From Propionivibrio soli (GTDB lineage: Bacteria > Pseudomonadota > Gammaproteobacteria > Burkholderiales > Rhodocyclaceae), in assembly GCF_025770765.1 (NCBI RefSeq), contig NZ_JANZKY010000024.1:1-47483 (forward strand): a DNA stretch of 47,483 nt. Reading direction: 5' to 3'. Position numbers and translations under genes: made by a program. This document shows positions 1 through 47,483 of this stretch, in pieces (position 1 is the first letter of the stretch; every line of letters begins with the position of its first letter). The notes beneath the pieces are model-generated. The model was not told where the DNA came from and did not search any database. It saw nothing but the letters and a program-made list of their open reading frames with translations.

Positions 1-132
1 GGCGTGGCGCGCATCCCCATGAGCGGTGCCATCCGCGGCGTCGTCCCCTTCATGATCGCCCAGACGATCGTCATGTTCCTCCTCGTCGTCTTCCCCCAGA
101 TCGTCATGGGTCCGCTCAAGTGGATGAGCTGA
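1..132 (+). CDS. TRAP transporter large permease (DctM type), C-terminal end only
   Basis: Only the last 43 codons are visible; the gene enters from the left edge in frame 1 and stops with TGA at 130-132. The tail is one long hydrophobic helix ([18 protein letters not shown]) followed by a short polar end, as in the last transmembrane segment of DctM/SiaM-type permeases of tripartite ATP-independent periplasmic transporters. DctM is the sodium- or proton-coupled membrane subunit that receives solute from a periplasmic DctP protein. The galactonate genes that follow, and a dctP gene at 3144, suggest it imports a sugar acid. The family call rests on a short tail plus context, so it is fairly secure but not certain. 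Confidence 0.72.
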
Positions 133-145
133 GATCGTAAGAACC

Positions 146-170
146 AACGGCAGGCTTAAAGCCTGCCGTT
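146..170. repeat. perfect 11-bp inverted repeat between dctM and dgoD
   Basis: The arms at 146-156 and 160-170 are perfect complements separated by 3 nt, giving a stable GC-rich hairpin. No T-run follows directly; the T-tract at 189-195 is about 18 nt away. It may be an mRNA-stabilising or weakly attenuating hairpin between the transporter and catabolic genes rather than a full terminator. Confidence 0.5.
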
Positions 171-208
171 CCTCGCTTGCCCGCCTCGTTTTTTTGGAGC
201 CACATTCC

Positions 209-1357
209 GTGAAAGTCACCAAGCTTACGACGTATCGTTTAGCCCCTCGTTGGATGTTTCTCAAGGTTGAAACGGATGCGGGGATTACCGGGTGGGGTGA
301 GCCCGTCATCGAAGGTCGCGCGCGCAGTGTCGAGGCCGCGGTGCATGAGTTGTCTCACTACGTGGTCGGGCAGGATCCGGCGCGTATTAACGATATCTGG
401 CAGACACTATATCGAGCCGGTTTCTATCGCGGCGGGCCGATCTTGATGAGCGCGATAGCGGGCATCGACCAGGCGCTGTGGGACATCAAAGGAAAGACAC
501 TCGGTGTCCCCGTGTATGAGCTTCTCGGCGGCTTGGTCCGCGAGAAGATGAAGATGTACAGCTGGGTCGGCGGCGACCGTCCAGCGGACGTGATCGCGGG
601 CATTCGCAAGTTGCAGTCGATCGGCTTCGACACCTTTAAGCTCAATGGTTGCGAAGAAATGGCACTGCTCGACAATAGCAAGACCGTCGATGCGGCCGTA
701 GCCGTTGTTGCGGAGATCCGCGAAGCCTTCGGCAACAGCATTGAGTTCGGCCTCGATTTTCACGGTCGTGTGGCAGCTCCGATGGCGCGTATCCTGATCA
801 AGGAGCTTGAGTCGTACAGACCGCTGTTCATCGAGGAGCCTGTCTTGGCTGAACAGGCGGAGTACTATCCGCGCCTCGCGGAGATGACCCATATACCGAT
901 CGCGGCCGGGGAACGCATGTTCTCGCGTTTCGATTTCAAGCGCGTTTTCGCAGCCGGCGGTATCTCGATCGTCCAGCCCGATCTGTCGCATGCCGGCGGT
1001 ATTACCGAATGCTTCAAGATCGCCGCGATGGCCGAGGCGTATGACGTCGGTCTTGCACCGCATTGCCCGCTCGGGCCGCTCGCTCTGGCTTCATGCTTGC
1101 ACGTGGACTTCGTTTCACGCAATGCGGTGCTCCAGGAACAGAGCATGGGCATCCATTACAACCAAGGTGCCGAGCTGATGGATTACGTCCTGAACAAAGA
1201 CGATTTTCAGTTCCATGACGGATTCATGCTGCCGCCGAAGAAGCCGGGCCTTGGTGTCGAGGTCAACGAGGAACTCGTTATCGAGCGCAGCAAGTCGGCT
1301 CCCGATTGGCGCAATCCCGTCTGGCGGCACGAAGACGGGGCCGTTGCGGAATGGTGA
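209..1357 (+). CDS. dgoD: D-galactonate dehydratase
   Basis: This enzyme of the enolase superfamily (mandelate racemase subgroup) dehydrates D-galactonate to 2-dehydro-3-deoxy-D-galactonate in the cytoplasm, the first step of the De Ley-Doudoroff pathway. The product is 382 residues, the same length as E. coli DgoD, and nearly collinear with it as I recall that sequence. Visible signatures are GLDFHGRV (metal Asp and catalytic His near 183-185), FIEEPV (metal Glu near 209), AAGERMF (metal Glu near 235) and LAPHCPLGP (catalytic His near 285). I chose the GTG at 209 because GGAG lies at 196-199 and the N-terminus [10 protein letters not shown] then matches the family; an upstream TTG at 194 is less likely. 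It is followed 52 bp later by dgoK. Confidence 0.95.
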
Positions 1358-1409
1358 TTGATGACGCGGCAGGTCGAAAGGCATACCTGACCGCTGTGTG
1401 GAGGAAGGC

Positions 1410-2393
1410 ATGACCGAATCGACCCCCCCGGCGATTCCCCAACTCATTGCGCTGGACTGGGGGACTTCCAGTCTGCGCGCTTTCTTGATGCGCGATGGAG
1501 ATGTGCTGGAGGTACGCCAATCGCGGCATGGAATTCAGAACCTGCCGGTTCCTGGCATCGCTGGCTTTGAGAACGCATTTGCGCAGATCGCCGGCGAATG
1601 GCTCGTCCGCTGGCCCGGGTTGCCTGTGGTGGCGAGCGGTATGGTAGGGAGCGCGCAAGGGTGGCGCGAAGCGCCGTATGTGCGCTGCCCGGCCACCATC
1701 GATAACCTCGCGGAGCAAGGCGTCACGGTTCCGTGCGGTCTGGGCGTCGACATTCTGATCGCTCCCGGTGTCTTGTTCGACGAACCGGATGAACTGCCCG
1801 ACGTGATGCGCGGTGAGGAAATCCAGATCGCCGGGGCATTGCTTCAAGAGCCTTCTTGGAATCGACGCTCGTGTGTCGTCCTGCCTGGAACCCATTCCAA
1901 ATGGGTACGTTTCGAGGAAGGGCGCCTGCTCCGCTATTCCACTTACCTGACCGGCGAGCTTTTTGCCGTTCTCAGCAAGCATTCGATCCTCGGGCGCCTG
2001 ATGCCCGAGGGGACGCAAGGAAATCATGGACCGGATGTCGTCGCGTTCGAGTTGGGCCTTGCCACAGCGCGTGACAGTCGTCCGGGCGACCTCACGCATC
2101 AGGTCTTCGCAACGCGTACCCTTGGCCTCACGCATCGCCTGCCTGCGGAGGCCCTTGCTGATTATCTGTCCGGACTCCTGATTGGGCATGAACTCGTGTC
2201 CGCGCTGGCCGGTCTCGGCAACGCCGCCGACGCGCCGCTCGTCATGATCGGCGACCCGGCCTTGTGCGAACGCTATGTGTATTCCCTCAAGTATCTCGGC
2301 AAAGCGGCGGATGCGGTTCTCGACAACACGGCACCGACAGGGTTGTGGGCGTTCGCCCATGCCGCGGGCCTTATCGGCGACGCCAATCCCTGA
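1410..2393 (+). CDS. dgoK: 2-dehydro-3-deoxygalactonokinase
   Basis: DgoK phosphorylates 2-dehydro-3-deoxygalactonate with ATP to the 6-phosphate, the second step of galactonate catabolism. The 327-residue product starts with the ATPase-fold phosphate motif LIALDWGTSSLRAFL and contains the family stretches VASGMVGSAQGWREAPY, MRGEEIQI and LPGTHSKW, typical of the DgoK family. The ATG at 1410 has GGAGG at 1400-1404, spaced 5 nt; a GTG at 1398 would bury that site. It lies between dgoD and dgoA and is probably in one transcript with them. Confidence 0.93.
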   Translation: MTESTPPAIPQLIALDWGTSSLRAFLMRDGDVLEVRQSRHGIQNLPVPGIAGFENAFAQIAGEWLVRWPGLPVVASGMVGSAQGWREAPYVRCPATIDNLAEQGVTVPCGLGVDILIAPGVLFDEPDELPDVMRGEEIQIAGALLQEPSWNRRSCVVLPGTHSKWVRFEEGRLLRYSTYLTGELFAVLSKHSILGRLMPEGTQGNHGPDVVAFELGLATARDSRPGDLTHQVFATRTLGLTHRLPAEALADYLSGLLIGHELVSALAGLGNAADAPLVMIGDPALCERYVYSLKYLGKAADAVLDNTAPTGLWAFAHAAGLIGDANP

Positions 2394-2414
2394 ACCATGA
2401 AATCGGAGAAACCG

Positions 2415-3074
2415 ATGGCCGACCTAAACGAATTGACGAACCGGTTTTCTGCAGCGTTGCGTCAACTTCCCCTTGTTGCCATTTTGCGCGGGATCAAGCC
2501 GAGCGAGGCCCAAGGCGTAGGGCGTGTGCTTTACGAGAAGGGATTTCGCCTGATCGAAGTACCGCTGAATTCGCCTGACCCGTTCGACAGTATTGCGGCC
2601 ATTCGTCGTTCTCTTCCGGACGACGCACTGGTTGGTGCGGGCACCGTGCTTTCCGTGGATAACGTGACGGCGTTGCGGCAATGCGGCGGTGAAGTGGTTG
2701 TCATGCCGCATTCCGATGGCGGTGTCATTAGGGCGGCGAAAGATGCCGGCCTGCTTTGCGTTCCGGGTGTCGTGACGCCGACGGAGGCGTTTTCCGCGCT
2801 GGCGGCCGGAGCCGACGCGCTCAAACTCTTTCCAGCCGAACTCGTAAGCCCCCAGATACTGAACGCGATTCGGGTTGTGTTGCCGGCAACGACGCGGCTG
2901 CTGCCGGTGGGTGGAATCGCTCCGAACAACATGAAGCCATTTGTCGATGCCGGAGCGGCTGGCTTCGGGCTGGGTTCTGCGCTCTACTCGCCTGGTATGA
3001 ACATCGACGAGGTGGCAAGGCGTGCCGGCGACTTCGTGAGCGCCTGGAGGGAAATCGCACCGGCATCGGCTTAG
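2415..3074 (+). CDS. dgoA: 2-dehydro-3-deoxy-6-phosphogalactonate aldolase
   Basis: This class I aldolase of the KDPG/KDPGal family cleaves 2-dehydro-3-deoxy-6-phosphogalactonate to pyruvate and D-glyceraldehyde-3-phosphate. The 219-residue TIM-barrel shows LVAILRGIKPSEA at the N-terminus with the conserved RGI, GAGTV, the Schiff-base lysine in LKLFPAE, and LPVGGI near the end. The ATG at 2415 is preferred because GGAG at 2405-2408 sits 6 nt upstream; an in-frame ATG at 2397 has no such site. The start lies 21 bp after the dgoK stop, so coupling is likely. Position and DgoA-like sequence favour the galacto-epimer over KDPG aldolase (Eda). Confidence 0.92.
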   Translation: MADLNELTNRFSAALRQLPLVAILRGIKPSEAQGVGRVLYEKGFRLIEVPLNSPDPFDSIAAIRRSLPDDALVGAGTVLSVDNVTALRQCGGEVVVMPHSDGGVIRAAKDAGLLCVPGVVTPTEAFSALAAGADALKLFPAELVSPQILNAIRVVLPATTRLLPVGGIAPNNMKPFVDAGAAGFGLGSALYSPGMNIDEVARRAGDFVSAWREIAPASA

Positions 3075-3143
3075 TCGGCCGGCTCGGGATGCCGGAGGAA
3101 CAGAAGACAAATCAATGCGCTGAAAAAGGGAGAGTAGGGGAGC

Positions 3144-4196
3144 ATGAAGATCGTCAAGACAGCACTCGCCGTTGCTTTGGGATGCGGAATTGGCGCGGTG
3201 GCAACGCTTTTTCCGGCGTACGACGCCAACGCACAAATCAAGGACCGCGAGCTACGGATTGGTATCGGTCTGGGCGAAGACCACCCGCAAAGCCTTGCGA
3301 TCAAGCAGATGGCCGATATCGTGCAGCGTGAGACGAAAGGGAAGATCAAGATCACGCTCTATGCCGGTGGCAAGCTGGGCAACGACAAGACCATGGCCGC
3401 CGATTTGCAAAAAGGCACGCTGGACATGACCGCGCCGGACTCGTCCACGCTCGTCGATTTCAACAAGGGTTTCGGCATCATCAACTTTCCGTACCTTTTT
3501 GATCGCGAGGAAGATGCCGATTCCGTGCTCGACGGTCCCTTCGGAACCAAGCTGCTCGATACCTTGCCCGAGCATGGCATCGTCGGCCTCGCCTGGTGGG
3601 AAAACGGTTTTCGCAATACCACGAACAACGTGCGCCCGATTACGACGGCGAGCGATTTCCAGGGGTTGAAGATTCGCGTCATCCCGAACCCGCTGTTCAA
3701 GGACATTTTTGTGGCCTTGGGGGCCGAACCGGTCGAGATTCCCTTCCCGCAGGTGTACGACGCATTGAAGGATCAGAAAGTCGACGGGCAGGAAAACCCG
3801 GTGATCACCATACACAGCTCCCGTTTTTACGAGGCCCAGAAGTACCTCACGTTAACGCGGCACATCTACAGCGCGTGGCCGCTGCTCATCAGCAAGAAAA
3901 CCTGGGACTCGTTCTCGGACGAGGAGCGGAAGATCATGCGCGATGCCGCACGTGAAGCAACCCTGTTCGAACGTCGCACAATCCGCGACTCGTCGCGGCG
4001 GGCAATCGCCGAGTTGCAGCGGCAGGGCATGAAGGTCAACGAGTTGCGATCGTCCGAACAGGTCCAGTTCCGACGGTTCATGCGGCCCGTTATAAAGAAA
4101 TACACGACGGTATTTGGCGAACAGTGGGCGAGCGAGTTCTACATGGCCGGTGTTCAAATGGAAGCGCAACGTATCAAAAAGGGCGCACCTAACTGA
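3144..4196 (+). CDS. TRAP transporter substrate-binding protein (DctP family)
   Basis: This is a periplasmic solute receptor of a TRAP transporter, which hands its ligand to the DctQ/DctM membrane pair. The 350-residue product has a signal peptide (MKIVKTALAVALGCGIGAV, cleavage likely after ANA near residue 30). The mature part has the DctP features LGEDHPQSLAIKQMA, the conserved arginine region GLKIRVIPNPLFKDIF that normally binds the ligand carboxylate, and EIPFPQVYDALKDQKVDGQENP. The ATG at 3144 has a purine-rich AGGGGA just upstream. Its place between dgoA and a gluconate-type dehydrogenase suggests a hexonate ligand such as galactonate; this is inference. A second dctP may lie left of the window, next to dctM. 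Confidence 0.9.
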   Translation: MKIVKTALAVALGCGIGAVATLFPAYDANAQIKDRELRIGIGLGEDHPQSLAIKQMADIVQRETKGKIKITLYAGGKLGNDKTMAADLQKGTLDMTAPDSSTLVDFNKGFGIINFPYLFDREEDADSVLDGPFGTKLLDTLPEHGIVGLAWWENGFRNTTNNVRPITTASDFQGLKIRVIPNPLFKDIFVALGAEPVEIPFPQVYDALKDQKVDGQENPVITIHSSRFYEAQKYLTLTRHIYSAWPLLISKKTWDSFSDEERKIMRDAAREATLFERRTIRDSSRRAIAELQRQGMKVNELRSSEQVQFRRFMRPVIKKYTTVFGEQWASEFYMAGVQMEAQRIKKGAPN

Positions 4197-4204
4197 ACCC
4201 CTCA

Positions 4205-4275
4205 CCCTGTTCTCCATTGCGGCAAACGGAAAAAAGAGAGCAGGGCAGGGGATCTTTCCACCGAGGAGTGGAAAG
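4205..4275 (+). other. two consecutive hairpins between dctP and the reductase gene
   Basis: Arms at 4205-4214 and 4236-4245 pair over 10 bp with one G-U. Arms at 4254-4261 and 4268-4275 pair over 8 bp with a 6-nt loop. Neither is followed by a T-run, so these look like mRNA-processing or 3'-end protecting structures behind the abundant binding-protein gene rather than a full stop. Confidence 0.4.
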
Positions 4276-4322
4276 ACATCGTCCAAAAACACTTTTGTTC
4301 TATTGCAATCGAAAGGTGCTCC

Positions 4323-5102
4323 ATGGTTTCTACAGTAGCAAATCCCTTGTTTGATCTGACGGGCCGGCGTGCTTTGATCACCGGATCGACTCAGGGAATC
4401 GGGTTCGCGTTGGCGACCGGTTTGGCGCGAGCGGGCGCCACGATCGTTCTCAATGGGCGTGATTCAGGCCGCGTGCGAGCCGCAGTCGAAAAGCTCTCGG
4501 CTTTCGGCTACACCGTCGAAAGCGCCGTTTTCGACGTTACGGATCAGCCGGCGGTCGTTGACGGAGTGGACCGAGTCGAGAAAGAAAACGGGGCAATTGA
4601 TATTCTGATCAACAACGCCGGCATCCAGCGTCGGGCGCCGCTCGATGAGTTTCCGAGCGAGAACTGGCACGCCTTGATCAACGCCAACCTGAATAGCGTC
4701 TTTTATGTTTCGCAGGCGGTCGCCAAGCACATGATTCCGCGCCGGAGGGGCAAGATCATCAACATCTGCTCAGTGCAGAGCCAGCTTGGCCGGCCCACGA
4801 TCGCACCTTACACGGCGACCAAGGGCGCAGTCGCGATGCTCACCAAAGGCATGTGCGCCGATTGGGCGAAATACGGTATCCAGGCGAATGGCCTGGCCCC
4901 GGGATATTTTGAGACGGAGATGAACAAGGCGCTCGTGGAGAACGAGGAGTTTTCAGCGTGGCTTTATAAGCGCACGCCAGCCGGGCGTTGGGGAAAAGTG
5001 GAGGAACTCAACGGAGCGGCGATCTTCCTTGCCTCGGATGCGTCGAGCTTCGTCAATGGTCAGGTTATTTATGTCGATGGCGGTATGACGAGTACCGTCT
5101 GA
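4323..5102 (+). CDS. gluconate 5-dehydrogenase-like short-chain dehydrogenase
   Basis: This is a cytoplasmic NAD(P)-dependent short-chain dehydrogenase of 259 residues. It has the classical Rossmann glycine motif TGSTQGIG (residues 21-28), NNAGIQRR, a catalytic serine in NICSVQSQ, the Tyr-X3-Lys pair in YTATK, and the end FVNGQVIYVDGG. The stretches INICSVQSQLGR and APGYFETEMNKALVE closely resemble E. coli IdnO, which interconverts D-gluconate and 5-keto-D-gluconate. In this cluster it probably feeds or interconverts hexonates used by the Dgo enzymes. Substrate choice among gluconate, galactonate or a related sugar acid cannot be read from the sequence. A strong terminator follows. Confidence 0.85.
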   Translation: MVSTVANPLFDLTGRRALITGSTQGIGFALATGLARAGATIVLNGRDSGRVRAAVEKLSAFGYTVESAVFDVTDQPAVVDGVDRVEKENGAIDILINNAGIQRRAPLDEFPSENWHALINANLNSVFYVSQAVAKHMIPRRRGKIINICSVQSQLGRPTIAPYTATKGAVAMLTKGMCADWAKYGIQANGLAPGYFETEMNKALVENEEFSAWLYKRTPAGRWGKVEELNGAAIFLASDASSFVNGQVIYVDGGMTSTV

Positions 5103-5125
5103 CGCCCGTCGCGCAGCGTGTCTTC

Positions 5126-5155
5126 AACGGCCATCTTAGGGTGGCCGTTTTTTTT
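5126..5155 (+). terminator. rho-independent terminator of the sugar-acid operon
   Basis: Near-perfect 9-bp stem (5126-5134 with 5141-5149, one mismatch) followed by a run of eight T at 5148-5155, 24 bp after the dehydrogenase stop codon. Confidence 0.85.
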
Positions 5156-5381
5156 CTGAGGGAGGGGGCAAGACAAACCGTAAGCTCGCAGGCCTCAAGC
5201 GAGGCATTTCCGGACAACTGAAGGAACGGTGATCGCGCACGGGCTGAGACCACGATGGTTCCACTTGCGCGAGTTGTCTGTGCAAAGGTTGGCTTTGTGG
5301 TCAGTCTTAGGTAAGGGCGGCCATTCTTTGAATGGCCATACCGTCCCGAATGCCAAGCGCAACGACTATCTGAACGAGTGG

Positions 5382-5453
5382 CCTCCTCGTCAGGAATCGA
5401 ACCTGAATCTCACGCTTAGGAGGCGCGTGCACTATCCGTTATGCTACGAGGAG
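5382..5453 (-). tRNA. tRNA-Arg (anticodon CCT)
   Basis: Read on the minus strand, the sequence folds as a cloverleaf: acceptor CTCCTCG with CGAGGAG, a D arm, an anticodon arm CGCGC-CTCCTAA-GCGTG, a 4-nt variable loop, and a T arm TCAGG-TTCGAAT-CCTGA. The anticodon CCT (plus strand 5418-5420) reads AGG. The CCA end is not encoded. The gene lies between the sugar-acid module and uup, with its 3' end pointing at the sugar-acid module. Confidence 0.93.
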
Positions 5454-5611
5454 GTCGGGCGCGTATTCTACGCGGCCTTGGCGTAGCCCACCAGAGTTAC
5501 CAGCGCTTCGTGTGCGGCCTGCACGCATGGTCGTGCTGTAGCCGTTCTCCTTGCTCGGTAGCCGCGCAGTAAATCGTGACGGCGGAGGTAGAATCGGGGG
5601 ACTATGCCTAT

Positions 5612-5626
5612 GTAGGTTCAACCTAC
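5612..5626. repeat. 15-bp palindrome upstream of uup
   Basis: GTAGGTT-C-AACCTAC is a perfect 7-bp inverted repeat around a single central base, 53 bp before the uup ATG and about 18 bp after a TAGAAT that could be a -10 element (5589-5594). It could be a small operator or a short hairpin in the leader. Confidence 0.4.
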
Positions 5627-5678
5627 GAGTCGAAGTTGCCCGCCGAACCTCCACTTTTCCCTTCAACCTGCTCTGCTC

Positions 5679-7586
5679 ATGCCTCATCTGATTCTGTCTG
5701 ACGCTTCTCTCGCTTACGGCCATGTGCCTTTGCTCGACCACGCCGAATTCCAGCTCGATCCGGGGGAGCGTGTGGCCCTGATTGGCCGAAATGGCAGTGG
5801 AAAGTCGTCGTTGTTGCGCGCACTGGCCGGGCAAGGTGCTCTCGACGACGGTACGGTGTGGCGTCAGCCCGGTATTCGTTTTGGCTACGTGCCCCAGGAG
5901 CCACCCTTCGATCCGGACCTGTCGGTTTTCGAAGCGATCGTGGCCGGTATGGGTGAAGTCTCCTCGCTTCTGGCCGAGTATCACGCGGTCTCCCTGGCGA
6001 TGGCCGAGCCAAAGGCGAAACACGATGAGCTACTTGACCGGTTGCATCATCTGCAAAGCGAACTCGAGTCCCGCGATGCCTGGTCATTCGAAGCGCAGGC
6101 CGGACGAGTGATTCAGCGCTTCTCGCTGGCACCCGATGCACGCGTCGGGACGTTGTCCGGCGGTCAGAAAAAGCGCCTCGCGTTGGCACAGGCCCTGGCT
6201 GTCTCACCGGAAATGCTTCTGCTCGACGAGCCCACCAACCACCTCGATATCGGCGCTATCGAGTGGCTTGAGGAGATGCTCGTTGGCTCGACGGCTTCGC
6301 TCGTGTTCATCACCCACGATCGTCGTTTCCTAGACCGTGTCGCGACGCGCATCATCGAATTGGACCGGGGCCGCCTGGCGTCGTTTCCCGGCAACTTCTC
6401 CGCCTACCAGGCGCGCAAGGAGCAGATGCTCTACGACGAAGCGATTCAGAACGCGAAGTTCGACAAGTTCCTCGCTCAGGAAGAGGTCTGGATTCGAAAA
6501 GGGGTCGAAGCGCGGCGTACACGCAACGAAGGCCGCGTCCTGCGGCTCGAGCAATTGCGTCGAGAACGCGCTGCACGACGGGAACGCCAAGGTCGAGTGG
6601 AACTGGCTCTCGACGCGGGCGAAAAGAGTGGCAAGCTAGTCGCCGAACTCGTGAATGTGAATAAACGTTTCGGCGAGAAAATCGTCGTGCGGGGTTTTTC
6701 TTGTCGCCTGCAGCGGGGCGACAAGCTCGGACTCATCGGTCCTAATGGCGCCGGCAAGACGACCTTGCTTCGCCTGATCCTTGGCGAACTTGCACCGGAC
6801 TCGGGAACCGTGCGTCTCGGTACGCGGATTCAGGTGGCCTATTTCGATCAGTTTCGGACTCAACTCGATGAGGAGGCCGCGCTCGTCGATGTCATCTCCC
6901 CGGGGTCGGATTACGTCGAGATCGGGAACGAACGCAAACACGTCATCGGCTACCTCGGTGACTTTCTCTTCGCCCCGCAACGAGCCCGTTCGCCGGTCAA
7001 GTCGCTCTCAGGGGGTGAACGCAACCGTCTGTTGCTGGCACGCCTGTTTGCGAGGCCAGCCAACGTACTCGTACTCGACGAGCCGACCAACGATCTCGAC
7101 ATCGAGACACTCGAACTTCTTGAGCAACTCTTGCAGGACTATCCGGGAACCCTTTTCCTGGTCAGCCATGACCGCGCGTTCCTTGATAACGTTGTGACGC
7201 AAACGATCGCCGCCGAGGGGGGGGGTGTCTGGCACGAGTACGCCGGCGGTTACCAGGACTGGGCAGACTACCAGACGAGGAAGAAACAAAACGACGACTC
7301 TACGCGCACACCGCCGAAACTGGCCGAGGCCGCTACTGGCAGCTCCCCGAAAACGCGGCCAGACGGAAACCGGAAGCTGAGTTACAAGGAAACGCGGGAA
7401 CTCGCGGAATTGCCCGAGCGTGTTGCGGCGCTTGAGCAGGAACAGAAAGAGCTGACTCGGCGCCTGGAGGACCCGGCACTTTACCAATCGGAGCCGCGCG
7501 AGGCAGAGAAGCTGGCGCGTCGTATGAACGAGATCGACGACGAACTCATGGTACTGCTCGAACGCTGGGAAGAGTTGGACAAGTAG
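5679..7586 (+). CDS. uup: ABC-F family ATPase Uup
   Basis: Uup is a soluble tandem-ATPase ABC-F protein linked to ribosome function and to suppression of transposon precise excision. The 635-residue product has a first ATPase with Walker A GRNGSGKSS (about 36-44), LSGGQKK and LLLDEPTNHLD, a charged linker (about 245-315), and a second ATPase with GPNGAGKTT, LSGGERN and LVLDEPTNDLD. A C-terminal coiled-coil domain with LSYKETRELAELPERVAALE is the hallmark separating Uup from EttA, YbiT and YheS. It has no membrane segments. The ATG at 5679 gives the standard length. It is monocistronic, with a convergent neighbour downstream. Confidence 0.95.
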   Translation: MPHLILSDASLAYGHVPLLDHAEFQLDPGERVALIGRNGSGKSSLLRALAGQGALDDGTVWRQPGIRFGYVPQEPPFDPDLSVFEAIVAGMGEVSSLLAEYHAVSLAMAEPKAKHDELLDRLHHLQSELESRDAWSFEAQAGRVIQRFSLAPDARVGTLSGGQKKRLALAQALAVSPEMLLLDEPTNHLDIGAIEWLEEMLVGSTASLVFITHDRRFLDRVATRIIELDRGRLASFPGNFSAYQARKEQMLYDEAIQNAKFDKFLAQEEVWIRKGVEARRTRNEGRVLRLEQLRRERAARRERQGRVELALDAGEKSGKLVAELVNVNKRFGEKIVVRGFSCRLQRGDKLGLIGPNGAGKTTLLRLILGELAPDSGTVRLGTRIQVAYFDQFRTQLDEEAALVDVISPGSDYVEIGNERKHVIGYLGDFLFAPQRARSPVKSLSGGERNRLLLARLFARPANVLVLDEPTNDLDIETLELLEQLLQDYPGTLFLVSHDRAFLDNVVTQTIAAEGGGVWHEYAGGYQDWADYQTRKKQNDDSTRTPPKLAEAATGSSPKTRPDGNRKLSYKETRELAELPERVAALEQEQKELTRRLEDPALYQSEPREAEKLARRMNEIDDELMVLLERWEELDK

Positions 7587-7705
7587 CCGGGGGGCCTGAT
7601 CTTGGCCGACTAGGAACGCGGTGCGCGCAAAAGAGTCTTGGACCGGCGGGCGCAAAAAGAAACGCTACGAGCGTCTCCGGCACTGGTGAGTGCGAAACCC
7701 GGCCT

Positions 7706-8602
7706 TCAGCCGCCAGCCGCTTTTTTCAACGCTTCGCGAATCTGCGGCAATGCCGCCTGTGCCGCTTTTTCTCCCTCCAAGATCGAATCGTGCCGGGCGA
7801 GGAAGTCGGTGGAGCCGACCGCTCCCACGTCTGGCCGAATGACAACGTCGGCTTCCTTCAACTCGTGCCGTGCCAAGTTCTGCCCCATGATCGTGAAGGT
7901 TTGGAGCAGGATGTCGAGTGTGCCGCGTACCGGATGATTATCGGTGTGCGCGGAGATATCCACGGCAATCACGACGTCGGCGCCCATTTCACGAGCGCTG
8001 CGCACCGGGACGAGGCTCGAAAGACCGCCGTCCACGTATTCGTGCCCGTTGATCAGTACCGGCCGGAAAATCCCAGGGACGGTGGCGGAGGCGCGTACTG
8101 CCATGCCGGTATTGCCTGTGCGGAACAGAATTCGCTCCCCGCTATTAAGGTCTGTCGCCACAACCGCGAATGAGGTTTTCATCTTTTCGAGCGGACGTTG
8201 CGCGACAGCATCATTCACGAACTTCTGCAACGCCTCGCCTTTCAGGACGCCGCGGTCTGGCATCGACCAATCGCTAATCTTCGATTCGTCGAGCCGATGA
8301 GCGAGTTTCTGGATTTCGAAACCCGAGTTTCCGGAAGCGTACAACGCTCCGACTACGGCCCCCGCACTGGTCCCCACAACCACGTCGGGAACAATCCCTT
8401 GTGCTTCAAGAACCTTGATTACTCCGATATGCGCAAAACCGCGGGCCGCACCGCCCCCGAGGGCGAGGCCGACCTTAGGCGGTCTCGCAGGCGCGGTCGC
8501 AATGATGATCGGAGCAGGCGGGGGCGCTGGTTCGCGGCTGACGCAGCCGGTGAGGCCGGATGCCAGAACCAGCAAGGCGATAGGCAGGTAGTGCAGGCGC
8601 AT
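7706..8602 (-). CDS. patatin-like phospholipase lipoprotein (RssA-like)
   Basis: This is a serine hydrolase of the patatin family, probably acting on acyl lipids at the cell envelope. The 298-residue product has a lipoprotein signal ending LTGC (Cys20), a proline-rich spacer, then the patatin core: the oxyanion loop GLALGGGAARGFAHIG (about 45-60), the nucleophile elbow GTSAG (Ser79) and the catalytic Asp in YVDGG near residue 200. Length and layout match short RssA-like bacterial patatins. It is read in the same direction as the upstream HDOD gene, 78 bp away, with an inverted repeat in that gap, and converges on uup. The in vivo substrate is unknown. Confidence 0.88.
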   Translation of the reverse strand: MRLHYLPIALLVLASGLTGCVSREPAPPPAPIIIATAPARPPKVGLALGGGAARGFAHIGVIKVLEAQGIVPDVVVGTSAGAVVGALYASGNSGFEIQKLAHRLDESKISDWSMPDRGVLKGEALQKFVNDAVAQRPLEKMKTSFAVVATDLNSGERILFRTGNTGMAVRASATVPGIFRPVLINGHEYVDGGLSSLVPVRSAREMGADVVIAVDISAHTDNHPVRGTLDILLQTFTIMGQNLARHELKEADVVIRPDVGAVGSTDFLARHDSILEGEKAAQAALPQIREALKKAAGG

Positions 8603-8618
8603 ATTGTTCTCGTTGAGG

Positions 8619-8640
8619 AAACGGGATTGTAATTCCGTTT
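8619..8640 (-). repeat. imperfect 22-bp inverted repeat between the HDOD and patatin genes
   Basis: AAACGG at 8619-8624 and CCGTTT at 8635-8640 are perfect arms, with further partial symmetry inside. It lies 17 bp upstream of the patatin ATG on the minus strand and could be an operator or a weak hairpin; there is no long T-run. Confidence 0.35.
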
Positions 8641-8680
8641 CGTTTCACGAGGTGGTTTGAAGCGGGCTCGCCGCGATGCG

Positions 8681-9565
8681 TCAATCAGATGCCGGTTGGG
8701 AAGGCCCGTCCATCTCCTGAACGTCGCTTAAGTATTTCGGTATGAGCTCAGCCGGCACATTGAGCCGCGTGAGCAGCGTTTGCCGATCGATATGAAGCAG
8801 TTTTTGGATTGCCGTGAAGTCGTCCGGTAATGCCGCATCGGTCCAGTCATTGGAGGAATGGCGGGCGAGATTGACGGCCAGGATGACGTTTTGGACACGG
8901 GGAAGGTGCGAGTTCGCATCGTCCATCAACGTGTTGAGAAGTTCGGGAAGGTTCCACGATTCACAAAGGGCGCGTTGCAAATCGAACAGCCGGATGCCAA
9001 GAATCTGTTGTTGGGCGCTGGCGCTGCGCAACGTTTTGTCGGCCGTTTGTTTGTCGCGGATCGCGATAGCGAGCCGGGGGGCGAAGCACCACAGTAGGAT
9101 CTCGGAAAGATCGTGGAGCAGCGCGGCAAGCGCGACCTCTTCGACGTTCAGGTCGTACCGTTCGCGCGCCCATTCGTGAGCGTAATGCGAAGCCCGCTGG
9201 ACCCGTCGGATGACTTGGAGTACGCCAAGCAAGGCCTGTGGTTCGTTCTTGAGCAGCGTTTCGATCGTGAGCGGCGCTTCAAAGCGGGCGAAAAAAGGCT
9301 CGAGGCCATACATCATCACGGCGTGGTCGATTGTCGTAATGTCTGTCCGCAAGCGCTTGCCGCGGTACGGCTGTATATGCGCCAGAACACGAACCGCCAT
9401 CAGGGGATCCTGAAGAACGATCGCCGCGATATCGCGACCATTGATCTGGTCGACGTTTTGCCGCGCTTCTTCGAGTCGGCGTGCAGTTTGCCGAAGAATA
9501 GGCATCTCGGTGTGACTGAAAAAGTCCACCCAAGCATCGAGATCGGGAAGCGGCTGATCGAGCAT
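8681..9565 (-). CDS. HDOD domain protein
   Basis: HDOD proteins are helical relatives of HD-phosphohydrolases found in bacterial signalling; most lack a known activity. The 294-residue product has an N-terminal helical segment, then the HDOD core with EMPILRQTARRLEE (residues 19-32), ILQDPLMAVRVL, TIDHAVMMYGLEPF, and the degenerate HD-like signature VALAALLHDLSEILLW. It carries no output domain such as GGDEF or EAL, so it is a stand-alone HDOD protein. The gene faces left; a 309-bp region separates it from ndk, which faces right. A regulatory role is inferred from the family only. Confidence 0.82.
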   Translation of the reverse strand: MLDQPLPDLDAWVDFFSHTEMPILRQTARRLEEARQNVDQINGRDIAAIVLQDPLMAVRVLAHIQPYRGKRLRTDITTIDHAVMMYGLEPFFARFEAPLTIETLLKNEPQALLGVLQVIRRVQRASHYAHEWARERYDLNVEEVALAALLHDLSEILLWCFAPRLAIAIRDKQTADKTLRSASAQQQILGIRLFDLQRALCESWNLPELLNTLMDDANSHLPRVQNVILAVNLARHSSNDWTDAALPDDFTAIQKLLHIDRQTLLTRLNVPAELIPKYLSDVQEMDGPSQPASD

Positions 9566-9646
9566 GCGCCAGAAGTTATAAAGTTACTCTAAATGTTTCT
9601 GCTAATTGTCTGATTCATCAATAAGGATTAAATTTTCAAGTTCATA

Positions 9647-9796
9647 CTACCCGGAGCCTTTAGCGACCGCAAGGGCATGGCAAGAACCGCAGACTTCGGA
9701 AACTTTTGTCGTGTTCTTCAGGGCTTTGCGTGCGCCACCAACGTTTACAAACATCAGTTCTACCGCTGGGCCGTTGACGTGGCCTCGTTTCGGCAT
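9647..9796 (-). CDS. 49-residue ORF with a c-type haem motif (small gene or cytochrome remnant)
   Basis: On the minus strand an ATG at 9794-9796 opens a 49-codon frame ending in TAG at 9647-9649. It contains VCGSCHAL, a CXXCH haem c attachment motif at residues 36-40, preceded by a soluble-looking VELMFVNVGGARKALKN. Codon choice looks like real coding DNA. It has no signal peptide and is too short for a typical mono-haem cytochrome, so it is either the decayed 3' end of a cytochrome gene or a small protein whose export signal is missing. Its start overlaps the promoter region of ndk on the other strand. The rest of the 9566-9874 gap is AT-rich near 9589-9646 and shows nothing else. Confidence 0.35.
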   Translation of the reverse strand: MPKRGHVNGPAVELMFVNVGGARKALKNTTKVSEVCGSCHALAVAKGSG

Positions 9797-9811
9797 TCCT
9801 GAGAGTGTTGG

Positions 9812-9817
9812 TAGAAT
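9812..9817 (+). promoter_or_regulatory. candidate -10 element of ndk
   Basis: TAGAAT preceded by TTGG gives an extended -10-like TTGGTAGAAT, 57 bp before the ndk ATG. No good -35 is seen at 16-18 bp; a TTGACG at 9774 is too far upstream. Similar GGTAGAAT boxes occur before rlmB and uup. Confidence 0.35.
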
Positions 9818-9874
9818 GAGAAGTTATCCCGCGTATTCCGACTCCGTCTGTTAAACCCGCCCTGTGGAGGATTC

Positions 9875-10303
9875 ATGGCTATTGAACGTACGCTTTCGAT
9901 TATCAAACCCGACGCCGTTGCGAAGAACGTCATTGGCAAGATCTACTCACGTTTTGAGACCAACGGTCTGAAGATCGTCGCGGCGAAAATGGCTTGGCTT
10001 TCGCCTCAAGAGGCCGGCGAGTTTTACGCGGTGCACAAAGAGCGGCCTTTCTACAAGGACCTCGTTACGTTCATGACGTCCGGTCCGGTGATGATTCAGG
10101 TGCTCGAGGGCGAGGATGCAATTGCCAAGAACAGGGAACTGATGGGTGCAACTGACCCCAAGAAGGCGGCCCCGGGAACGATCAGGGCTGATTTTGCGTC
10201 GTCGATCGATGCCAACGCCGTGCATGGTTCCGATGGCCCGGAGACGGCCAAGGTCGAGGTCGGTTTTTTCTTCCCCGGCATGAATGTTTACGCTGGTCGC
10301 TAG
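9875..10303 (+). CDS. ndk: nucleoside diphosphate kinase
   Basis: Ndk transfers the gamma-phosphate of ATP to nucleoside diphosphates through a phospho-histidine, balancing NTP and dNTP pools in the cytoplasm. The 142-residue product has the usual bacterial length, starts [12 protein letters not shown] and carries the active-site NAVHGSD with His117. GGAGG at 9866-9870 sits 4 nt before the ATG. It heads the long run of housekeeping genes; rlmN starts 27 bp after its stop. Confidence 0.97.
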
Positions 10304-10330
10304 AGCAAACCCTCTGCGTGTGACGGCTTG

Positions 10331-11428
10331 ATGAAGACTAACCTGCTCGATTTCGATGCGGCCGGGCTGACCGCCTTTTTTGCCGAAAACGGCGAGAAGA
10401 CCTTTCGCGCCCGGCAAGTACTGCGCTGGATGCATCGATTCGGGCAGGATGATTTTGACGCGATGACCGATATCGCGAAAAGTCTGCGTGAGAAGCTGCG
10501 CGAAATTGCAGAAATCCGGGCACCGGCCGTCGTTTCGGACAAGCAGTCCGACGACGGAACCCGCAAGTTCCTGTTTGACGTCGGCGGGGGCAATGCCGTC
10601 GAGACCGTCTTCATTCCCGAAGACGACCGCGGCACCCTTTGCGTCTCTACTCAGGCTGGTTGTGCGCTCGATTGTGCCTTTTGCTCCACTGGCAAGCAGG
10701 GGTTCAACCGAAACTTGACGGTTGCAGAAATCATCGGGCAGTTATGGCAGGCGAATCGGGCGCTCGGCGCTGACCCGTCGGGTGAGCGAATCATTAGCAA
10801 TGTAGTCTTGATGGGCATGGGCGAACCGTTGGCGAACTTCGAGAATTCCGTCACAGCCCTTCGCCTGATGCTCGATGACAACGCCTATGGCTTGTCGCGG
10901 CGACGCGTGACTGTGTCAACGTCAGGCCTTGTACCGGTCATCGATCGTTTGCGCGATGAATGTCCGGTAGCCTTGGCAGTTTCTCTGCATGCACCGAACG
11001 ATGGACTGCGTGATGAACTGGTTCCGATCAACCGGAAGTATCCATTGCGGGAATTGATGGCGGCGTGCTTGCGCTATCTGGAAAAAGCACCGAGAGATTT
11101 CGTGACGTTTGAATACGTGATGCTCGATGGAGTGAACGATTCGGACGCCTGTGCGCAGGAATTGCTCGCCTTGACGCGCAACGTACCTTGCAAGTTCAAC
11201 CTGATTCCATTCAATCCGTTTCCCGGGTCGCCGTTCAGGCGTTCGCCGTCGCAGCGAATCAGGCGGTTTGCTGAAATACTAATGAATGCCGGCATCATTG
11301 CCACCACGCGAAAGACGCGGGGGGATGATATTGATGCGGCATGCGGTCAATTGGCCGGCCAGGTTCAGGATAAAACGCGGCGAAGTGGGCGCCGTATCAT
11401 CGACGTACACGAGGTTAGGACACGATGA
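10331..11428 (+). CDS. rlmN: 23S rRNA A2503 / tRNA A37 methyltransferase (radical SAM)
   Basis: RlmN methylates C2 of A2503 in 23S rRNA and A37 in some tRNAs by a radical-SAM ping-pong mechanism through a methylated cysteine. The 365-residue protein shows the cluster motif CALDCAFC (CX3CX2C), [12 protein letters not shown], and the C-terminal catalytic cysteine in DIDAACGQL. The ATG at 10331 is used; a TTG codon directly before it could extend the frame by one residue but is not needed. Its TGA overlaps the ATG of pilW (ATGA), which suggests translational coupling. Confidence 0.96.
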
Positions 11429-12237
11429 AAGCGTTTTGGGGGATGTTCGCACGGGTAGGGGCCTTGGTCTGCCTGGTGGTGACCTTGGGCATGGTTTCCG
11501 CCCCTTCGGTTTTCGCTCAGGGAACGGCTTCGCCAGCTGATACGCTGACAGGCAGCAGTCCGAAGGACGCGCTGACCCGGGCTAAGCTTCATACCGAACT
11601 GGGCTCGATGTATTTCCAGGAAGGGAATTTCATCGTGGCCCTCGAAGAACTGACGATCGCCATCTCGATCAATCCCAACTATGCACCTGCTTACAGCACC
11701 CGTGCATTGGTCTTGCATCAGATCCGGGAACTCGATTCCGCAGGCAAAGACTTTAGAAAGGCGCTGGAACTTGACGAGCGCGATCCCGAGATCAACAACA
11801 ACTATGGCTGGTTCCTTTGCGAAACGGGGCATGAGAAAGAGGCACTCGATTACTTCCAGAAGGCGATCCGGAACCCCTTGTACCGGACGCCGGAGGTTGC
11901 ACACCTCAATGCCGGCGCCTGTTACGCGAAGATCGGCGATCTGGATACGGCCGAAGACTACATTCGCCGCACGCTCCGTTTTTCACCCGACAATGCTCGT
12001 GCGCTTTATCAACTGGCGGCCATCACTTACAAACGAGGCAACTACGATGCCGCGAGAGAGCATCTGACGAAGATTACCCGCACGCGTGAGCCGAATGCGG
12101 AAACGCTTTGGCTGCTTCTGCGTACGGAACGCCGTCTGGGCGACCGCATCGCGGAAAACAGCTTGGCGGCTCAATTGCGCCGCAACTATCCGGATTCGCC
12201 CGAATATCGCGAGTTGCTGAAAGGGAACTTCGAATGA
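11425..12237 (+). CDS. pilW: type IV pilus assembly TPR protein (PilW/PilF family)
   Basis: PilF/PilW is the outer-membrane pilotin that assembles the PilQ secretin. The 270-residue product has an N-terminal signal sequence (ending PSVFAQ, about residue 32) and at least four tetratricopeptide repeats between about 55 and 235, with helices such as [26 protein letters not shown] lipobox cysteine, present in many orthologs, is not obvious here, so the protein may be periplasmic rather than lipid-anchored. Overlaps at both ends (rlmN and the RodZ-like gene) place it in the conserved rlmN-pilW-rodZ-ispG operon. Confidence 0.88.
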
Positions 12238-13169
12238 ATGGGGAATCGGTTCAGCAAGGAGGCCTCGTCGGGATTACTGACCCGGCGGATATGGTGGGGG
12301 CTCAGAGCGCGTCGGCTCCAACTGTCGGCCAGCAACTCCGAGCGGCCCGTGAAGCGAAAGGGCTGAGCAAGGGGGAAGCGGCCAAATCGATCAAGTTGAG
12401 CGTGCGCCAGGTCGAAGCGCTCGAAGCCGACGACTGGGACAACTTGCCGTGCAATACTATTGTTCGCGGTTTTGTTCGCAACTACGCGCGGCTGCTCAAC
12501 CTTGACGCGGAGCGGCTCATGCATGACCTGGATGCCCTGCATTTTCCCCAGGCTCCGGAATTGAAAGTTACGACGGGGACTCCGGTCAGTATGCCCCAGG
12601 AAGGCACGCCTGATCGGCGCGACTATGCGCGAGTCATTTTTGGCCTGTTGATCCTGGCGGCAGCGGTGGCTGCGTACCTGTTCGTTCCCATCGAGCTGTG
12701 GCAATCGACTCTGACGGCGGTGAAGTCGGCGATGGAATCACGCACAGCAACGGAGGAAAAGCTTCCGCCGTCCCAAGAGGCGGCAACCGCCAACACGCCA
12801 GTCGTAACCGCAGCGCCTTCCGTGCCGGAGCCAGCGGCTGTGCCGGCTAACCTACCACCAGTCGGCGGTGCTGACACAAGCGCTCAATTGCCGGAGTCGC
12901 CGGCTGTGGCGGATGCAGCGGCCGAAGCGCAGGCGAACGTGCTCAAATTCTCTTTTGCGAAACCTTCGTGGGTGGAGGTGCGCGACAAAAGCGGGCGAGT
13001 TATCTTTTCGCAGTTGAACCCCGAGGGAAGCCAAAAGGAAGTGTCGGGAACTCCGCCATTTTCCCTGGTCGTGGGCAACTCGGCGTATGTCAGCCTGCAA
13101 TACAGGAATAAGCCGGTGGACCTCTCCAAGCGCAGCAAGGATGATGTCGCCCGGTTAACCGTCGAATAA
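12234..13169 (+). CDS. rodZ: RodZ-like helix-turn-helix membrane protein (DUF4115)
   Basis: RodZ-family proteins link the MreB cytoskeleton to cell-wall synthesis. The 311-residue product has a cytoplasmic Cro/C1-like HTH (about 33-95, VGQQLRAAREAKGLSKGEAA), one transmembrane helix (about 134-153), an Ala/Pro/Thr-rich periplasmic linker and a C-terminal DUF4115 domain (from about 235, WVEVRDKSGRVIFSQLNPEG). The ATG at 12234 overlaps the pilW stop (ATGA); a longer in-frame extension from 12108 lies inside pilW and is rejected. The gene order pilW-rodZ-ispG-hisS is typical of beta- and gammaproteobacteria. Confidence 0.88.
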   Translation: MNGESVQQGGLVGITDPADMVGAQSASAPTVGQQLRAAREAKGLSKGEAAKSIKLSVRQVEALEADDWDNLPCNTIVRGFVRNYARLLNLDAERLMHDLDALHFPQAPELKVTTGTPVSMPQEGTPDRRDYARVIFGLLILAAAVAAYLFVPIELWQSTLTAVKSAMESRTATEEKLPPSQEAATANTPVVTAAPSVPEPAAVPANLPPVGGADTSAQLPESPAVADAAAEAQANVLKFSFAKPSWVEVRDKSGRVIFSQLNPEGSQKEVSGTPPFSLVVGNSAYVSLQYRNKPVDLSKRSKDDVARLTVE

Positions 13170-13217
13170 CCCTCTTGATGGTGCCCTGCGGTTCGCGGGG
13201 GCGCTTTCCCATATTTT

Positions 13218-14471
13218 GTGAGCAGTGAGTTGAGCAATTCTCTTGTTACCCGACGTTCCACACGTACTGTCCGTATTGGCCACGTAAATGTGGGCGGGGA
13301 TTCCCCGGTCGTGATCCAATCGATGACGAATACGGACACCGTGGACGTCGTGAAGACGGCGATTCAGTGCGCTGAGCTGGCAAGAGCCGGTTCGGAGCTT
13401 GTTCGTATCACCGTCAATACTCCGGAGGCCGCTGCCGCCGTGCCGGGTATTTATGAACATCTGCAGCGGATGAACGTTGATGTGCCGCTGATTGGCGACT
13501 TCCATTACAACGGGCATCGGTTGCTGTCTGATTTTCCCGAATGCGCCCAGATGCTGGCGAAGTACCGGATCAATCCAGGCAACGTCGGTCACGGAAAGAA
13601 ACGCGACGATCAGTTCGCACAAATGATCGAAGTCGCATGCAAATACGATAAGCCGGTCCGCATCGGTGTTAACTGGGGGAGCCTGGACCAGGACCTGTTG
13701 GCGCGAATCATGGACGAGAATGCCCGGCGCCCCCAGCCGTTGGACGCAATCGAAGTGATGCGCGAGGCCATGGTAACGTCGGCCCTCGAATCGGCCGCGA
13801 AGGCAGAAGAGCTGGGCCTGCCCGGCGGCAAGATCATCCTGTCGTGCAAAGTCTCGGGCGTGCAGGATCTGATTGCCATTTACCGAGAGCTTTCGCGGCG
13901 CTCGGATTATCCTCTACATCTCGGTTTGACTGAAGCCGGAATGGGGTCAAAGGGAATCGTTGCCTCGACGGCCGCCATGGCGGTGCTCCTGCAGGAAGGT
14001 ATTGGCGACACCATCCGGGTTTCGCTGACCCCAGAGCCGGGGGGCAAACGCACCCAGGAAGTGATTGTCGCGCAGGAGATGCTGCAGACGATGGGACTGC
14101 GGGCTTTTACGCCGATGGTCGCCGCATGCCCAGGCTGTGGCCGTACCACGAGCAGCTTTTTCCAGGAGTTGGCCCAGTCGATTCAAGATCATGTTCGGGA
14201 AAGAATGCCGCAATGGCGGGCGGAGTACGACGGCGTGGAAAATATGACGCTTGCCGTCATGGGATGTGTCGTCAATGGTCCGGGCGAGAGCAAGCACGCC
14301 AACATCGGCATTAGCCTGCCTGGAACCGGCGAAGTGCCGGCCGCTCCCGTGTTTGAAGACGGCGTGAAGACGAGCACGCTGCGCGGGGAGAATATCGCAG
14401 CTGAATTTACGGCCATCGTCGACCGCTACGTGGCGCGTACCTACAAAAGAAAGATAGCGACAAGATCATGA
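13218..14471 (+). CDS. ispG: 4-hydroxy-3-methylbut-2-enyl-diphosphate synthase
   Basis: IspG (GcpE) is the [4Fe-4S] enzyme converting methylerythritol cyclodiphosphate to HMBPP in the non-mevalonate isoprenoid pathway. The 417-residue product has the TIM-barrel part ([28 protein letters not shown]) and the C-terminal cluster-binding part with ACPGCGRT and [10 protein letters not shown]. The start is GTG at 13218. Its end overlaps hisS by 4 bp (ATGA). Confidence 0.96.
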
Positions 14472-15766
14472 GTCAAAACATTCAGTCCGTGCGTGGGATG
14501 AACGACATCCTGCCGGAGGAGGCCGAGTTCTGGGAGGTGTTTGAAGAAACTGTCCGTTCGTGGCTGAGAAGCTATGGATACCGGCCGATTCGCCTGCCAA
14601 TCGTCGAACCGACGCCTCTTTTCAGTCGCGCGATCGGGGAAGTGACGGATATCGTGGAGAAGGAAATGTATTCCTTCACCGACAGCCTTAACGGCGAGCA
14701 GCTGACCTTGCGCCCTGAAGGAACGGCGGGTTGTGTACGCGCGGTCATCCAGCACAAGCTCGCAGCACAGCAGCCACTGCGGCTTTACTACGTGGGGCAG
14801 ATGTTCCGGCACGAGCGCCCACAGAAGGGACGCTACCGTCAGTTCAATCAGGTTGGCGTCGAATCGTTCGGTTTCACCGGGCCAGATATCGATGCCGAGC
14901 AGATTCTTATGGGCGCGAGGCTCTGGGATGATCTGGGTCTGGAGGGGATCGGCCTGCAGTTGAATACGCTCGGCCAGCCCGCGGAGCGCGCGAGCCACCG
15001 TGCCGAACTGATCGCGTATTTTGAAAAGCATCAGGAGCTGCTGGATGAGGATGCGCGACGTCGGTTATACACGAATCCGCTGCGGATTCTGGATAGCAAG
15101 AATCCCACGATGCAGGAAATGATCACCGAGGCTCCGCAATTGATGAGCCATCTTGGGGCTGAGTCGATGGCGCACTTCGAAGGGGTGCAGCAAGTGCTTC
15201 GCGACACCGGGATTCCGTACGTCATCAATCCGCGCCTTGTACGCGGCCTCGACTATTACAACCTGACTGTTTTCGAGTGGGTGACTGACCGCTTGGGCGC
15301 GCAGGGTACGGTCTGTGCCGGCGGGCGTTATGATGGCTTGGTCGAACAGCTCGGTGGCAAGCCGACACCGGCCTGCGGTTTCGCGATGGGCGTTGAACGT
15401 CTGGTAGCTCTCGTACGAGAGTCGGGCGGTGCACCGGAAACCGAAGGCGTGGACGTTTACCTCGTGCATCAGGGTGAAGCGGCCTCGCGTCTTGCTCCGC
15501 GCGTCGCCGAGAATTTGCGTGATCGGGGTATCGACGTGCTTTTCAACTGTGGTGGGGGTAGCTTCAAATCGCAGATGAAAAAGGCTGATGCCTCTGGGGC
15601 AACGTTTGCTGTCATCATTGGCGACGATGAGGCATCCGTCGGTGAGGTGACCCTCAAATCGTTACGCGCCGGCGAAGGAGTGCGCAACGAGCAAAAGCGT
15701 GTCGGCGTCGATGATGTCGCGGACGAAATCATGGACTCATTTTTGGACTTGGAAGAAGAAGCGTAA
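14468..15766 (+). CDS. hisS: histidyl-tRNA synthetase
   Basis: Class II aminoacyl-tRNA synthetase charging tRNA-His. The 432-residue product has motif 1 around REAWRSY-like residues near the N-terminus, motif 2 [16 protein letters not shown], the histidine-specific [13 protein letters not shown], motif 3 GFAMGVERL, and a C-terminal anticodon-binding domain (about 330-425). It overlaps ispG by 4 bp and its TAA shares one base with the ATG of the next gene (TAATG), so ispG-hisS-yfgM-bamB-der looks translationally coupled. Confidence 0.96.
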
Positions 15767-16452
15767 TGGCTACCTACGACCTCGAAGAACAGGAACAACT
15801 CGCCGAGATCAAGGCGTGGTGGAAGCAATACGGCAACCTCGTGATCAACGTGGTAACCGCGGCCGCGATCGTCGTGATCGCCTGGCAGGGATGGAACTGG
15901 TACCAACGGTCTCAATCGACGCAGGCGGCTGGGCTCTACAACGTTCTCCAGCGTGCGGCGCAGGAGAAGGACTTGCAGAAGGTGAAGGCGGCAAGTGGAG
16001 AGCTCCTCGAAAAATTCGGAGGCACGAGCTACGCCACGCTCGGATCAATGATGGCTGCCAAGGCGTTGATCGACGCAGACGATGCCAAGACGGCCAAGCT
16101 GCAATTGCAGTGGGCCGTCGAGCACGGCAAGGATGAGCTGCGTGATCTTGCGCGCCTGCGTTTGGCTTCACTGCTGATTGACGAGAAGACTTACGACGAA
16201 GCGCTGAAAGTCGTTGACGGGTCTTCAGGTCCGGCATTCGAACCGCGGTTTTCGGATCTCCGCGGGGACGTTTTGCGGGCTCAAGGAAAGAAAGCCGAGG
16301 CGGCGACCGCGTATCAATCTGCGCTGGACAAGCTTGATACTCTCGCCAAGGCTGGCAAGGAAAAGGACGCGCAGGGCTGGCAGGAACAGTCGGGGGCGAT
16401 CTACCGCGAACTCGTCCAGCAGAAGCTTGATTCGCTTGGCGGGAGCAAGTAA
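15766..16452 (+). CDS. yfgM: YfgM-like TPR membrane protein
   Basis: This is an inner-membrane protein with one N-terminal transmembrane helix (about 25-43, LVINVVTAAAIVVIAW) after an acidic, cytoplasmic start, and a periplasmic tetratricopeptide domain. E. coli YfgM associates with the SecYEG translocon and periplasmic chaperones. The 228-residue length, the DUF2133-like ancillary SecYEG translocon domain and its position directly before bamB and der all agree. It overlaps the neighbours by one base at each end (TAATG). Confidence 0.9.
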   Translation: MATYDLEEQEQLAEIKAWWKQYGNLVINVVTAAAIVVIAWQGWNWYQRSQSTQAAGLYNVLQRAAQEKDLQKVKAASGELLEKFGGTSYATLGSMMAAKALIDADDAKTAKLQLQWAVEHGKDELRDLARLRLASLLIDEKTYDEALKVVDGSSGPAFEPRFSDLRGDVLRAQGKKAEAATAYQSALDKLDTLAKAGKEKDAQGWQEQSGAIYRELVQQKLDSLGGSK

Positions 16453-17600
16453 TGACGAGGCGCCTTGCCGCGGCTGTACTTGTCCTGGCGCTTCCGCTGG
16501 CGGCATGTTCGACGCTTGACGCGATCAATCCGTTTGCGAAGAAGAGCGGGCCGAAAATGGCCGAGCTGCAGCCGATCAGTGCTACGACGGAGGCTCGCGT
16601 CGAGTGGCGGGAGGGCGTCGGCAAGAGCGAACTCTATGTCTTTACGCCTGCGGTCGTCGGCTCATCGGTTTACGCAGCCGGTGAAAACGGAACAGTTCTT
16701 CGAATCGACGAGGGGCGCGTGGTCTGGAAGGCCAATGCCGAGCAAGTGCTGTCCGGAGGGGTGGGCGCCAATGCCGACATCGTCGTGGTTGGGTCTCGCA
16801 AAGGCGACGTACTTGCTTTTGCCGCCGCGGACGGCAAGTTATTGTGGAAGGCCAAGGCGTCCAGCGAGATTTTGGCGCCGCCGGCGGTGGGTGAGGGACT
16901 CGTTGTTGTGCGTAGCAGTGACAGTCGGGTTACCGGATACAGCGCAAGCGACGGCCAGCGCAAGTGGGTTTACCAGCGGCCGGCACCTGCACTTGCGCTG
17001 CGCTTCGCCGGGCAGCCGTTGATCGACGGCAAGTACGTCTTCGTCGGCTTCCCCGGCGGTAAGCTTGTTGCGCTCCTTAATGACAACGGCACCGCTGTTT
17101 GGGATGGCACCGTTGCCTTGCCAAAGGGCGCGACAGAAACAGATCGTATCGCCGATATCAGCAGTGCCCCGGTTATTTCAGGGCGAACGATTTGTGCCGT
17201 TGCCTACCAAGGGAGGGTGGCTTGCTTCGACCTCGGCAATGGCAGTCTCGTGTGGGCCCGCGACATGTCGAGCGCACGCGGAATGACGGTCGACCAGCGT
17301 TACGTTTACGTGACCGACGACAAGGGTGCGGTTCATGCTCTTGATCTTGCGACGGGTTCGAGTATCTGGAAGCAGGACAAGCTGTTCTTGCGTGGTGTGA
17401 CGGCACCTGCGGTGGCACGCGGCCTGGTCGTTGTGGCAGACGTTCAAGGCGTGGTCCACTTCCTGAACCGAGACGACGGCTCCTTCGCGGCGCGAGTGAC
17501 GACAGACGGCAGCCCCGTCGTCGCACCTTTGCGTGCGGCAGGTAACGCGCTGGTGTTGCAAACCAGGAACGGCGGCGTATTCGCTGTAGCGGCGCAATGA
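16452..17600 (+). CDS. bamB: outer membrane assembly lipoprotein BamB
   Basis: BamB is the beta-propeller lipoprotein of the BAM complex that inserts beta-barrel proteins into the outer membrane. The 382-residue product has a lipoprotein signal ending LAAC (Cys about 18) and an eight-bladed PQQ-like propeller with repeated blades such as [12 protein letters not shown] and GSLVWARD. The end [13 protein letters not shown] is typical. It sits between yfgM and der, the conserved context, and overlaps der by 4 bp. Confidence 0.94.
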
Positions 17601-19060
17601 AGCCGACGATCGTTCTTGTCGGCCGGCCGAATGTCGGCAAGTCCACCTTGTTCAACCGCCTGACCAAAAGCCGGGATGCCCTCGTTGCCGACATTCCGGG
17701 CTTGACGCGGGATCGCCACTACGGGCATGGAAAACTAGGCAGCAAGCCATATCTCGTTGTCGATACCGGTGGCTTCGAGCCGCTAGCGAAAGACGGCATC
17801 ATGCACGAGATGGCACGCCAGACGGAACAGGCGATTGCCGAGGCAGACGCGGTAGTTTTCGTTGTCGACGGACGGACGGGGATTACGGCGCTCGACAAGG
17901 AGATCGCCCGAAAGCTAAGACGTGCTGGCCGGCCGGCCTTCGTTGCGGTCAACAAGACCGAAGGCATGAACGAGGGAGTCGTCATCGCGGATTTTCATGA
18001 GCTTGGCCTCGGGGAGCCGTGGGCGATTTCGGCGACGCATGGCGAAGGTGTTCGTCATTTGGTCGAGCAGGTACTTGCGCCCTATCCCGAACCAACTGAA
18101 GAAGAGGAAGGTGACGGTACGCTGCGCGTGGCTATTGTCGGCCGACCGAACGTCGGCAAGAGCACGATGATCAATGCCTTGCTCGGTGAAGAACGCGTCA
18201 TCGCCTTCGACCAGCCGGGAACGACCCGAGACGCAATCTATGTCGATTTTGAACGTGGCGGAAAGCACTACACACTGATTGACACGGCGGGCCTTCGGCG
18301 CAAGGGCAAGGTGTTCGAAACGATCGAAAAATTCTCGGTCGTGAAAACCCTACAATCGATCGAGGATGCCCATGTGGTAGTGCTCGTTCTCGATGCCCAG
18401 CAAGACATCTCGGACCAGGATGCGCATATCGCTGGCTTTGTGGTCGAGTCCGGAAGGGCGCTTGTTGTCGCTGTGAATAAGTGGGACGGCTTGGATCCTT
18501 ACACTCGGGACCAGGTCAAAAGTGCGCTCGAATCGAAGCTCACCTTCCTGAACTTCGCGAATTTCCACTACGTTTCGGCGTTGCGGGGGCAAGGTCTTGC
18601 GCATGTGTTCCGGTCGGTGGACGCGGCGTACAAGGCGGCGATGGCCGATCTCTCCACGCCGCGGCTTACTCGCACATTGATTGATGCAGTTGCCAAGCAA
18701 GCACCACCGCGTAGCGGTATCTTCCGGCCCAAACTCCGCTATGCTCACCAAGGAGGAAGGAATCCTCCTGTCATCGTCATCCATGGCAATGCGCTGGACA
18801 AGGTGCCGGATTCGTACAAGCGCTATCTGGAGCACATTTTTCGGGAAGTGTTCAAACTGCAAGGCACACCGTTGCGCATTCAGTTCAACGTCTCGGAGAA
18901 TCCGTTCGCTGAGCGCAAACCGGTGGAGCAGCGGCGCCGCAAGCCGAAAGGCGAAGAAAAGGCGAAACCAAAAGCACGGACCCCGGTCCAACCGAAGGTC
19001 GTGGCCCCGACGCGGGGCACGGCTAGACCTCGGCGCAAGTCAAAGCCGGCGTCCGCTTAG
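17597..19060 (+). CDS. der: ribosome biogenesis GTPase Der (EngA)
   Basis: Der is an essential tandem GTPase for 50S subunit assembly. The 487-residue product has two G domains, each with GRPNVGKST (about 8-16 and 183-191), DTGG/DTAG switch II motifs and NKTE/NKWD specificity motifs, then a KH-like domain (about 360-440, [20 protein letters not shown]) and a long basic tail rich in Lys, Pro and Arg. It ends the coupled ispG-der block; hfq starts 89 bp later. Confidence 0.96.
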
Positions 19061-19149
19061 CCCGTTGGCGTTCGGCCAGTATGGCGAACACACCCAAAAT
19101 CAATTAAGCTGCAAGAGCTTAGACCAACAACGAACATGGAGTTCTAACC

Positions 19150-19389
19150 ATGAGCAATAAAGGGCAATTGTTACAAGACCCGTTTCTGAATGTGCTGCGT
19201 CGTGAGCACGTACCGGTCTCCATCTATCTCGTCAACGGTATCAAGTTGCAGGGGCAAGTGGAATCTTTCGATCAGTACGTCGTTTTGCTCAAAAATACTG
19301 TGACGCAAATGGTGTACAAGCACGCCATCTCCACGGTTGTTCCGTCTCGGCCTGTCAGCATTCAGCAGGATAACGGCGACGGCGATTGA
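19150..19389 (+). CDS. hfq: RNA chaperone Hfq
   Basis: Hfq is the hexameric Sm-like protein that pairs small RNAs with mRNAs. The 79-residue product shows Sm1 ([20 protein letters not shown], residues 6-25) and Sm2 ([14 protein letters not shown]), with the distal and proximal face residues Q8, F42-like and K56-H57. The C-terminal tail is short, as in other betaproteobacteria. The hfq-hflX-hflK-hflC order is conserved. Confidence 0.97.
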
Positions 19390-19489
19390 TCAACGACTAG
19401 CCGCTTTTCCCGGAATGCCGCTTCCGCCGCGTTTTCGGGAGGTGGCTTTCTCGATCCTGGTGTTTCCGCTTCTTTCGTAAAGCGTCTTC

Positions 19490-20638
19490 ATGCTCGAACG
19501 TCCAGCCGGCGGTGAACGTGCGGTTATCGTCCAGCTCGATTTCGGTCGTGCCGATATTGCCGAAGAACTCGAAGAGGTCCGCCTGCTGACCCAGTCGGCG
19601 GGTGCGGTCGTCTGCGCGGAGGTGCAGGGACGTCGGCAAGCTCCAGACGCGGCCACCTATGCCGGCAAAGGCAAAGCGCAGGAAGTGGCTGCGGAAGTGG
19701 CGGCGCATGAGGCGGACTTGGTTGTCTTTAACCACGAATTGTCGCCTGCTCAGGAACGCAACCTGGAGCGCGTGCTGCAGTGTCGAGTGATTGACCGGAC
19801 GAGCCTCATACTCGATATCTTTGCGCAGCGAGCCCAAAGCGCCGAGGGCAAGCTGCAGGTCGAACTCGCCCAACTTGAGCATCTTGCGACCCGCCTCGTG
19901 CGGGGGTGGACCCACCTTGAGCGCCAGAAAGGTGGCATCGGATTGCGTGGGCCTGGCGAAACCCAGTTGGAGACCGACCGCCGTTTGCTGGGAAAACGCG
20001 TCAAGGTGCTCAAAGAACGGTTATCCCGCCTCGAACGGCATCGCGGCGTGCAACGGAAGGCGCGTAGCCGGGGCGACGTGTTGAATGTCTCCCTCGTTGG
20101 TTATACGAATGCCGGCAAGTCGACGCTCTTTAATGCATTGACTCATGCAGGTGCCTACGCTGCCGATCAACTGTTCGCCACCCTGGATACGACCTCCCGG
20201 CGCCTTTGGTTGGGCGAGGCGGGGAACGCCGTAATCTCGGACACTGTTGGCTTTATCCGCGATTTGCCGCATGAGTTGGTCGCCGCCTTTCGGGCGACCC
20301 TGGATGCGACGTCCAGGGCGGATCTCCTGCTGCACGTGGTAGATTCGGCGAGCACTGTGCGCGACGAGCAGATTGCCGAGGTCGACAAGGTCTTGTCCGA
20401 AATCGGGGCAAGCGACGTTCGCCAACTCGTGGTGTTGAACAAGCTCGATCTCACAGGGCTACCGCCGGCGGTCGAGAGAGACGAGTATGGTAGAATCGCC
20501 CGCATCAGGATCAGCGCGAAAAATGGCGAGGGTTTGCCCCTCTTGCGGCAAGCGCTGGCTGAAATCGCTCTTGAGAAACGCCAAAACGACGCGTCACCGG
20601 CAAGCATAGGTGACGACAGTTCTTTCAAAGCTGAATAA
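19490..20638 (+). CDS. hflX: ribosome-associated GTPase HflX
   Basis: HflX splits stalled 70S ribosomes after heat or antibiotic stress. The 382-residue product has the N-terminal HflX domain (TYAGKGKAQEVAAEV, residues 57-71), the GIGLRGPGETQLETDRR linker motif (about 146-162) and an Obg-type G domain with GYTNAGKST, DTVGFIRDLPHELVAAF and NKLD. It lies 100 bp after hfq; that gap has no clear terminator, so read-through from hfq is likely. Confidence 0.96.
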   Translation: MLERPAGGERAVIVQLDFGRADIAEELEEVRLLTQSAGAVVCAEVQGRRQAPDAATYAGKGKAQEVAAEVAAHEADLVVFNHELSPAQERNLERVLQCRVIDRTSLILDIFAQRAQSAEGKLQVELAQLEHLATRLVRGWTHLERQKGGIGLRGPGETQLETDRRLLGKRVKVLKERLSRLERHRGVQRKARSRGDVLNVSLVGYTNAGKSTLFNALTHAGAYAADQLFATLDTTSRRLWLGEAGNAVISDTVGFIRDLPHELVAAFRATLDATSRADLLLHVVDSASTVRDEQIAEVDKVLSEIGASDVRQLVVLNKLDLTGLPPAVERDEYGRIARIRISAKNGEGLPLLRQALAEIALEKRQNDASPASIGDDSSFKAE

Positions 20639-20694
20639 CGTTCGTAACGTTCGGATTCCGACTTCTCCCTATGATTTCATGCATCGGAGTACTT

Positions 20695-21960
20695 ATGTCG
20701 CTCAACGACCCGCAATGGGGCAACCGAGGCAACGACGGCGGTGGCGGCAAGCGGCCAAGTCAGGGGCCCCCAGATCTTGAAGAGCTTTGGCGCGACCTCA
20801 ATCGTCGCTTGTCGGGTGTTTTTGACAAGAAAGGCGGTGGAGGCAGTGACGGTGGTGGCAATCGCCCGTCGGCTGAATTCAATCCACGGTTTCTCGGCGG
20901 CGGCATCACAATGCTTGTTGCCCTGGTACTCGTTGTCTGGCTGGCGAGCGGCTTCTATATCGTCGACGCTTCTCAACGTGGCCTCGTTTTGCAGTTCGGC
21001 CGCTACAAAGAGAGTACGGAATCGGGGCTTCGCTGGCGGTTGCCGTACCCGATCCAGTCGCATGAGCTGGTCAACATCTCCGGAGTGCGGACGATTGAGG
21101 TCGGCTATCGCGGTAGCGAGAGAAACAAGGTTCTCAAAGAGGCACTGATGCTCACGGATGATGAAAACATCATCAACATTCAGTTCGCCGTTCAGTACAT
21201 TTTGAAGGATCCGGTCGAGTATGTCTTCAACAACCGGAATCCAGACGAGTCGGTGATGCAGGCTGCCGAGACGGCGATTCGCGAAATCGTCGGCAAGAGC
21301 AAGATGGACTTCGTTCTCTACGAAGGCCGCGAACAGATTGCAGTTCAGGCTTCTAACCTGATGCAGGAGATTCTCGACCGGTACAAAACCGGAATCCTGA
21401 TCTCGAAAGTCACGATGCAAAACGCGCAGCCGCCCGAGCAGGTTCAGGCAGCCTTCGACGACGCCGTTAAGGCCGGCCAGGATCGCGAGAGACAAAAGAA
21501 CGAGGGGCAAGCTTACGCGAACGACGTGATCCCGCGTGCTCGCGGTACGGCGGCTCGCTTGTTGCAAGAAGCGGACGGTTACCGGCAACGCCTCATCGCG
21601 ACAGCTGAGGGCGACGCCAACCGGTTCCGTCAGGTCAACGCCGAATACTCGAAGGCGCCCGAGGTGACGCGCAGCCGCATGTACATAGAGACGATGCAAC
21701 AGGTATATAGCAATACGAGCAAGGTAATGGTTGACGCGCATGGGCAAGGGAACCTGCTCTATCTTCCCTTGGACAAGCTGATGCAGGCTGCGGGCGCGAT
21801 TCCGCAAGCGAGTAGCGAATCGTCAACCTCGGCTGGTGATGCGTTAGCTGGCCGCTCAGGTGCAACGTCCTCTCCCAAAGACAGTGCCCCGCCGGCGTCG
21901 GAGCGGGCGGATTCCCGCTCGCGTGATGCCCTTCGTTCGCGCGACAGGGAGGCACGATAA
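20695..21960 (+). CDS. hflK: FtsH protease modulator HflK
   Basis: HflK forms with HflC an SPFH-type inner-membrane complex that restrains the FtsH protease. The 421-residue product has a glycine-rich cytoplasmic N-terminus, one transmembrane helix (about 75-95, MLVALVLVVWLASGFYIV), the SPFH/band-7 domain and a long alpha-helical arm, then a Ser/Arg-rich C-terminus. The ATG at 20695 is chosen because GGAG at 20686-20689 lies 5 nt upstream; an in-frame ATG at 20671 lacks a site. The TAA overlaps the hflC ATG (TAATG). Confidence 0.94.
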   Translation: MSLNDPQWGNRGNDGGGGKRPSQGPPDLEELWRDLNRRLSGVFDKKGGGGSDGGGNRPSAEFNPRFLGGGITMLVALVLVVWLASGFYIVDASQRGLVLQFGRYKESTESGLRWRLPYPIQSHELVNISGVRTIEVGYRGSERNKVLKEALMLTDDENIINIQFAVQYILKDPVEYVFNNRNPDESVMQAAETAIREIVGKSKMDFVLYEGREQIAVQASNLMQEILDRYKTGILISKVTMQNAQPPEQVQAAFDDAVKAGQDRERQKNEGQAYANDVIPRARGTAARLLQEADGYRQRLIATAEGDANRFRQVNAEYSKAPEVTRSRMYIETMQQVYSNTSKVMVDAHGQGNLLYLPLDKLMQAAGAIPQASSESSTSAGDALAGRSGATSSPKDSAPPASERADSRSRDALRSRDREAR

Positions 21961-22850
21961 TGAGAGCTCGCCTGAACATACTCGCGACGCTGGTTGCGGT
22001 TGCTCTTGTCATTTTTGCAACGTCCATTTTTACGGTCGATCAAAGGCAGTACGCGATCATCTTCCAGCTTGGAGAGGTGCGTGACGTCATCGAACGCCCG
22101 GGGCTTTACTTCAAGTGGCCAATGATTCAGAACGTGCGCTATTTCGACAAGCGGATTCTGACGCTGGACGCCGCCGAACCAGAGCGCTTCATCACTTCTG
22201 AAAAGAAGAATGTGCTCGTTGACTCCTTTGTGAAATGGCGGATCGTCGATCCCAAGCTCTACTACATCTCGGTTGCCGGCGATGAGGCGCGCGCGGTGAC
22301 TCGTCTCTCGCAGACGGTCAATGCCGGATTACGAGAGGAGTTTGGCAAGCGCACGGTGCACGACGTCGTTTCGGGCGAACGCGATCGGATCATGGAGCAG
22401 ATGCGCGAGAAAGCCGATCAAGACGCACGCAAGATCGGGGTGCAGATCGTCGATGTACGGGTGAAGCGGGTCGATCTGCCGACGGAAGTCAGCGAGTCGG
22501 TGTATCGCCGCATGGAGGCAGAACGCAAACGTGTCGCCAACGAGCTCCGTTCTGAAGGGGCGGCCGAGGCCGAGAAGATTCGGGCTGACGCCGATCGGCA
22601 AAGGGAAGTCATTGTTGCCGAAGCCTACCGCGAAGCGCAAAAGATCAAAGGCGAAGGGGACGCGAAGGCAACGGCGACGTACGCCCAAGCGTTTGGTCAG
22701 AATCCCGAGTTCTATGCCTTCTATCGGAGCCTGGAAGCGTATCGGTCGACCTTCAAGAACAAGGGCGACGTGATCGTGGTGGAGCCGAATTCGGACTTTT
22801 TCAAATACATGAAGAGTCTCGGGCGTGGTGCTGAAAAAACCTCGAAATGA
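21960..22850 (+). CDS. hflC: FtsH protease modulator HflC
   Basis: Partner of HflK in the membrane-bound SPFH complex. The 296-residue protein has an N-terminal transmembrane helix (about 5-25, ILATLVAVALVIFATSIF), FTVDQRQYAIIFQLGEV at the start of the SPFH domain, VDVRVKRVDLP, and a helical region (about 185-250) rich in Ala, Glu and Lys. One-base overlap with hflK and 4-bp overlap with the next gene indicate coupled translation. Confidence 0.95.
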   Translation: MRARLNILATLVAVALVIFATSIFTVDQRQYAIIFQLGEVRDVIERPGLYFKWPMIQNVRYFDKRILTLDAAEPERFITSEKKNVLVDSFVKWRIVDPKLYYISVAGDEARAVTRLSQTVNAGLREEFGKRTVHDVVSGERDRIMEQMREKADQDARKIGVQIVDVRVKRVDLPTEVSESVYRRMEAERKRVANELRSEGAAEAEKIRADADRQREVIVAEAYREAQKIKGEGDAKATATYAQAFGQNPEFYAFYRSLEAYRSTFKNKGDVIVVEPNSDFFKYMKSLGRGAEKTSK

Positions 22851-23032
22851 CCGACAGCCTTCTCGCCGCCTTCGCTTTGCTGTTGGTTCTCGAAGGCGTC
22901 ATGCCTTTTCTCGCGCCACGCGTGTGGCGCGATACTTTTCGCCGTCTTCTTCAGTTGACTGACGGACAACTGCGTTTCATCGGTCTTTCTTCGATGCTCG
23001 CCGGAATAATCCTGCTGATGGTTTTCAGATGA
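22847..23032 (+). CDS. DUF2065 family small membrane protein
   Basis: A 61-residue protein with two hydrophobic helices (about 4-25 and 42-60) around a short basic loop ([20 protein letters not shown]). DUF2065 proteins commonly sit just after hflC in betaproteobacteria; their function is not known. Both ends overlap the neighbours by 4 bp (hflC and hisZ), so it is surely translated as part of this operon. A role with HflKC is plausible from position only. Confidence 0.85.
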
Positions 23033-24186
23033 ACTGGCTGTTACCCGAATACTTGGCTGATGCCTTGCCCCAAGAGGCGGCGCGAATCGAGAAGTTAAGA
23101 CGCGTCGTACTCGATCTGTTCAGGGTGCGTGGTTATGAGCTGGTCATCCCGCCCATGCTGGAGTATCTCGATTCCTTGCTGACGGGGTCCGGCTCTGACC
23201 TCACTCTGCGTACCTTCAAGCTCGTCGATCAATTATCGGGTCGTACGCTTGGAGTCCGCGCCGATATGACTCCGCAGGTAGCGCGTATTGATGCCCACCT
23301 CCTCAATCGGAAAGGTGTCGCACGCCTTTGCTATTGCGACAGCGTCCTGCATACGCTTCCAGCATCGCAGGCGGCAACGCGGGAACCGATTCAGCTCGGC
23401 GCCGAGCTCTATGGCTATGCAGGGCTAGAGGCTGACATTGAGATCATTCGCTTGGCGGCTGCAGCTCTTACTGCCGCTGGTACGCCGGCGTCTCGGATTG
23501 ACGTCAGCCACGTTGGTGTCTTCCGTGCGCTTTCGGGCGCCGCGGGGCTCAAGGCGGCAGACGAAGCGAGAATTCTACCGTTCCTGCAAGCGAAGGACAT
23601 TCCTGGGCTACGCGAATGTTGTGCCGGACTGGCCGAGCCTTATCGTTCGGCGTTTTTGCGTTTGCCGGCGCTCTACGGCGGTGTGGAAGTGCTTGAGGAA
23701 GCTATCGAGAAGTTGCCGAAGCTTCCCGAGATCGTACAAGCGGTTGAGACAATGAGCGGGTTGCGACTGGCTCTGCCCGAACTTCCGCTTTCATTCGATT
23801 TTGCCGATTTGCGCGGTTACCATTATCACAATGGCATTGTATTTGCCGCCTATTATCCGGGTTTCCCAAGCGCGATTGCCCTTGGGGGACGGTACGATGG
23901 CGTCGGGAGAGACTTCGGGCGCGAACGTCCCGCGACGGGTTTCTCGATGGATTTGCGAGAGGTCGCCCGCCTTTCGGGTGACGGAGATGGCGAGGAGTCA
24001 ATTCTGGCACCCTACGTGGGTGGCGATGCAAGCCTCGCGGCGCGAGTTGCCGCGCTGCGAAATGAGGGACATATCGTTGTTGAGTTGCTTCCTGGCGAGG
24101 CAGCGAGCGAAGGTCCGGAATGTACCCAACGGTTGGTCAGACGCAACGGGCGATGGATTACAGAAGCAATTACGGGGATCGATTGA
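23029..24186 (+). CDS. hisZ: ATP phosphoribosyltransferase regulatory subunit HisZ
   Basis: HisZ is a catalytically inactive paralog of histidyl-tRNA synthetase that forms a hetero-octamer with short-form HisG, the first enzyme of histidine biosynthesis. The 385-residue product has the class II synthetase fold: motif 1 region [17 protein letters not shown], motif 2-like [17 protein letters not shown], and a GGRYDGVG stretch, but it ends without an anticodon-binding domain. The neighbours DUF2065 (overlap) and purA (3-bp gap) match the betaproteobacterial hflC-hisZ-purA order. It implies that a short HisG is encoded elsewhere. Confidence 0.93.
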
Positions 24187-25497
<1,311 letters not shown>

Positions 25498-25534
25498 GAC
25501 AAACGGTGACTTCGGCGAGGGATTGAACGTGAGA

Positions 25535-25559
25535 AAGCCGGCGTTACGCCGGCTTTTTT
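25535..25559 (+). terminator. rho-independent terminator after purA
   Basis: Perfect 9-bp stem (25535-25543 with 25547-25555), 3-nt loop, then a T-run to 25559. It closes the hfq/hflX-purA transcription block. Confidence 0.9.
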
Positions 25560-25619
25560 GCTCGCTTGCTTGGGCGGCACGGAAAGGCGGGCTTGTGAAG
25601 GACAGAAGCGGCGCGCGGC

Positions 25620-26645
25620 ATGGGAATCCTTGATTGGTTCAAGAATCGCTCCGCGCAATTCGACGCCGATCAACGTTCGGACGCACTGACGGAACAGGCG
25701 ATCGAGAAAGCCGTAGCGCTCACCAATCCTCGGCTCAAATTGGTTCGGGCCTACCAGGATCGGTTGGGGCCTGCCGTCGAAACGAGTGTTGCGCATTTGC
25801 GACGGTTAATCTCTGCTTTGCCTGCGTCGATTCGGATTTCAGCGACCAACTGGGGGTTTGACCCCGTATTGCGTGCTTTTTTTGCGACGCCGTCTGATAT
25901 CACCACCATCCTGGGGCGGTCGCATAACGTGCGAACCTTGCTCGAAAAATTTCCCGAACTGGACGAAGCCCATGTCGTTCTCGGGATGGCGTTTTCGGAA
26001 CAGAAAGTCCGAGGATTGTCGCTTCAAGGCGGTGGTGGGCCGCAAGATGCCGAAGCGACGATGGTGAGTTTTGCGGATCACCAAGTGCGTATTTGCGGGC
26101 AGGAAGAGCGGGAAATCCGCCGGCTTCTCGGCACTCAATTGTTCGAGTATCTGGTAGCCCAGGCTCTGATTGAAATCGGAGAAGATCGTTCAGAGCGACG
26201 TGAACTTGAGGATGAGCGTTCGCTGATTCGAGCCCGGCTGCGCTTGCTGCAGCAGCAAGGGCCGGGATTGGGAACAGTTTTTGGATCCCCCCCCGGTGCG
26301 GCCGAAGAACGCGCCAAGCTTGAGGCCCAATTGCTTGAAAACGAGCGGCAAATGGAGATGATCGGCGGATCGGATTCGATTCTCGAAGGAGAACTCGAGC
26401 ACTTGCAGTCAGTGCTTGCAAACCCAGAGCGCTACGTGCGCATTGAGCACAAGGACCTCCGCTTGAGCACGATGAATCTCATGCTCGACGAGGCGAGTAC
26501 GGACGTCGCTTGCGATGTCTCGTTCTCTCTGGCAGAGCTTTCCGGTTCGCCTTCGATCCGAAGTGCGTTCGTGCTAGGAACGTTTGCGCGCGCTGAACTT
26601 CCTCCGGAGAGAATGAATTTCGACGATGCCATTCGTTATTTGTGA
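25620..26645 (+). CDS. conserved hypothetical protein, soluble, coiled-coil centre
   Basis: I do not recognise a named family. The 341-residue product starts MGILDWFKNR, has no signal peptide or membrane helix, and is rich in charged helices. The middle (about 175-270) looks like a coiled coil, with ERRELEDERSLIRARLRLLQ and AKLEAQLLENERQMEM. The last 60 residues (DVACDVSFSLAEL...) look like a compact alpha/beta end. Codon use matches the core genes around it, so it is a resident gene. It is flanked by the purA terminator on the left and tRNA-Leu on the right, so it is likely a single-gene transcript. Position suggests nothing about its job. Confidence 0.75.
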   Translation: MGILDWFKNRSAQFDADQRSDALTEQAIEKAVALTNPRLKLVRAYQDRLGPAVETSVAHLRRLISALPASIRISATNWGFDPVLRAFFATPSDITTILGRSHNVRTLLEKFPELDEAHVVLGMAFSEQKVRGLSLQGGGGPQDAEATMVSFADHQVRICGQEEREIRRLLGTQLFEYLVAQALIEIGEDRSERRELEDERSLIRARLRLLQQQGPGLGTVFGSPPGAAEERAKLEAQLLENERQMEMIGGSDSILEGELEHLQSVLANPERYVRIEHKDLRLSTMNLMLDEASTDVACDVSFSLAELSGSPSIRSAFVLGTFARAELPPERMNFDDAIRYL

Positions 26646-26852
26646 TTCCGGATCGCGAGGCGAGGAGCGGGGCGACGCCGTTGCAGACGATCCGATGCTG
26701 GCTTGGAACACGGCCGGCGGATCAGTGTCCGAAGAGAAGAGTGCAAAGATCATAAGTCACGGCGTTGCGTATGGTGTACGCTTGGACGGTCGACCAATCG
26801 GAACCTTTGAATATCCGAGATCTGCACGGACAGAAAGAGCAGTATCCAGAAC

Positions 26853-26879
26853 AAAAAGGCCCCGACGATCGTCGAGGCC
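26853..26879 (-). terminator. rho-independent terminator of tRNA-Leu
   Basis: On the minus strand, downstream of the tRNA, GGCCTCGACG pairs with CGTCGGGGCC (26858-26879, one mismatch), followed by five T (26853-26857). Confidence 0.85.
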
Positions 26880-26893
26880 ATTGATGTTTTTCT

Positions 26894-26980
26894 TGGTGCC
26901 CAGGAAGGGACTCGAACCCCCACAGTGTTGCCACCACTAGGACCTGAACCTAGCGCGTCTACCAATTTCGCCACCTGGGC
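26894..26980 (-). tRNA. tRNA-Leu (anticodon CAG)
   Basis: Minus-strand cloverleaf with acceptor GCCCAGG/CCTGGGC, a D arm, the anticodon arm CTAGG-TTCAGGT-CCTAG with anticodon CAG (plus strand 26944-26946), a long class II variable arm, T arm GGGGG-TTCGAGT-CCCTT, and an encoded CCA at 26894-26896. It reads the CTG leucine codon and is divergent from rnr. Confidence 0.95.
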
Positions 26981-27019
26981 ATTTGCAGCGAAGGCCGAAT
27001 TCTAAAGGAACATAACAAA

Positions 27020-29335
27020 ATGTCAATAAAAAAGCTCTCCAGAACCCGTCGTAACGACCCCTATTTCGCTCGTGAAGCGGCCAAGTATGACGTCCCGCTA
27101 CCGTCACGTGAGTACGTATTGCAGGCGGTTGAGGAGCAGGGCAAGCCGGTGAGTTTTGACTACCTTTGCGCTCTGCTCGACGTGCAAAAGCACGAACTCG
27201 AAATGTTCCAGCGTCGCCTCGGTGCCATGGAGCGCGAAGGCCAGTTGATGCGCAACCGGAAGGGGGCGTACATCGTTCCCGAGCGCGCAAGTTTGATCCC
27301 TGGGCGTGTCGAAGGTCACCCCGACGGTTATGGCTTTCTCGTCCCCGACGACCGTAGCGGGGACATCTTTCTTGACGCCAAACAGATGTCGAAGGTGCTG
27401 CACGGAGACCGGGCGCTGGTTCGCGTTATCGGTATTGATCGGAAGGGGCGGCCCGAAGGCGTTCTCGTCGAAGTGCTGGAGCGTGCCAATACACGTGTCG
27501 TGGGCCGCGTCCTGGTCGAGCATGGCATTACGCTCGTGGTTCCGGAGAACCGCCGTATCAATCAGGACATTCTGGTTGTCCCCGACAAGAAGACGAGAAT
27601 CGCCGCGGGTCAGGTTGTCATGGTCGAGATCGTCGAACAGCCGGACCGACATACACAGCCGATCGGCCGAATCGTCGAAATCCTGGGCAACTATGCTGAT
27701 CCCGGGATGGAAATCGAGATCGCTTTGCGCAAACACGACTTGCCCTTCGAATTCTCGCCGCAAGTCAATGAAGAAACGAAACGTCTGCCCAACAAGGTGA
27801 GAAAAGCCGAAATGGCCGGACGAAGGGATTTGCGGGATCTTCCTCTGGTAACCATCGACGGCGAGACAGCGAAAGACTTTGATGACGCTGTCTTCGCGGA
27901 GAAAAAGGGGCGCGGTTGGCGCCTCGTGGTTGCCATCGCGGACGTGAGCCATTACGTGCAGCCGGGAAGCGCGCTTGACCGCGAGGCCATGGCGCGGGGC
28001 AATTCGGTGTACTTTCCTCGACGGGTCATCCCCATGTTGCCCGAGAAGCTGTCCAACGGTTTGTGTTCGCTCAACCCCGACGTCGAACGGTTGGCCATGG
28101 TTTGCGACATGGACATCAACAGCCGTGGCGAGATCAAGGAGTACGAGTTCTATCCCGCGATTTTTCGCTCGCACGCTCGGCTGACCTACACGCAGGTGTG
28201 GGCTTGGCTTTCCGGAGAGAAGGCGCCGGAAACGGAGTTGCACCGCGAATTGTTGCCGCGATTGCAGGCGCTCTACGATCTGTTCAGTGTCCTGCTGAAA
28301 GCACGCCACAAACGAGGTGCGATCGATTTCGAGACCACCGAGACGATGATGCTGTTCAACGACCAGGGCAAGATCGAAAACATCGTCCCGGTTTATCGGA
28401 ACGACGCCCATCGTTTGATCGAGGAGTGCATGCTTGCGGCAAACGTGTGCGCTTCGGCCTTCCTCGAGGAACATGAACAACCGTGCCTCTACCGGATTCA
28501 TGAGGGGCCGACGCCCGAGAAGCTCGAGGGCTTGCGCAGCTTCCTCAAAGAGTTCGGGTTGAGCCTTCCGGGGGGCGATGACCCGAAAGCCAAGGACTAC
28601 GCAGCCCTGCTTGAAAAAATCAAGCCCAGGCCGGACGCCGCGTTGCTTCAGACGGTGATGCTGCGGTCACTCCGACAGGCAATGTACAGCCCGGATAACG
28701 TTGGTCATTTCGGTCTCTCGTACGAACACTACACGCACTTCACGTCGCCGATACGGCGCTATCCCGATCTGCTGGTGCATCGTTCGATCAAGGCGGTATT
28801 GGACGGAACGCGCTATACGCCCGGGAAATGGGACGATATCGGGTTGCACTGCTCGATGACTGAAAGGCGCGCCGACGAGGCCACACGGGACGTCGACAAC
28901 TGGCTCAAGTGCTACTACATGCGTGACCGTATCGGGGAAGAATTTGACGCAACCGTTGCGGCAGTGGTGCCGTTCGGCGTCTTCGTTGCGCTCGATTCCG
29001 TTTACGTCGAGGGGCTCGTGCACGTCTCTGAACTCGGCGAGGACTATTTCGAGTTCGATAACGTCAAGCATCAGATGCTTGGGCAGCGTACCGGCCAGCG
29101 ATATCGGCTCGGTGACAGATTGCGGGTGAAGCTTGTTCGCGCCGATCTGGAAAGTGGCCGCATCGATTTTGTCCTTGCCGAACCGCCGGCCGCGCCGGTC
29201 GGCCGGATGAGTACTGGGTTCAGTCACCCCCCACGCAAAAGCGCAAACGATCATGCTGAGAACGGCAGGCGAGAAAAGCGTCCGACGGCACACGGGCAAG
29301 AAAGATCGCGAAGCACAGGGCGAAAACGTCGCTAA
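27020..29335 (+). CDS. rnr: ribonuclease R
   Basis: RNase R is a processive 3'-5' exoribonuclease that degrades structured RNA. The 771-residue product has an N-terminal HTH-like domain (about 25-85), two cold-shock domains (about 95-240), the RNB catalytic domain with TIDGETAKDFDDAVF (catalytic Asp cluster near 280-290) and HYTHFTSPIRRYPDLLVH, an S1 domain (about 635-720), and a short basic tail. A weak AAGGA lies about 10 nt before the ATG. It is followed by rlmB after 103 bp, the standard rnr-rlmB pair. Confidence 0.96.
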   Translation: MSIKKLSRTRRNDPYFAREAAKYDVPLPSREYVLQAVEEQGKPVSFDYLCALLDVQKHELEMFQRRLGAMEREGQLMRNRKGAYIVPERASLIPGRVEGHPDGYGFLVPDDRSGDIFLDAKQMSKVLHGDRALVRVIGIDRKGRPEGVLVEVLERANTRVVGRVLVEHGITLVVPENRRINQDILVVPDKKTRIAAGQVVMVEIVEQPDRHTQPIGRIVEILGNYADPGMEIEIALRKHDLPFEFSPQVNEETKRLPNKVRKAEMAGRRDLRDLPLVTIDGETAKDFDDAVFAEKKGRGWRLVVAIADVSHYVQPGSALDREAMARGNSVYFPRRVIPMLPEKLSNGLCSLNPDVERLAMVCDMDINSRGEIKEYEFYPAIFRSHARLTYTQVWAWLSGEKAPETELHRELLPRLQALYDLFSVLLKARHKRGAIDFETTETMMLFNDQGKIENIVPVYRNDAHRLIEECMLAANVCASAFLEEHEQPCLYRIHEGPTPEKLEGLRSFLKEFGLSLPGGDDPKAKDYAALLEKIKPRPDAALLQTVMLRSLRQAMYSPDNVGHFGLSYEHYTHFTSPIRRYPDLLVHRSIKAVLDGTRYTPGKWDDIGLHCSMTERRADEATRDVDNWLKCYYMRDRIGEEFDATVAAVVPFGVFVALDSVYVEGLVHVSELGEDYFEFDNVKHQMLGQRTGQRYRLGDRLRVKLVRADLESGRIDFVLAEPPAAPVGRMSTGFSHPPRKSANDHAENGRREKRPTAHGQERSRSTGRKRR

Positions 29336-29407
29336 GGCGCTGTTGCTTACCGCCTCACTACTGTTCGGCTGACTGCACCCGACAAGAGGTCCAGGGGCGG
29401 CTCAAGG

Positions 29408-29413
29408 TAGAAT
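29408..29413 (+). promoter_or_regulatory. candidate -10 element before rlmB
   Basis: TAGAAT, 26 bp before the rlmB ATG, preceded by GG as in the ndk candidate. No convincing -35 is seen; rlmB may also be read from the rnr promoter. Confidence 0.3.
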
Positions 29414-29438
29414 AACGCCCCTCATTTGCGAGACTGTC

Positions 29439-30179
29439 ATGTCACAACCCACCTTCATTCACGGATTCCACGCGGTAATCGCCAAACTGCGCCATCAGCC
29501 GGAGGCTGTCCTCGAAATCTTCGTCGACGTGGGTCGCCATGACGCCCGGATGCGCGACCTGACGAAACACGCTGAATTGCATTCGGTGCGCATCATGCCT
29601 GTCGATGCAAAACGATTGGAGGGGATGGCCGGTGGAGGGCATAGGCATCAGGGGGTTGTCGCCCGCGTGTCGGGCGAGGCGCGTCATGTAACCCTCGACG
29701 ATGTTCTCGATACGCTTGATGAACCCGCCTTCCTGCTCGTTCTCGATGGAATCCAGGACCCGCACAACCTGGGAGCTTGCCTACGCGTGGCAGACGCTGT
29801 AGGCGCGCACGCCGTTGTGGCGCCGAAAGATCGGGCGGTGGGCCTGACTCAGACGGCCATCAAGGTGGCAAGCGGAGCGGCCGAGAGCGTCCCGTATATC
29901 ACGGTAACGAATCTTGCACGCACGTTGCGCGAGCTCAAGGAGCGTGAGATCCAGGTCATCGGGACGGATGCTGAAGCCGAGCACGACATCTACAACACGC
30001 AGTGGCCCGCGGCAACTGCCTGGGTTCTGGGTGCGGAAGGTGACGGATTGCGGCGCTTGACACGCGAAACATGTGATCAACTGGTGACCATCCCGATGCT
30101 CGGGTCGGTCCAAAGCCTTAACGTCTCGGTGGCTGCCGGGGTCTGTCTTTACGAGGCGAGACGCCGACGCGGTGCGTAG
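29439..30179 (+). CDS. rlmB: 23S rRNA Gm2251 2'-O-methyltransferase
   Basis: RlmB is a SPOUT-class (SpoU/TrmH) methyltransferase that methylates the ribose of G2251 in 23S rRNA. The 246-residue product has an N-terminal substrate-binding domain (1-75) with FIHGFHAV, then the knotted catalytic domain with motif 1 LDGIQDPHNLGACLR, motif 2 WVLGAEGDGL and motif 3 IPMLGSVQSLNVSVAAG. It is convergent with the zinc-ribbon gene downstream. Confidence 0.95.
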   Translation: MSQPTFIHGFHAVIAKLRHQPEAVLEIFVDVGRHDARMRDLTKHAELHSVRIMPVDAKRLEGMAGGGHRHQGVVARVSGEARHVTLDDVLDTLDEPAFLLVLDGIQDPHNLGACLRVADAVGAHAVVAPKDRAVGLTQTAIKVASGAAESVPYITVTNLARTLRELKEREIQVIGTDAEAEHDIYNTQWPAATAWVLGAEGDGLRRLTRETCDQLVTIPMLGSVQSLNVSVAAGVCLYEARRRRGA

Positions 30180-30206
30180 TCAAGAAGATGGCCGCAGGAT
30201 GCCTGA

Positions 30207-30923
30207 TCACGTGAGCAAATCGAACAGGGTATCGATGCCCGAGTGGAAAAGCTGTCCCAAGAGAACTCCAGAGTCCGACTCGGCCTTTTGCGCGCTGCGC
30301 TGACGTTCGATTGCGAGGATCGCTTCGGCGAGAGCAGCAGGGTCCCGCTGGGCGGATTTCTGTTCCTTTTGCTGGTAATCGGCGAGCGCCTTGTCGACTG
30401 CATCCGGATCGAGGATCGCGATGGGCGAACCGCAGTGTGAACAGGCGCTTTGCGTTCGGATATCAAGCGGTGCCCCGCAACCCGTACAGCGGATCGTCTC
30501 GACCCGCGCGGCGAGCGTCTTGATTTCGGCAGGGGCGAGTTGGCGCACAAAGCCCTTCTCGATCATGAACTGCCCGAACGTCGTGAACCGTCCATGCCCT
30601 TGTAGGCAGCGGTGATACGTAAAACGCCCCCCCCTCGCCACATCAAGCCCCGAGACGAGTCGATCATGGCAGCGAGGGCACGTCAGAACGGCCGACTGTG
30701 AAGTGCGCGGATCGTCGCGATGCTCATGGATCAACTTGAAGAGATCGACGATTCCTCCCGGGCTTATTTGAACGCTCTCAAAGCGGTCGAACCACAGCGC
30801 TTGGCACGGAAAGCACAGGTCGAGCGCGACCTGCCCATTGATCTTTTGCGGCAATTCGAGGCGCGTCATCGGCGAGCTGCACGATGGGCAGGAAGTGGCT
30901 GCAGGAGCGGAAAAGGTATTCAT
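30207..30923 (-). CDS. protein with three zinc-ribbon modules, function unknown
   Basis: The 238-residue soluble product has paired cysteine knuckles in three places: SCPSCSSPM with LCFPCQALWFDRFE (about 12-45), TCPRCHDRL with YHRC (about 82-110), and RCTGCGAPLDI with CSHCGSPI (about 147-170). The first pair resembles the TFIIB-like zf domain with a CX(n)FPCQALWFDRFE signature often found in small bacterial zinc proteins. A charged helical tail (about 175-225) follows. It probably binds nucleic acid or a protein partner; no enzyme motif is visible. It converges on rlmB. Confidence 0.72.
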   Translation of the reverse strand: MNTFSAPAATSCPSCSSPMTRLELPQKINGQVALDLCFPCQALWFDRFESVQISPGGIVDLFKLIHEHRDDPRTSQSAVLTCPRCHDRLVSGLDVARGGRFTYHRCLQGHGRFTTFGQFMIEKGFVRQLAPAEIKTLAARVETIRCTGCGAPLDIRTQSACSHCGSPIAILDPDAVDKALADYQQKEQKSAQRDPAALAEAILAIERQRSAQKAESDSGVLLGQLFHSGIDTLFDLLT

Positions 30924-31005
30924 ACGAACTTGGAATGAGGTAACGCGCGCATTCTAGCGCCGACCGCGGCGGTTTACGGCTGACTACCATTCCGCAATCA
31001 CCCAA

Positions 31006-31035
31006 TTGACCGCCGGACCGTTGGTCGGACATACT
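31006..31035 (+). promoter_or_regulatory. candidate sigma70 promoter of the Mrr-like gene
   Basis: TTGACC (31006-31011) and CATACT (31030-31035) with an 18-bp spacer, about 105 bp before the GTG start. The spacer carries a near-palindrome CGGACC-GTT-GGTCGG that could bind a regulator. Confidence 0.35.
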
Positions 31036-31141
31036 TCCTAGCTGCGCCCCCTTCGCTCTGAGCCAACAACAAGAAGCGATTGCGCTCCGTCGTCCAGATG
31101 AGTCGGGCGGGTCTTTGTCCCTTCGTTTACGGAAGCAACCT

Positions 31142-31717
31142 GTGCGTTTCGCAATTTCCCAGAACTCTCTCTTCGCCAAGCTGACCCGATCGCCTTGGTG
31201 GGCCAGTCTGGCCGTTGCCCTTGGTGTTTGGCTCGCGGCCAGAGTATTTCTTCCGGAGCAATACGGCCTGTTTTCTTGGTCGCTAGCGCTCCCGTTCGTT
31301 GTCACGGGCGTTATTGCCGCCCGCCGCCAACTGCAACAGCCAACTGCCGGGAGGGTAGAAGCTACCGTTGCTGCCGTGACCGCCATGTCTTGGCGCGATT
31401 TTTCTGCCCATATGGAGCGCGCATTTCAGCGGGAGGGCTACGCCGTGGAACGAACAAGTGGCGCCGCGGATTTTTCGCTGACCAAGGATGGCCGCGTGAC
31501 GCTAGTAAGTTGCAAACGCTGGAAAGCCGCCGGGCATGGTCTCGAACCGCTCCGCGAATTGGAGATGGCCAGCGATAAGTGCGGCGCCCACAAAACCAGC
31601 TACGTCGCCATATTCGACTTGAGCGAGAACGCGCGGCGCTTTGCGCGCGATAACGGAATCACGGTGGTGGACCGAGCGGCATTGACGAAGCTGCTGCGTT
31701 TGCCAAAACGCGGATGA
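31142..31717 (+). CDS. membrane-anchored Mrr-type restriction-endonuclease-like protein
   Basis: The 191-residue product has two N-terminal hydrophobic helices (about 20-38 and 45-65) and a C-terminal Mrr-like PD-(D/E)XK domain: MSWRDFSAHMERAFQREGYA, then GAADFSLTKDGRVTLVSCKRW, where the Asp and the final Lys fit the nuclease core. The usual (E/Q)XK triad reads SCK here, so activity is uncertain. I chose GTG at 31142, with GGAAG at 31131-31135, over the upstream TTG at 31115. Related small TM-Mrr proteins are widespread, often not tied to a methyltransferase, and none is visible here. Confidence 0.7.
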   Translation: MRFAISQNSLFAKLTRSPWWASLAVALGVWLAARVFLPEQYGLFSWSLALPFVVTGVIAARRQLQQPTAGRVEATVAAVTAMSWRDFSAHMERAFQREGYAVERTSGAADFSLTKDGRVTLVSCKRWKAAGHGLEPLRELEMASDKCGAHKTSYVAIFDLSENARRFARDNGITVVDRAALTKLLRLPKRG

Positions 31718-31900
31718 CGCATGCAAACGCTGGGCGCAATACCAAGGGACAGCGTGTCGTGTAAGCGTGGCGTTGCGTTCACACTTCGACGATAATCCGT
31801 CATTGACCACTGGCCCTGTATGGATTCGACAAGGCGCCTACGCGCGGGAACCGAACAGAATTTTAGGAATTTCAGTTACTGAGACTACCAAGGAGCGTTG

Positions 31901-33448
31901 ATGGCAATTCGTAAAGAGCTGTTGGATGAGTTGTACGCGCGTCGCCAGGAGGCCTATGCCGGTGGAGGGCAGGACAAACTGGAGAAACGCCGTCAAAAGG
32001 GGCTGTTGAATGCGCGAGAGCGTTTGGACATTCTCTTCGACGACGTGTCGTTCCAGGAGTTCGGGATGCATGTCGATCACGACACCGCTGGAATGGATGA
32101 CAAGCGAATGCCGGGGGATGGCGTCGTTACAGGGATCGGTAACGTGGACGGACGCCCGGTCGCTGCGTTTTCGCAGGATTTCACTGTTTCAGGAGGGTCT
32201 CTAGGCCGGATGCATGCCCAGAAGATATGCCACGCGATGGAGACGGCCGGCAACCTCGGTATCCCGATCGTCGCCGTAAATGATTCGGGCGGTGCACGGA
32301 TTCAGGAAGGCGTTCATTCGCTGTCCGGTTATGGGCAGGTGTTTTACCGCAACGTCGAGTTATCCGGGCTGGTGCCGCAGATCGCGATCATTTCCGGACC
32401 TTGCGCCGGTGGAGCCGCCTATAGCCCGGCTTTGATGGATTTCCTCATCATGACGCGGAAGAGTGCGCAGATGTTTATCTGCGGCCCGGACGTGATCAAG
32501 GCCGCAACGGGCCAGGAAGCCCCTATCGAGTTGTTTGGCACAGCGGAAGCGCACGCTTCGGTGAGCGGCAATATCCACTTCATCGCCGAGAACGACAGGC
32601 ACGCGCTCGAGATCGCGCGCGGCCTTTTGTCGTATCTGCCGCTGAACAACATGCAGGACCCTCCGCACCGGATACCGGACGAGATCAGCATCGTCACCGA
32701 CGACGAGATGAATGCGCTGACGCCGGAGGAAGTGAAAACCCCGCTCGATGTTTCGAAGGTCATTACCCGCCTGGTGGACGGCGGCGAGTTTTTCGAAGTG
32801 CAGAAGGAATTCGCCAAGAACATCATCGTCGGTTTCGCGCGCATCGAAGGCATGGTTGTCGGTATCGTGGCTAACCAACCGATGGTCAAAGCCGGGACGC
32901 TCGACGTGGATTCCTCCGACAAGGGAGCGCGGTTCATTCGTTTTTGTAACGCGTTCAACATTCCGCTTGTTTCGCTGGTCGATATCCCGGGGTTCATGCC
33001 CGGTCTCAACCAGGAACGGGGAGGCATCATCCGCCACGGCGCAAAGATGCTTTTTGCTTATGCGGCAACTACAGTCCCGAAAATCACCGTTATCCTCCGC
33101 AAAGCCTATGGCGGAGCCTACCTCGCCATGTGTTCGAAAGACATGGGCGCGGATTTCGTGTTCGCGTGGCCGACGGCCGAGATCGCCGTGATGGGTGCCG
33201 AAGGCGCGGTCAAGGTTATCTACCGCAAGGAACTAGAAACAGCGGCAGATCCGAAGACGAAGGAAGCCGAGCTTATTGCGAAATACCGCAAGGAGTTTTC
33301 GTCACCCTACCAAGCGGCAGAGCACGGCATGATTACCGACGTCATCGCTCCCAGCGAAACCCGCTCGCGTGTTGCGCTCGCATTGCGCGTCGCGCTGACC
33401 AAGCGGATCCCTCGCCCGCCGAAGAAACACGGACTGATCCCGCTGTGA
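31901..33448 (+). CDS. mmdA: acyl-CoA carboxyltransferase subunit (methylmalonyl-CoA decarboxylase alpha / propionyl-CoA carboxylase beta type)
   Basis: The enzyme moves a carboxyl group between a short acyl-CoA such as propionyl- or methylmalonyl-CoA and biotin. The 515-residue product has two crotonase-fold halves with the CoA-site glycine motifs SGGARIQEGVHSL and GPCAGGAAYSPALMDF in the first, and FMPGLNQERGGIIRHGAKM and KAYGGAYLAM in the second. AGGAG at 31891-31895 lies 5 nt before the ATG. It is followed by a small protein and a biotin carrier, as in decarboxylase or transcarboxylase operons. The assignment between carboxylase, decarboxylase and transcarboxylase is open because the partner subunits are absent here. 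Confidence 0.88.
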   Translation: MAIRKELLDELYARRQEAYAGGGQDKLEKRRQKGLLNARERLDILFDDVSFQEFGMHVDHDTAGMDDKRMPGDGVVTGIGNVDGRPVAAFSQDFTVSGGSLGRMHAQKICHAMETAGNLGIPIVAVNDSGGARIQEGVHSLSGYGQVFYRNVELSGLVPQIAIISGPCAGGAAYSPALMDFLIMTRKSAQMFICGPDVIKAATGQEAPIELFGTAEAHASVSGNIHFIAENDRHALEIARGLLSYLPLNNMQDPPHRIPDEISIVTDDEMNALTPEEVKTPLDVSKVITRLVDGGEFFEVQKEFAKNIIVGFARIEGMVVGIVANQPMVKAGTLDVDSSDKGARFIRFCNAFNIPLVSLVDIPGFMPGLNQERGGIIRHGAKMLFAYAATTVPKITVILRKAYGGAYLAMCSKDMGADFVFAWPTAEIAVMGAEGAVKVIYRKELETAADPKTKEAELIAKYRKEFSSPYQAAEHGMITDVIAPSETRSRVALALRVALTKRIPRPPKKHGLIPL

Positions 33449-33522
33449 GCCCAGATGCGTCGATTCATACAGATGCGGCCGAGTGAGGCTCGCAAGTCAT
33501 TATTAGCTTAGGAGTGCGTGTT

Positions 33523-33723
33523 GTGAGCGAATCATCTGTTCAAGAGCAAGCAACGATTCACCCGGGAATGTCGAACGAAAAGTTCGTTACCATCTTGGCT
33601 GTTGCGGCATGCGAGGTGCTCGGGCAGGCCGTGTCCGTCGTGCGGTTCCGGCCACTCGGCGGATCAGACTGGAGTTGGTCCGCACAAGCTCGTGCCGGTC
33701 TTCATACCCATACCATTCGTTAG
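33523..33723 (+). CDS. small subunit of the acyl-CoA carboxyltransferase unit (tentative)
   Basis: A 66-residue protein between the carboxyltransferase and the biotin carrier. Its second half, VVRFRPLGGSDWSWSAQAR, recalls the soluble C-terminal Trp-Ser...Arg segment of OadG/MmdD-type small subunits that hold decarboxylase complexes together. It lacks their N-terminal membrane helix; the middle segment FVTILAVAACEVLG is only mildly hydrophobic. The GTG at 33523 has GGAG at 33511-33514, 8 nt upstream. Position makes a structural role in this complex likely; the family match is from memory and weak. Confidence 0.55.
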   Translation: MSESSVQEQATIHPGMSNEKFVTILAVAACEVLGQAVSVVRFRPLGGSDWSWSAQARAGLHTHTIR

Positions 33724-33768
33724 CTTTGTGCCTGTCCGTCAGGCCGGAAACAATAGGATAAAACTGTC

Positions 33769-34164
33769 ATGAAGAAACTCAGGATTACTCTCGAAGGAAA
33801 AACGTACGAGGTCGAGGTTGAGCCGATTGGTGCGTCGTATGCACCGCAAGCGTACTCTCCGCCTCCGGCTGCCGCGCCGCGGCCCGTCGCCGCCCCGAAG
33901 CCTGTGTCGGCTGCGCCCGTAGCGGCGGCTCCAGCCGCGTCCACCGGTGGCGGCCACCCCGTCACGAGCCCCATGCCGGGTCTGGTAATGAAAGTGCGCG
34001 TCGCCGTCGGTCAGCAAGTGGCGAAGGACGAGGAGATCGTGGTTCTGGAGGCGATGAAAATGGAATCGTCGATCTACGCCCCGAGCGCCGGCACCGTCGC
34101 AGCCATTCTGGTCAAGGAAGGTGAGGCGGTCTCCGAAGGACAGGTGCTCGTGCAGTTGAGCTGA
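33769..34164 (+). CDS. biotin carboxyl carrier protein
   Basis: The 131-residue product carries biotin that shuttles the carboxyl group. It has a short N-terminal strand domain (1-22), an Ala/Pro-rich flexible linker (about 25-62), and a biotinyl domain with the lysine in EAMKM (Lys97) and a PMPG turn at 68-71. This is the layout of MmdC and of the 1.3S transcarboxylase subunit. It is 45 bp after the small-subunit gene and ends at a strong terminator, so no further subunit follows in this operon. Confidence 0.92.
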   Translation: MKKLRITLEGKTYEVEVEPIGASYAPQAYSPPPAAAPRPVAAPKPVSAAPVAAAPAASTGGGHPVTSPMPGLVMKVRVAVGQQVAKDEEIVVLEAMKMESSIYAPSAGTVAAILVKEGEAVSEGQVLVQLS

Positions 34165-34215
34165 CCGTTTCGGGTTTTCGGGCCGTCGGTTAACCGGCGG
34201 ACTCGGCTGTTTTGC

Positions 34216-34260
34216 AAAAACCTTGGATGCCGGCAGAGCCGCTTCCAAGGTTTTTCTTTT
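34216..34260. terminator. bidirectional terminator between the biotin carrier and the patatin gene
   Basis: A perfect 12-bp stem (34216-34227 with 34244-34255) with an A-run on one side and a T-run on the other. It can stop transcription from both convergent genes; a smaller inner stem lies in its loop. Confidence 0.85.
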
Positions 34261-34266
34261 GGGCCC

Positions 34267-35790
34267 TTAGCGCAGGGCAGGGAGTTCTCGTACCAGCTTT
34301 TGATAGTCGGGCGAGTTGCGCAGTAAGCGGGCTCCAGCTTCTCGCAAGCGATCGACTGCTTCGGGCGGCAGATTGAAGCTTGTCGGCAGTGCGTTGAAGT
34401 AGGCGCGTTCCTCTTCCGAATCCAGGTCGTCGAAGCTGATTTCGATCAGCATCGCCTGTACGTCATCTCCGTCTGGCTCTCCAGCGGCCGCTTGGCGCGC
34501 GGCCAGTGCCTTGGCAGATTCTTCCAGGCTGGTACGAGCGTAGGCAAGGGTTTCCACGTTGTAGCGGTCAGTCGTGTTGCCGACGGCGAAAGCGATAGCG
34601 CTCAACGTAGGCACTTCGGCGTATTGATCGAGTTGCGGATACTCATGACGCGCCTGGGCGTTCACGACGATGCGCACGAGCCGGCGCAGATTTTTCCGTT
34701 GGTAGATATCCGCAAGGCCAGTTGGTCCGGCGAGAGTCAGTCGGTCGAGCAGGGCGCGCAAGCCGAGATTGTCCGAAAGGCCGCCATCGAGAAGGTGAAT
34801 GTACTTGCGCTTATCGGCATCGAGATACGAACTCACGTCTGACGCGATCGCATAGCGTCGTACTGAATCGTGGCGTGCGCGCAGACCATCGGTGATCCAT
34901 TCAGGCGTAGCCTGCGTGCAGCGTCCGGAATAATTGGAGAGCGTAATGGGACTGAAGATCACCGGCACGGCACTCGATGCCGCGACGGCGCGGGAAACTT
35001 TGTAGCTTCCCAGGTCCGAGCACAACAGATCGAACTGATCCTGAGTGAACTCGAATCGGCTCGTCCTTGCCATGTCGGTGGCATTGATGAGAACGAAAGG
35101 ACGGCCGCTCTGGCGGATCGCGCGATCAAGGTCGGCAAACGTGTGGCCATCGAAAAGCGTTTGGTCTAGATACTCCGCGGTCACGTCCGAACGGCCGTAG
35201 TAGGGCGAAGACATATTGAAGAGGTTGGCCGGCGAAAAGAAGCTTGAAGCGATTTCGCTCTGCACGTCTCGCTTGAGGAAGTGCGACTCGAAGTCTTTGA
35301 AGATTCGATCGCCGTACAAGCCGTAGTACGCCGCCGGGTAACTGCCGCCCGATACGGCGGAGATCGTTTCGACGAGATCGAGCATCCGCTGGTGCTTGCC
35401 TTTGACCACGACCGGCGTGCGGGCAAGCTCTTCGAGCACCCCATACGCCAACGCAGCCGCGCGCGTACCTCCGCCAGAAAAGCTCAGTCCGAATACCAAG
35501 CTCTCCGGCGCCCAATCGCGTGCATAAGCCATGGCCCGATAACCGCCGCTAGTGACGGGAGAGTACTGATTGCTCGCGGTGAGCGGCGTAGGTAGAGGTG
35601 CGTTATGTGGCGCGAGCGTCGATGCACAGCCCGATAGAGTGAGCACCGCAGCGATAAAGGCGCAGCGGGTGCGAGCGGCGATTCGCGAATGAAGCCCGAA
35701 ACGTCGCGGGCGATGGGAAGAAGCGCTTAGCGTCGTAATGAAAGAACTTCTCCGTGATCGGCAAACAGAGCTGTGAATTTCCGAGAGCAT
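34267..35790 (-). CDS. large patatin-like phospholipase, lipoprotein
   Basis: The 507-residue product has an unusually long, Ser/Arg-rich N-terminus before a lipoprotein signal ending LSGC (Cys55), so the true start may be internal. The patatin core has the oxyanion loop GLSFSGGGTRAAALAYG (about 101-117), the nucleophile in ISAVSGGSYPA (Ser147) and the catalytic Asp in LLDGGLSDNLG. It is much longer than the patatin at 7706 and belongs to a separate subgroup with insertions after the nucleophile. It probably acts on membrane lipids at the outer membrane or periplasm. It is read toward the terminator shared with the biotin carrier gene. Confidence 0.85.
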   Translation of the reverse strand: MLSEIHSSVCRSRRSSFITTLSASSHRPRRFGLHSRIAARTRCAFIAAVLTLSGCASTLAPHNAPLPTPLTASNQYSPVTSGGYRAMAYARDWAPESLVFGLSFSGGGTRAAALAYGVLEELARTPVVVKGKHQRMLDLVETISAVSGGSYPAAYYGLYGDRIFKDFESHFLKRDVQSEIASSFFSPANLFNMSSPYYGRSDVTAEYLDQTLFDGHTFADLDRAIRQSGRPFVLINATDMARTSRFEFTQDQFDLLCSDLGSYKVSRAVAASSAVPVIFSPITLSNYSGRCTQATPEWITDGLRARHDSVRRYAIASDVSSYLDADKRKYIHLLDGGLSDNLGLRALLDRLTLAGPTGLADIYQRKNLRRLVRIVVNAQARHEYPQLDQYAEVPTLSAIAFAVGNTTDRYNVETLAYARTSLEESAKALAARQAAAGEPDGDDVQAMLIEISFDDLDSEEERAYFNALPTSFNLPPEAVDRLREAGARLLRNSPDYQKLVRELPALR

Positions 35791-35829
35791 ATTCTTGTGA
35801 TTCTGCGGAACGCGTCGATTGAATCAGAT

Positions 35830-36303
35830 CTATAAGTCGGCGGTAATCTCGGCGAGCGCCGGCTTGGCGATGCGCACGTAGTCCTCGGAGTTGAGCACGA
35901 TCGACGTATCGAGCCTTCCGGCATTGAAGGCGATTTCCTCGAAATCCTCGATGAGCTTGGGATCGACGACAAGCTTGATCGCGGGGTGGAAGGAGAACGG
36001 GGGAATGGCACCGATGGCGCAACCAGTGAGCGCAGTGGCTTCCTCCGGGCTCACAAAAGTCGCTTTCTTTCCTCCGGCCGCTTGGCCAACTTTCTTGAAA
36101 TCGACTTTTCGGTCGCCGGGGAGGACGGAGAGAACGATTGTTTCCGGATGTTCCTTCAAGCGACAGAGCATGGCCTTCGCACCCTGGCCGGGCTTGGTTC
36201 CTCGAATGGCGGCGACCAGTTCCGAGCTTCCTTCGGCGGGATGCTCGATGACGCGATACCTCGCAGCGGAAGCGTCGAGAAGTTTGATTAGTTGTTCAAA
36301 CAT
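35830..36303 (-). CDS. YbaK/ProRS-associated aminoacyl-tRNA deacylase domain protein
   Basis: These free-standing editing proteins remove wrong amino acids from tRNAs. The 157-residue product shows the domain's KAMLCRLK, VLPGDRKVDFKKVGQAAGGKKA (the lysine and GDRK region) and GCAIGAIPPFSFHPAIKLVVD stretches. The ATG at 36301-36303 is preferred over an upstream start because it gives the domain a clean N-terminus MFEQLIKLLDAS. Which mischarged tRNA it edits cannot be told. It follows a LysE-type gene in the same direction. Confidence 0.82.
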   Translation of the reverse strand: MFEQLIKLLDASAARYRVIEHPAEGSSELVAAIRGTKPGQGAKAMLCRLKEHPETIVLSVLPGDRKVDFKKVGQAAGGKKATFVSPEEATALTGCAIGAIPPFSFHPAIKLVVDPKLIEDFEEIAFNAGRLDTSIVLNSEDYVRIAKPALAEITADL

Positions 36304-36384
36304 GAGATAACACAAAACAAAAGATCTCGCGGGCGGGCCTAGGCGGGGCTAGCCATGAGACGGGAAACTCGAACTCGCATTTGC

Positions 36385-37029
36385 CTAGACTGCCTGCGCG
36401 GACGACACGAGCTTGGCACCTAACGCCATCATCAACCCGCCGGCGGCACGGTCGATCCAAGCCTTGTATCGCAAATAAGCGCGGCGTGGGCCTTCCGACG
36501 ACAAGACGAGCGCAACGACGACATACCAACCGGCCTCGACTACAAAAACGGTGCTCACGATCGCCACGTCGAATGCGGCCGATTGTGCTGTCGGCAGGAA
36601 GGCAGCAAAAACGCTAGCGTAAACGATGGCGGCTTTGGGGTTGCTTAATTGTGTGGTCAGGCCGAGCGCGAGCGATTTGAACTGAGTCGCGAAGCGGCGC
36701 GCTTCTGGGCTGCCTGAAAGATCGGCTATGGGCAGCGGTCGCTTCGCACCGCGCCAGATTCGTATTCCTAGGTACGCCAGGTACAGGCCACCAAGGACTT
36801 TGAGCACAACGTAGAGGGAAGGTACGGCGAGGAGGAGGCCATGCAATCCCAATAGGGCGGCGGCCGCAAAGAGAACGCCTCCTGCGCCCATGCCCAGCGC
36901 GACAGCAAGGCCATCTGCGCGCGATGCGGAAACTGCTGTTCGGGCAACCACCACGAAGCTCGGTCCGGGACTAACGGCACCCAAAGCAATGGCCAGAACG
37001 ATGCCAAGAAACGCCGAGAATTCCTGCAT
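36385..37029 (-). CDS. LysE/RhtB family amino-acid exporter
   Basis: An inner-membrane exporter of the LysE superfamily, which pumps out amino acids or their analogues. The 214-residue product has six hydrophobic segments, with the family start FSAFLGIVLAIALGAVSPGPSF (SPGP motif near 21-24), GLYLAYLGIRIWRGA, and TTQLSNPKAAIVYASVFAAF. The ATG at 37027-37029 fits the family N-terminus; an extension to 37155 adds a basic non-family leader. The substrate is not known. Confidence 0.9.
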   Translation of the reverse strand: MQEFSAFLGIVLAIALGAVSPGPSFVVVARTAVSASRADGLAVALGMGAGGVLFAAAALLGLHGLLLAVPSLYVVLKVLGGLYLAYLGIRIWRGAKRPLPIADLSGSPEARRFATQFKSLALGLTTQLSNPKAAIVYASVFAAFLPTAQSAAFDVAIVSTVFVVEAGWYVVVALVLSSEGPRRAYLRYKAWIDRAAGGLMMALGAKLVSSAQAV

Positions 37030-37178
37030 TTTTTTCTCGCGGGCAAAAGCGAAATTATATCTCGGTGGCCGGTCGGTTCTCCCTGCTTTCCTGGTTTTAC
37101 CTTGGTGCAGTATGACTGGCAAAAGTCGAATGGCCCCCGATAGACGGCAACTCAATTGGAAAGTGATGGCGCGCGATT

Positions 37179-37195
37179 AATGACAGACTGTCATT
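37179..37195. repeat. 17-bp palindrome between DUF2239 and the LysE-type gene
   Basis: AATGACAG-A-CTGTCATT is a perfect 8-bp inverted repeat around one base. It lies about 150 bp upstream of the exporter start and 38 bp after the DUF2239 stop; it could be an operator or a short hairpin. Confidence 0.4.
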
Positions 37196-37232
37196 GTCAT
37201 TACCGTCGCCAGCCGTTACGGACAACGTATTG

Positions 37233-37862
37233 CTAGGCGTGCGCTTCTTCGGATGCTTTACCGATACCGACCTCAGCAAGCATCAAGACATGCAAGCGAA
37301 TATCCACTGGCCACCGCGCTATACGGCGACGCAGCGCTTCGATATCGCCGGCGAATAGCGCGCGGCAGGCTTCCTCGTAACCCGCGTTGTTTCCCGCCAT
37401 GGCGGTCATGAAACGATTCGTGGCTTCCACCGCCTGGCGGCGCCGGTCGGATTCGGCAGCCGTTTTGCGCGCCTGCTCCACCAACTTGCGCAAAGCCACA
37501 GAAGCTCCTCCGGGTTGGGCGGCCAGCCAATCCCAATGGCGAGGCAGCAACGTGACCTCGCGAGCCACCACGCCGAGTTTCGGTCGGCCCGGCGATTTTT
37601 CTGAAGTGGTGCTTTCGGTTGTTTGAGCCTCTAGAGACGGGTTTGACGTTTCCGGGGGAAGCCGTCTGAGCACTGCCGATAGCGAGCCGCGCAGGTCGAG
37701 CTCGATCGGTGTGCTGGTTCGTAAGTCGAAGACCAAAACGCTTTCCTCGGGGTTCTCGTCTGCGTAGCGCTTGACCGCACCGGTAACATCGCGCGGCGTG
37801 CCCGAGGCGAGGCGCTTGTTGCTGGCGAAGGCGATCCACGTCGGAATTGAGTTTGCATCCAT
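37233..37862 (-). CDS. DUF2239 family protein
   Basis: The 209-residue product has an N-terminal alpha/beta part (WIAFASNKRLASGTPRDV, VLVFDLRTSTPIELDLRG) and the strongly conserved C-terminal block GRPKLGVVAREVTLLPRHWD and LAAQPGGASVALRKLVEQAR, the hallmark of DUF2239. The function of this family is unknown; the C-terminal half resembles a small DNA- or ligand-binding helical unit. AAGGGAG precedes the ATG. Its promoter lies inside a large inverted repeat (37888-37935), so it is probably tightly regulated. Confidence 0.88.
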   Translation of the reverse strand: MDANSIPTWIAFASNKRLASGTPRDVTGAVKRYADENPEESVLVFDLRTSTPIELDLRGSLSAVLRRLPPETSNPSLEAQTTESTTSEKSPGRPKLGVVAREVTLLPRHWDWLAAQPGGASVALRKLVEQARKTAAESDRRRQAVEATNRFMTAMAGNNAGYEEACRALFAGDIEALRRRIARWPVDIRLHVLMLAEVGIGKASEEAHA

Positions 37863-37887
37863 GAGTATCTCCCTTATGAAGAGATGT

Positions 37888-37935
37888 ATTTTACCCGGAT
37901 AAAAATAGGTTGGTCAAATAATATCCGGGTAAAAT
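37888..37935 (-). promoter_or_regulatory. promoter with a 13-bp inverted-repeat operator upstream of DUF2239
   Basis: ATTTTACCCGGAT (37888-37900) and its perfect complement (37923-37935) are separated by 22 bp. On the minus strand, TTGACC (37912-37917) and TAAAAT (37888-37893), 18 bp apart, form a sigma70 promoter: the -35 lies in the spacer and the -10 overlaps the proximal arm. A dimeric or looping repressor bound to both arms would cover the promoter. The site is 26 bp upstream of the DUF2239 start codon. Confidence 0.7.
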
Positions 37936-38030
37936 TGGTGCGCACTCGAAAGCAGAGGGGCACAAGCTGCTCTCTCAATACTTGCTGTTCAGCTCCACGC
38001 AAACGATCGTCGGCGAGACAGCAACTCCAG

Positions 38031-38360
38031 TTAGTCGACAATGAACAATTTGGCGCCAGTGGTGGTGGACGAACGATGAGGCTCAGCGTTGTCCGCGACT
38101 TGGTAGCTCGTTCCCGCCGTGAGAACGAAAGTGCGCCCATCCTTCAGTTCAGTATGCAACTCGCCCTCGAGGCAGAGCAGAATATGCCCTTTGGAGCACC
38201 AGTGATCGGCGAGGTATCCAGGCGTGTATTCGACCATGCGTACGCGAATGGAGCCGAACTGCCGCGTACGCCAAAAGGCGGAACCGCTTTCCCCTTTGTG
38301 CTCGGTAGGCGGTATCTGACTCCAATCGGTGGTGGAAAACGGGAGATTGTCGATATTCAT
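38031..38360 (-). CDS. DHCW-motif cupin protein
   Basis: A 109-residue single-domain cupin with the namesake DHCW motif (LADHWCSKGHILLCLEGEL, about 48-66). Metal ligands are likely the His residues of DHW/GH and the later EPHRS. These small proteins are common and uncharacterised. The gene is in the same direction as the neighbours; the 170 bp between it and DUF2239 contains the operator. Confidence 0.85.
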   Translation of the reverse strand: MNIDNLPFSTTDWSQIPPTEHKGESGSAFWRTRQFGSIRVRMVEYTPGYLADHWCSKGHILLCLEGELHTELKDGRTFVLTAGTSYQVADNAEPHRSSTTTGAKLFIVD

Positions 38361-38425
38361 GTCGTTGTCTTCTTGACGCGCAGGAGAGAATACTGCCGGC
38401 CTCAGTCTTTACATCGCAATCGGAA

Positions 38426-39118
38426 TTACTCGAGCGCGAAGTCAACAGCGCTCTCGCCGTGAATTTGCGTCGTATCAGAGACCGGTACCGGCGAGTCGTG
38501 TTGCGAAACGAGAAGGGCTATTTCAGTGCAACCAAGAATGATGCCCTCGGCACCGCGATCCACAAGTCGGGCGATGATTTCACGGTAGCGTGTCCGCGAC
38601 GATTCGACGATTTTGCCCAAGCACAACTCGTCGTAAATGACGCGGTGCACGAACTCTCGGTCTTCACTGTCCGGCACGATGGCATTGAGCGAGTGCTTCT
38701 CGCGCAGCCGACCGCAATAGAAATCCTGCTCCATCGTGAACCGGGTTCCGAGGAGACCAATAGTCTTTATGCCACTCGCCTTGATTCGCACGGCCGTCGG
38801 GTCGGCAATATGCAACAGTGGAATTCCAGCCGCACCTTCGATTGCGTCTGCGACTTTGTGCATCGTGTTCGTACACAAGACGATGAAATCGGCGCCAGCG
38901 CGCTTAAGCGATTTGCCTGCTTCGGCAAGAACACGGCCCGCTTCCTCCCAGTTGCCGGTCGCTTGCAAGTGTTCGATGTCGTGAAAGTCGACGCTGTAAA
39001 GAACGGCCTTGGCTGAATGAAGCCCGCCCAGTCGAGCCTTGACGTCTTCGTTGATGATTCTGTAATACGACGCGGTCGATTCCCAACTCATTCCGCCGAT
39101 TAACCCGATTGTCTTCAA
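38426..39118 (-). CDS. aspartate/glutamate racemase family protein
   Basis: A cofactor-independent amino-acid racemase using two cysteines. The 230-residue product begins MKTIGLIGGMSWESTASYY and has the two catalytic cysteines in VLCTNTMHK (Cys82) and IILGCTEI (Cys197), the layout of YgeA-type broad-specificity racemases and aspartate racemases. AGGAG precedes the ATG. The neighbours (YciI-like, cupins) are unrelated in function, so its role is likely independent. Confidence 0.9.
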   Translation of the reverse strand: MKTIGLIGGMSWESTASYYRIINEDVKARLGGLHSAKAVLYSVDFHDIEHLQATGNWEEAGRVLAEAGKSLKRAGADFIVLCTNTMHKVADAIEGAAGIPLLHIADPTAVRIKASGIKTIGLLGTRFTMEQDFYCGRLREKHSLNAIVPDSEDREFVHRVIYDELCLGKIVESSRTRYREIIARLVDRGAEGIILGCTEIALLVSQHDSPVPVSDTTQIHGESAVDFALE

Positions 39119-39126
39119 AGATGTCT

Positions 39127-39163
39127 CCTAAGTGCCCGTTCTTTCACCAGGAAAGAGTCGTCT
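39127..39163 (-). other. possible relic attC site downstream of the YciI-like gene
   Basis: On the gene strand, the YciI stop lies in GCCTAGAC, the same altered box as the stop of the DJ-1 cassette, followed by a 6-bp hairpin (TCTTTC/GAAAGA) and ACTTAGGAG before the racemase. This could be a decayed attC, but the evidence is thin. Confidence 0.25.
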
Positions 39164-39452
39164 AGGCTTCTTTTAGGTTGGCGAGAGTCGGAGCGGCCAT
39201 CGAGGCGACAAACTCGATTATCTCGTACTCGGCGACACCTTCACGCTTGAACGGGTCTTCTTCGATGACGCGCTCAGCCTCGGCGCGCGAAGCGAGATTG
39301 GCGAGGATGACGCCTCCAGTACGCGGTTCTTTCCGTCCTGAAATGACGAAACGACCCGCAGCGTAGTTGCGTTCGAGGAACTCGCGATGCGCAACGACAA
39401 AGCGATCGACTTCAGCAAGTGGTCTAACGTAGTTCAGGAGAATGAGGAACAT
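39162..39452 (-). CDS. YciI family protein
   Basis: A 96-residue ferredoxin-like-fold protein of the YciI/YCII family, related to muconolactone isomerase-type domains. It starts MFLILLNYVRPLAEVDRF and has the family His-Asp pair region DRFVVAHREFLERNY and GGVILANLASRAEAERVIEEDPF. The ATG at 39450-39452 is used; a longer frame upstream lacks family features. The 244 bp to its right (39453-39696) hold no gene that I can support. Function unknown. Confidence 0.85.
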   Translation of the reverse strand: MFLILLNYVRPLAEVDRFVVAHREFLERNYAAGRFVISGRKEPRTGGVILANLASRAEAERVIEEDPFKREGVAEYEIIEFVASMAAPTLANLKEA

Positions 39453-39696
39453 GGCGAACTCGATGGGTAGCGGTCTGTGACCGGGGAAAACGATGATCGT
39501 ACTGTAGGTCTTGGCGTTTAGCCACCGACAGACGAGCCGAAAACGCACATGGCATACGCGAGTCTCGCGAATGCCCGGGCAGGTCATCCAGCTGACGATT
39601 GCTCCATTTTTTAGATTGCGTGCCGTATACCCGCTACCGCACTACGCAAACAGCTGTAGCCAGGTTGAATCGCACACTTCGCTATTTGCCCAGGGA

Positions 39697-40176
39697 TCAG
39701 TAAGGGGTTGCATCCTTGCGCGTGAATTGCCATTTCCCCTGCACCAATTCAGCCTTGAGGTCATCATCCGGATAGCTGCACTCATCACCAGGCAGGCGGT
39801 CTCCCACCTCTAGGTATACGACTTCTTCAGAAGACTCATTGACAAGGTTGTGCGCGTTCGCAGTTCCTGCTTTGAAGCCTGCACACATGCCCGGGGTCAG
39901 CTGAGTGCGGCCTTCGTTGGTTTGCAGTATCGGGCGACCTTTTAGGATGTAGATGAACTCGTCTTGCCTTGTGTGAGCGTGGCGAAGAGCAGAAACTGCG
40001 CCCGGGCCGAGCCGGGTGAGATTCACCCCAAAGTTGGTGAGTCCGAAGAAATCTCCAAGCGGCCGCTTCTCCCGGCCATTCATTCGAGACGCAAACGGCT
40101 CGGGATAGTTTGACGGTTTTGTGCGAGGCGGAATATCCGTCGCATGTGCGGCGGTTTTGTTCGTTTCATTGCTCAT
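39697..40176 (-). CDS. cupin domain protein
   Basis: A 159-residue single cupin. Cupin motif 1 is LRHAHTRQDEFIYILKGRPIL and motif 2 GFKAGTANAHNLVNES, with metal-binding His residues present. The variant HAHTRQDEF is typical of the sugar-phosphate-isomerase-like or dioxygenase-like small cupins; function cannot be assigned. It lies just left of the first attC site on the minus strand and may be the last, attC-less cassette or a resident gene. Confidence 0.8.
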   Translation of the reverse strand: MSNETNKTAAHATDIPPRTKPSNYPEPFASRMNGREKRPLGDFFGLTNFGVNLTRLGPGAVSALRHAHTRQDEFIYILKGRPILQTNEGRTQLTPGMCAGFKAGTANAHNLVNESSEEVVYLEVGDRLPGDECSYPDDDLKAELVQGKWQFTRKDATPY

Positions 40177-40227
40177 GGTGGCTCAACTCCTTTCTCGCGA
40201 GCGCTGAATGGATGGAAAAGGATGGTT

Positions 40228-40312
40228 AGCCAACGTGGAACTACCCGGCGCTGCGCGGCTTTATCGCGCAGTGTCCGGCGACGGCAGGAGCGGGATCGAG
40301 CGCCAGTCTAGG
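40228..40312 (-). repeat. attC site 1 (leftmost, degenerate)
   Basis: Boxes AGCCAAC (40228-40234) and GTCTAGG (40306-40312); the second deviates from GTTRRRY. The core GCGCTGCGCGGC...GCGCAGTGTCC matches sites at 44201 and 45161. The stop codon of the DJ-1 gene lies in the right box. Confidence 0.75.
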
Positions 40313-40934
40313 TGCTCTTGATATAAGCAGGAGCTTGTGCATGGTTTTCAAAGCCACCATATTTGACCAAAGAGGGGTAATACTCTGAAGCAAATTGGAC
40401 TTTGCCTGCGGCGGCTTCACCGTCAACGCTAGCGATAAATGCGAGCATAAGATCAGTGCCGGCAGAAACACCGGCAGAGGACCATATGTTGCCATCTTGC
40501 ACGTAGCGTTGCTCAACGACCGTGACATCACCAAGCGCTCGCAAACGGTCCAGCGAGCCCCAGTGAGTTGTTGCTTTCTTGCCCGATAAAAGCCCTGCAG
40601 CGTGCAGCACAAAGGAACCGGTGCAAACGGATAAGACGGCCTTGCAGTTCGTTGCTTGGTTGGCAACGAAATCGATTAGTGCTGAGTTGCTGACTTCCCG
40701 TCGCGTGCCTTGGCCTCCTGGAACGAGCAGGTAATCAAGCGGAGGGCACGTGGCAAACGACGCATGCGGGTTAATTGACAAACCCTTTGCGCAAACGATT
40801 GGATCAAGCGATTGGCCGACAATGATGCAATTTTCTGGGCCGTTGGCATTTTTCCTCCACATGGTGAGCATCTCCCACGGCCCGACAAAATCAAGTTCTT
40901 CGACCTCGTTGAATACAAGAATCCCAAAATTCAT
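40308..40934 (-). CDS. cassette gene: DJ-1/PfpI family protein
   Basis: The 208-residue product is a class I glutamine-amidotransferase-like protein of the DJ-1/PfpI superfamily, close to isonitrile hydratase and the N-terminal halves of some AraC regulators. It shows ILVFNEVEELDFVGPWEML, LLVPGGQGTRR and the nucleophile cysteine in VLSVCTGSFVLHAAGLL (Cys104) followed by TTHWGSLDRL. It lacks a DNA-binding domain. GGAGG lies upstream of the ATG, one of only two cassette genes here with a clear ribosome site. Substrate unknown. Confidence 0.85.
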   Translation of the reverse strand: MNFGILVFNEVEELDFVGPWEMLTMWRKNANGPENCIIVGQSLDPIVCAKGLSINPHASFATCPPLDYLLVPGGQGTRREVSNSALIDFVANQATNCKAVLSVCTGSFVLHAAGLLSGKKATTHWGSLDRLRALGDVTVVEQRYVQDGNIWSSAGVSAGTDLMLAFIASVDGEAAAGKVQFASEYYPSLVKYGGFENHAQAPAYIKST

Positions 40935-40949
40935 AGGAACCTCCGAAGC

Positions 40950-41015
40950 AACTAACGTGGAAGTGAGCGGCCTGCGCGGCTTTTCGCGAAAGTCCGCTCG
41001 ACTGCAGGGCTAGAG
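40950..41015 (-). repeat. attC site 2
   Basis: 66 bp. Boxes AACTAAC (40950-40956) and GCTAGAG (41009-41015; C in place of the first T). The core CGGCCTGCGCGGCTTTTCGCG resembles sites at 43624 and 45768. Confidence 0.82.
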
Positions 41016-41025
41016 CACTCTTTTC

Positions 41026-41451
41026 TCATACTTTTCGAATGCTCCATGATCTCTCGCCGATGCTGATTGTTAGAACCCCATCGTCAACGCTCGACGTCAT
41101 ATTGAAACCCACCGGATAGCCAAACTTTGCCTTCGGGATTGGATCAACAACGGGTGCGGCGGCCAGCGATCCCGTTTCAATGAACGTCTCGTAAGGAGCA
41201 AAGTAAGGGCGGTCATGGCAGTTGGGACAATCGAAGACGATCGCCCCTGGTGCAAAGAATACCGATGTATCCAACATGCCTTCGATCGTGAGTGGTCGGT
41301 GGCATGTAGGACAGGTGATCAAGGTACTAAGGGAAGACAACCGCTCCTCTTCACTGCGGCGAAGCGCTCGATCGCGCATGCGCCTTACGAGATGCCAAGC
41401 ACACCATACAACGGCACCGAGCAGCACAAGTGATCCGATGGACGGCGGCAT
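41026..41451 (-). CDS. cassette gene: membrane-anchored zinc-ribbon protein
   Basis: The 141-residue product has an N-terminal transmembrane helix (about 3-20, PSIGSLVLLGAVVWCAWHL), a basic stretch, and a zinc ribbon formed by TCPTCHRPL and DCPNCHDRPYF (about 46-80). The rest has no recognised domain. The ATG at 41449-41451 is 5 nt from the attC box; a longer frame through the attC is rejected. Function unknown. Confidence 0.75.
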   Translation of the reverse strand: MPPSIGSLVLLGAVVWCAWHLVRRMRDRALRRSEEERLSSLSTLITCPTCHRPLTIEGMLDTSVFFAPGAIVFDCPNCHDRPYFAPYETFIETGSLAAAPVVDPIPKAKFGYPVGFNMTSSVDDGVLTISIGERSWSIRKV

Positions 41452-41456
41452 GAGTG

Positions 41457-41497
41457 CTCTAACGTAGAGGTGACCGGCTTTGACCGCAGTGCTAGAG
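41457..41497 (-). repeat. attC site 3 (41 bp, internally deleted)
   Basis: Boxes CTCTAAC (41457-41463) and GCTAGAG (41491-41497). Its left 18 bp and right 23 bp match the two ends of sites such as the one at 44201, so about 48 bp of the central hairpin appear lost. Confidence 0.72.
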
Positions 41498-41986
41498 CGC
41501 CTTTTCGACGTAAGCATTGAGGCCCGCAATTAAGCACGTGAGTTCAAGGGGGTAGTACTGGACAACAGCTTCCTCAGTAGGAGCACCAATTTCAATCCAA
41601 TACTGCCCAAGCTCGTGTTGCTCGGCAAGCGAATACTCGTCGTACAACTCGTAGTGGTAGCGGGCGCGCTCAAAGATGAATTGGTACCAGACGAGAAGTT
41701 TCTCGACCTTGGAAAGATCAGCGTGCCCAGGCATTCGTACCGAGGCAACCGCCAAAATTTCCTTTCGAGCGTAGCCAGGTAAACCAAGCCAGAGGTTTTT
41801 GTAGTTGTGACTCTGTTTTGGTTCTTGATTCGCAACAAGGAGAGCGCATTTCAATAGAACCTCGAAGGCAAGAATACGAATGATTGCCTGCGAGTCGGAG
41901 TGCGTGTCTAGCGATGACGCCAAGAGATCGGCGTCGTGCAAGCGATCTCGGGCTTCGTTATACATGCGCCGAATCCGATCAGTCAT
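41492..41986 (-). CDS. cassette gene: HEPN-like helical protein
   Basis: The 164-residue all-helical product has the pattern ILAFEVLLKCALLVANQEP...SHNYKNLWLGLP (about 35-75), which resembles the HEPN core (a Glu-X2-Leu-Lys helix followed by a Gly/Ser-His-Asn/Asp loop). The canonical RX4-6H ribonuclease motif is not clear; RARYH near 110 is too short. HEPN proteins often act in toxin-antitoxin or phage-defence contexts, but no partner gene is present. The TAG stop lies in attC box 3; the start is 5 nt from attC 4. No Shine-Dalgarno is visible. Confidence 0.65.
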   Translation of the reverse strand: MTDRIRRMYNEARDRLHDADLLASSLDTHSDSQAIIRILAFEVLLKCALLVANQEPKQSHNYKNLWLGLPGYARKEILAVASVRMPGHADLSKVEKLLVWYQFIFERARYHYELYDEYSLAEQHELGQYWIEIGAPTEEAVVQYYPLELTCLIAGLNAYVEKAL

Positions 41987-41991
41987 GAGCG

Positions 41992-42063
41992 CCCTAACGT
42001 CTGAGTTGAGGGGCGCGAAGCCGGCTTGCCGGCGTAGCGTCCCTCTCGAACGAAATGTTAGAT
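41992..42063 (-). repeat. attC site 4
   Basis: 72 bp. Boxes CCCTAAC (41992-41998) and GTTAGAT (42057-42063), with a GC-rich hairpin GAAGCCGGCTTGCCGGC between. Confidence 0.88.
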
Positions 42064-42070
42064 GTCATGC

Positions 42071-42757
42071 TCAGAGCGACCTAAGGTCTCGCTTTGCGGA
42101 CGAAGGCTTTAGCACCAAATCGCGGAAACCAGAATCCGCAAGGAAATTCTTGACGTTTGCAGCAAAGGCGTTTCTCAGAAACACCGGAAGGCCAACGGGA
42201 ACGGCTTCCTGCGCACTATATGAACCCTCGGTTGTGACTTCGTGAACGACCTTGCCAGCGGTTCGACTGTAGATCTGCCATGCAACGCGCATGTAAACGC
42301 CACCCTTCAGCGTGGTTGTGTTTCCGATATCGATATTCGGGCTACCAGAGTAGGGAAAGCAGACCTTGATATCGACCTTATTGACTAACCCCGCAACTAG
42401 TATCTCGGCCTTCCAAACATAAGGATCGCCAAAGAGGGCGTAAGGATCGCCAACTACTGGATAGTTATTTGCCTCAAGTTCCTTACGAAATGTCTCAGTC
42501 AGTTCTTCATCGGTGATATTGAGCCGGCCACCTCGCCATGTGATTGTTGCACCTGGGGCGCACCACCAGCCGTGTTGGAATTGGCCGATCTGCTGTCCGA
42601 GCGGAATCTTCGTCATGATCTTCCGGAACTCGATTGGGTTCGCATCAGCTCCGGTTGGAAGCGCTAACGGCGTATTCGACTCGGCGACTTGCACGGGATT
42701 AACGGCGCACCCGCTAATAACAATGGTGACTAGGGCAATTAGTAGTTTCATTTGCAT
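42071..42757 (-). CDS. cassette gene: lipoprotein of unknown function
   Basis: The 228-residue product has a lipoprotein signal with lipobox ISGC (Cys17, or Cys15 from the second Met). The mature part begins AVNPVQVAESN and contains TITWRGGRLNITDEELTETF and YVWKAEILVAGLVNKVDIKV; it may form a beta-rich periplasmic domain. No enzyme motif or known family is recognised. The start has no obvious ribosome site. An outer-membrane-facing role is inferred from the lipid anchor only. Confidence 0.75.
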   Translation of the reverse strand: MQMKLLIALVTIVISGCAVNPVQVAESNTPLALPTGADANPIEFRKIMTKIPLGQQIGQFQHGWWCAPGATITWRGGRLNITDEELTETFRKELEANNYPVVGDPYALFGDPYVWKAEILVAGLVNKVDIKVCFPYSGSPNIDIGNTTTLKGGVYMRVAWQIYSRTAGKVVHEVTTEGSYSAQEAVPVGLPVFLRNAFAANVKNFLADSGFRDLVLKPSSAKRDLRSL

Positions 42758-42775
42758 ACGAAGCAGATTAATGAC

Positions 42776-42845
42776 ATCTAACGTTTGAATTCAGGGGCGC
42801 GACGCGGTCCTGTCGCGGCGCGTCCCTTGGAATGATGGGTTAGGC
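42776..42845 (-). repeat. attC site 5
   Basis: 70 bp. Boxes ATCTAAC (42776-42782) and GTTAGGC (42839-42845), with a GCGCGACGCGG...CCGCG-type imperfect hairpin between. Confidence 0.88.
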
Positions 42846-42852
42846 GTACACG

Positions 42853-43608
42853 TCAGCAAAGTAATGACTCCTCGCGATTGGACTCCATTACGATCAGAAA
42901 GAATTCTGCTTCATCAACTTTGAAGGTGGCGTTGAACCTGAAGTTTGCCTCCAAAAGATCAACTCGCTTTGCCATGCACGGAAAGCCCTCATCAATGCAC
43001 TTCTTGTATAACGCGTCTGCACCAAATCCTGTTGCAAATAGCCGCTCCCATTGCTTATCAACTTCAACAGCCGCAACGCTCTGAAGTTCTTGAAGAAGTT
43101 GAACAAGCTCGTTGTTGATAATGTCTTTCCATCTATCTGCTAACTCAAACTTAAGGCCGTATTCAAGTAATCGCCTGCTATATGAACGAGCTCCGAGTGT
43201 TGTATATGCTGAAGTAATCAGTAAGAAAGCGCGAGACACCCCGTCTTGCAAGATGCGTTTGCTTGATAGATCAGGAAGCGCTCCTGAGTCTTTGGCTTGC
43301 CTCAAGTAATAGCGCGCTAAATCAGTTGCCTGATCAAATCGTGAAGAACGAGAGAACAAATCGGCAAGGTAGACTCTCGGAAGATGCAGTGAATTTGGAT
43401 AACGAGTGACAAACGCTTCCAGAAGATCAAAGGCAGGTGAAATTCCTCGTTCGAACATTGAAGCGGCAACCCATGCCAACAAATGCTCTTCAGATTCTCC
43501 GTCAAGATAGGCTGCGCGAGCGATACTCTCGGCTTCTTTGATTCGATTTTCATTCAGCGCGGTTCTGATTCGCTCTTCGTAGCTGGCTCTTTTCCCGAAA
43601 CCGAACAT
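42853..43608 (-). CDS. cassette gene: TPR-like helical protein
   Basis: The 251-residue soluble product starts MFGFGKRASYEERIRTALNE and shows repeated helix pairs such as RIKEAESIARAAYLDGESEE and SLHLPRVYLADLFSRSSRFD, suggesting tetratricopeptide-like repeats over about 10-150. The C-terminal part has no clear family. It is AT-richer than the core genes, a sign of different origin. AAGGAG lies 7 nt before the ATG. Function unknown. Confidence 0.72.
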   Translation of the reverse strand: MFGFGKRASYEERIRTALNENRIKEAESIARAAYLDGESEEHLLAWVAASMFERGISPAFDLLEAFVTRYPNSLHLPRVYLADLFSRSSRFDQATDLARYYLRQAKDSGALPDLSSKRILQDGVSRAFLLITSAYTTLGARSYSRRLLEYGLKFELADRWKDIINNELVQLLQELQSVAAVEVDKQWERLFATGFGADALYKKCIDEGFPCMAKRVDLLEANFRFNATFKVDEAEFFLIVMESNREESLLC

Positions 43609-43623
43609 CAGTACTCCTTATAC

Positions 43624-43690
43624 GCCTAACGTCTGAATTCACCGGACTGCGCGGCTTTTCGCGCAGGTCCGGTGGAATGACGGGTTAGGC
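43624..43690 (-). repeat. attC site 6
   Basis: 67 bp. Boxes GCCTAAC (43624-43630) and GTTAGGC (43684-43690). The core ACCGGACTGCGCGGC...GCGCAGGTCCGGTGG is nearly the same as in the site at 45768. Confidence 0.9.
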
Positions 43691-44195
43691 ATTGTATGCC
43701 GTAGAGATGGTTCTTGATATGTTGAACGACCTCCGGAATCGATTTGTCGGACGTGTCGATTACCCGACCGAGGTTAGATAGATGCGGCTGCATTGCAACA
43801 AGGCTTTGAGAGACGCGCTCACCTTGCCGTGCTGCCTCACTACGCGTTGAATCTCGAGCTTCGAGCATTGATAGTGGAGCCCAAAGAGTAAACATTTGGC
43901 AGGCGATCGCTGGATTGAGCGAACCGCTGAAATGACCAACTTGGACTGGACTTTCAAATACATAGTCGAAGATCACGGTACTTGCACCAGACTGAAGATA
44001 GAAATTGGCGAGTGTAGCCGCAGCTCTGTATGTGGAACCTGCTCCAAGAATGGCTTTGGCTTCGATTGGTGCAAACAATCGAAGGGCGTCACCAGAAATG
44101 TGAACTGACGTCGGACACAACTGGTGTAACTCAGTTGCAACAGAAGATTTACCCGTTGCTGATGGGCCATTGATAAGAATGACACCGGTGTACAT
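43626..44195 (-). CDS. cassette gene: P-loop phosphotransferase-like protein, reading through attC 6
   Basis: The 189-residue product has Walker A GPSATGKSS (10-18), VHISGDALRLF and VIFDYVFESP in the middle, and an arginine-rich helix EARDSTRSEAARQGERVSQS. This layout resembles small kinases and chloramphenicol phosphotransferase-like proteins (RXXXRG(D/E)R motif). The last 20 or so residues are encoded by the attC site itself, with the stop in its far box. Whether it modifies an antibiotic, a nucleoside or another small molecule cannot be told. No Shine-Dalgarno is visible. Confidence 0.7.
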   Translation of the reverse strand: MYTGVILINGPSATGKSSVATELHQLCPTSVHISGDALRLFAPIEAKAILGAGSTYRAAATLANFYLQSGASTVIFDYVFESPVQVGHFSGSLNPAIACQMFTLWAPLSMLEARDSTRSEAARQGERVSQSLVAMQPHLSNLGRVIDTSDKSIPEVVQHIKNHLYGIQCLTRHSTGPARKAAQSGEFRR

Positions 44196-44200
44196 GAAAT

Positions 44201-44290
44201 GCCTAACGTTGGAGGTAAGGGGCGCTGCGCGGCGCTTTATCGCGCAGCGTCCAGCGACCGAAGGGAGCGGCCTTGACCGCAGTGTTAGGC
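44201..44290 (-). repeat. attC site 7
   Basis: 90 bp, the longest here. Boxes GCCTAAC (44201-44207) and GTTAGGC (44284-44290); core GCGCTGCGCGGCGC...GCGCAGCGTCC plus a second small hairpin GCGGCCTTGACCGC near the right end. Confidence 0.9.
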
Positions 44291-44761
44291 AACTTGCTCA
44301 TATTGGAACGCGCCTAAACGCTTTACGTAGATAAAATTGTCGTCTTCGGGAAGCTCTTCAATCTGTATAGCCTCTTCTATGCATTCCTCAGACAGCGCGA
44401 TCCCGGATTCCGGCTCGAAAATTGGATTCCAAGAAATTTCGTAGATCGGGAGGTCGCTTTCCAATGGATAGCGAACGCTAAACACAATAAGAGGGCGTTG
44501 CTTGAGAGATATGCGTTTCGCGTTTTGCCAGAAAACGGGGTTCTGCTGCTCCGAGATATGCGCAGCAAACGCCAGCACATTTTCAAACTCACCAAACGCT
44601 GCATTTATCGTTTTCTGAGCAATTTCCAGTCGTGAATGCATTGGGTTGTCGTCGTTGTAGCTGACGTAAATCATCGTTTCACCGTGCTGGAACTCGCAAA
44701 CTTTGGGCTCGCAATGGAGCCAGTGACCATACATTCGAGATGGCGCAAGGGAGATTGTCAT
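44285..44761 (-). CDS. cassette gene: hypothetical protein
   Basis: A 158-residue soluble acidic product with no recognised family. It starts MTISLAPSRMYGHWLHCEPK and ends LPEDDNFIYVKRLGAFQYEQ. Regular hydrophobic-polar alternation suggests a mixed alpha/beta fold. The TAA stop lies in the attC 7 box, and the ATG is 3 nt from attC 8, so the whole cassette is coding. No Shine-Dalgarno is visible. Confidence 0.7.
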   Translation of the reverse strand: MTISLAPSRMYGHWLHCEPKVCEFQHGETMIYVSYNDDNPMHSRLEIAQKTINAAFGEFENVLAFAAHISEQQNPVFWQNAKRISLKQRPLIVFSVRYPLESDLPIYEISWNPIFEPESGIALSEECIEEAIQIEELPEDDNFIYVKRLGAFQYEQVA

Positions 44762-44764
44762 GTT

Positions 44765-44851
44765 GCCTAACGTTGTAGGTAAGGGGCGCCCCGCTTGCGG
44801 GGCGTCCAGTGGAAGCCGTAGGCTGGAACGGCCTTGACCGTAATGTTAGGC
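44765..44851 (-). repeat. attC site 8
   Basis: 87 bp. Boxes GCCTAAC (44765-44771) and GTTAGGC (44845-44851), with a perfect small hairpin GGCGCCCCGCTTGCGGGGCG inside. Confidence 0.9.
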
Positions 44852-44862
44852 ATGGCGCGTAG

Positions 44863-45153
44863 CTAGCTGCTTTGGGGCCAGATTGGGCCATTGGCAATGC
44901 TGTTTGGAACAAAACCGATGCCACATGCTTCGCAATAGTAACCGTTGATAAATTGTTGAAGAGGCCCTTCTTGCAAGAACTCGGTTTTGCATTCATCAAC
45001 CGCCAATTGGTCTTTGCGTTGGTAACCGGCTCGCTCTTCAGCGGCTCCAAAGATTTTTCTCGGACTTGCCGCACCAATAAGAAGAGTTTTTTCTCTGACG
45101 TGTGCGTTGCTCAGACACTTTGGGCAGATTCTGGGATCTTCAGAGACGCTCAT
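44863..45153 (-). CDS. cassette gene: small zinc-ribbon-like protein
   Basis: A 96-residue product with two cysteine knuckles, RICPKCLSNAH (about 8-18) and YYCEACGIGFVPN (about 73-85), likely one zinc ribbon joined by a helical insert. No enzyme motif. The start is 7 nt from attC 9 with no ribosome site. Function unknown. Confidence 0.7.
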   Translation of the reverse strand: MSVSEDPRICPKCLSNAHVREKTLLIGAASPRKIFGAAEERAGYQRKDQLAVDECKTEFLQEGPLQQFINGYYCEACGIGFVPNSIANGPIWPQSS

Positions 45154-45160
45154 GGCTGGT

Positions 45161-45247
45161 GCCTAACGTAGAGCTAACCGGCGCTGCGCGGCTTTATCGC
45201 GCAGCGTCCAGTGAGCGAAGCGAACGAGGTTGAGCGCCGGGTTAGAA
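45161..45247 (-). repeat. attC site 9
   Basis: 87 bp. Boxes GCCTAAC (45161-45167) and GTTAGAA (45241-45247); core GCGCTGCGCGGCTTTATCGC as in sites 1 and 7. Confidence 0.9.
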
Positions 45248-45254
45248 ATGACTC

Positions 45255-45767
45255 TCATTGAAATAGCACCTTCAGCGCTCTGGTGACGCCAACATAAAGC
45301 AGTGATGTACCAATGGTGGCGAAGAGTGCAACCGTTATCCAATATTGCAGTGGGTCGGCCGATTTGGACACGCCGCGCCCTTTGGGCGTATCTGGAAAAT
45401 AGCCAAAGCGCAAAGCCGTTCTGGCAACATAGAGCACGAACAAACCAAATAGACAAATAGAAACAGAAAGAGCCGTTGGTCTGTATTGGGCAGACTGCAC
45501 AAAAAACAGAGGAACGGCGGCTAACGCAAGAAGCAAGAGCCCAACAACGCGATGATTTGACCGAGTTGTTGGCCACTCTCCAAGACGGACAGAGGTTTGC
45601 GAAGATGTGACTTCATCGCTGGCTCGGTGGCGAGACGTGCAAAGTAGCCAAATGGAAAACCCTGTATAGGCAAAGAGAAGGCCAAACGAGTAATAGGGAT
45701 GTGCATCCCGAAGTAGGAATAAACCCACGATACAAAGAAGGCCGAAGCCACCAAGGCGAAAGATCAT
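45255..45767 (-). CDS. cassette gene: four-helix membrane protein
   Basis: The 170-residue product has four likely transmembrane segments (about 5-20, 25-43, 75-110 as a pair, and 143-162), joined by a polar loop rich in Ser and Arg. No family is recognised. The ATG directly touches attC 10 (0 nt), so the cassette provides no leader of its own. Confidence 0.7.
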   Translation of the reverse strand: MIFRLGGFGLLCIVGLFLLRDAHPYYSFGLLFAYTGFSIWLLCTSRHRASDEVTSSQTSVRLGEWPTTRSNHRVVGLLLLALAAVPLFFVQSAQYRPTALSVSICLFGLFVLYVARTALRFGYFPDTPKGRGVSKSADPLQYWITVALFATIGTSLLYVGVTRALKVLFQ

Positions 45768-45834
45768 TTCTAACGTTGGAAATCACCGGCCTGCGCGGCT
45801 TTTCGCGCAGGTCCGGTGGATTGAGAGGTTAGCC
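45768..45834 (-). repeat. attC site 10
   Basis: 67 bp. Boxes TTCTAAC (45768-45774) and GTTAGCC (45828-45834); core ACCGGCCTGCGCGGC...GCGCAGGTCCGGTGG, close to site 6. Confidence 0.9.
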
Positions 45835-46422
45835 GTCGACATGGAACTGAACACGCTGGCCGTACTGCAACCGAAACTCCGCATGAGTTGAAACCCCTTC
45901 CCGTTTTGCAATGCCCTCAAGTGTGTTGGAGGATAAGGACACCCGCGCTCGTTCGGGATGCAACCACACCCATGTGACGGAGAAGCCGAAACTGTGGTCG
46001 TTGGGAAGGGTTTCTGCGTGAATACTCGGGCCGGACGGAGGTTTGACGTTAAAGGTGAACCGCTCGCGCACGATGGGGCGTTGCGCGAGATCTTGAAACA
46101 CTTGCTCGATTGGTTGCCACGGTTCATGCGGTTGTTCGTCCTCGGGGTAGAGTTCCTCAATGGTCTTTCCAGGACGCGACGTGGTCGCGTTTTCCAGCAG
46201 AGTTACGGCGATTTCGTCTCCGGGGGAAATGATGCGGTCAGGCTCCCAGATCAGGTGTTTCTGATCTTGCTCTTCCCCGTAAAGTCCACCACTTACGTCG
46301 AGGTTCGCGAAGTCTGGGGTAATGCGGTCTCCGAAAACTCGCACGCTGAGAATGTTGAGACCATCAGACGAGATGGTGACCAGTTCCGTGCCGTTGAGAG
46401 AAATTGCGAGTGCTGGCGGCAT
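45829..46422 (-). CDS. cassette gene: hypothetical protein
   Basis: A 197-residue soluble product that starts MPPALAISLNGTELVTISSD and shows many beta-strand-like segments (LNILSVRVFGDRI, ERFTFNVKPPSGPS, FSVTWVWLHPERARVSL), suggesting a beta-rich fold. No known family. The TAA stop lies in the attC 10 box. No signal peptide, and no ribosome site before the ATG. Confidence 0.7.
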   Translation of the reverse strand: MPPALAISLNGTELVTISSDGLNILSVRVFGDRITPDFANLDVSGGLYGEEQDQKHLIWEPDRIISPGDEIAVTLLENATTSRPGKTIEELYPEDEQPHEPWQPIEQVFQDLAQRPIVRERFTFNVKPPSGPSIHAETLPNDHSFGFSVTWVWLHPERARVSLSSNTLEGIAKREGVSTHAEFRLQYGQRVQFHVDG

Positions 46423-46427
46423 AAGAC

Positions 46428-46487
46428 GGCTAACGTTTGAAGTAACCGGCGCGCTTTAGCGCGTCCGGGTTGACTGAGATGTTAGAA
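46428..46487 (-). repeat. attC site 11
   Basis: 60 bp. Boxes GGCTAAC (46428-46434) and GTTAGAA (46481-46487), with a short palindrome GGCGCGCTTTAGCGCGTCC at the centre. Confidence 0.88.
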
Positions 46488-46971
46488 CTCCCAGAGGTTT
46501 AAGGGGAAACTGCTTCCATACAGCGTCCCAAACCGCCGAGAAGCGATCAAGTTCGGCAGATTGGTCGAGGCCTGCGGGATGGAAAACCTGAACGCTATGC
46601 CGAGTAGCGTCCAGTCGAATTTCTATAGAGTAAGTTGGCGCGTGGACAGGAAGCAGCGCAGGTTTAATCTCCTTAGGGAGTTCATTGAACTGATACGCCT
46701 GCGCCTCTTTAGCCAATGACATAAGAATATCTGGATCGAGAAAGAACTCTCCGCTGATGAGTCCAAAAGGATTCATGTTGGAATAGTGAAAGTATGCGCG
46801 TCCGGTTCGCGTGATATGGACGCTCCAATCCTGATAGCCATGTGTCAATAGCGAAGCCTCGATCTCCATCTCTGGTTTAGAAGGTTGATCCGAGCTGACT
46901 TGATCGGCTCCTGCAGTCTTGGCGAACATTATCAAGGTCAAAGCCAGGATGAATTGAATTCGGGAATGCAT
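46456..46971 (-). CDS. cassette gene: exported hypothetical protein, ending inside attC 11
   Basis: The 171-residue product has an N-terminal signal peptide (MHSRIQFILALTLIMFAKTAGAD, shortened here to HSRIQFILALTLIMFAKTA) with likely cleavage after AGA, and a periplasmic domain of unknown family with GYQDWSVHITRTGRAYFHYS. The frame enters attC 11 and stops at 46456-46458, in the hairpin, so about ten C-terminal residues come from the recombination site. No ribosome site is visible. Confidence 0.7.
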   Translation of the reverse strand: MHSRIQFILALTLIMFAKTAGADQVSSDQPSKPEMEIEASLLTHGYQDWSVHITRTGRAYFHYSNMNPFGLISGEFFLDPDILMSLAKEAQAYQFNELPKEIKPALLPVHAPTYSIEIRLDATRHSVQVFHPAGLDQSAELDRFSAVWDAVWKQFPLKPLGVLTSQSTRTR

Positions 46972-46981
46972 ATGTGAAGAG

Positions 46982-47053
46982 TTCTAACGTTTGACATAAC
47001 CGGCGGGCAAAAAGCGCAGCTTTTTGACTGTCCGGTTGATGGAAGGGTTGGGC
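46982..47053 (-). repeat. attC site 12
   Basis: 72 bp. Boxes TTCTAAC (46982-46988) and GTTGGGC (47047-47053), with the arms ACCGG and CCGGT and the hairpin AAAAAGC/GCTTTTT between. Confidence 0.88.
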
Positions 47054-47054
47054 A

Positions 47055-47471
47055 TCATGATGGCTCACCCAACTGACCATCGGCATAAGCGAAGACCTGC
47101 CACCGTCTCTTGCGGCCAAACCACTCGCTCCATGTTGGCGCCCAGTACCCTTTGTACATGCCCCAAGACTCTACATCGGCGGTCTTGAACCGAGGAGCTT
47201 GGTAAACCTCGCCACGAATGCCGAACTCTTCGTACCACTCGTTGATGATGGAGCCGTTCCAATCAACTGTGACTTGCTCTTTCACGGTTCCATCTTGCAA
47301 GCGAAGGCCGATGCGTAGCCCGTACTTAAGCGCACCCTCCTTTTGCATTGGCGAGTACCTTTCGAGTTCGTCAAGTGAGGCTCTGAGGCGCGGCTCCATC
47401 ACGCTCCAAAGCTTCTGTGGAATGCGTACTGCTTCGCCTTCAGACGACGACAAGTCCGACTCGCTGCTCAT
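47055..47471 (-). CDS. cassette gene: hypothetical protein
   Basis: A 138-residue soluble product with no recognised family. It starts MSSESDLSSSEGEAVRIPQK and later has VDWNGSIINEWYEEFGIRGE and WAPTWSEWFGRKRRWQVFA, rich in Trp and acidic residues. The ATG at 47469-47471 is preferred over an upstream TTG at 47480, which lies in the next attC box. No ribosome site. Confidence 0.7.
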   Translation of the reverse strand: MSSESDLSSSEGEAVRIPQKLWSVMEPRLRASLDELERYSPMQKEGALKYGLRIGLRLQDGTVKEQVTVDWNGSIINEWYEEFGIRGEVYQAPRFKTADVESWGMYKGYWAPTWSEWFGRKRRWQVFAYADGQLGEPS

Positions 47472-47474
47472 GAT

Positions 47475-47483
47475 GCCCAACGT
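47475..47483 (-). repeat. start of the next attC site, cut by the window edge
   Basis: GCCCAAC followed by GT, placed 4 nt after a cassette start codon as in the other sites. It shows that the array continues to the right. Confidence 0.7.

Follow-up and report, generated by a model that had tools for sequence, protein, structure and literature searches.

The interval from 40,228 to 47,483 of the analysed stretch (the window, all 47,483 nt of contig C17) appears to hold 12 of the 15 cassettes, the distal ones, of a complete integron on the chromosome of a Propionivibrio species, a reading to which we give a probability of about 90%. The location is chromosomal, as housekeeping genes flank both sides and five of ten relatives share the synteny described below. 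The array of the window is also one of several in this genome, several of the others standing without an intact integrase gene, a setting that lay beyond the view of the initial annotation.

Structure of the cassette array

The attC sites of the array stand in one orientation with single genes in between, and sites and genes together occupy 7113 of its 7256 bases; the GC content is 52%, versus 58% in the remaining window. Twelve attC sites had been described by the initial annotation, which named a covariance-model search finding no sites here as a result that would speak against them. Such a search was run with an independent model, R2, made from 17 attC sites on other contigs of the same genome and none from the window, and it recovered all 12 with E values from 2.4e-20 to 8.5e-4 (default filters). 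The only other R2 matches up to E 10 in the 47-kb window were at E 0.28 (site 10, opposite strand) and E 0.73 (45519-45574), with none in positions 1-40227 under the same default filters. The thirteenth site that had been seen to start at the window edge is real, and continues on contig C13 (C13:119-205). Eleven minus-strand genes had been reported; 12 were counted here, the twelfth lying between attC 12 and attC 13. The features are as follows, where the strand of an attC site is that of the cassette genes, R2 being drawn on the plus strand:

40228..40313, minus strand, attC 1, the most distal site, with core boxes that are degenerate (R2 E 5.4e-7)
40308..40934, minus strand, K1, DJ-1/PfpI family (PF01965, E 1.2e-27)
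40950..41015, minus strand, attC 2 (R2 E 5.6e-10)
41026..41451, minus strand, K2, small protein, no Pfam family above cut-off (searched as 41026-41457)
41457..41497, minus strand, attC 3, shortened, 41 bp (R2 E 8.5e-4)
41492..41986, minus strand, K3, no Pfam family
41992..42063, minus strand, attC 4 (R2 E 5.6e-9)
42071..42757, minus strand, K4, lipoprotein-like by eye, no Pfam family
42776..42845, minus strand, attC 5 (R2 E 1.3e-9)
42853..43608, minus strand, K5, no Pfam family
43624..43690, minus strand, attC 6 (R2 E 1.8e-13)
43626..44195, minus strand, K6, AAA_33 P-loop kinase-like (PF13671, 34.6 bits, cut-off 27)
44201..44290, minus strand, attC 7 (R2 E 2.4e-20)
44285..44761, minus strand, K7, no Pfam family above cut-off
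44765..44851, minus strand, attC 8 (R2 E 6.5e-12)
44863..45153, minus strand, K8, no Pfam family
45161..45247, minus strand, attC 9 (R2 E 8.1e-19)
45255..45767, minus strand, K9, membrane protein-like by eye, no Pfam family above cut-off
45768..45834, minus strand, attC 10 (R2 E 1.2e-11)
45829..46422, minus strand, K10, no Pfam family
46428..46487, minus strand, attC 11 (R2 E 5.5e-7)
46456..46971, minus strand, K11, no Pfam family
46982..47053, minus strand, attC 12 (R2 E 6.1e-8)
46984..47483, no strand assigned, two-copy repeat of one cassette unit, core site to core site; ends common to C34, C13 and C19
47055..47471, minus strand, K12, no Pfam family, cassette present twice in the genome
47475..47483, minus strand, attC 13, start only (completed on C13:119-205)

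Across 25 attC sites of the genome, nine of them from the window, stem positions were paired in 88.2% of cells versus 77.9% in shuffles, and double-change cells in the stems numbered 55 versus 20.6, the structure having been drawn on the same 25 sequences that were scored; pairs changed on both sides (6 versus 7.3 in shuffles) and further pair types (18 versus 21.7) showed no excess. The degenerate core boxes of attC 1 and the short length of attC 3, which was missed by a second covariance model, R1, suggest that these two sites may be weak or dead. Part of attC 9 is 90-92% identical to plasmid DNA at blaOXA-2-type cassettes.

The description of the cassette genes as mostly unknown is borne out, with only two of the 12 proteins scoring above a Pfam cut-off and the other ten matching no family at that level. 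K7 was considered as a defence gene and rejected, since a PADLOC search of 20 cassette proteins returned one weak match only (K7, E 0.0045). An Rfam search found two tRNAs only. No tblastn homologue (1e-10) of the 15 cassette proteins was detected in 80 named intI loci or in 11 intI regions of relatives, two sets that are partly the same contigs, and the K12 protein has a single weak homologue among 399 genomes of the order, its own included. When the DNA of the window array was compared with 249 other genomes of the order, matches longer than 400 bp were found to at least two genes in at least three genomes, two candidates being scored per genome; K4 has a 73% DNA match in one genome (G142). 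In a search of plasmids, matches covered 1-3% of the query in the best 20 of 84 records, and none of the 84 held 80% of the query in one place.

Linkage to attI and intI

The ends of C17, where the window stops, and C13 overlap by 127 bp, a length that recurs at two other contig-start pairs of the same assembly. The overlap by itself is undecided between C13 and another contig, C19, because the end of C19 has 119 bp in common with the window end. The window array might then join C19, with its truncated intI and orphan attI head, and contig C34 would belong to the intact intI. We regard this arrangement as very improbable: the overlap with C13 has the full 127 bp found at the two other pairs, and, of ten relatives for which the cysN region was retrieved, five have the window gene block beside cysN with the relative orientation unchanged, both of which argue against a C17-C19 join. 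Those five cysN regions contain no attC at E 0.1, and in the other five relatives the window genes are absent beside cysN within the fetched stretch. The join of C17 to C13 is thus one of overlap and synteny, with no spanning read or contig. Because these two lines of evidence place C13 next to the window, the earlier prediction that attI and intI lie to the right was correct, as was the predicted orientation of intI, facing away from the array.

Beyond the window, C13 carries in order three more cassettes (K13-K15), attI, an intI leader with a LexA-box-like site, and intI. The attI site, delimited by sequence as a core with an inverted repeat at about C13:1893-1961, is conserved upstream of intI in relatives. 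The intI gene (C13:2038-3048) is open and complete and scores 501 bits against TIGR02249 (cut-off 265). Its product retains the R, HxxR, H and Y residues of tyrosine recombinases, and its best solved match is V. cholerae IntI4 (2a3v; residues 16-329 aligned). The leader site, at C13:1962, reads CTGTN8ACAG, a LexA-box-like or SOS-box-like motif that would suggest SOS control. The strand of intI that faces the array carries, within codons 40-49, a sigma-70-like promoter, TTGCCA-17-TCTAAT, which is likely to be Pc. Among 35 intact intI genes compared at this position, that of C13 being one of them, 29 agree with the consensus at 10 of 12 bases, one at 9 and five at 4 to 6. In the intI leader, promoter scores also hint at a further promoter facing the array.

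On this anatomy, IntI would insert circular cassettes at attI and would excise or relocate them through recombination between attC sites. Those of the window, being distal at about 2 to 9 kb from the putative Pc, are probably weakly expressed from it.

The duplicated K12 cassette

The K12 cassette is duplicated between core sites, at most an indirect sign of recombination by IntI; its second copy lies in the array of C34/C19, where intI is cut to 52 codons. Given this second chromosomal copy, the break between contigs is no longer put down to heterogeneity in the population. Along the 246 visible bp of the second K12 copy the two are identical, despite divergence of the attI/intI 5' copies at 16 of 299 aligned bases (5.4%) plus one inserted base. 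This identity, together with the open and complete intI, argues against the array being a dead relic in which intI is silent or inactive and the cassettes are immobile; that state is suggested by the degenerate attC 1 and attC 3 and by the frequency of inactivated integron integrases as given in the available part of PMC3108266, and we judge it unlikely. The duplicated cassette and the extra arrays could also be artefacts of contamination, of a culture that was mixed or of faulty assembly, in keeping with an estimated contamination of 1.56% and with a single cassette repeat linking four contig ends. The extra arrays, though, lie within contigs of 198 to 326 kb (C3, C23, C31 and C33, and the end of C34), and attI sites of the orphan kind turn up again in family genomes that consist of one contig (G486, G490, G435 and G499); we therefore give this explanation very little weight.

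Other arrays and orphan attI sites

The genome contains 48 attC sites in eight places. Four attI sites of the type found on C13 (attI-A) were identified, only one with an intact integrase: the four platforms comprise an intact intI, a 52-codon stub with the likely Pc, decay around a preserved putative Pc, and attI alone. A second IntI type is also present, with one orphan attI of that type. In the most probable reading, each type has one intact IntI, which would act in trans on several attI sites.

Integrase-less attC clusters have been proposed to arise by loss of intI, by off-target insertion or by rearrangement. The arrays of C3, C31, C23, C7 and C34/C19 resemble the clusters known as CALINs in being groups of attC sites from which an intact intI is absent; those of C3, C31, C23 and C34/C19 each contain two or more attC sites and have no intact intI beside them. 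Unlike CALINs, which in our own reading of usual practice have no integron platform sequence, those of C3, C31, C19 and C23 are headed by an attI-like site, which in C19 and C31 is accompanied by the likely Pc. The CALIN definition, as far as the published text available to us goes, takes no account of attI. No attI was found for the C7 array or for a lone strong attC on C33, which would suit cassettes that had landed at non-classical genomic sites (attG) with attI uninvolved; off-target insertion is indeed one CALIN origin proposed in the accessible part of PMC8618304. For the integrase-less arrays as a whole we consider this origin quite unlikely in the light of the family survey, in which 41 of 53 orphan attI sites head attC arrays in the correct orientation and every one of the 131 attC sites counted across 62 regions is found, rightly oriented, on the side of the array.

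Orphan attI platforms in the family

The survey drew on one genome per species, and its 62 attI regions were mostly hand-picked; 40 family sites were chosen by best scores and from genomes in few contigs rather than by random draw, and four genus sites (G022 C364 twice, G006 C7 and G006 C14) have E values of only 0.01 to 0.03. No intI beyond a 5' stub was found in 53 of the 62, or 53 of 65 if three known intI-linked sites are counted too. Left out of the 62 were the regions of G008 C43 (L266) and G022 C81 (L267), the sites with intI adjacent (G006 C8, G022 C21 and G018 C59), and the weakly matching sites of G010, G002 and G013 C160. Near one orphan, G006 C12, a tyrosine recombinase with 34% identity to IntI-A and a TIGR02249 score below the cut-off starts some 150 bases from attI, on the side of the array; another, G009 C3, has a broken or split tyrosine recombinase about 2.7 kb away.

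The array-facing promoter, which lies inside intI in intact relatives, is kept in 10 of the 53 orphans. There is nearly an even chance that these promoter-bearing 5' stubs are leftovers of neutral decay, kept without selection. The promoter piece was recognised in these ten only, and two of them (G021 and G486a) have an array side without attC. The stub adjoins attI, so proximity alone could preserve it, and pieces found by HMM are conserved by the manner of their detection. Against neutral decay, no piece of intI model positions 245-1063 (of 1063) was found in any orphan at E up to 1; matches at E 0.5 to 10, which touch positions up to 280, are taken as chance. An isolated piece falling within about positions 144-230 survives in four orphans (G022, G426, G021 and, as a weak case, G275), and its distance from attI differs among all four. 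In the seven promoters found by HMM, identity to the intact consensus is 87% in the hexamers and 90% in the spacer versus 56% in the flanks. The other three (G000 C31, G486a and G586) came from a hexamer scan, which biases their hexamer identity upward; G486a is also a weak HMM match and G586 one at chance level (E 0.32). Array-facing promoter-like sites are, finally, more numerous than in both controls.

These observations allow a tentative proposal, which we hold at somewhat below even odds, that integrons of the Rhodocyclaceae are often distributed, with one integrase gene and several integrase-less attI platforms (10 of 53 with Pc) that are kept by selection and whose arrays are supplied in trans. 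Supply in trans from the surviving integrase would explain why K12 occurs both in the array of the window and in that with the stub.

Comparison with known integrons

The system resembles the sedentary chromosomal integron of V. cholerae (IntI4/IntIA) in its intI, attI and likely array-facing promoter, its one-way array of mostly unknown genes and the SOS-box-like site before intI. It differs in having 15 cassettes instead of hundreds, and attC sites whose middles vary and whose lengths run from 41 to 90 bp, instead of near-uniform repeats; the likely Pc is inside intI, unlike that of V. cholerae as described in the portion of PMC8876359 at hand. In this last respect it is like the class 1 integron, whose Pc lies within the 5' region of intI1 and faces the array, 223-252 bp from the crossover according to the same portion of PMC8876359; the promoter here is about 260-290 bp from the attI start. 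Unlike in class 1, the promoter segment here also occurs in some platforms without the rest of intI. The delta-attI gene cassettes of mobile integrons, in the available text of PMC12901181, likewise place attI-derived sequence outside a complete integron, but as parts of cassettes, whereas here about 45-70 bp of attI heads a separate array elsewhere in the chromosome. No report of platforms with attI and Pc but no intI was found in the literature searched, which included the accessible parts of PMC8618304, PMC12444791, PMC12901181, PMC9229058, PMC3108266, PMC8876359 and PMC8352920.

If the distributed arrangement were true of many such clusters, some of them with Pc, a single enzyme could capture cassettes at several points of one genome, most of which an intI-based count would overlook. 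The presence of attI would then separate the proposed origins of integrase-less attC clusters.

The attC array and its integrase

The initial annotation placed the distal part of a chromosomal integron array in the window, which is contig C17 of a 4.76-Mb, 36-contig genome and whose final base is the contig end. The features referred to below are as follows.

Window 40228..47483, minus strand: cassette genes K1-K12 with attC (cassette recombination) sites
Window 46984-47483: K12 unit
C13:1893-1961: attI, the capture site at the array head
C13:2038-3048: intI, the integrase gene, pointing away from the array

A covariance-model search, a check that the annotation had proposed for the array interval, was run on all 47,483 bases and recovered 12 of 12 attC sites on a single strand with model R2, trained on 17 attC sites from contigs other than the window's; the next match had an E value of 0.28. 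Model R1 (25 attC sites, 9 from the window) recovered 11 of the 12 in a genome-wide search, missing the 41-bp site. Tests of attC covariation gave a mixed result: paired cells and double-change cells exceeded all shuffles, and pair counts and pair types did not. Alternating genes of one direction with little spacer were found as described (attC sites and genes together fill 7113 of 7256 bases), but the genes number twelve rather than eleven, the overlooked one lying between attC 12 and the edge site. The original finding on the array stands, and the array itself is a further case of an already known kind of system.

The final 127 bases of C17 are the first 127 of C13, on which follow the thirteenth attC, three cassettes (K13-K15), attI, intI, and genes named by eye as cysN, cysD and cysH; attI and intI had been predicted to the right of the window. 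Because the end of contig C19 also shares 119 bases with this place, the overlap alone is insufficient to decide the partner of C17. In five of the ten relatives whose cysN region was examined, the window's gene block adjoins cysN in the same relative orientation, and an attC search (E 0.1) in those five regions found none. This leads us to read C17 + C13 as one array of 15 cassettes and about 9 kb, apparently inserted in this lineage. Against TIGR02249 the C13 IntI reaches 501 bits, and nearly its full length can be aligned to V. cholerae IntI4; the leader of its gene contains a perfect CTGTN8ACAG. The attI has a long inverted repeat (GACGGAAAGTTTT ... AAAACTTTCCGTC), present in many related attI sites, because of which the attI model matches both strands. 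By eye, the genes in window 34200-40227, from a biotin carrier gene to the array, include patatin-like, YbaK-like, LysE-like, racemase, YciI-like and cupin ones; in relative G008, what comes after the biotin carrier gene is an oadB-like gene, with cysN next.

Cassette gene content

The expectation of mostly unknown genes was borne out: among the 12 proteins encoded in the window, K1 (DJ-1/PfpI) and K6 (AAA_33) alone score above a Pfam cut-off. With K13-K15 and five proteins of a second array included, 3 of 20 pass, and PADLOC returned nothing convincing on the same 20. K12 has a single weak homologue among 399 genomes of the order. When two candidates were scored per genome, K1 and K4 DNA had long matches (69-74% identity) in 3 of 249 other genomes of the order, and the remaining listed matches of the array were attC-sized. 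Among the matches listed (20 of 84 records), half of attC 9 (window 45157-45209) is 90-92% identical to plasmid DNA from clinical bacteria at blaOXA-2-type cassettes, a likeness that would fit cassettes of this type having come from the environment.

Other arrays in the genome and a shared cassette

The genome has 48 attC sites at E 1e-4 (150 candidates scored), in eight places given the C17-C13 and C34-C19 joins. Relative G006 likewise has 48, and at least one attC occurs in 21 of 28 genus genomes, this one included.

attC sites per contig
C17: 11
C13: 3
C19: 5
C34: 4
C33: 8 and 1
C31: 3
C7: 7
C3: 4
C23: 2

A second IntI (L009:9181-10110; 371 bits), with 51% identity to the first, stands at the head of its own array on C33. 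Copies of the C13 attI head the arrays on C19, C3 and C31, and the C23 array is headed by an 88% copy of the region upstream of the second intI (L182:9879-10040). No intI remnant was seen beside the attI copies of C3, C31 and C23, and no attI was found at the C7 array. This one genome thus carries a set of platforms of which the majority have lost intI; the intact member is the integron of the window. The C23 array, which lacks intI, comprises two cassettes with VOC-like and acetyltransferase-like genes (by eye).

The second array consists of C34 + C19, a join made by elimination; it has an attI, and its intI is a stub 52 codons long. The K12 unit is a two-copy repeat: C34 terminates with its first 127 bases, and its last 127 lie on C13 and last 119 on C19. 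The copies show zero differences across the 246 visible bases of the second, their identity ending at the core sites, while 283 of 299 aligned bases match between the attI/intI 5' regions of C13 and C19 and the stub has one extra base. From this we infer that the K12 cassette moved after the two platforms diverged; such a move would probably have been made by the C13 IntI in trans. By eye, a half attC site (L016:11866-11905) and a cassette-free stretch on C34 suggest a decayed distal part.

Orphan attI sites and intI remnants

Model R3, built from 12 attI sites, finds attI in 13 of 28 genus genomes (E 0.1) and, within the same GTDB-type family, in 51 of 249 genomes (E 1e-3). Sixty-two regions were analysed, 22 from the genus (four of this genome) and 40 hand-picked from the family list; three more genus sites with known intI were left out, and L319 and L255 have less than 1.2 kb of sequence on the intI side. 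An intI lies beside attI in nine, one of them broken (L333); the other 53, with a 5' stub at most, are orphans. At least one attC lies on the array side in 41 orphans, within 1.6 kb in 36 of them, and in 12 none was found there (E up to 0.01). All 131 attC sites of the 62 regions at this threshold are on the array side in the correct orientation. Within the picked sample, orphan attI sites occur commonly in the family. In G006 (L248:431-5556), ~3.9 kb separates two similar tyrosine recombinase genes, and one of the two adjoins an orphan attI that has an intI stub.

A model of the intI leader and gene (1063 positions; 35 intact genes, C13 included) matched orphans (E up to 1) solely below position 245.

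intI pieces in orphans, model positions
Stubs: C19 7-226; G015 6-244; G009 4-178; G006 5-195; G013 11-117
Isolated pieces: G022 170-230; G426 164-215; G021 169-215; G275 144-215 (weak)
Weak longer matches: G486b 30-213; G486a 17-221

At least nine further orphans match the leader alone, weakly. From position 101 the model's information content lies between 0.39 and 0.91 bits; 151-200 belongs to the higher values and 551-600 and 926-1000 equal it, so later pieces, if present, should have been detected. The common piece carries a promoter-like site facing the array, in C13 TTGCCA-17-TCTAAT at intI codons 40-49, a putative Pc (cassette promoter). It agrees with the consensus at 10 of 12 bases in 29 of the intact genes, at 9 in one and at 4 to 6 in five. 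It was recognised in 10 of the 53 orphans with scores of 7 to 10, by HMM in C19, G022, G015, G426, G021, G486b and G275 and in a scan group of C31, G486a and G586. The leader is also weakly recognised in many orphans lacking this promoter (L318, L319, L320, L321, L323, L331).

Identity to the intact consensus
Seven HMM orphans: hexamers 87%, spacer 90%, flanks 56%
Intact genes: hexamers 88%, spacer 79%, flanks 83%
Three scan-group orphans: hexamers 92%, spacer 39%, flanks 40%

The hexamer and spacer values are supportive only, because HMM-found pieces are conserved through the manner of finding. The distance from the piece to the attI start varies from 134 to 292, which argues that deletions of differing size spared it; no likeness beyond the promoter was detected among 14 loci compared.

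In 18 of 53 orphans an array-facing site scoring at least 9.5 is found no more than 370 bases from the attI start, compared with 4 for sites facing away and an average of 3.5 (maximum 7) over 100 shuffles; at 10 or more the figures are 6 against 0 (shuffled mean 0.7, maximum 4). With the ten HMM cases removed, 10 of 43 remain at 9.5, against 3 facing away (shuffled mean 2.75, maximum 7), and at 10 the 2 against 0 (mean 0.57, maximum 3) are within chance. The stretch 600-900 bases out has no site at 9.5 in the 52 orphans with sufficient sequence. Some points weigh against platforms that keep a promoter. In this hand-picked sample the piece is unrecognised in 43 of 53 orphans, and among the ten with the piece, G021 and G486a lack attC on the side of the array. 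The stub could also have been retained through its closeness to attI, without selection.

According to PMC8876359, the Pc of class 1 integrons is located within intI1 at 223-252 bp from the crossover, and that of the P. stutzeri chromosomal integron is likewise within intI. For CALINs (attC clusters without intact intI) three proposed origins are described (PMC8618304), and CALINs of Xanthomonas and Shewanella are described in passages that do not mention attI (PMC12444791, PMC9229058). Integrase-less attI platforms, some with a putative Pc, would be a new form of this known kind of system.
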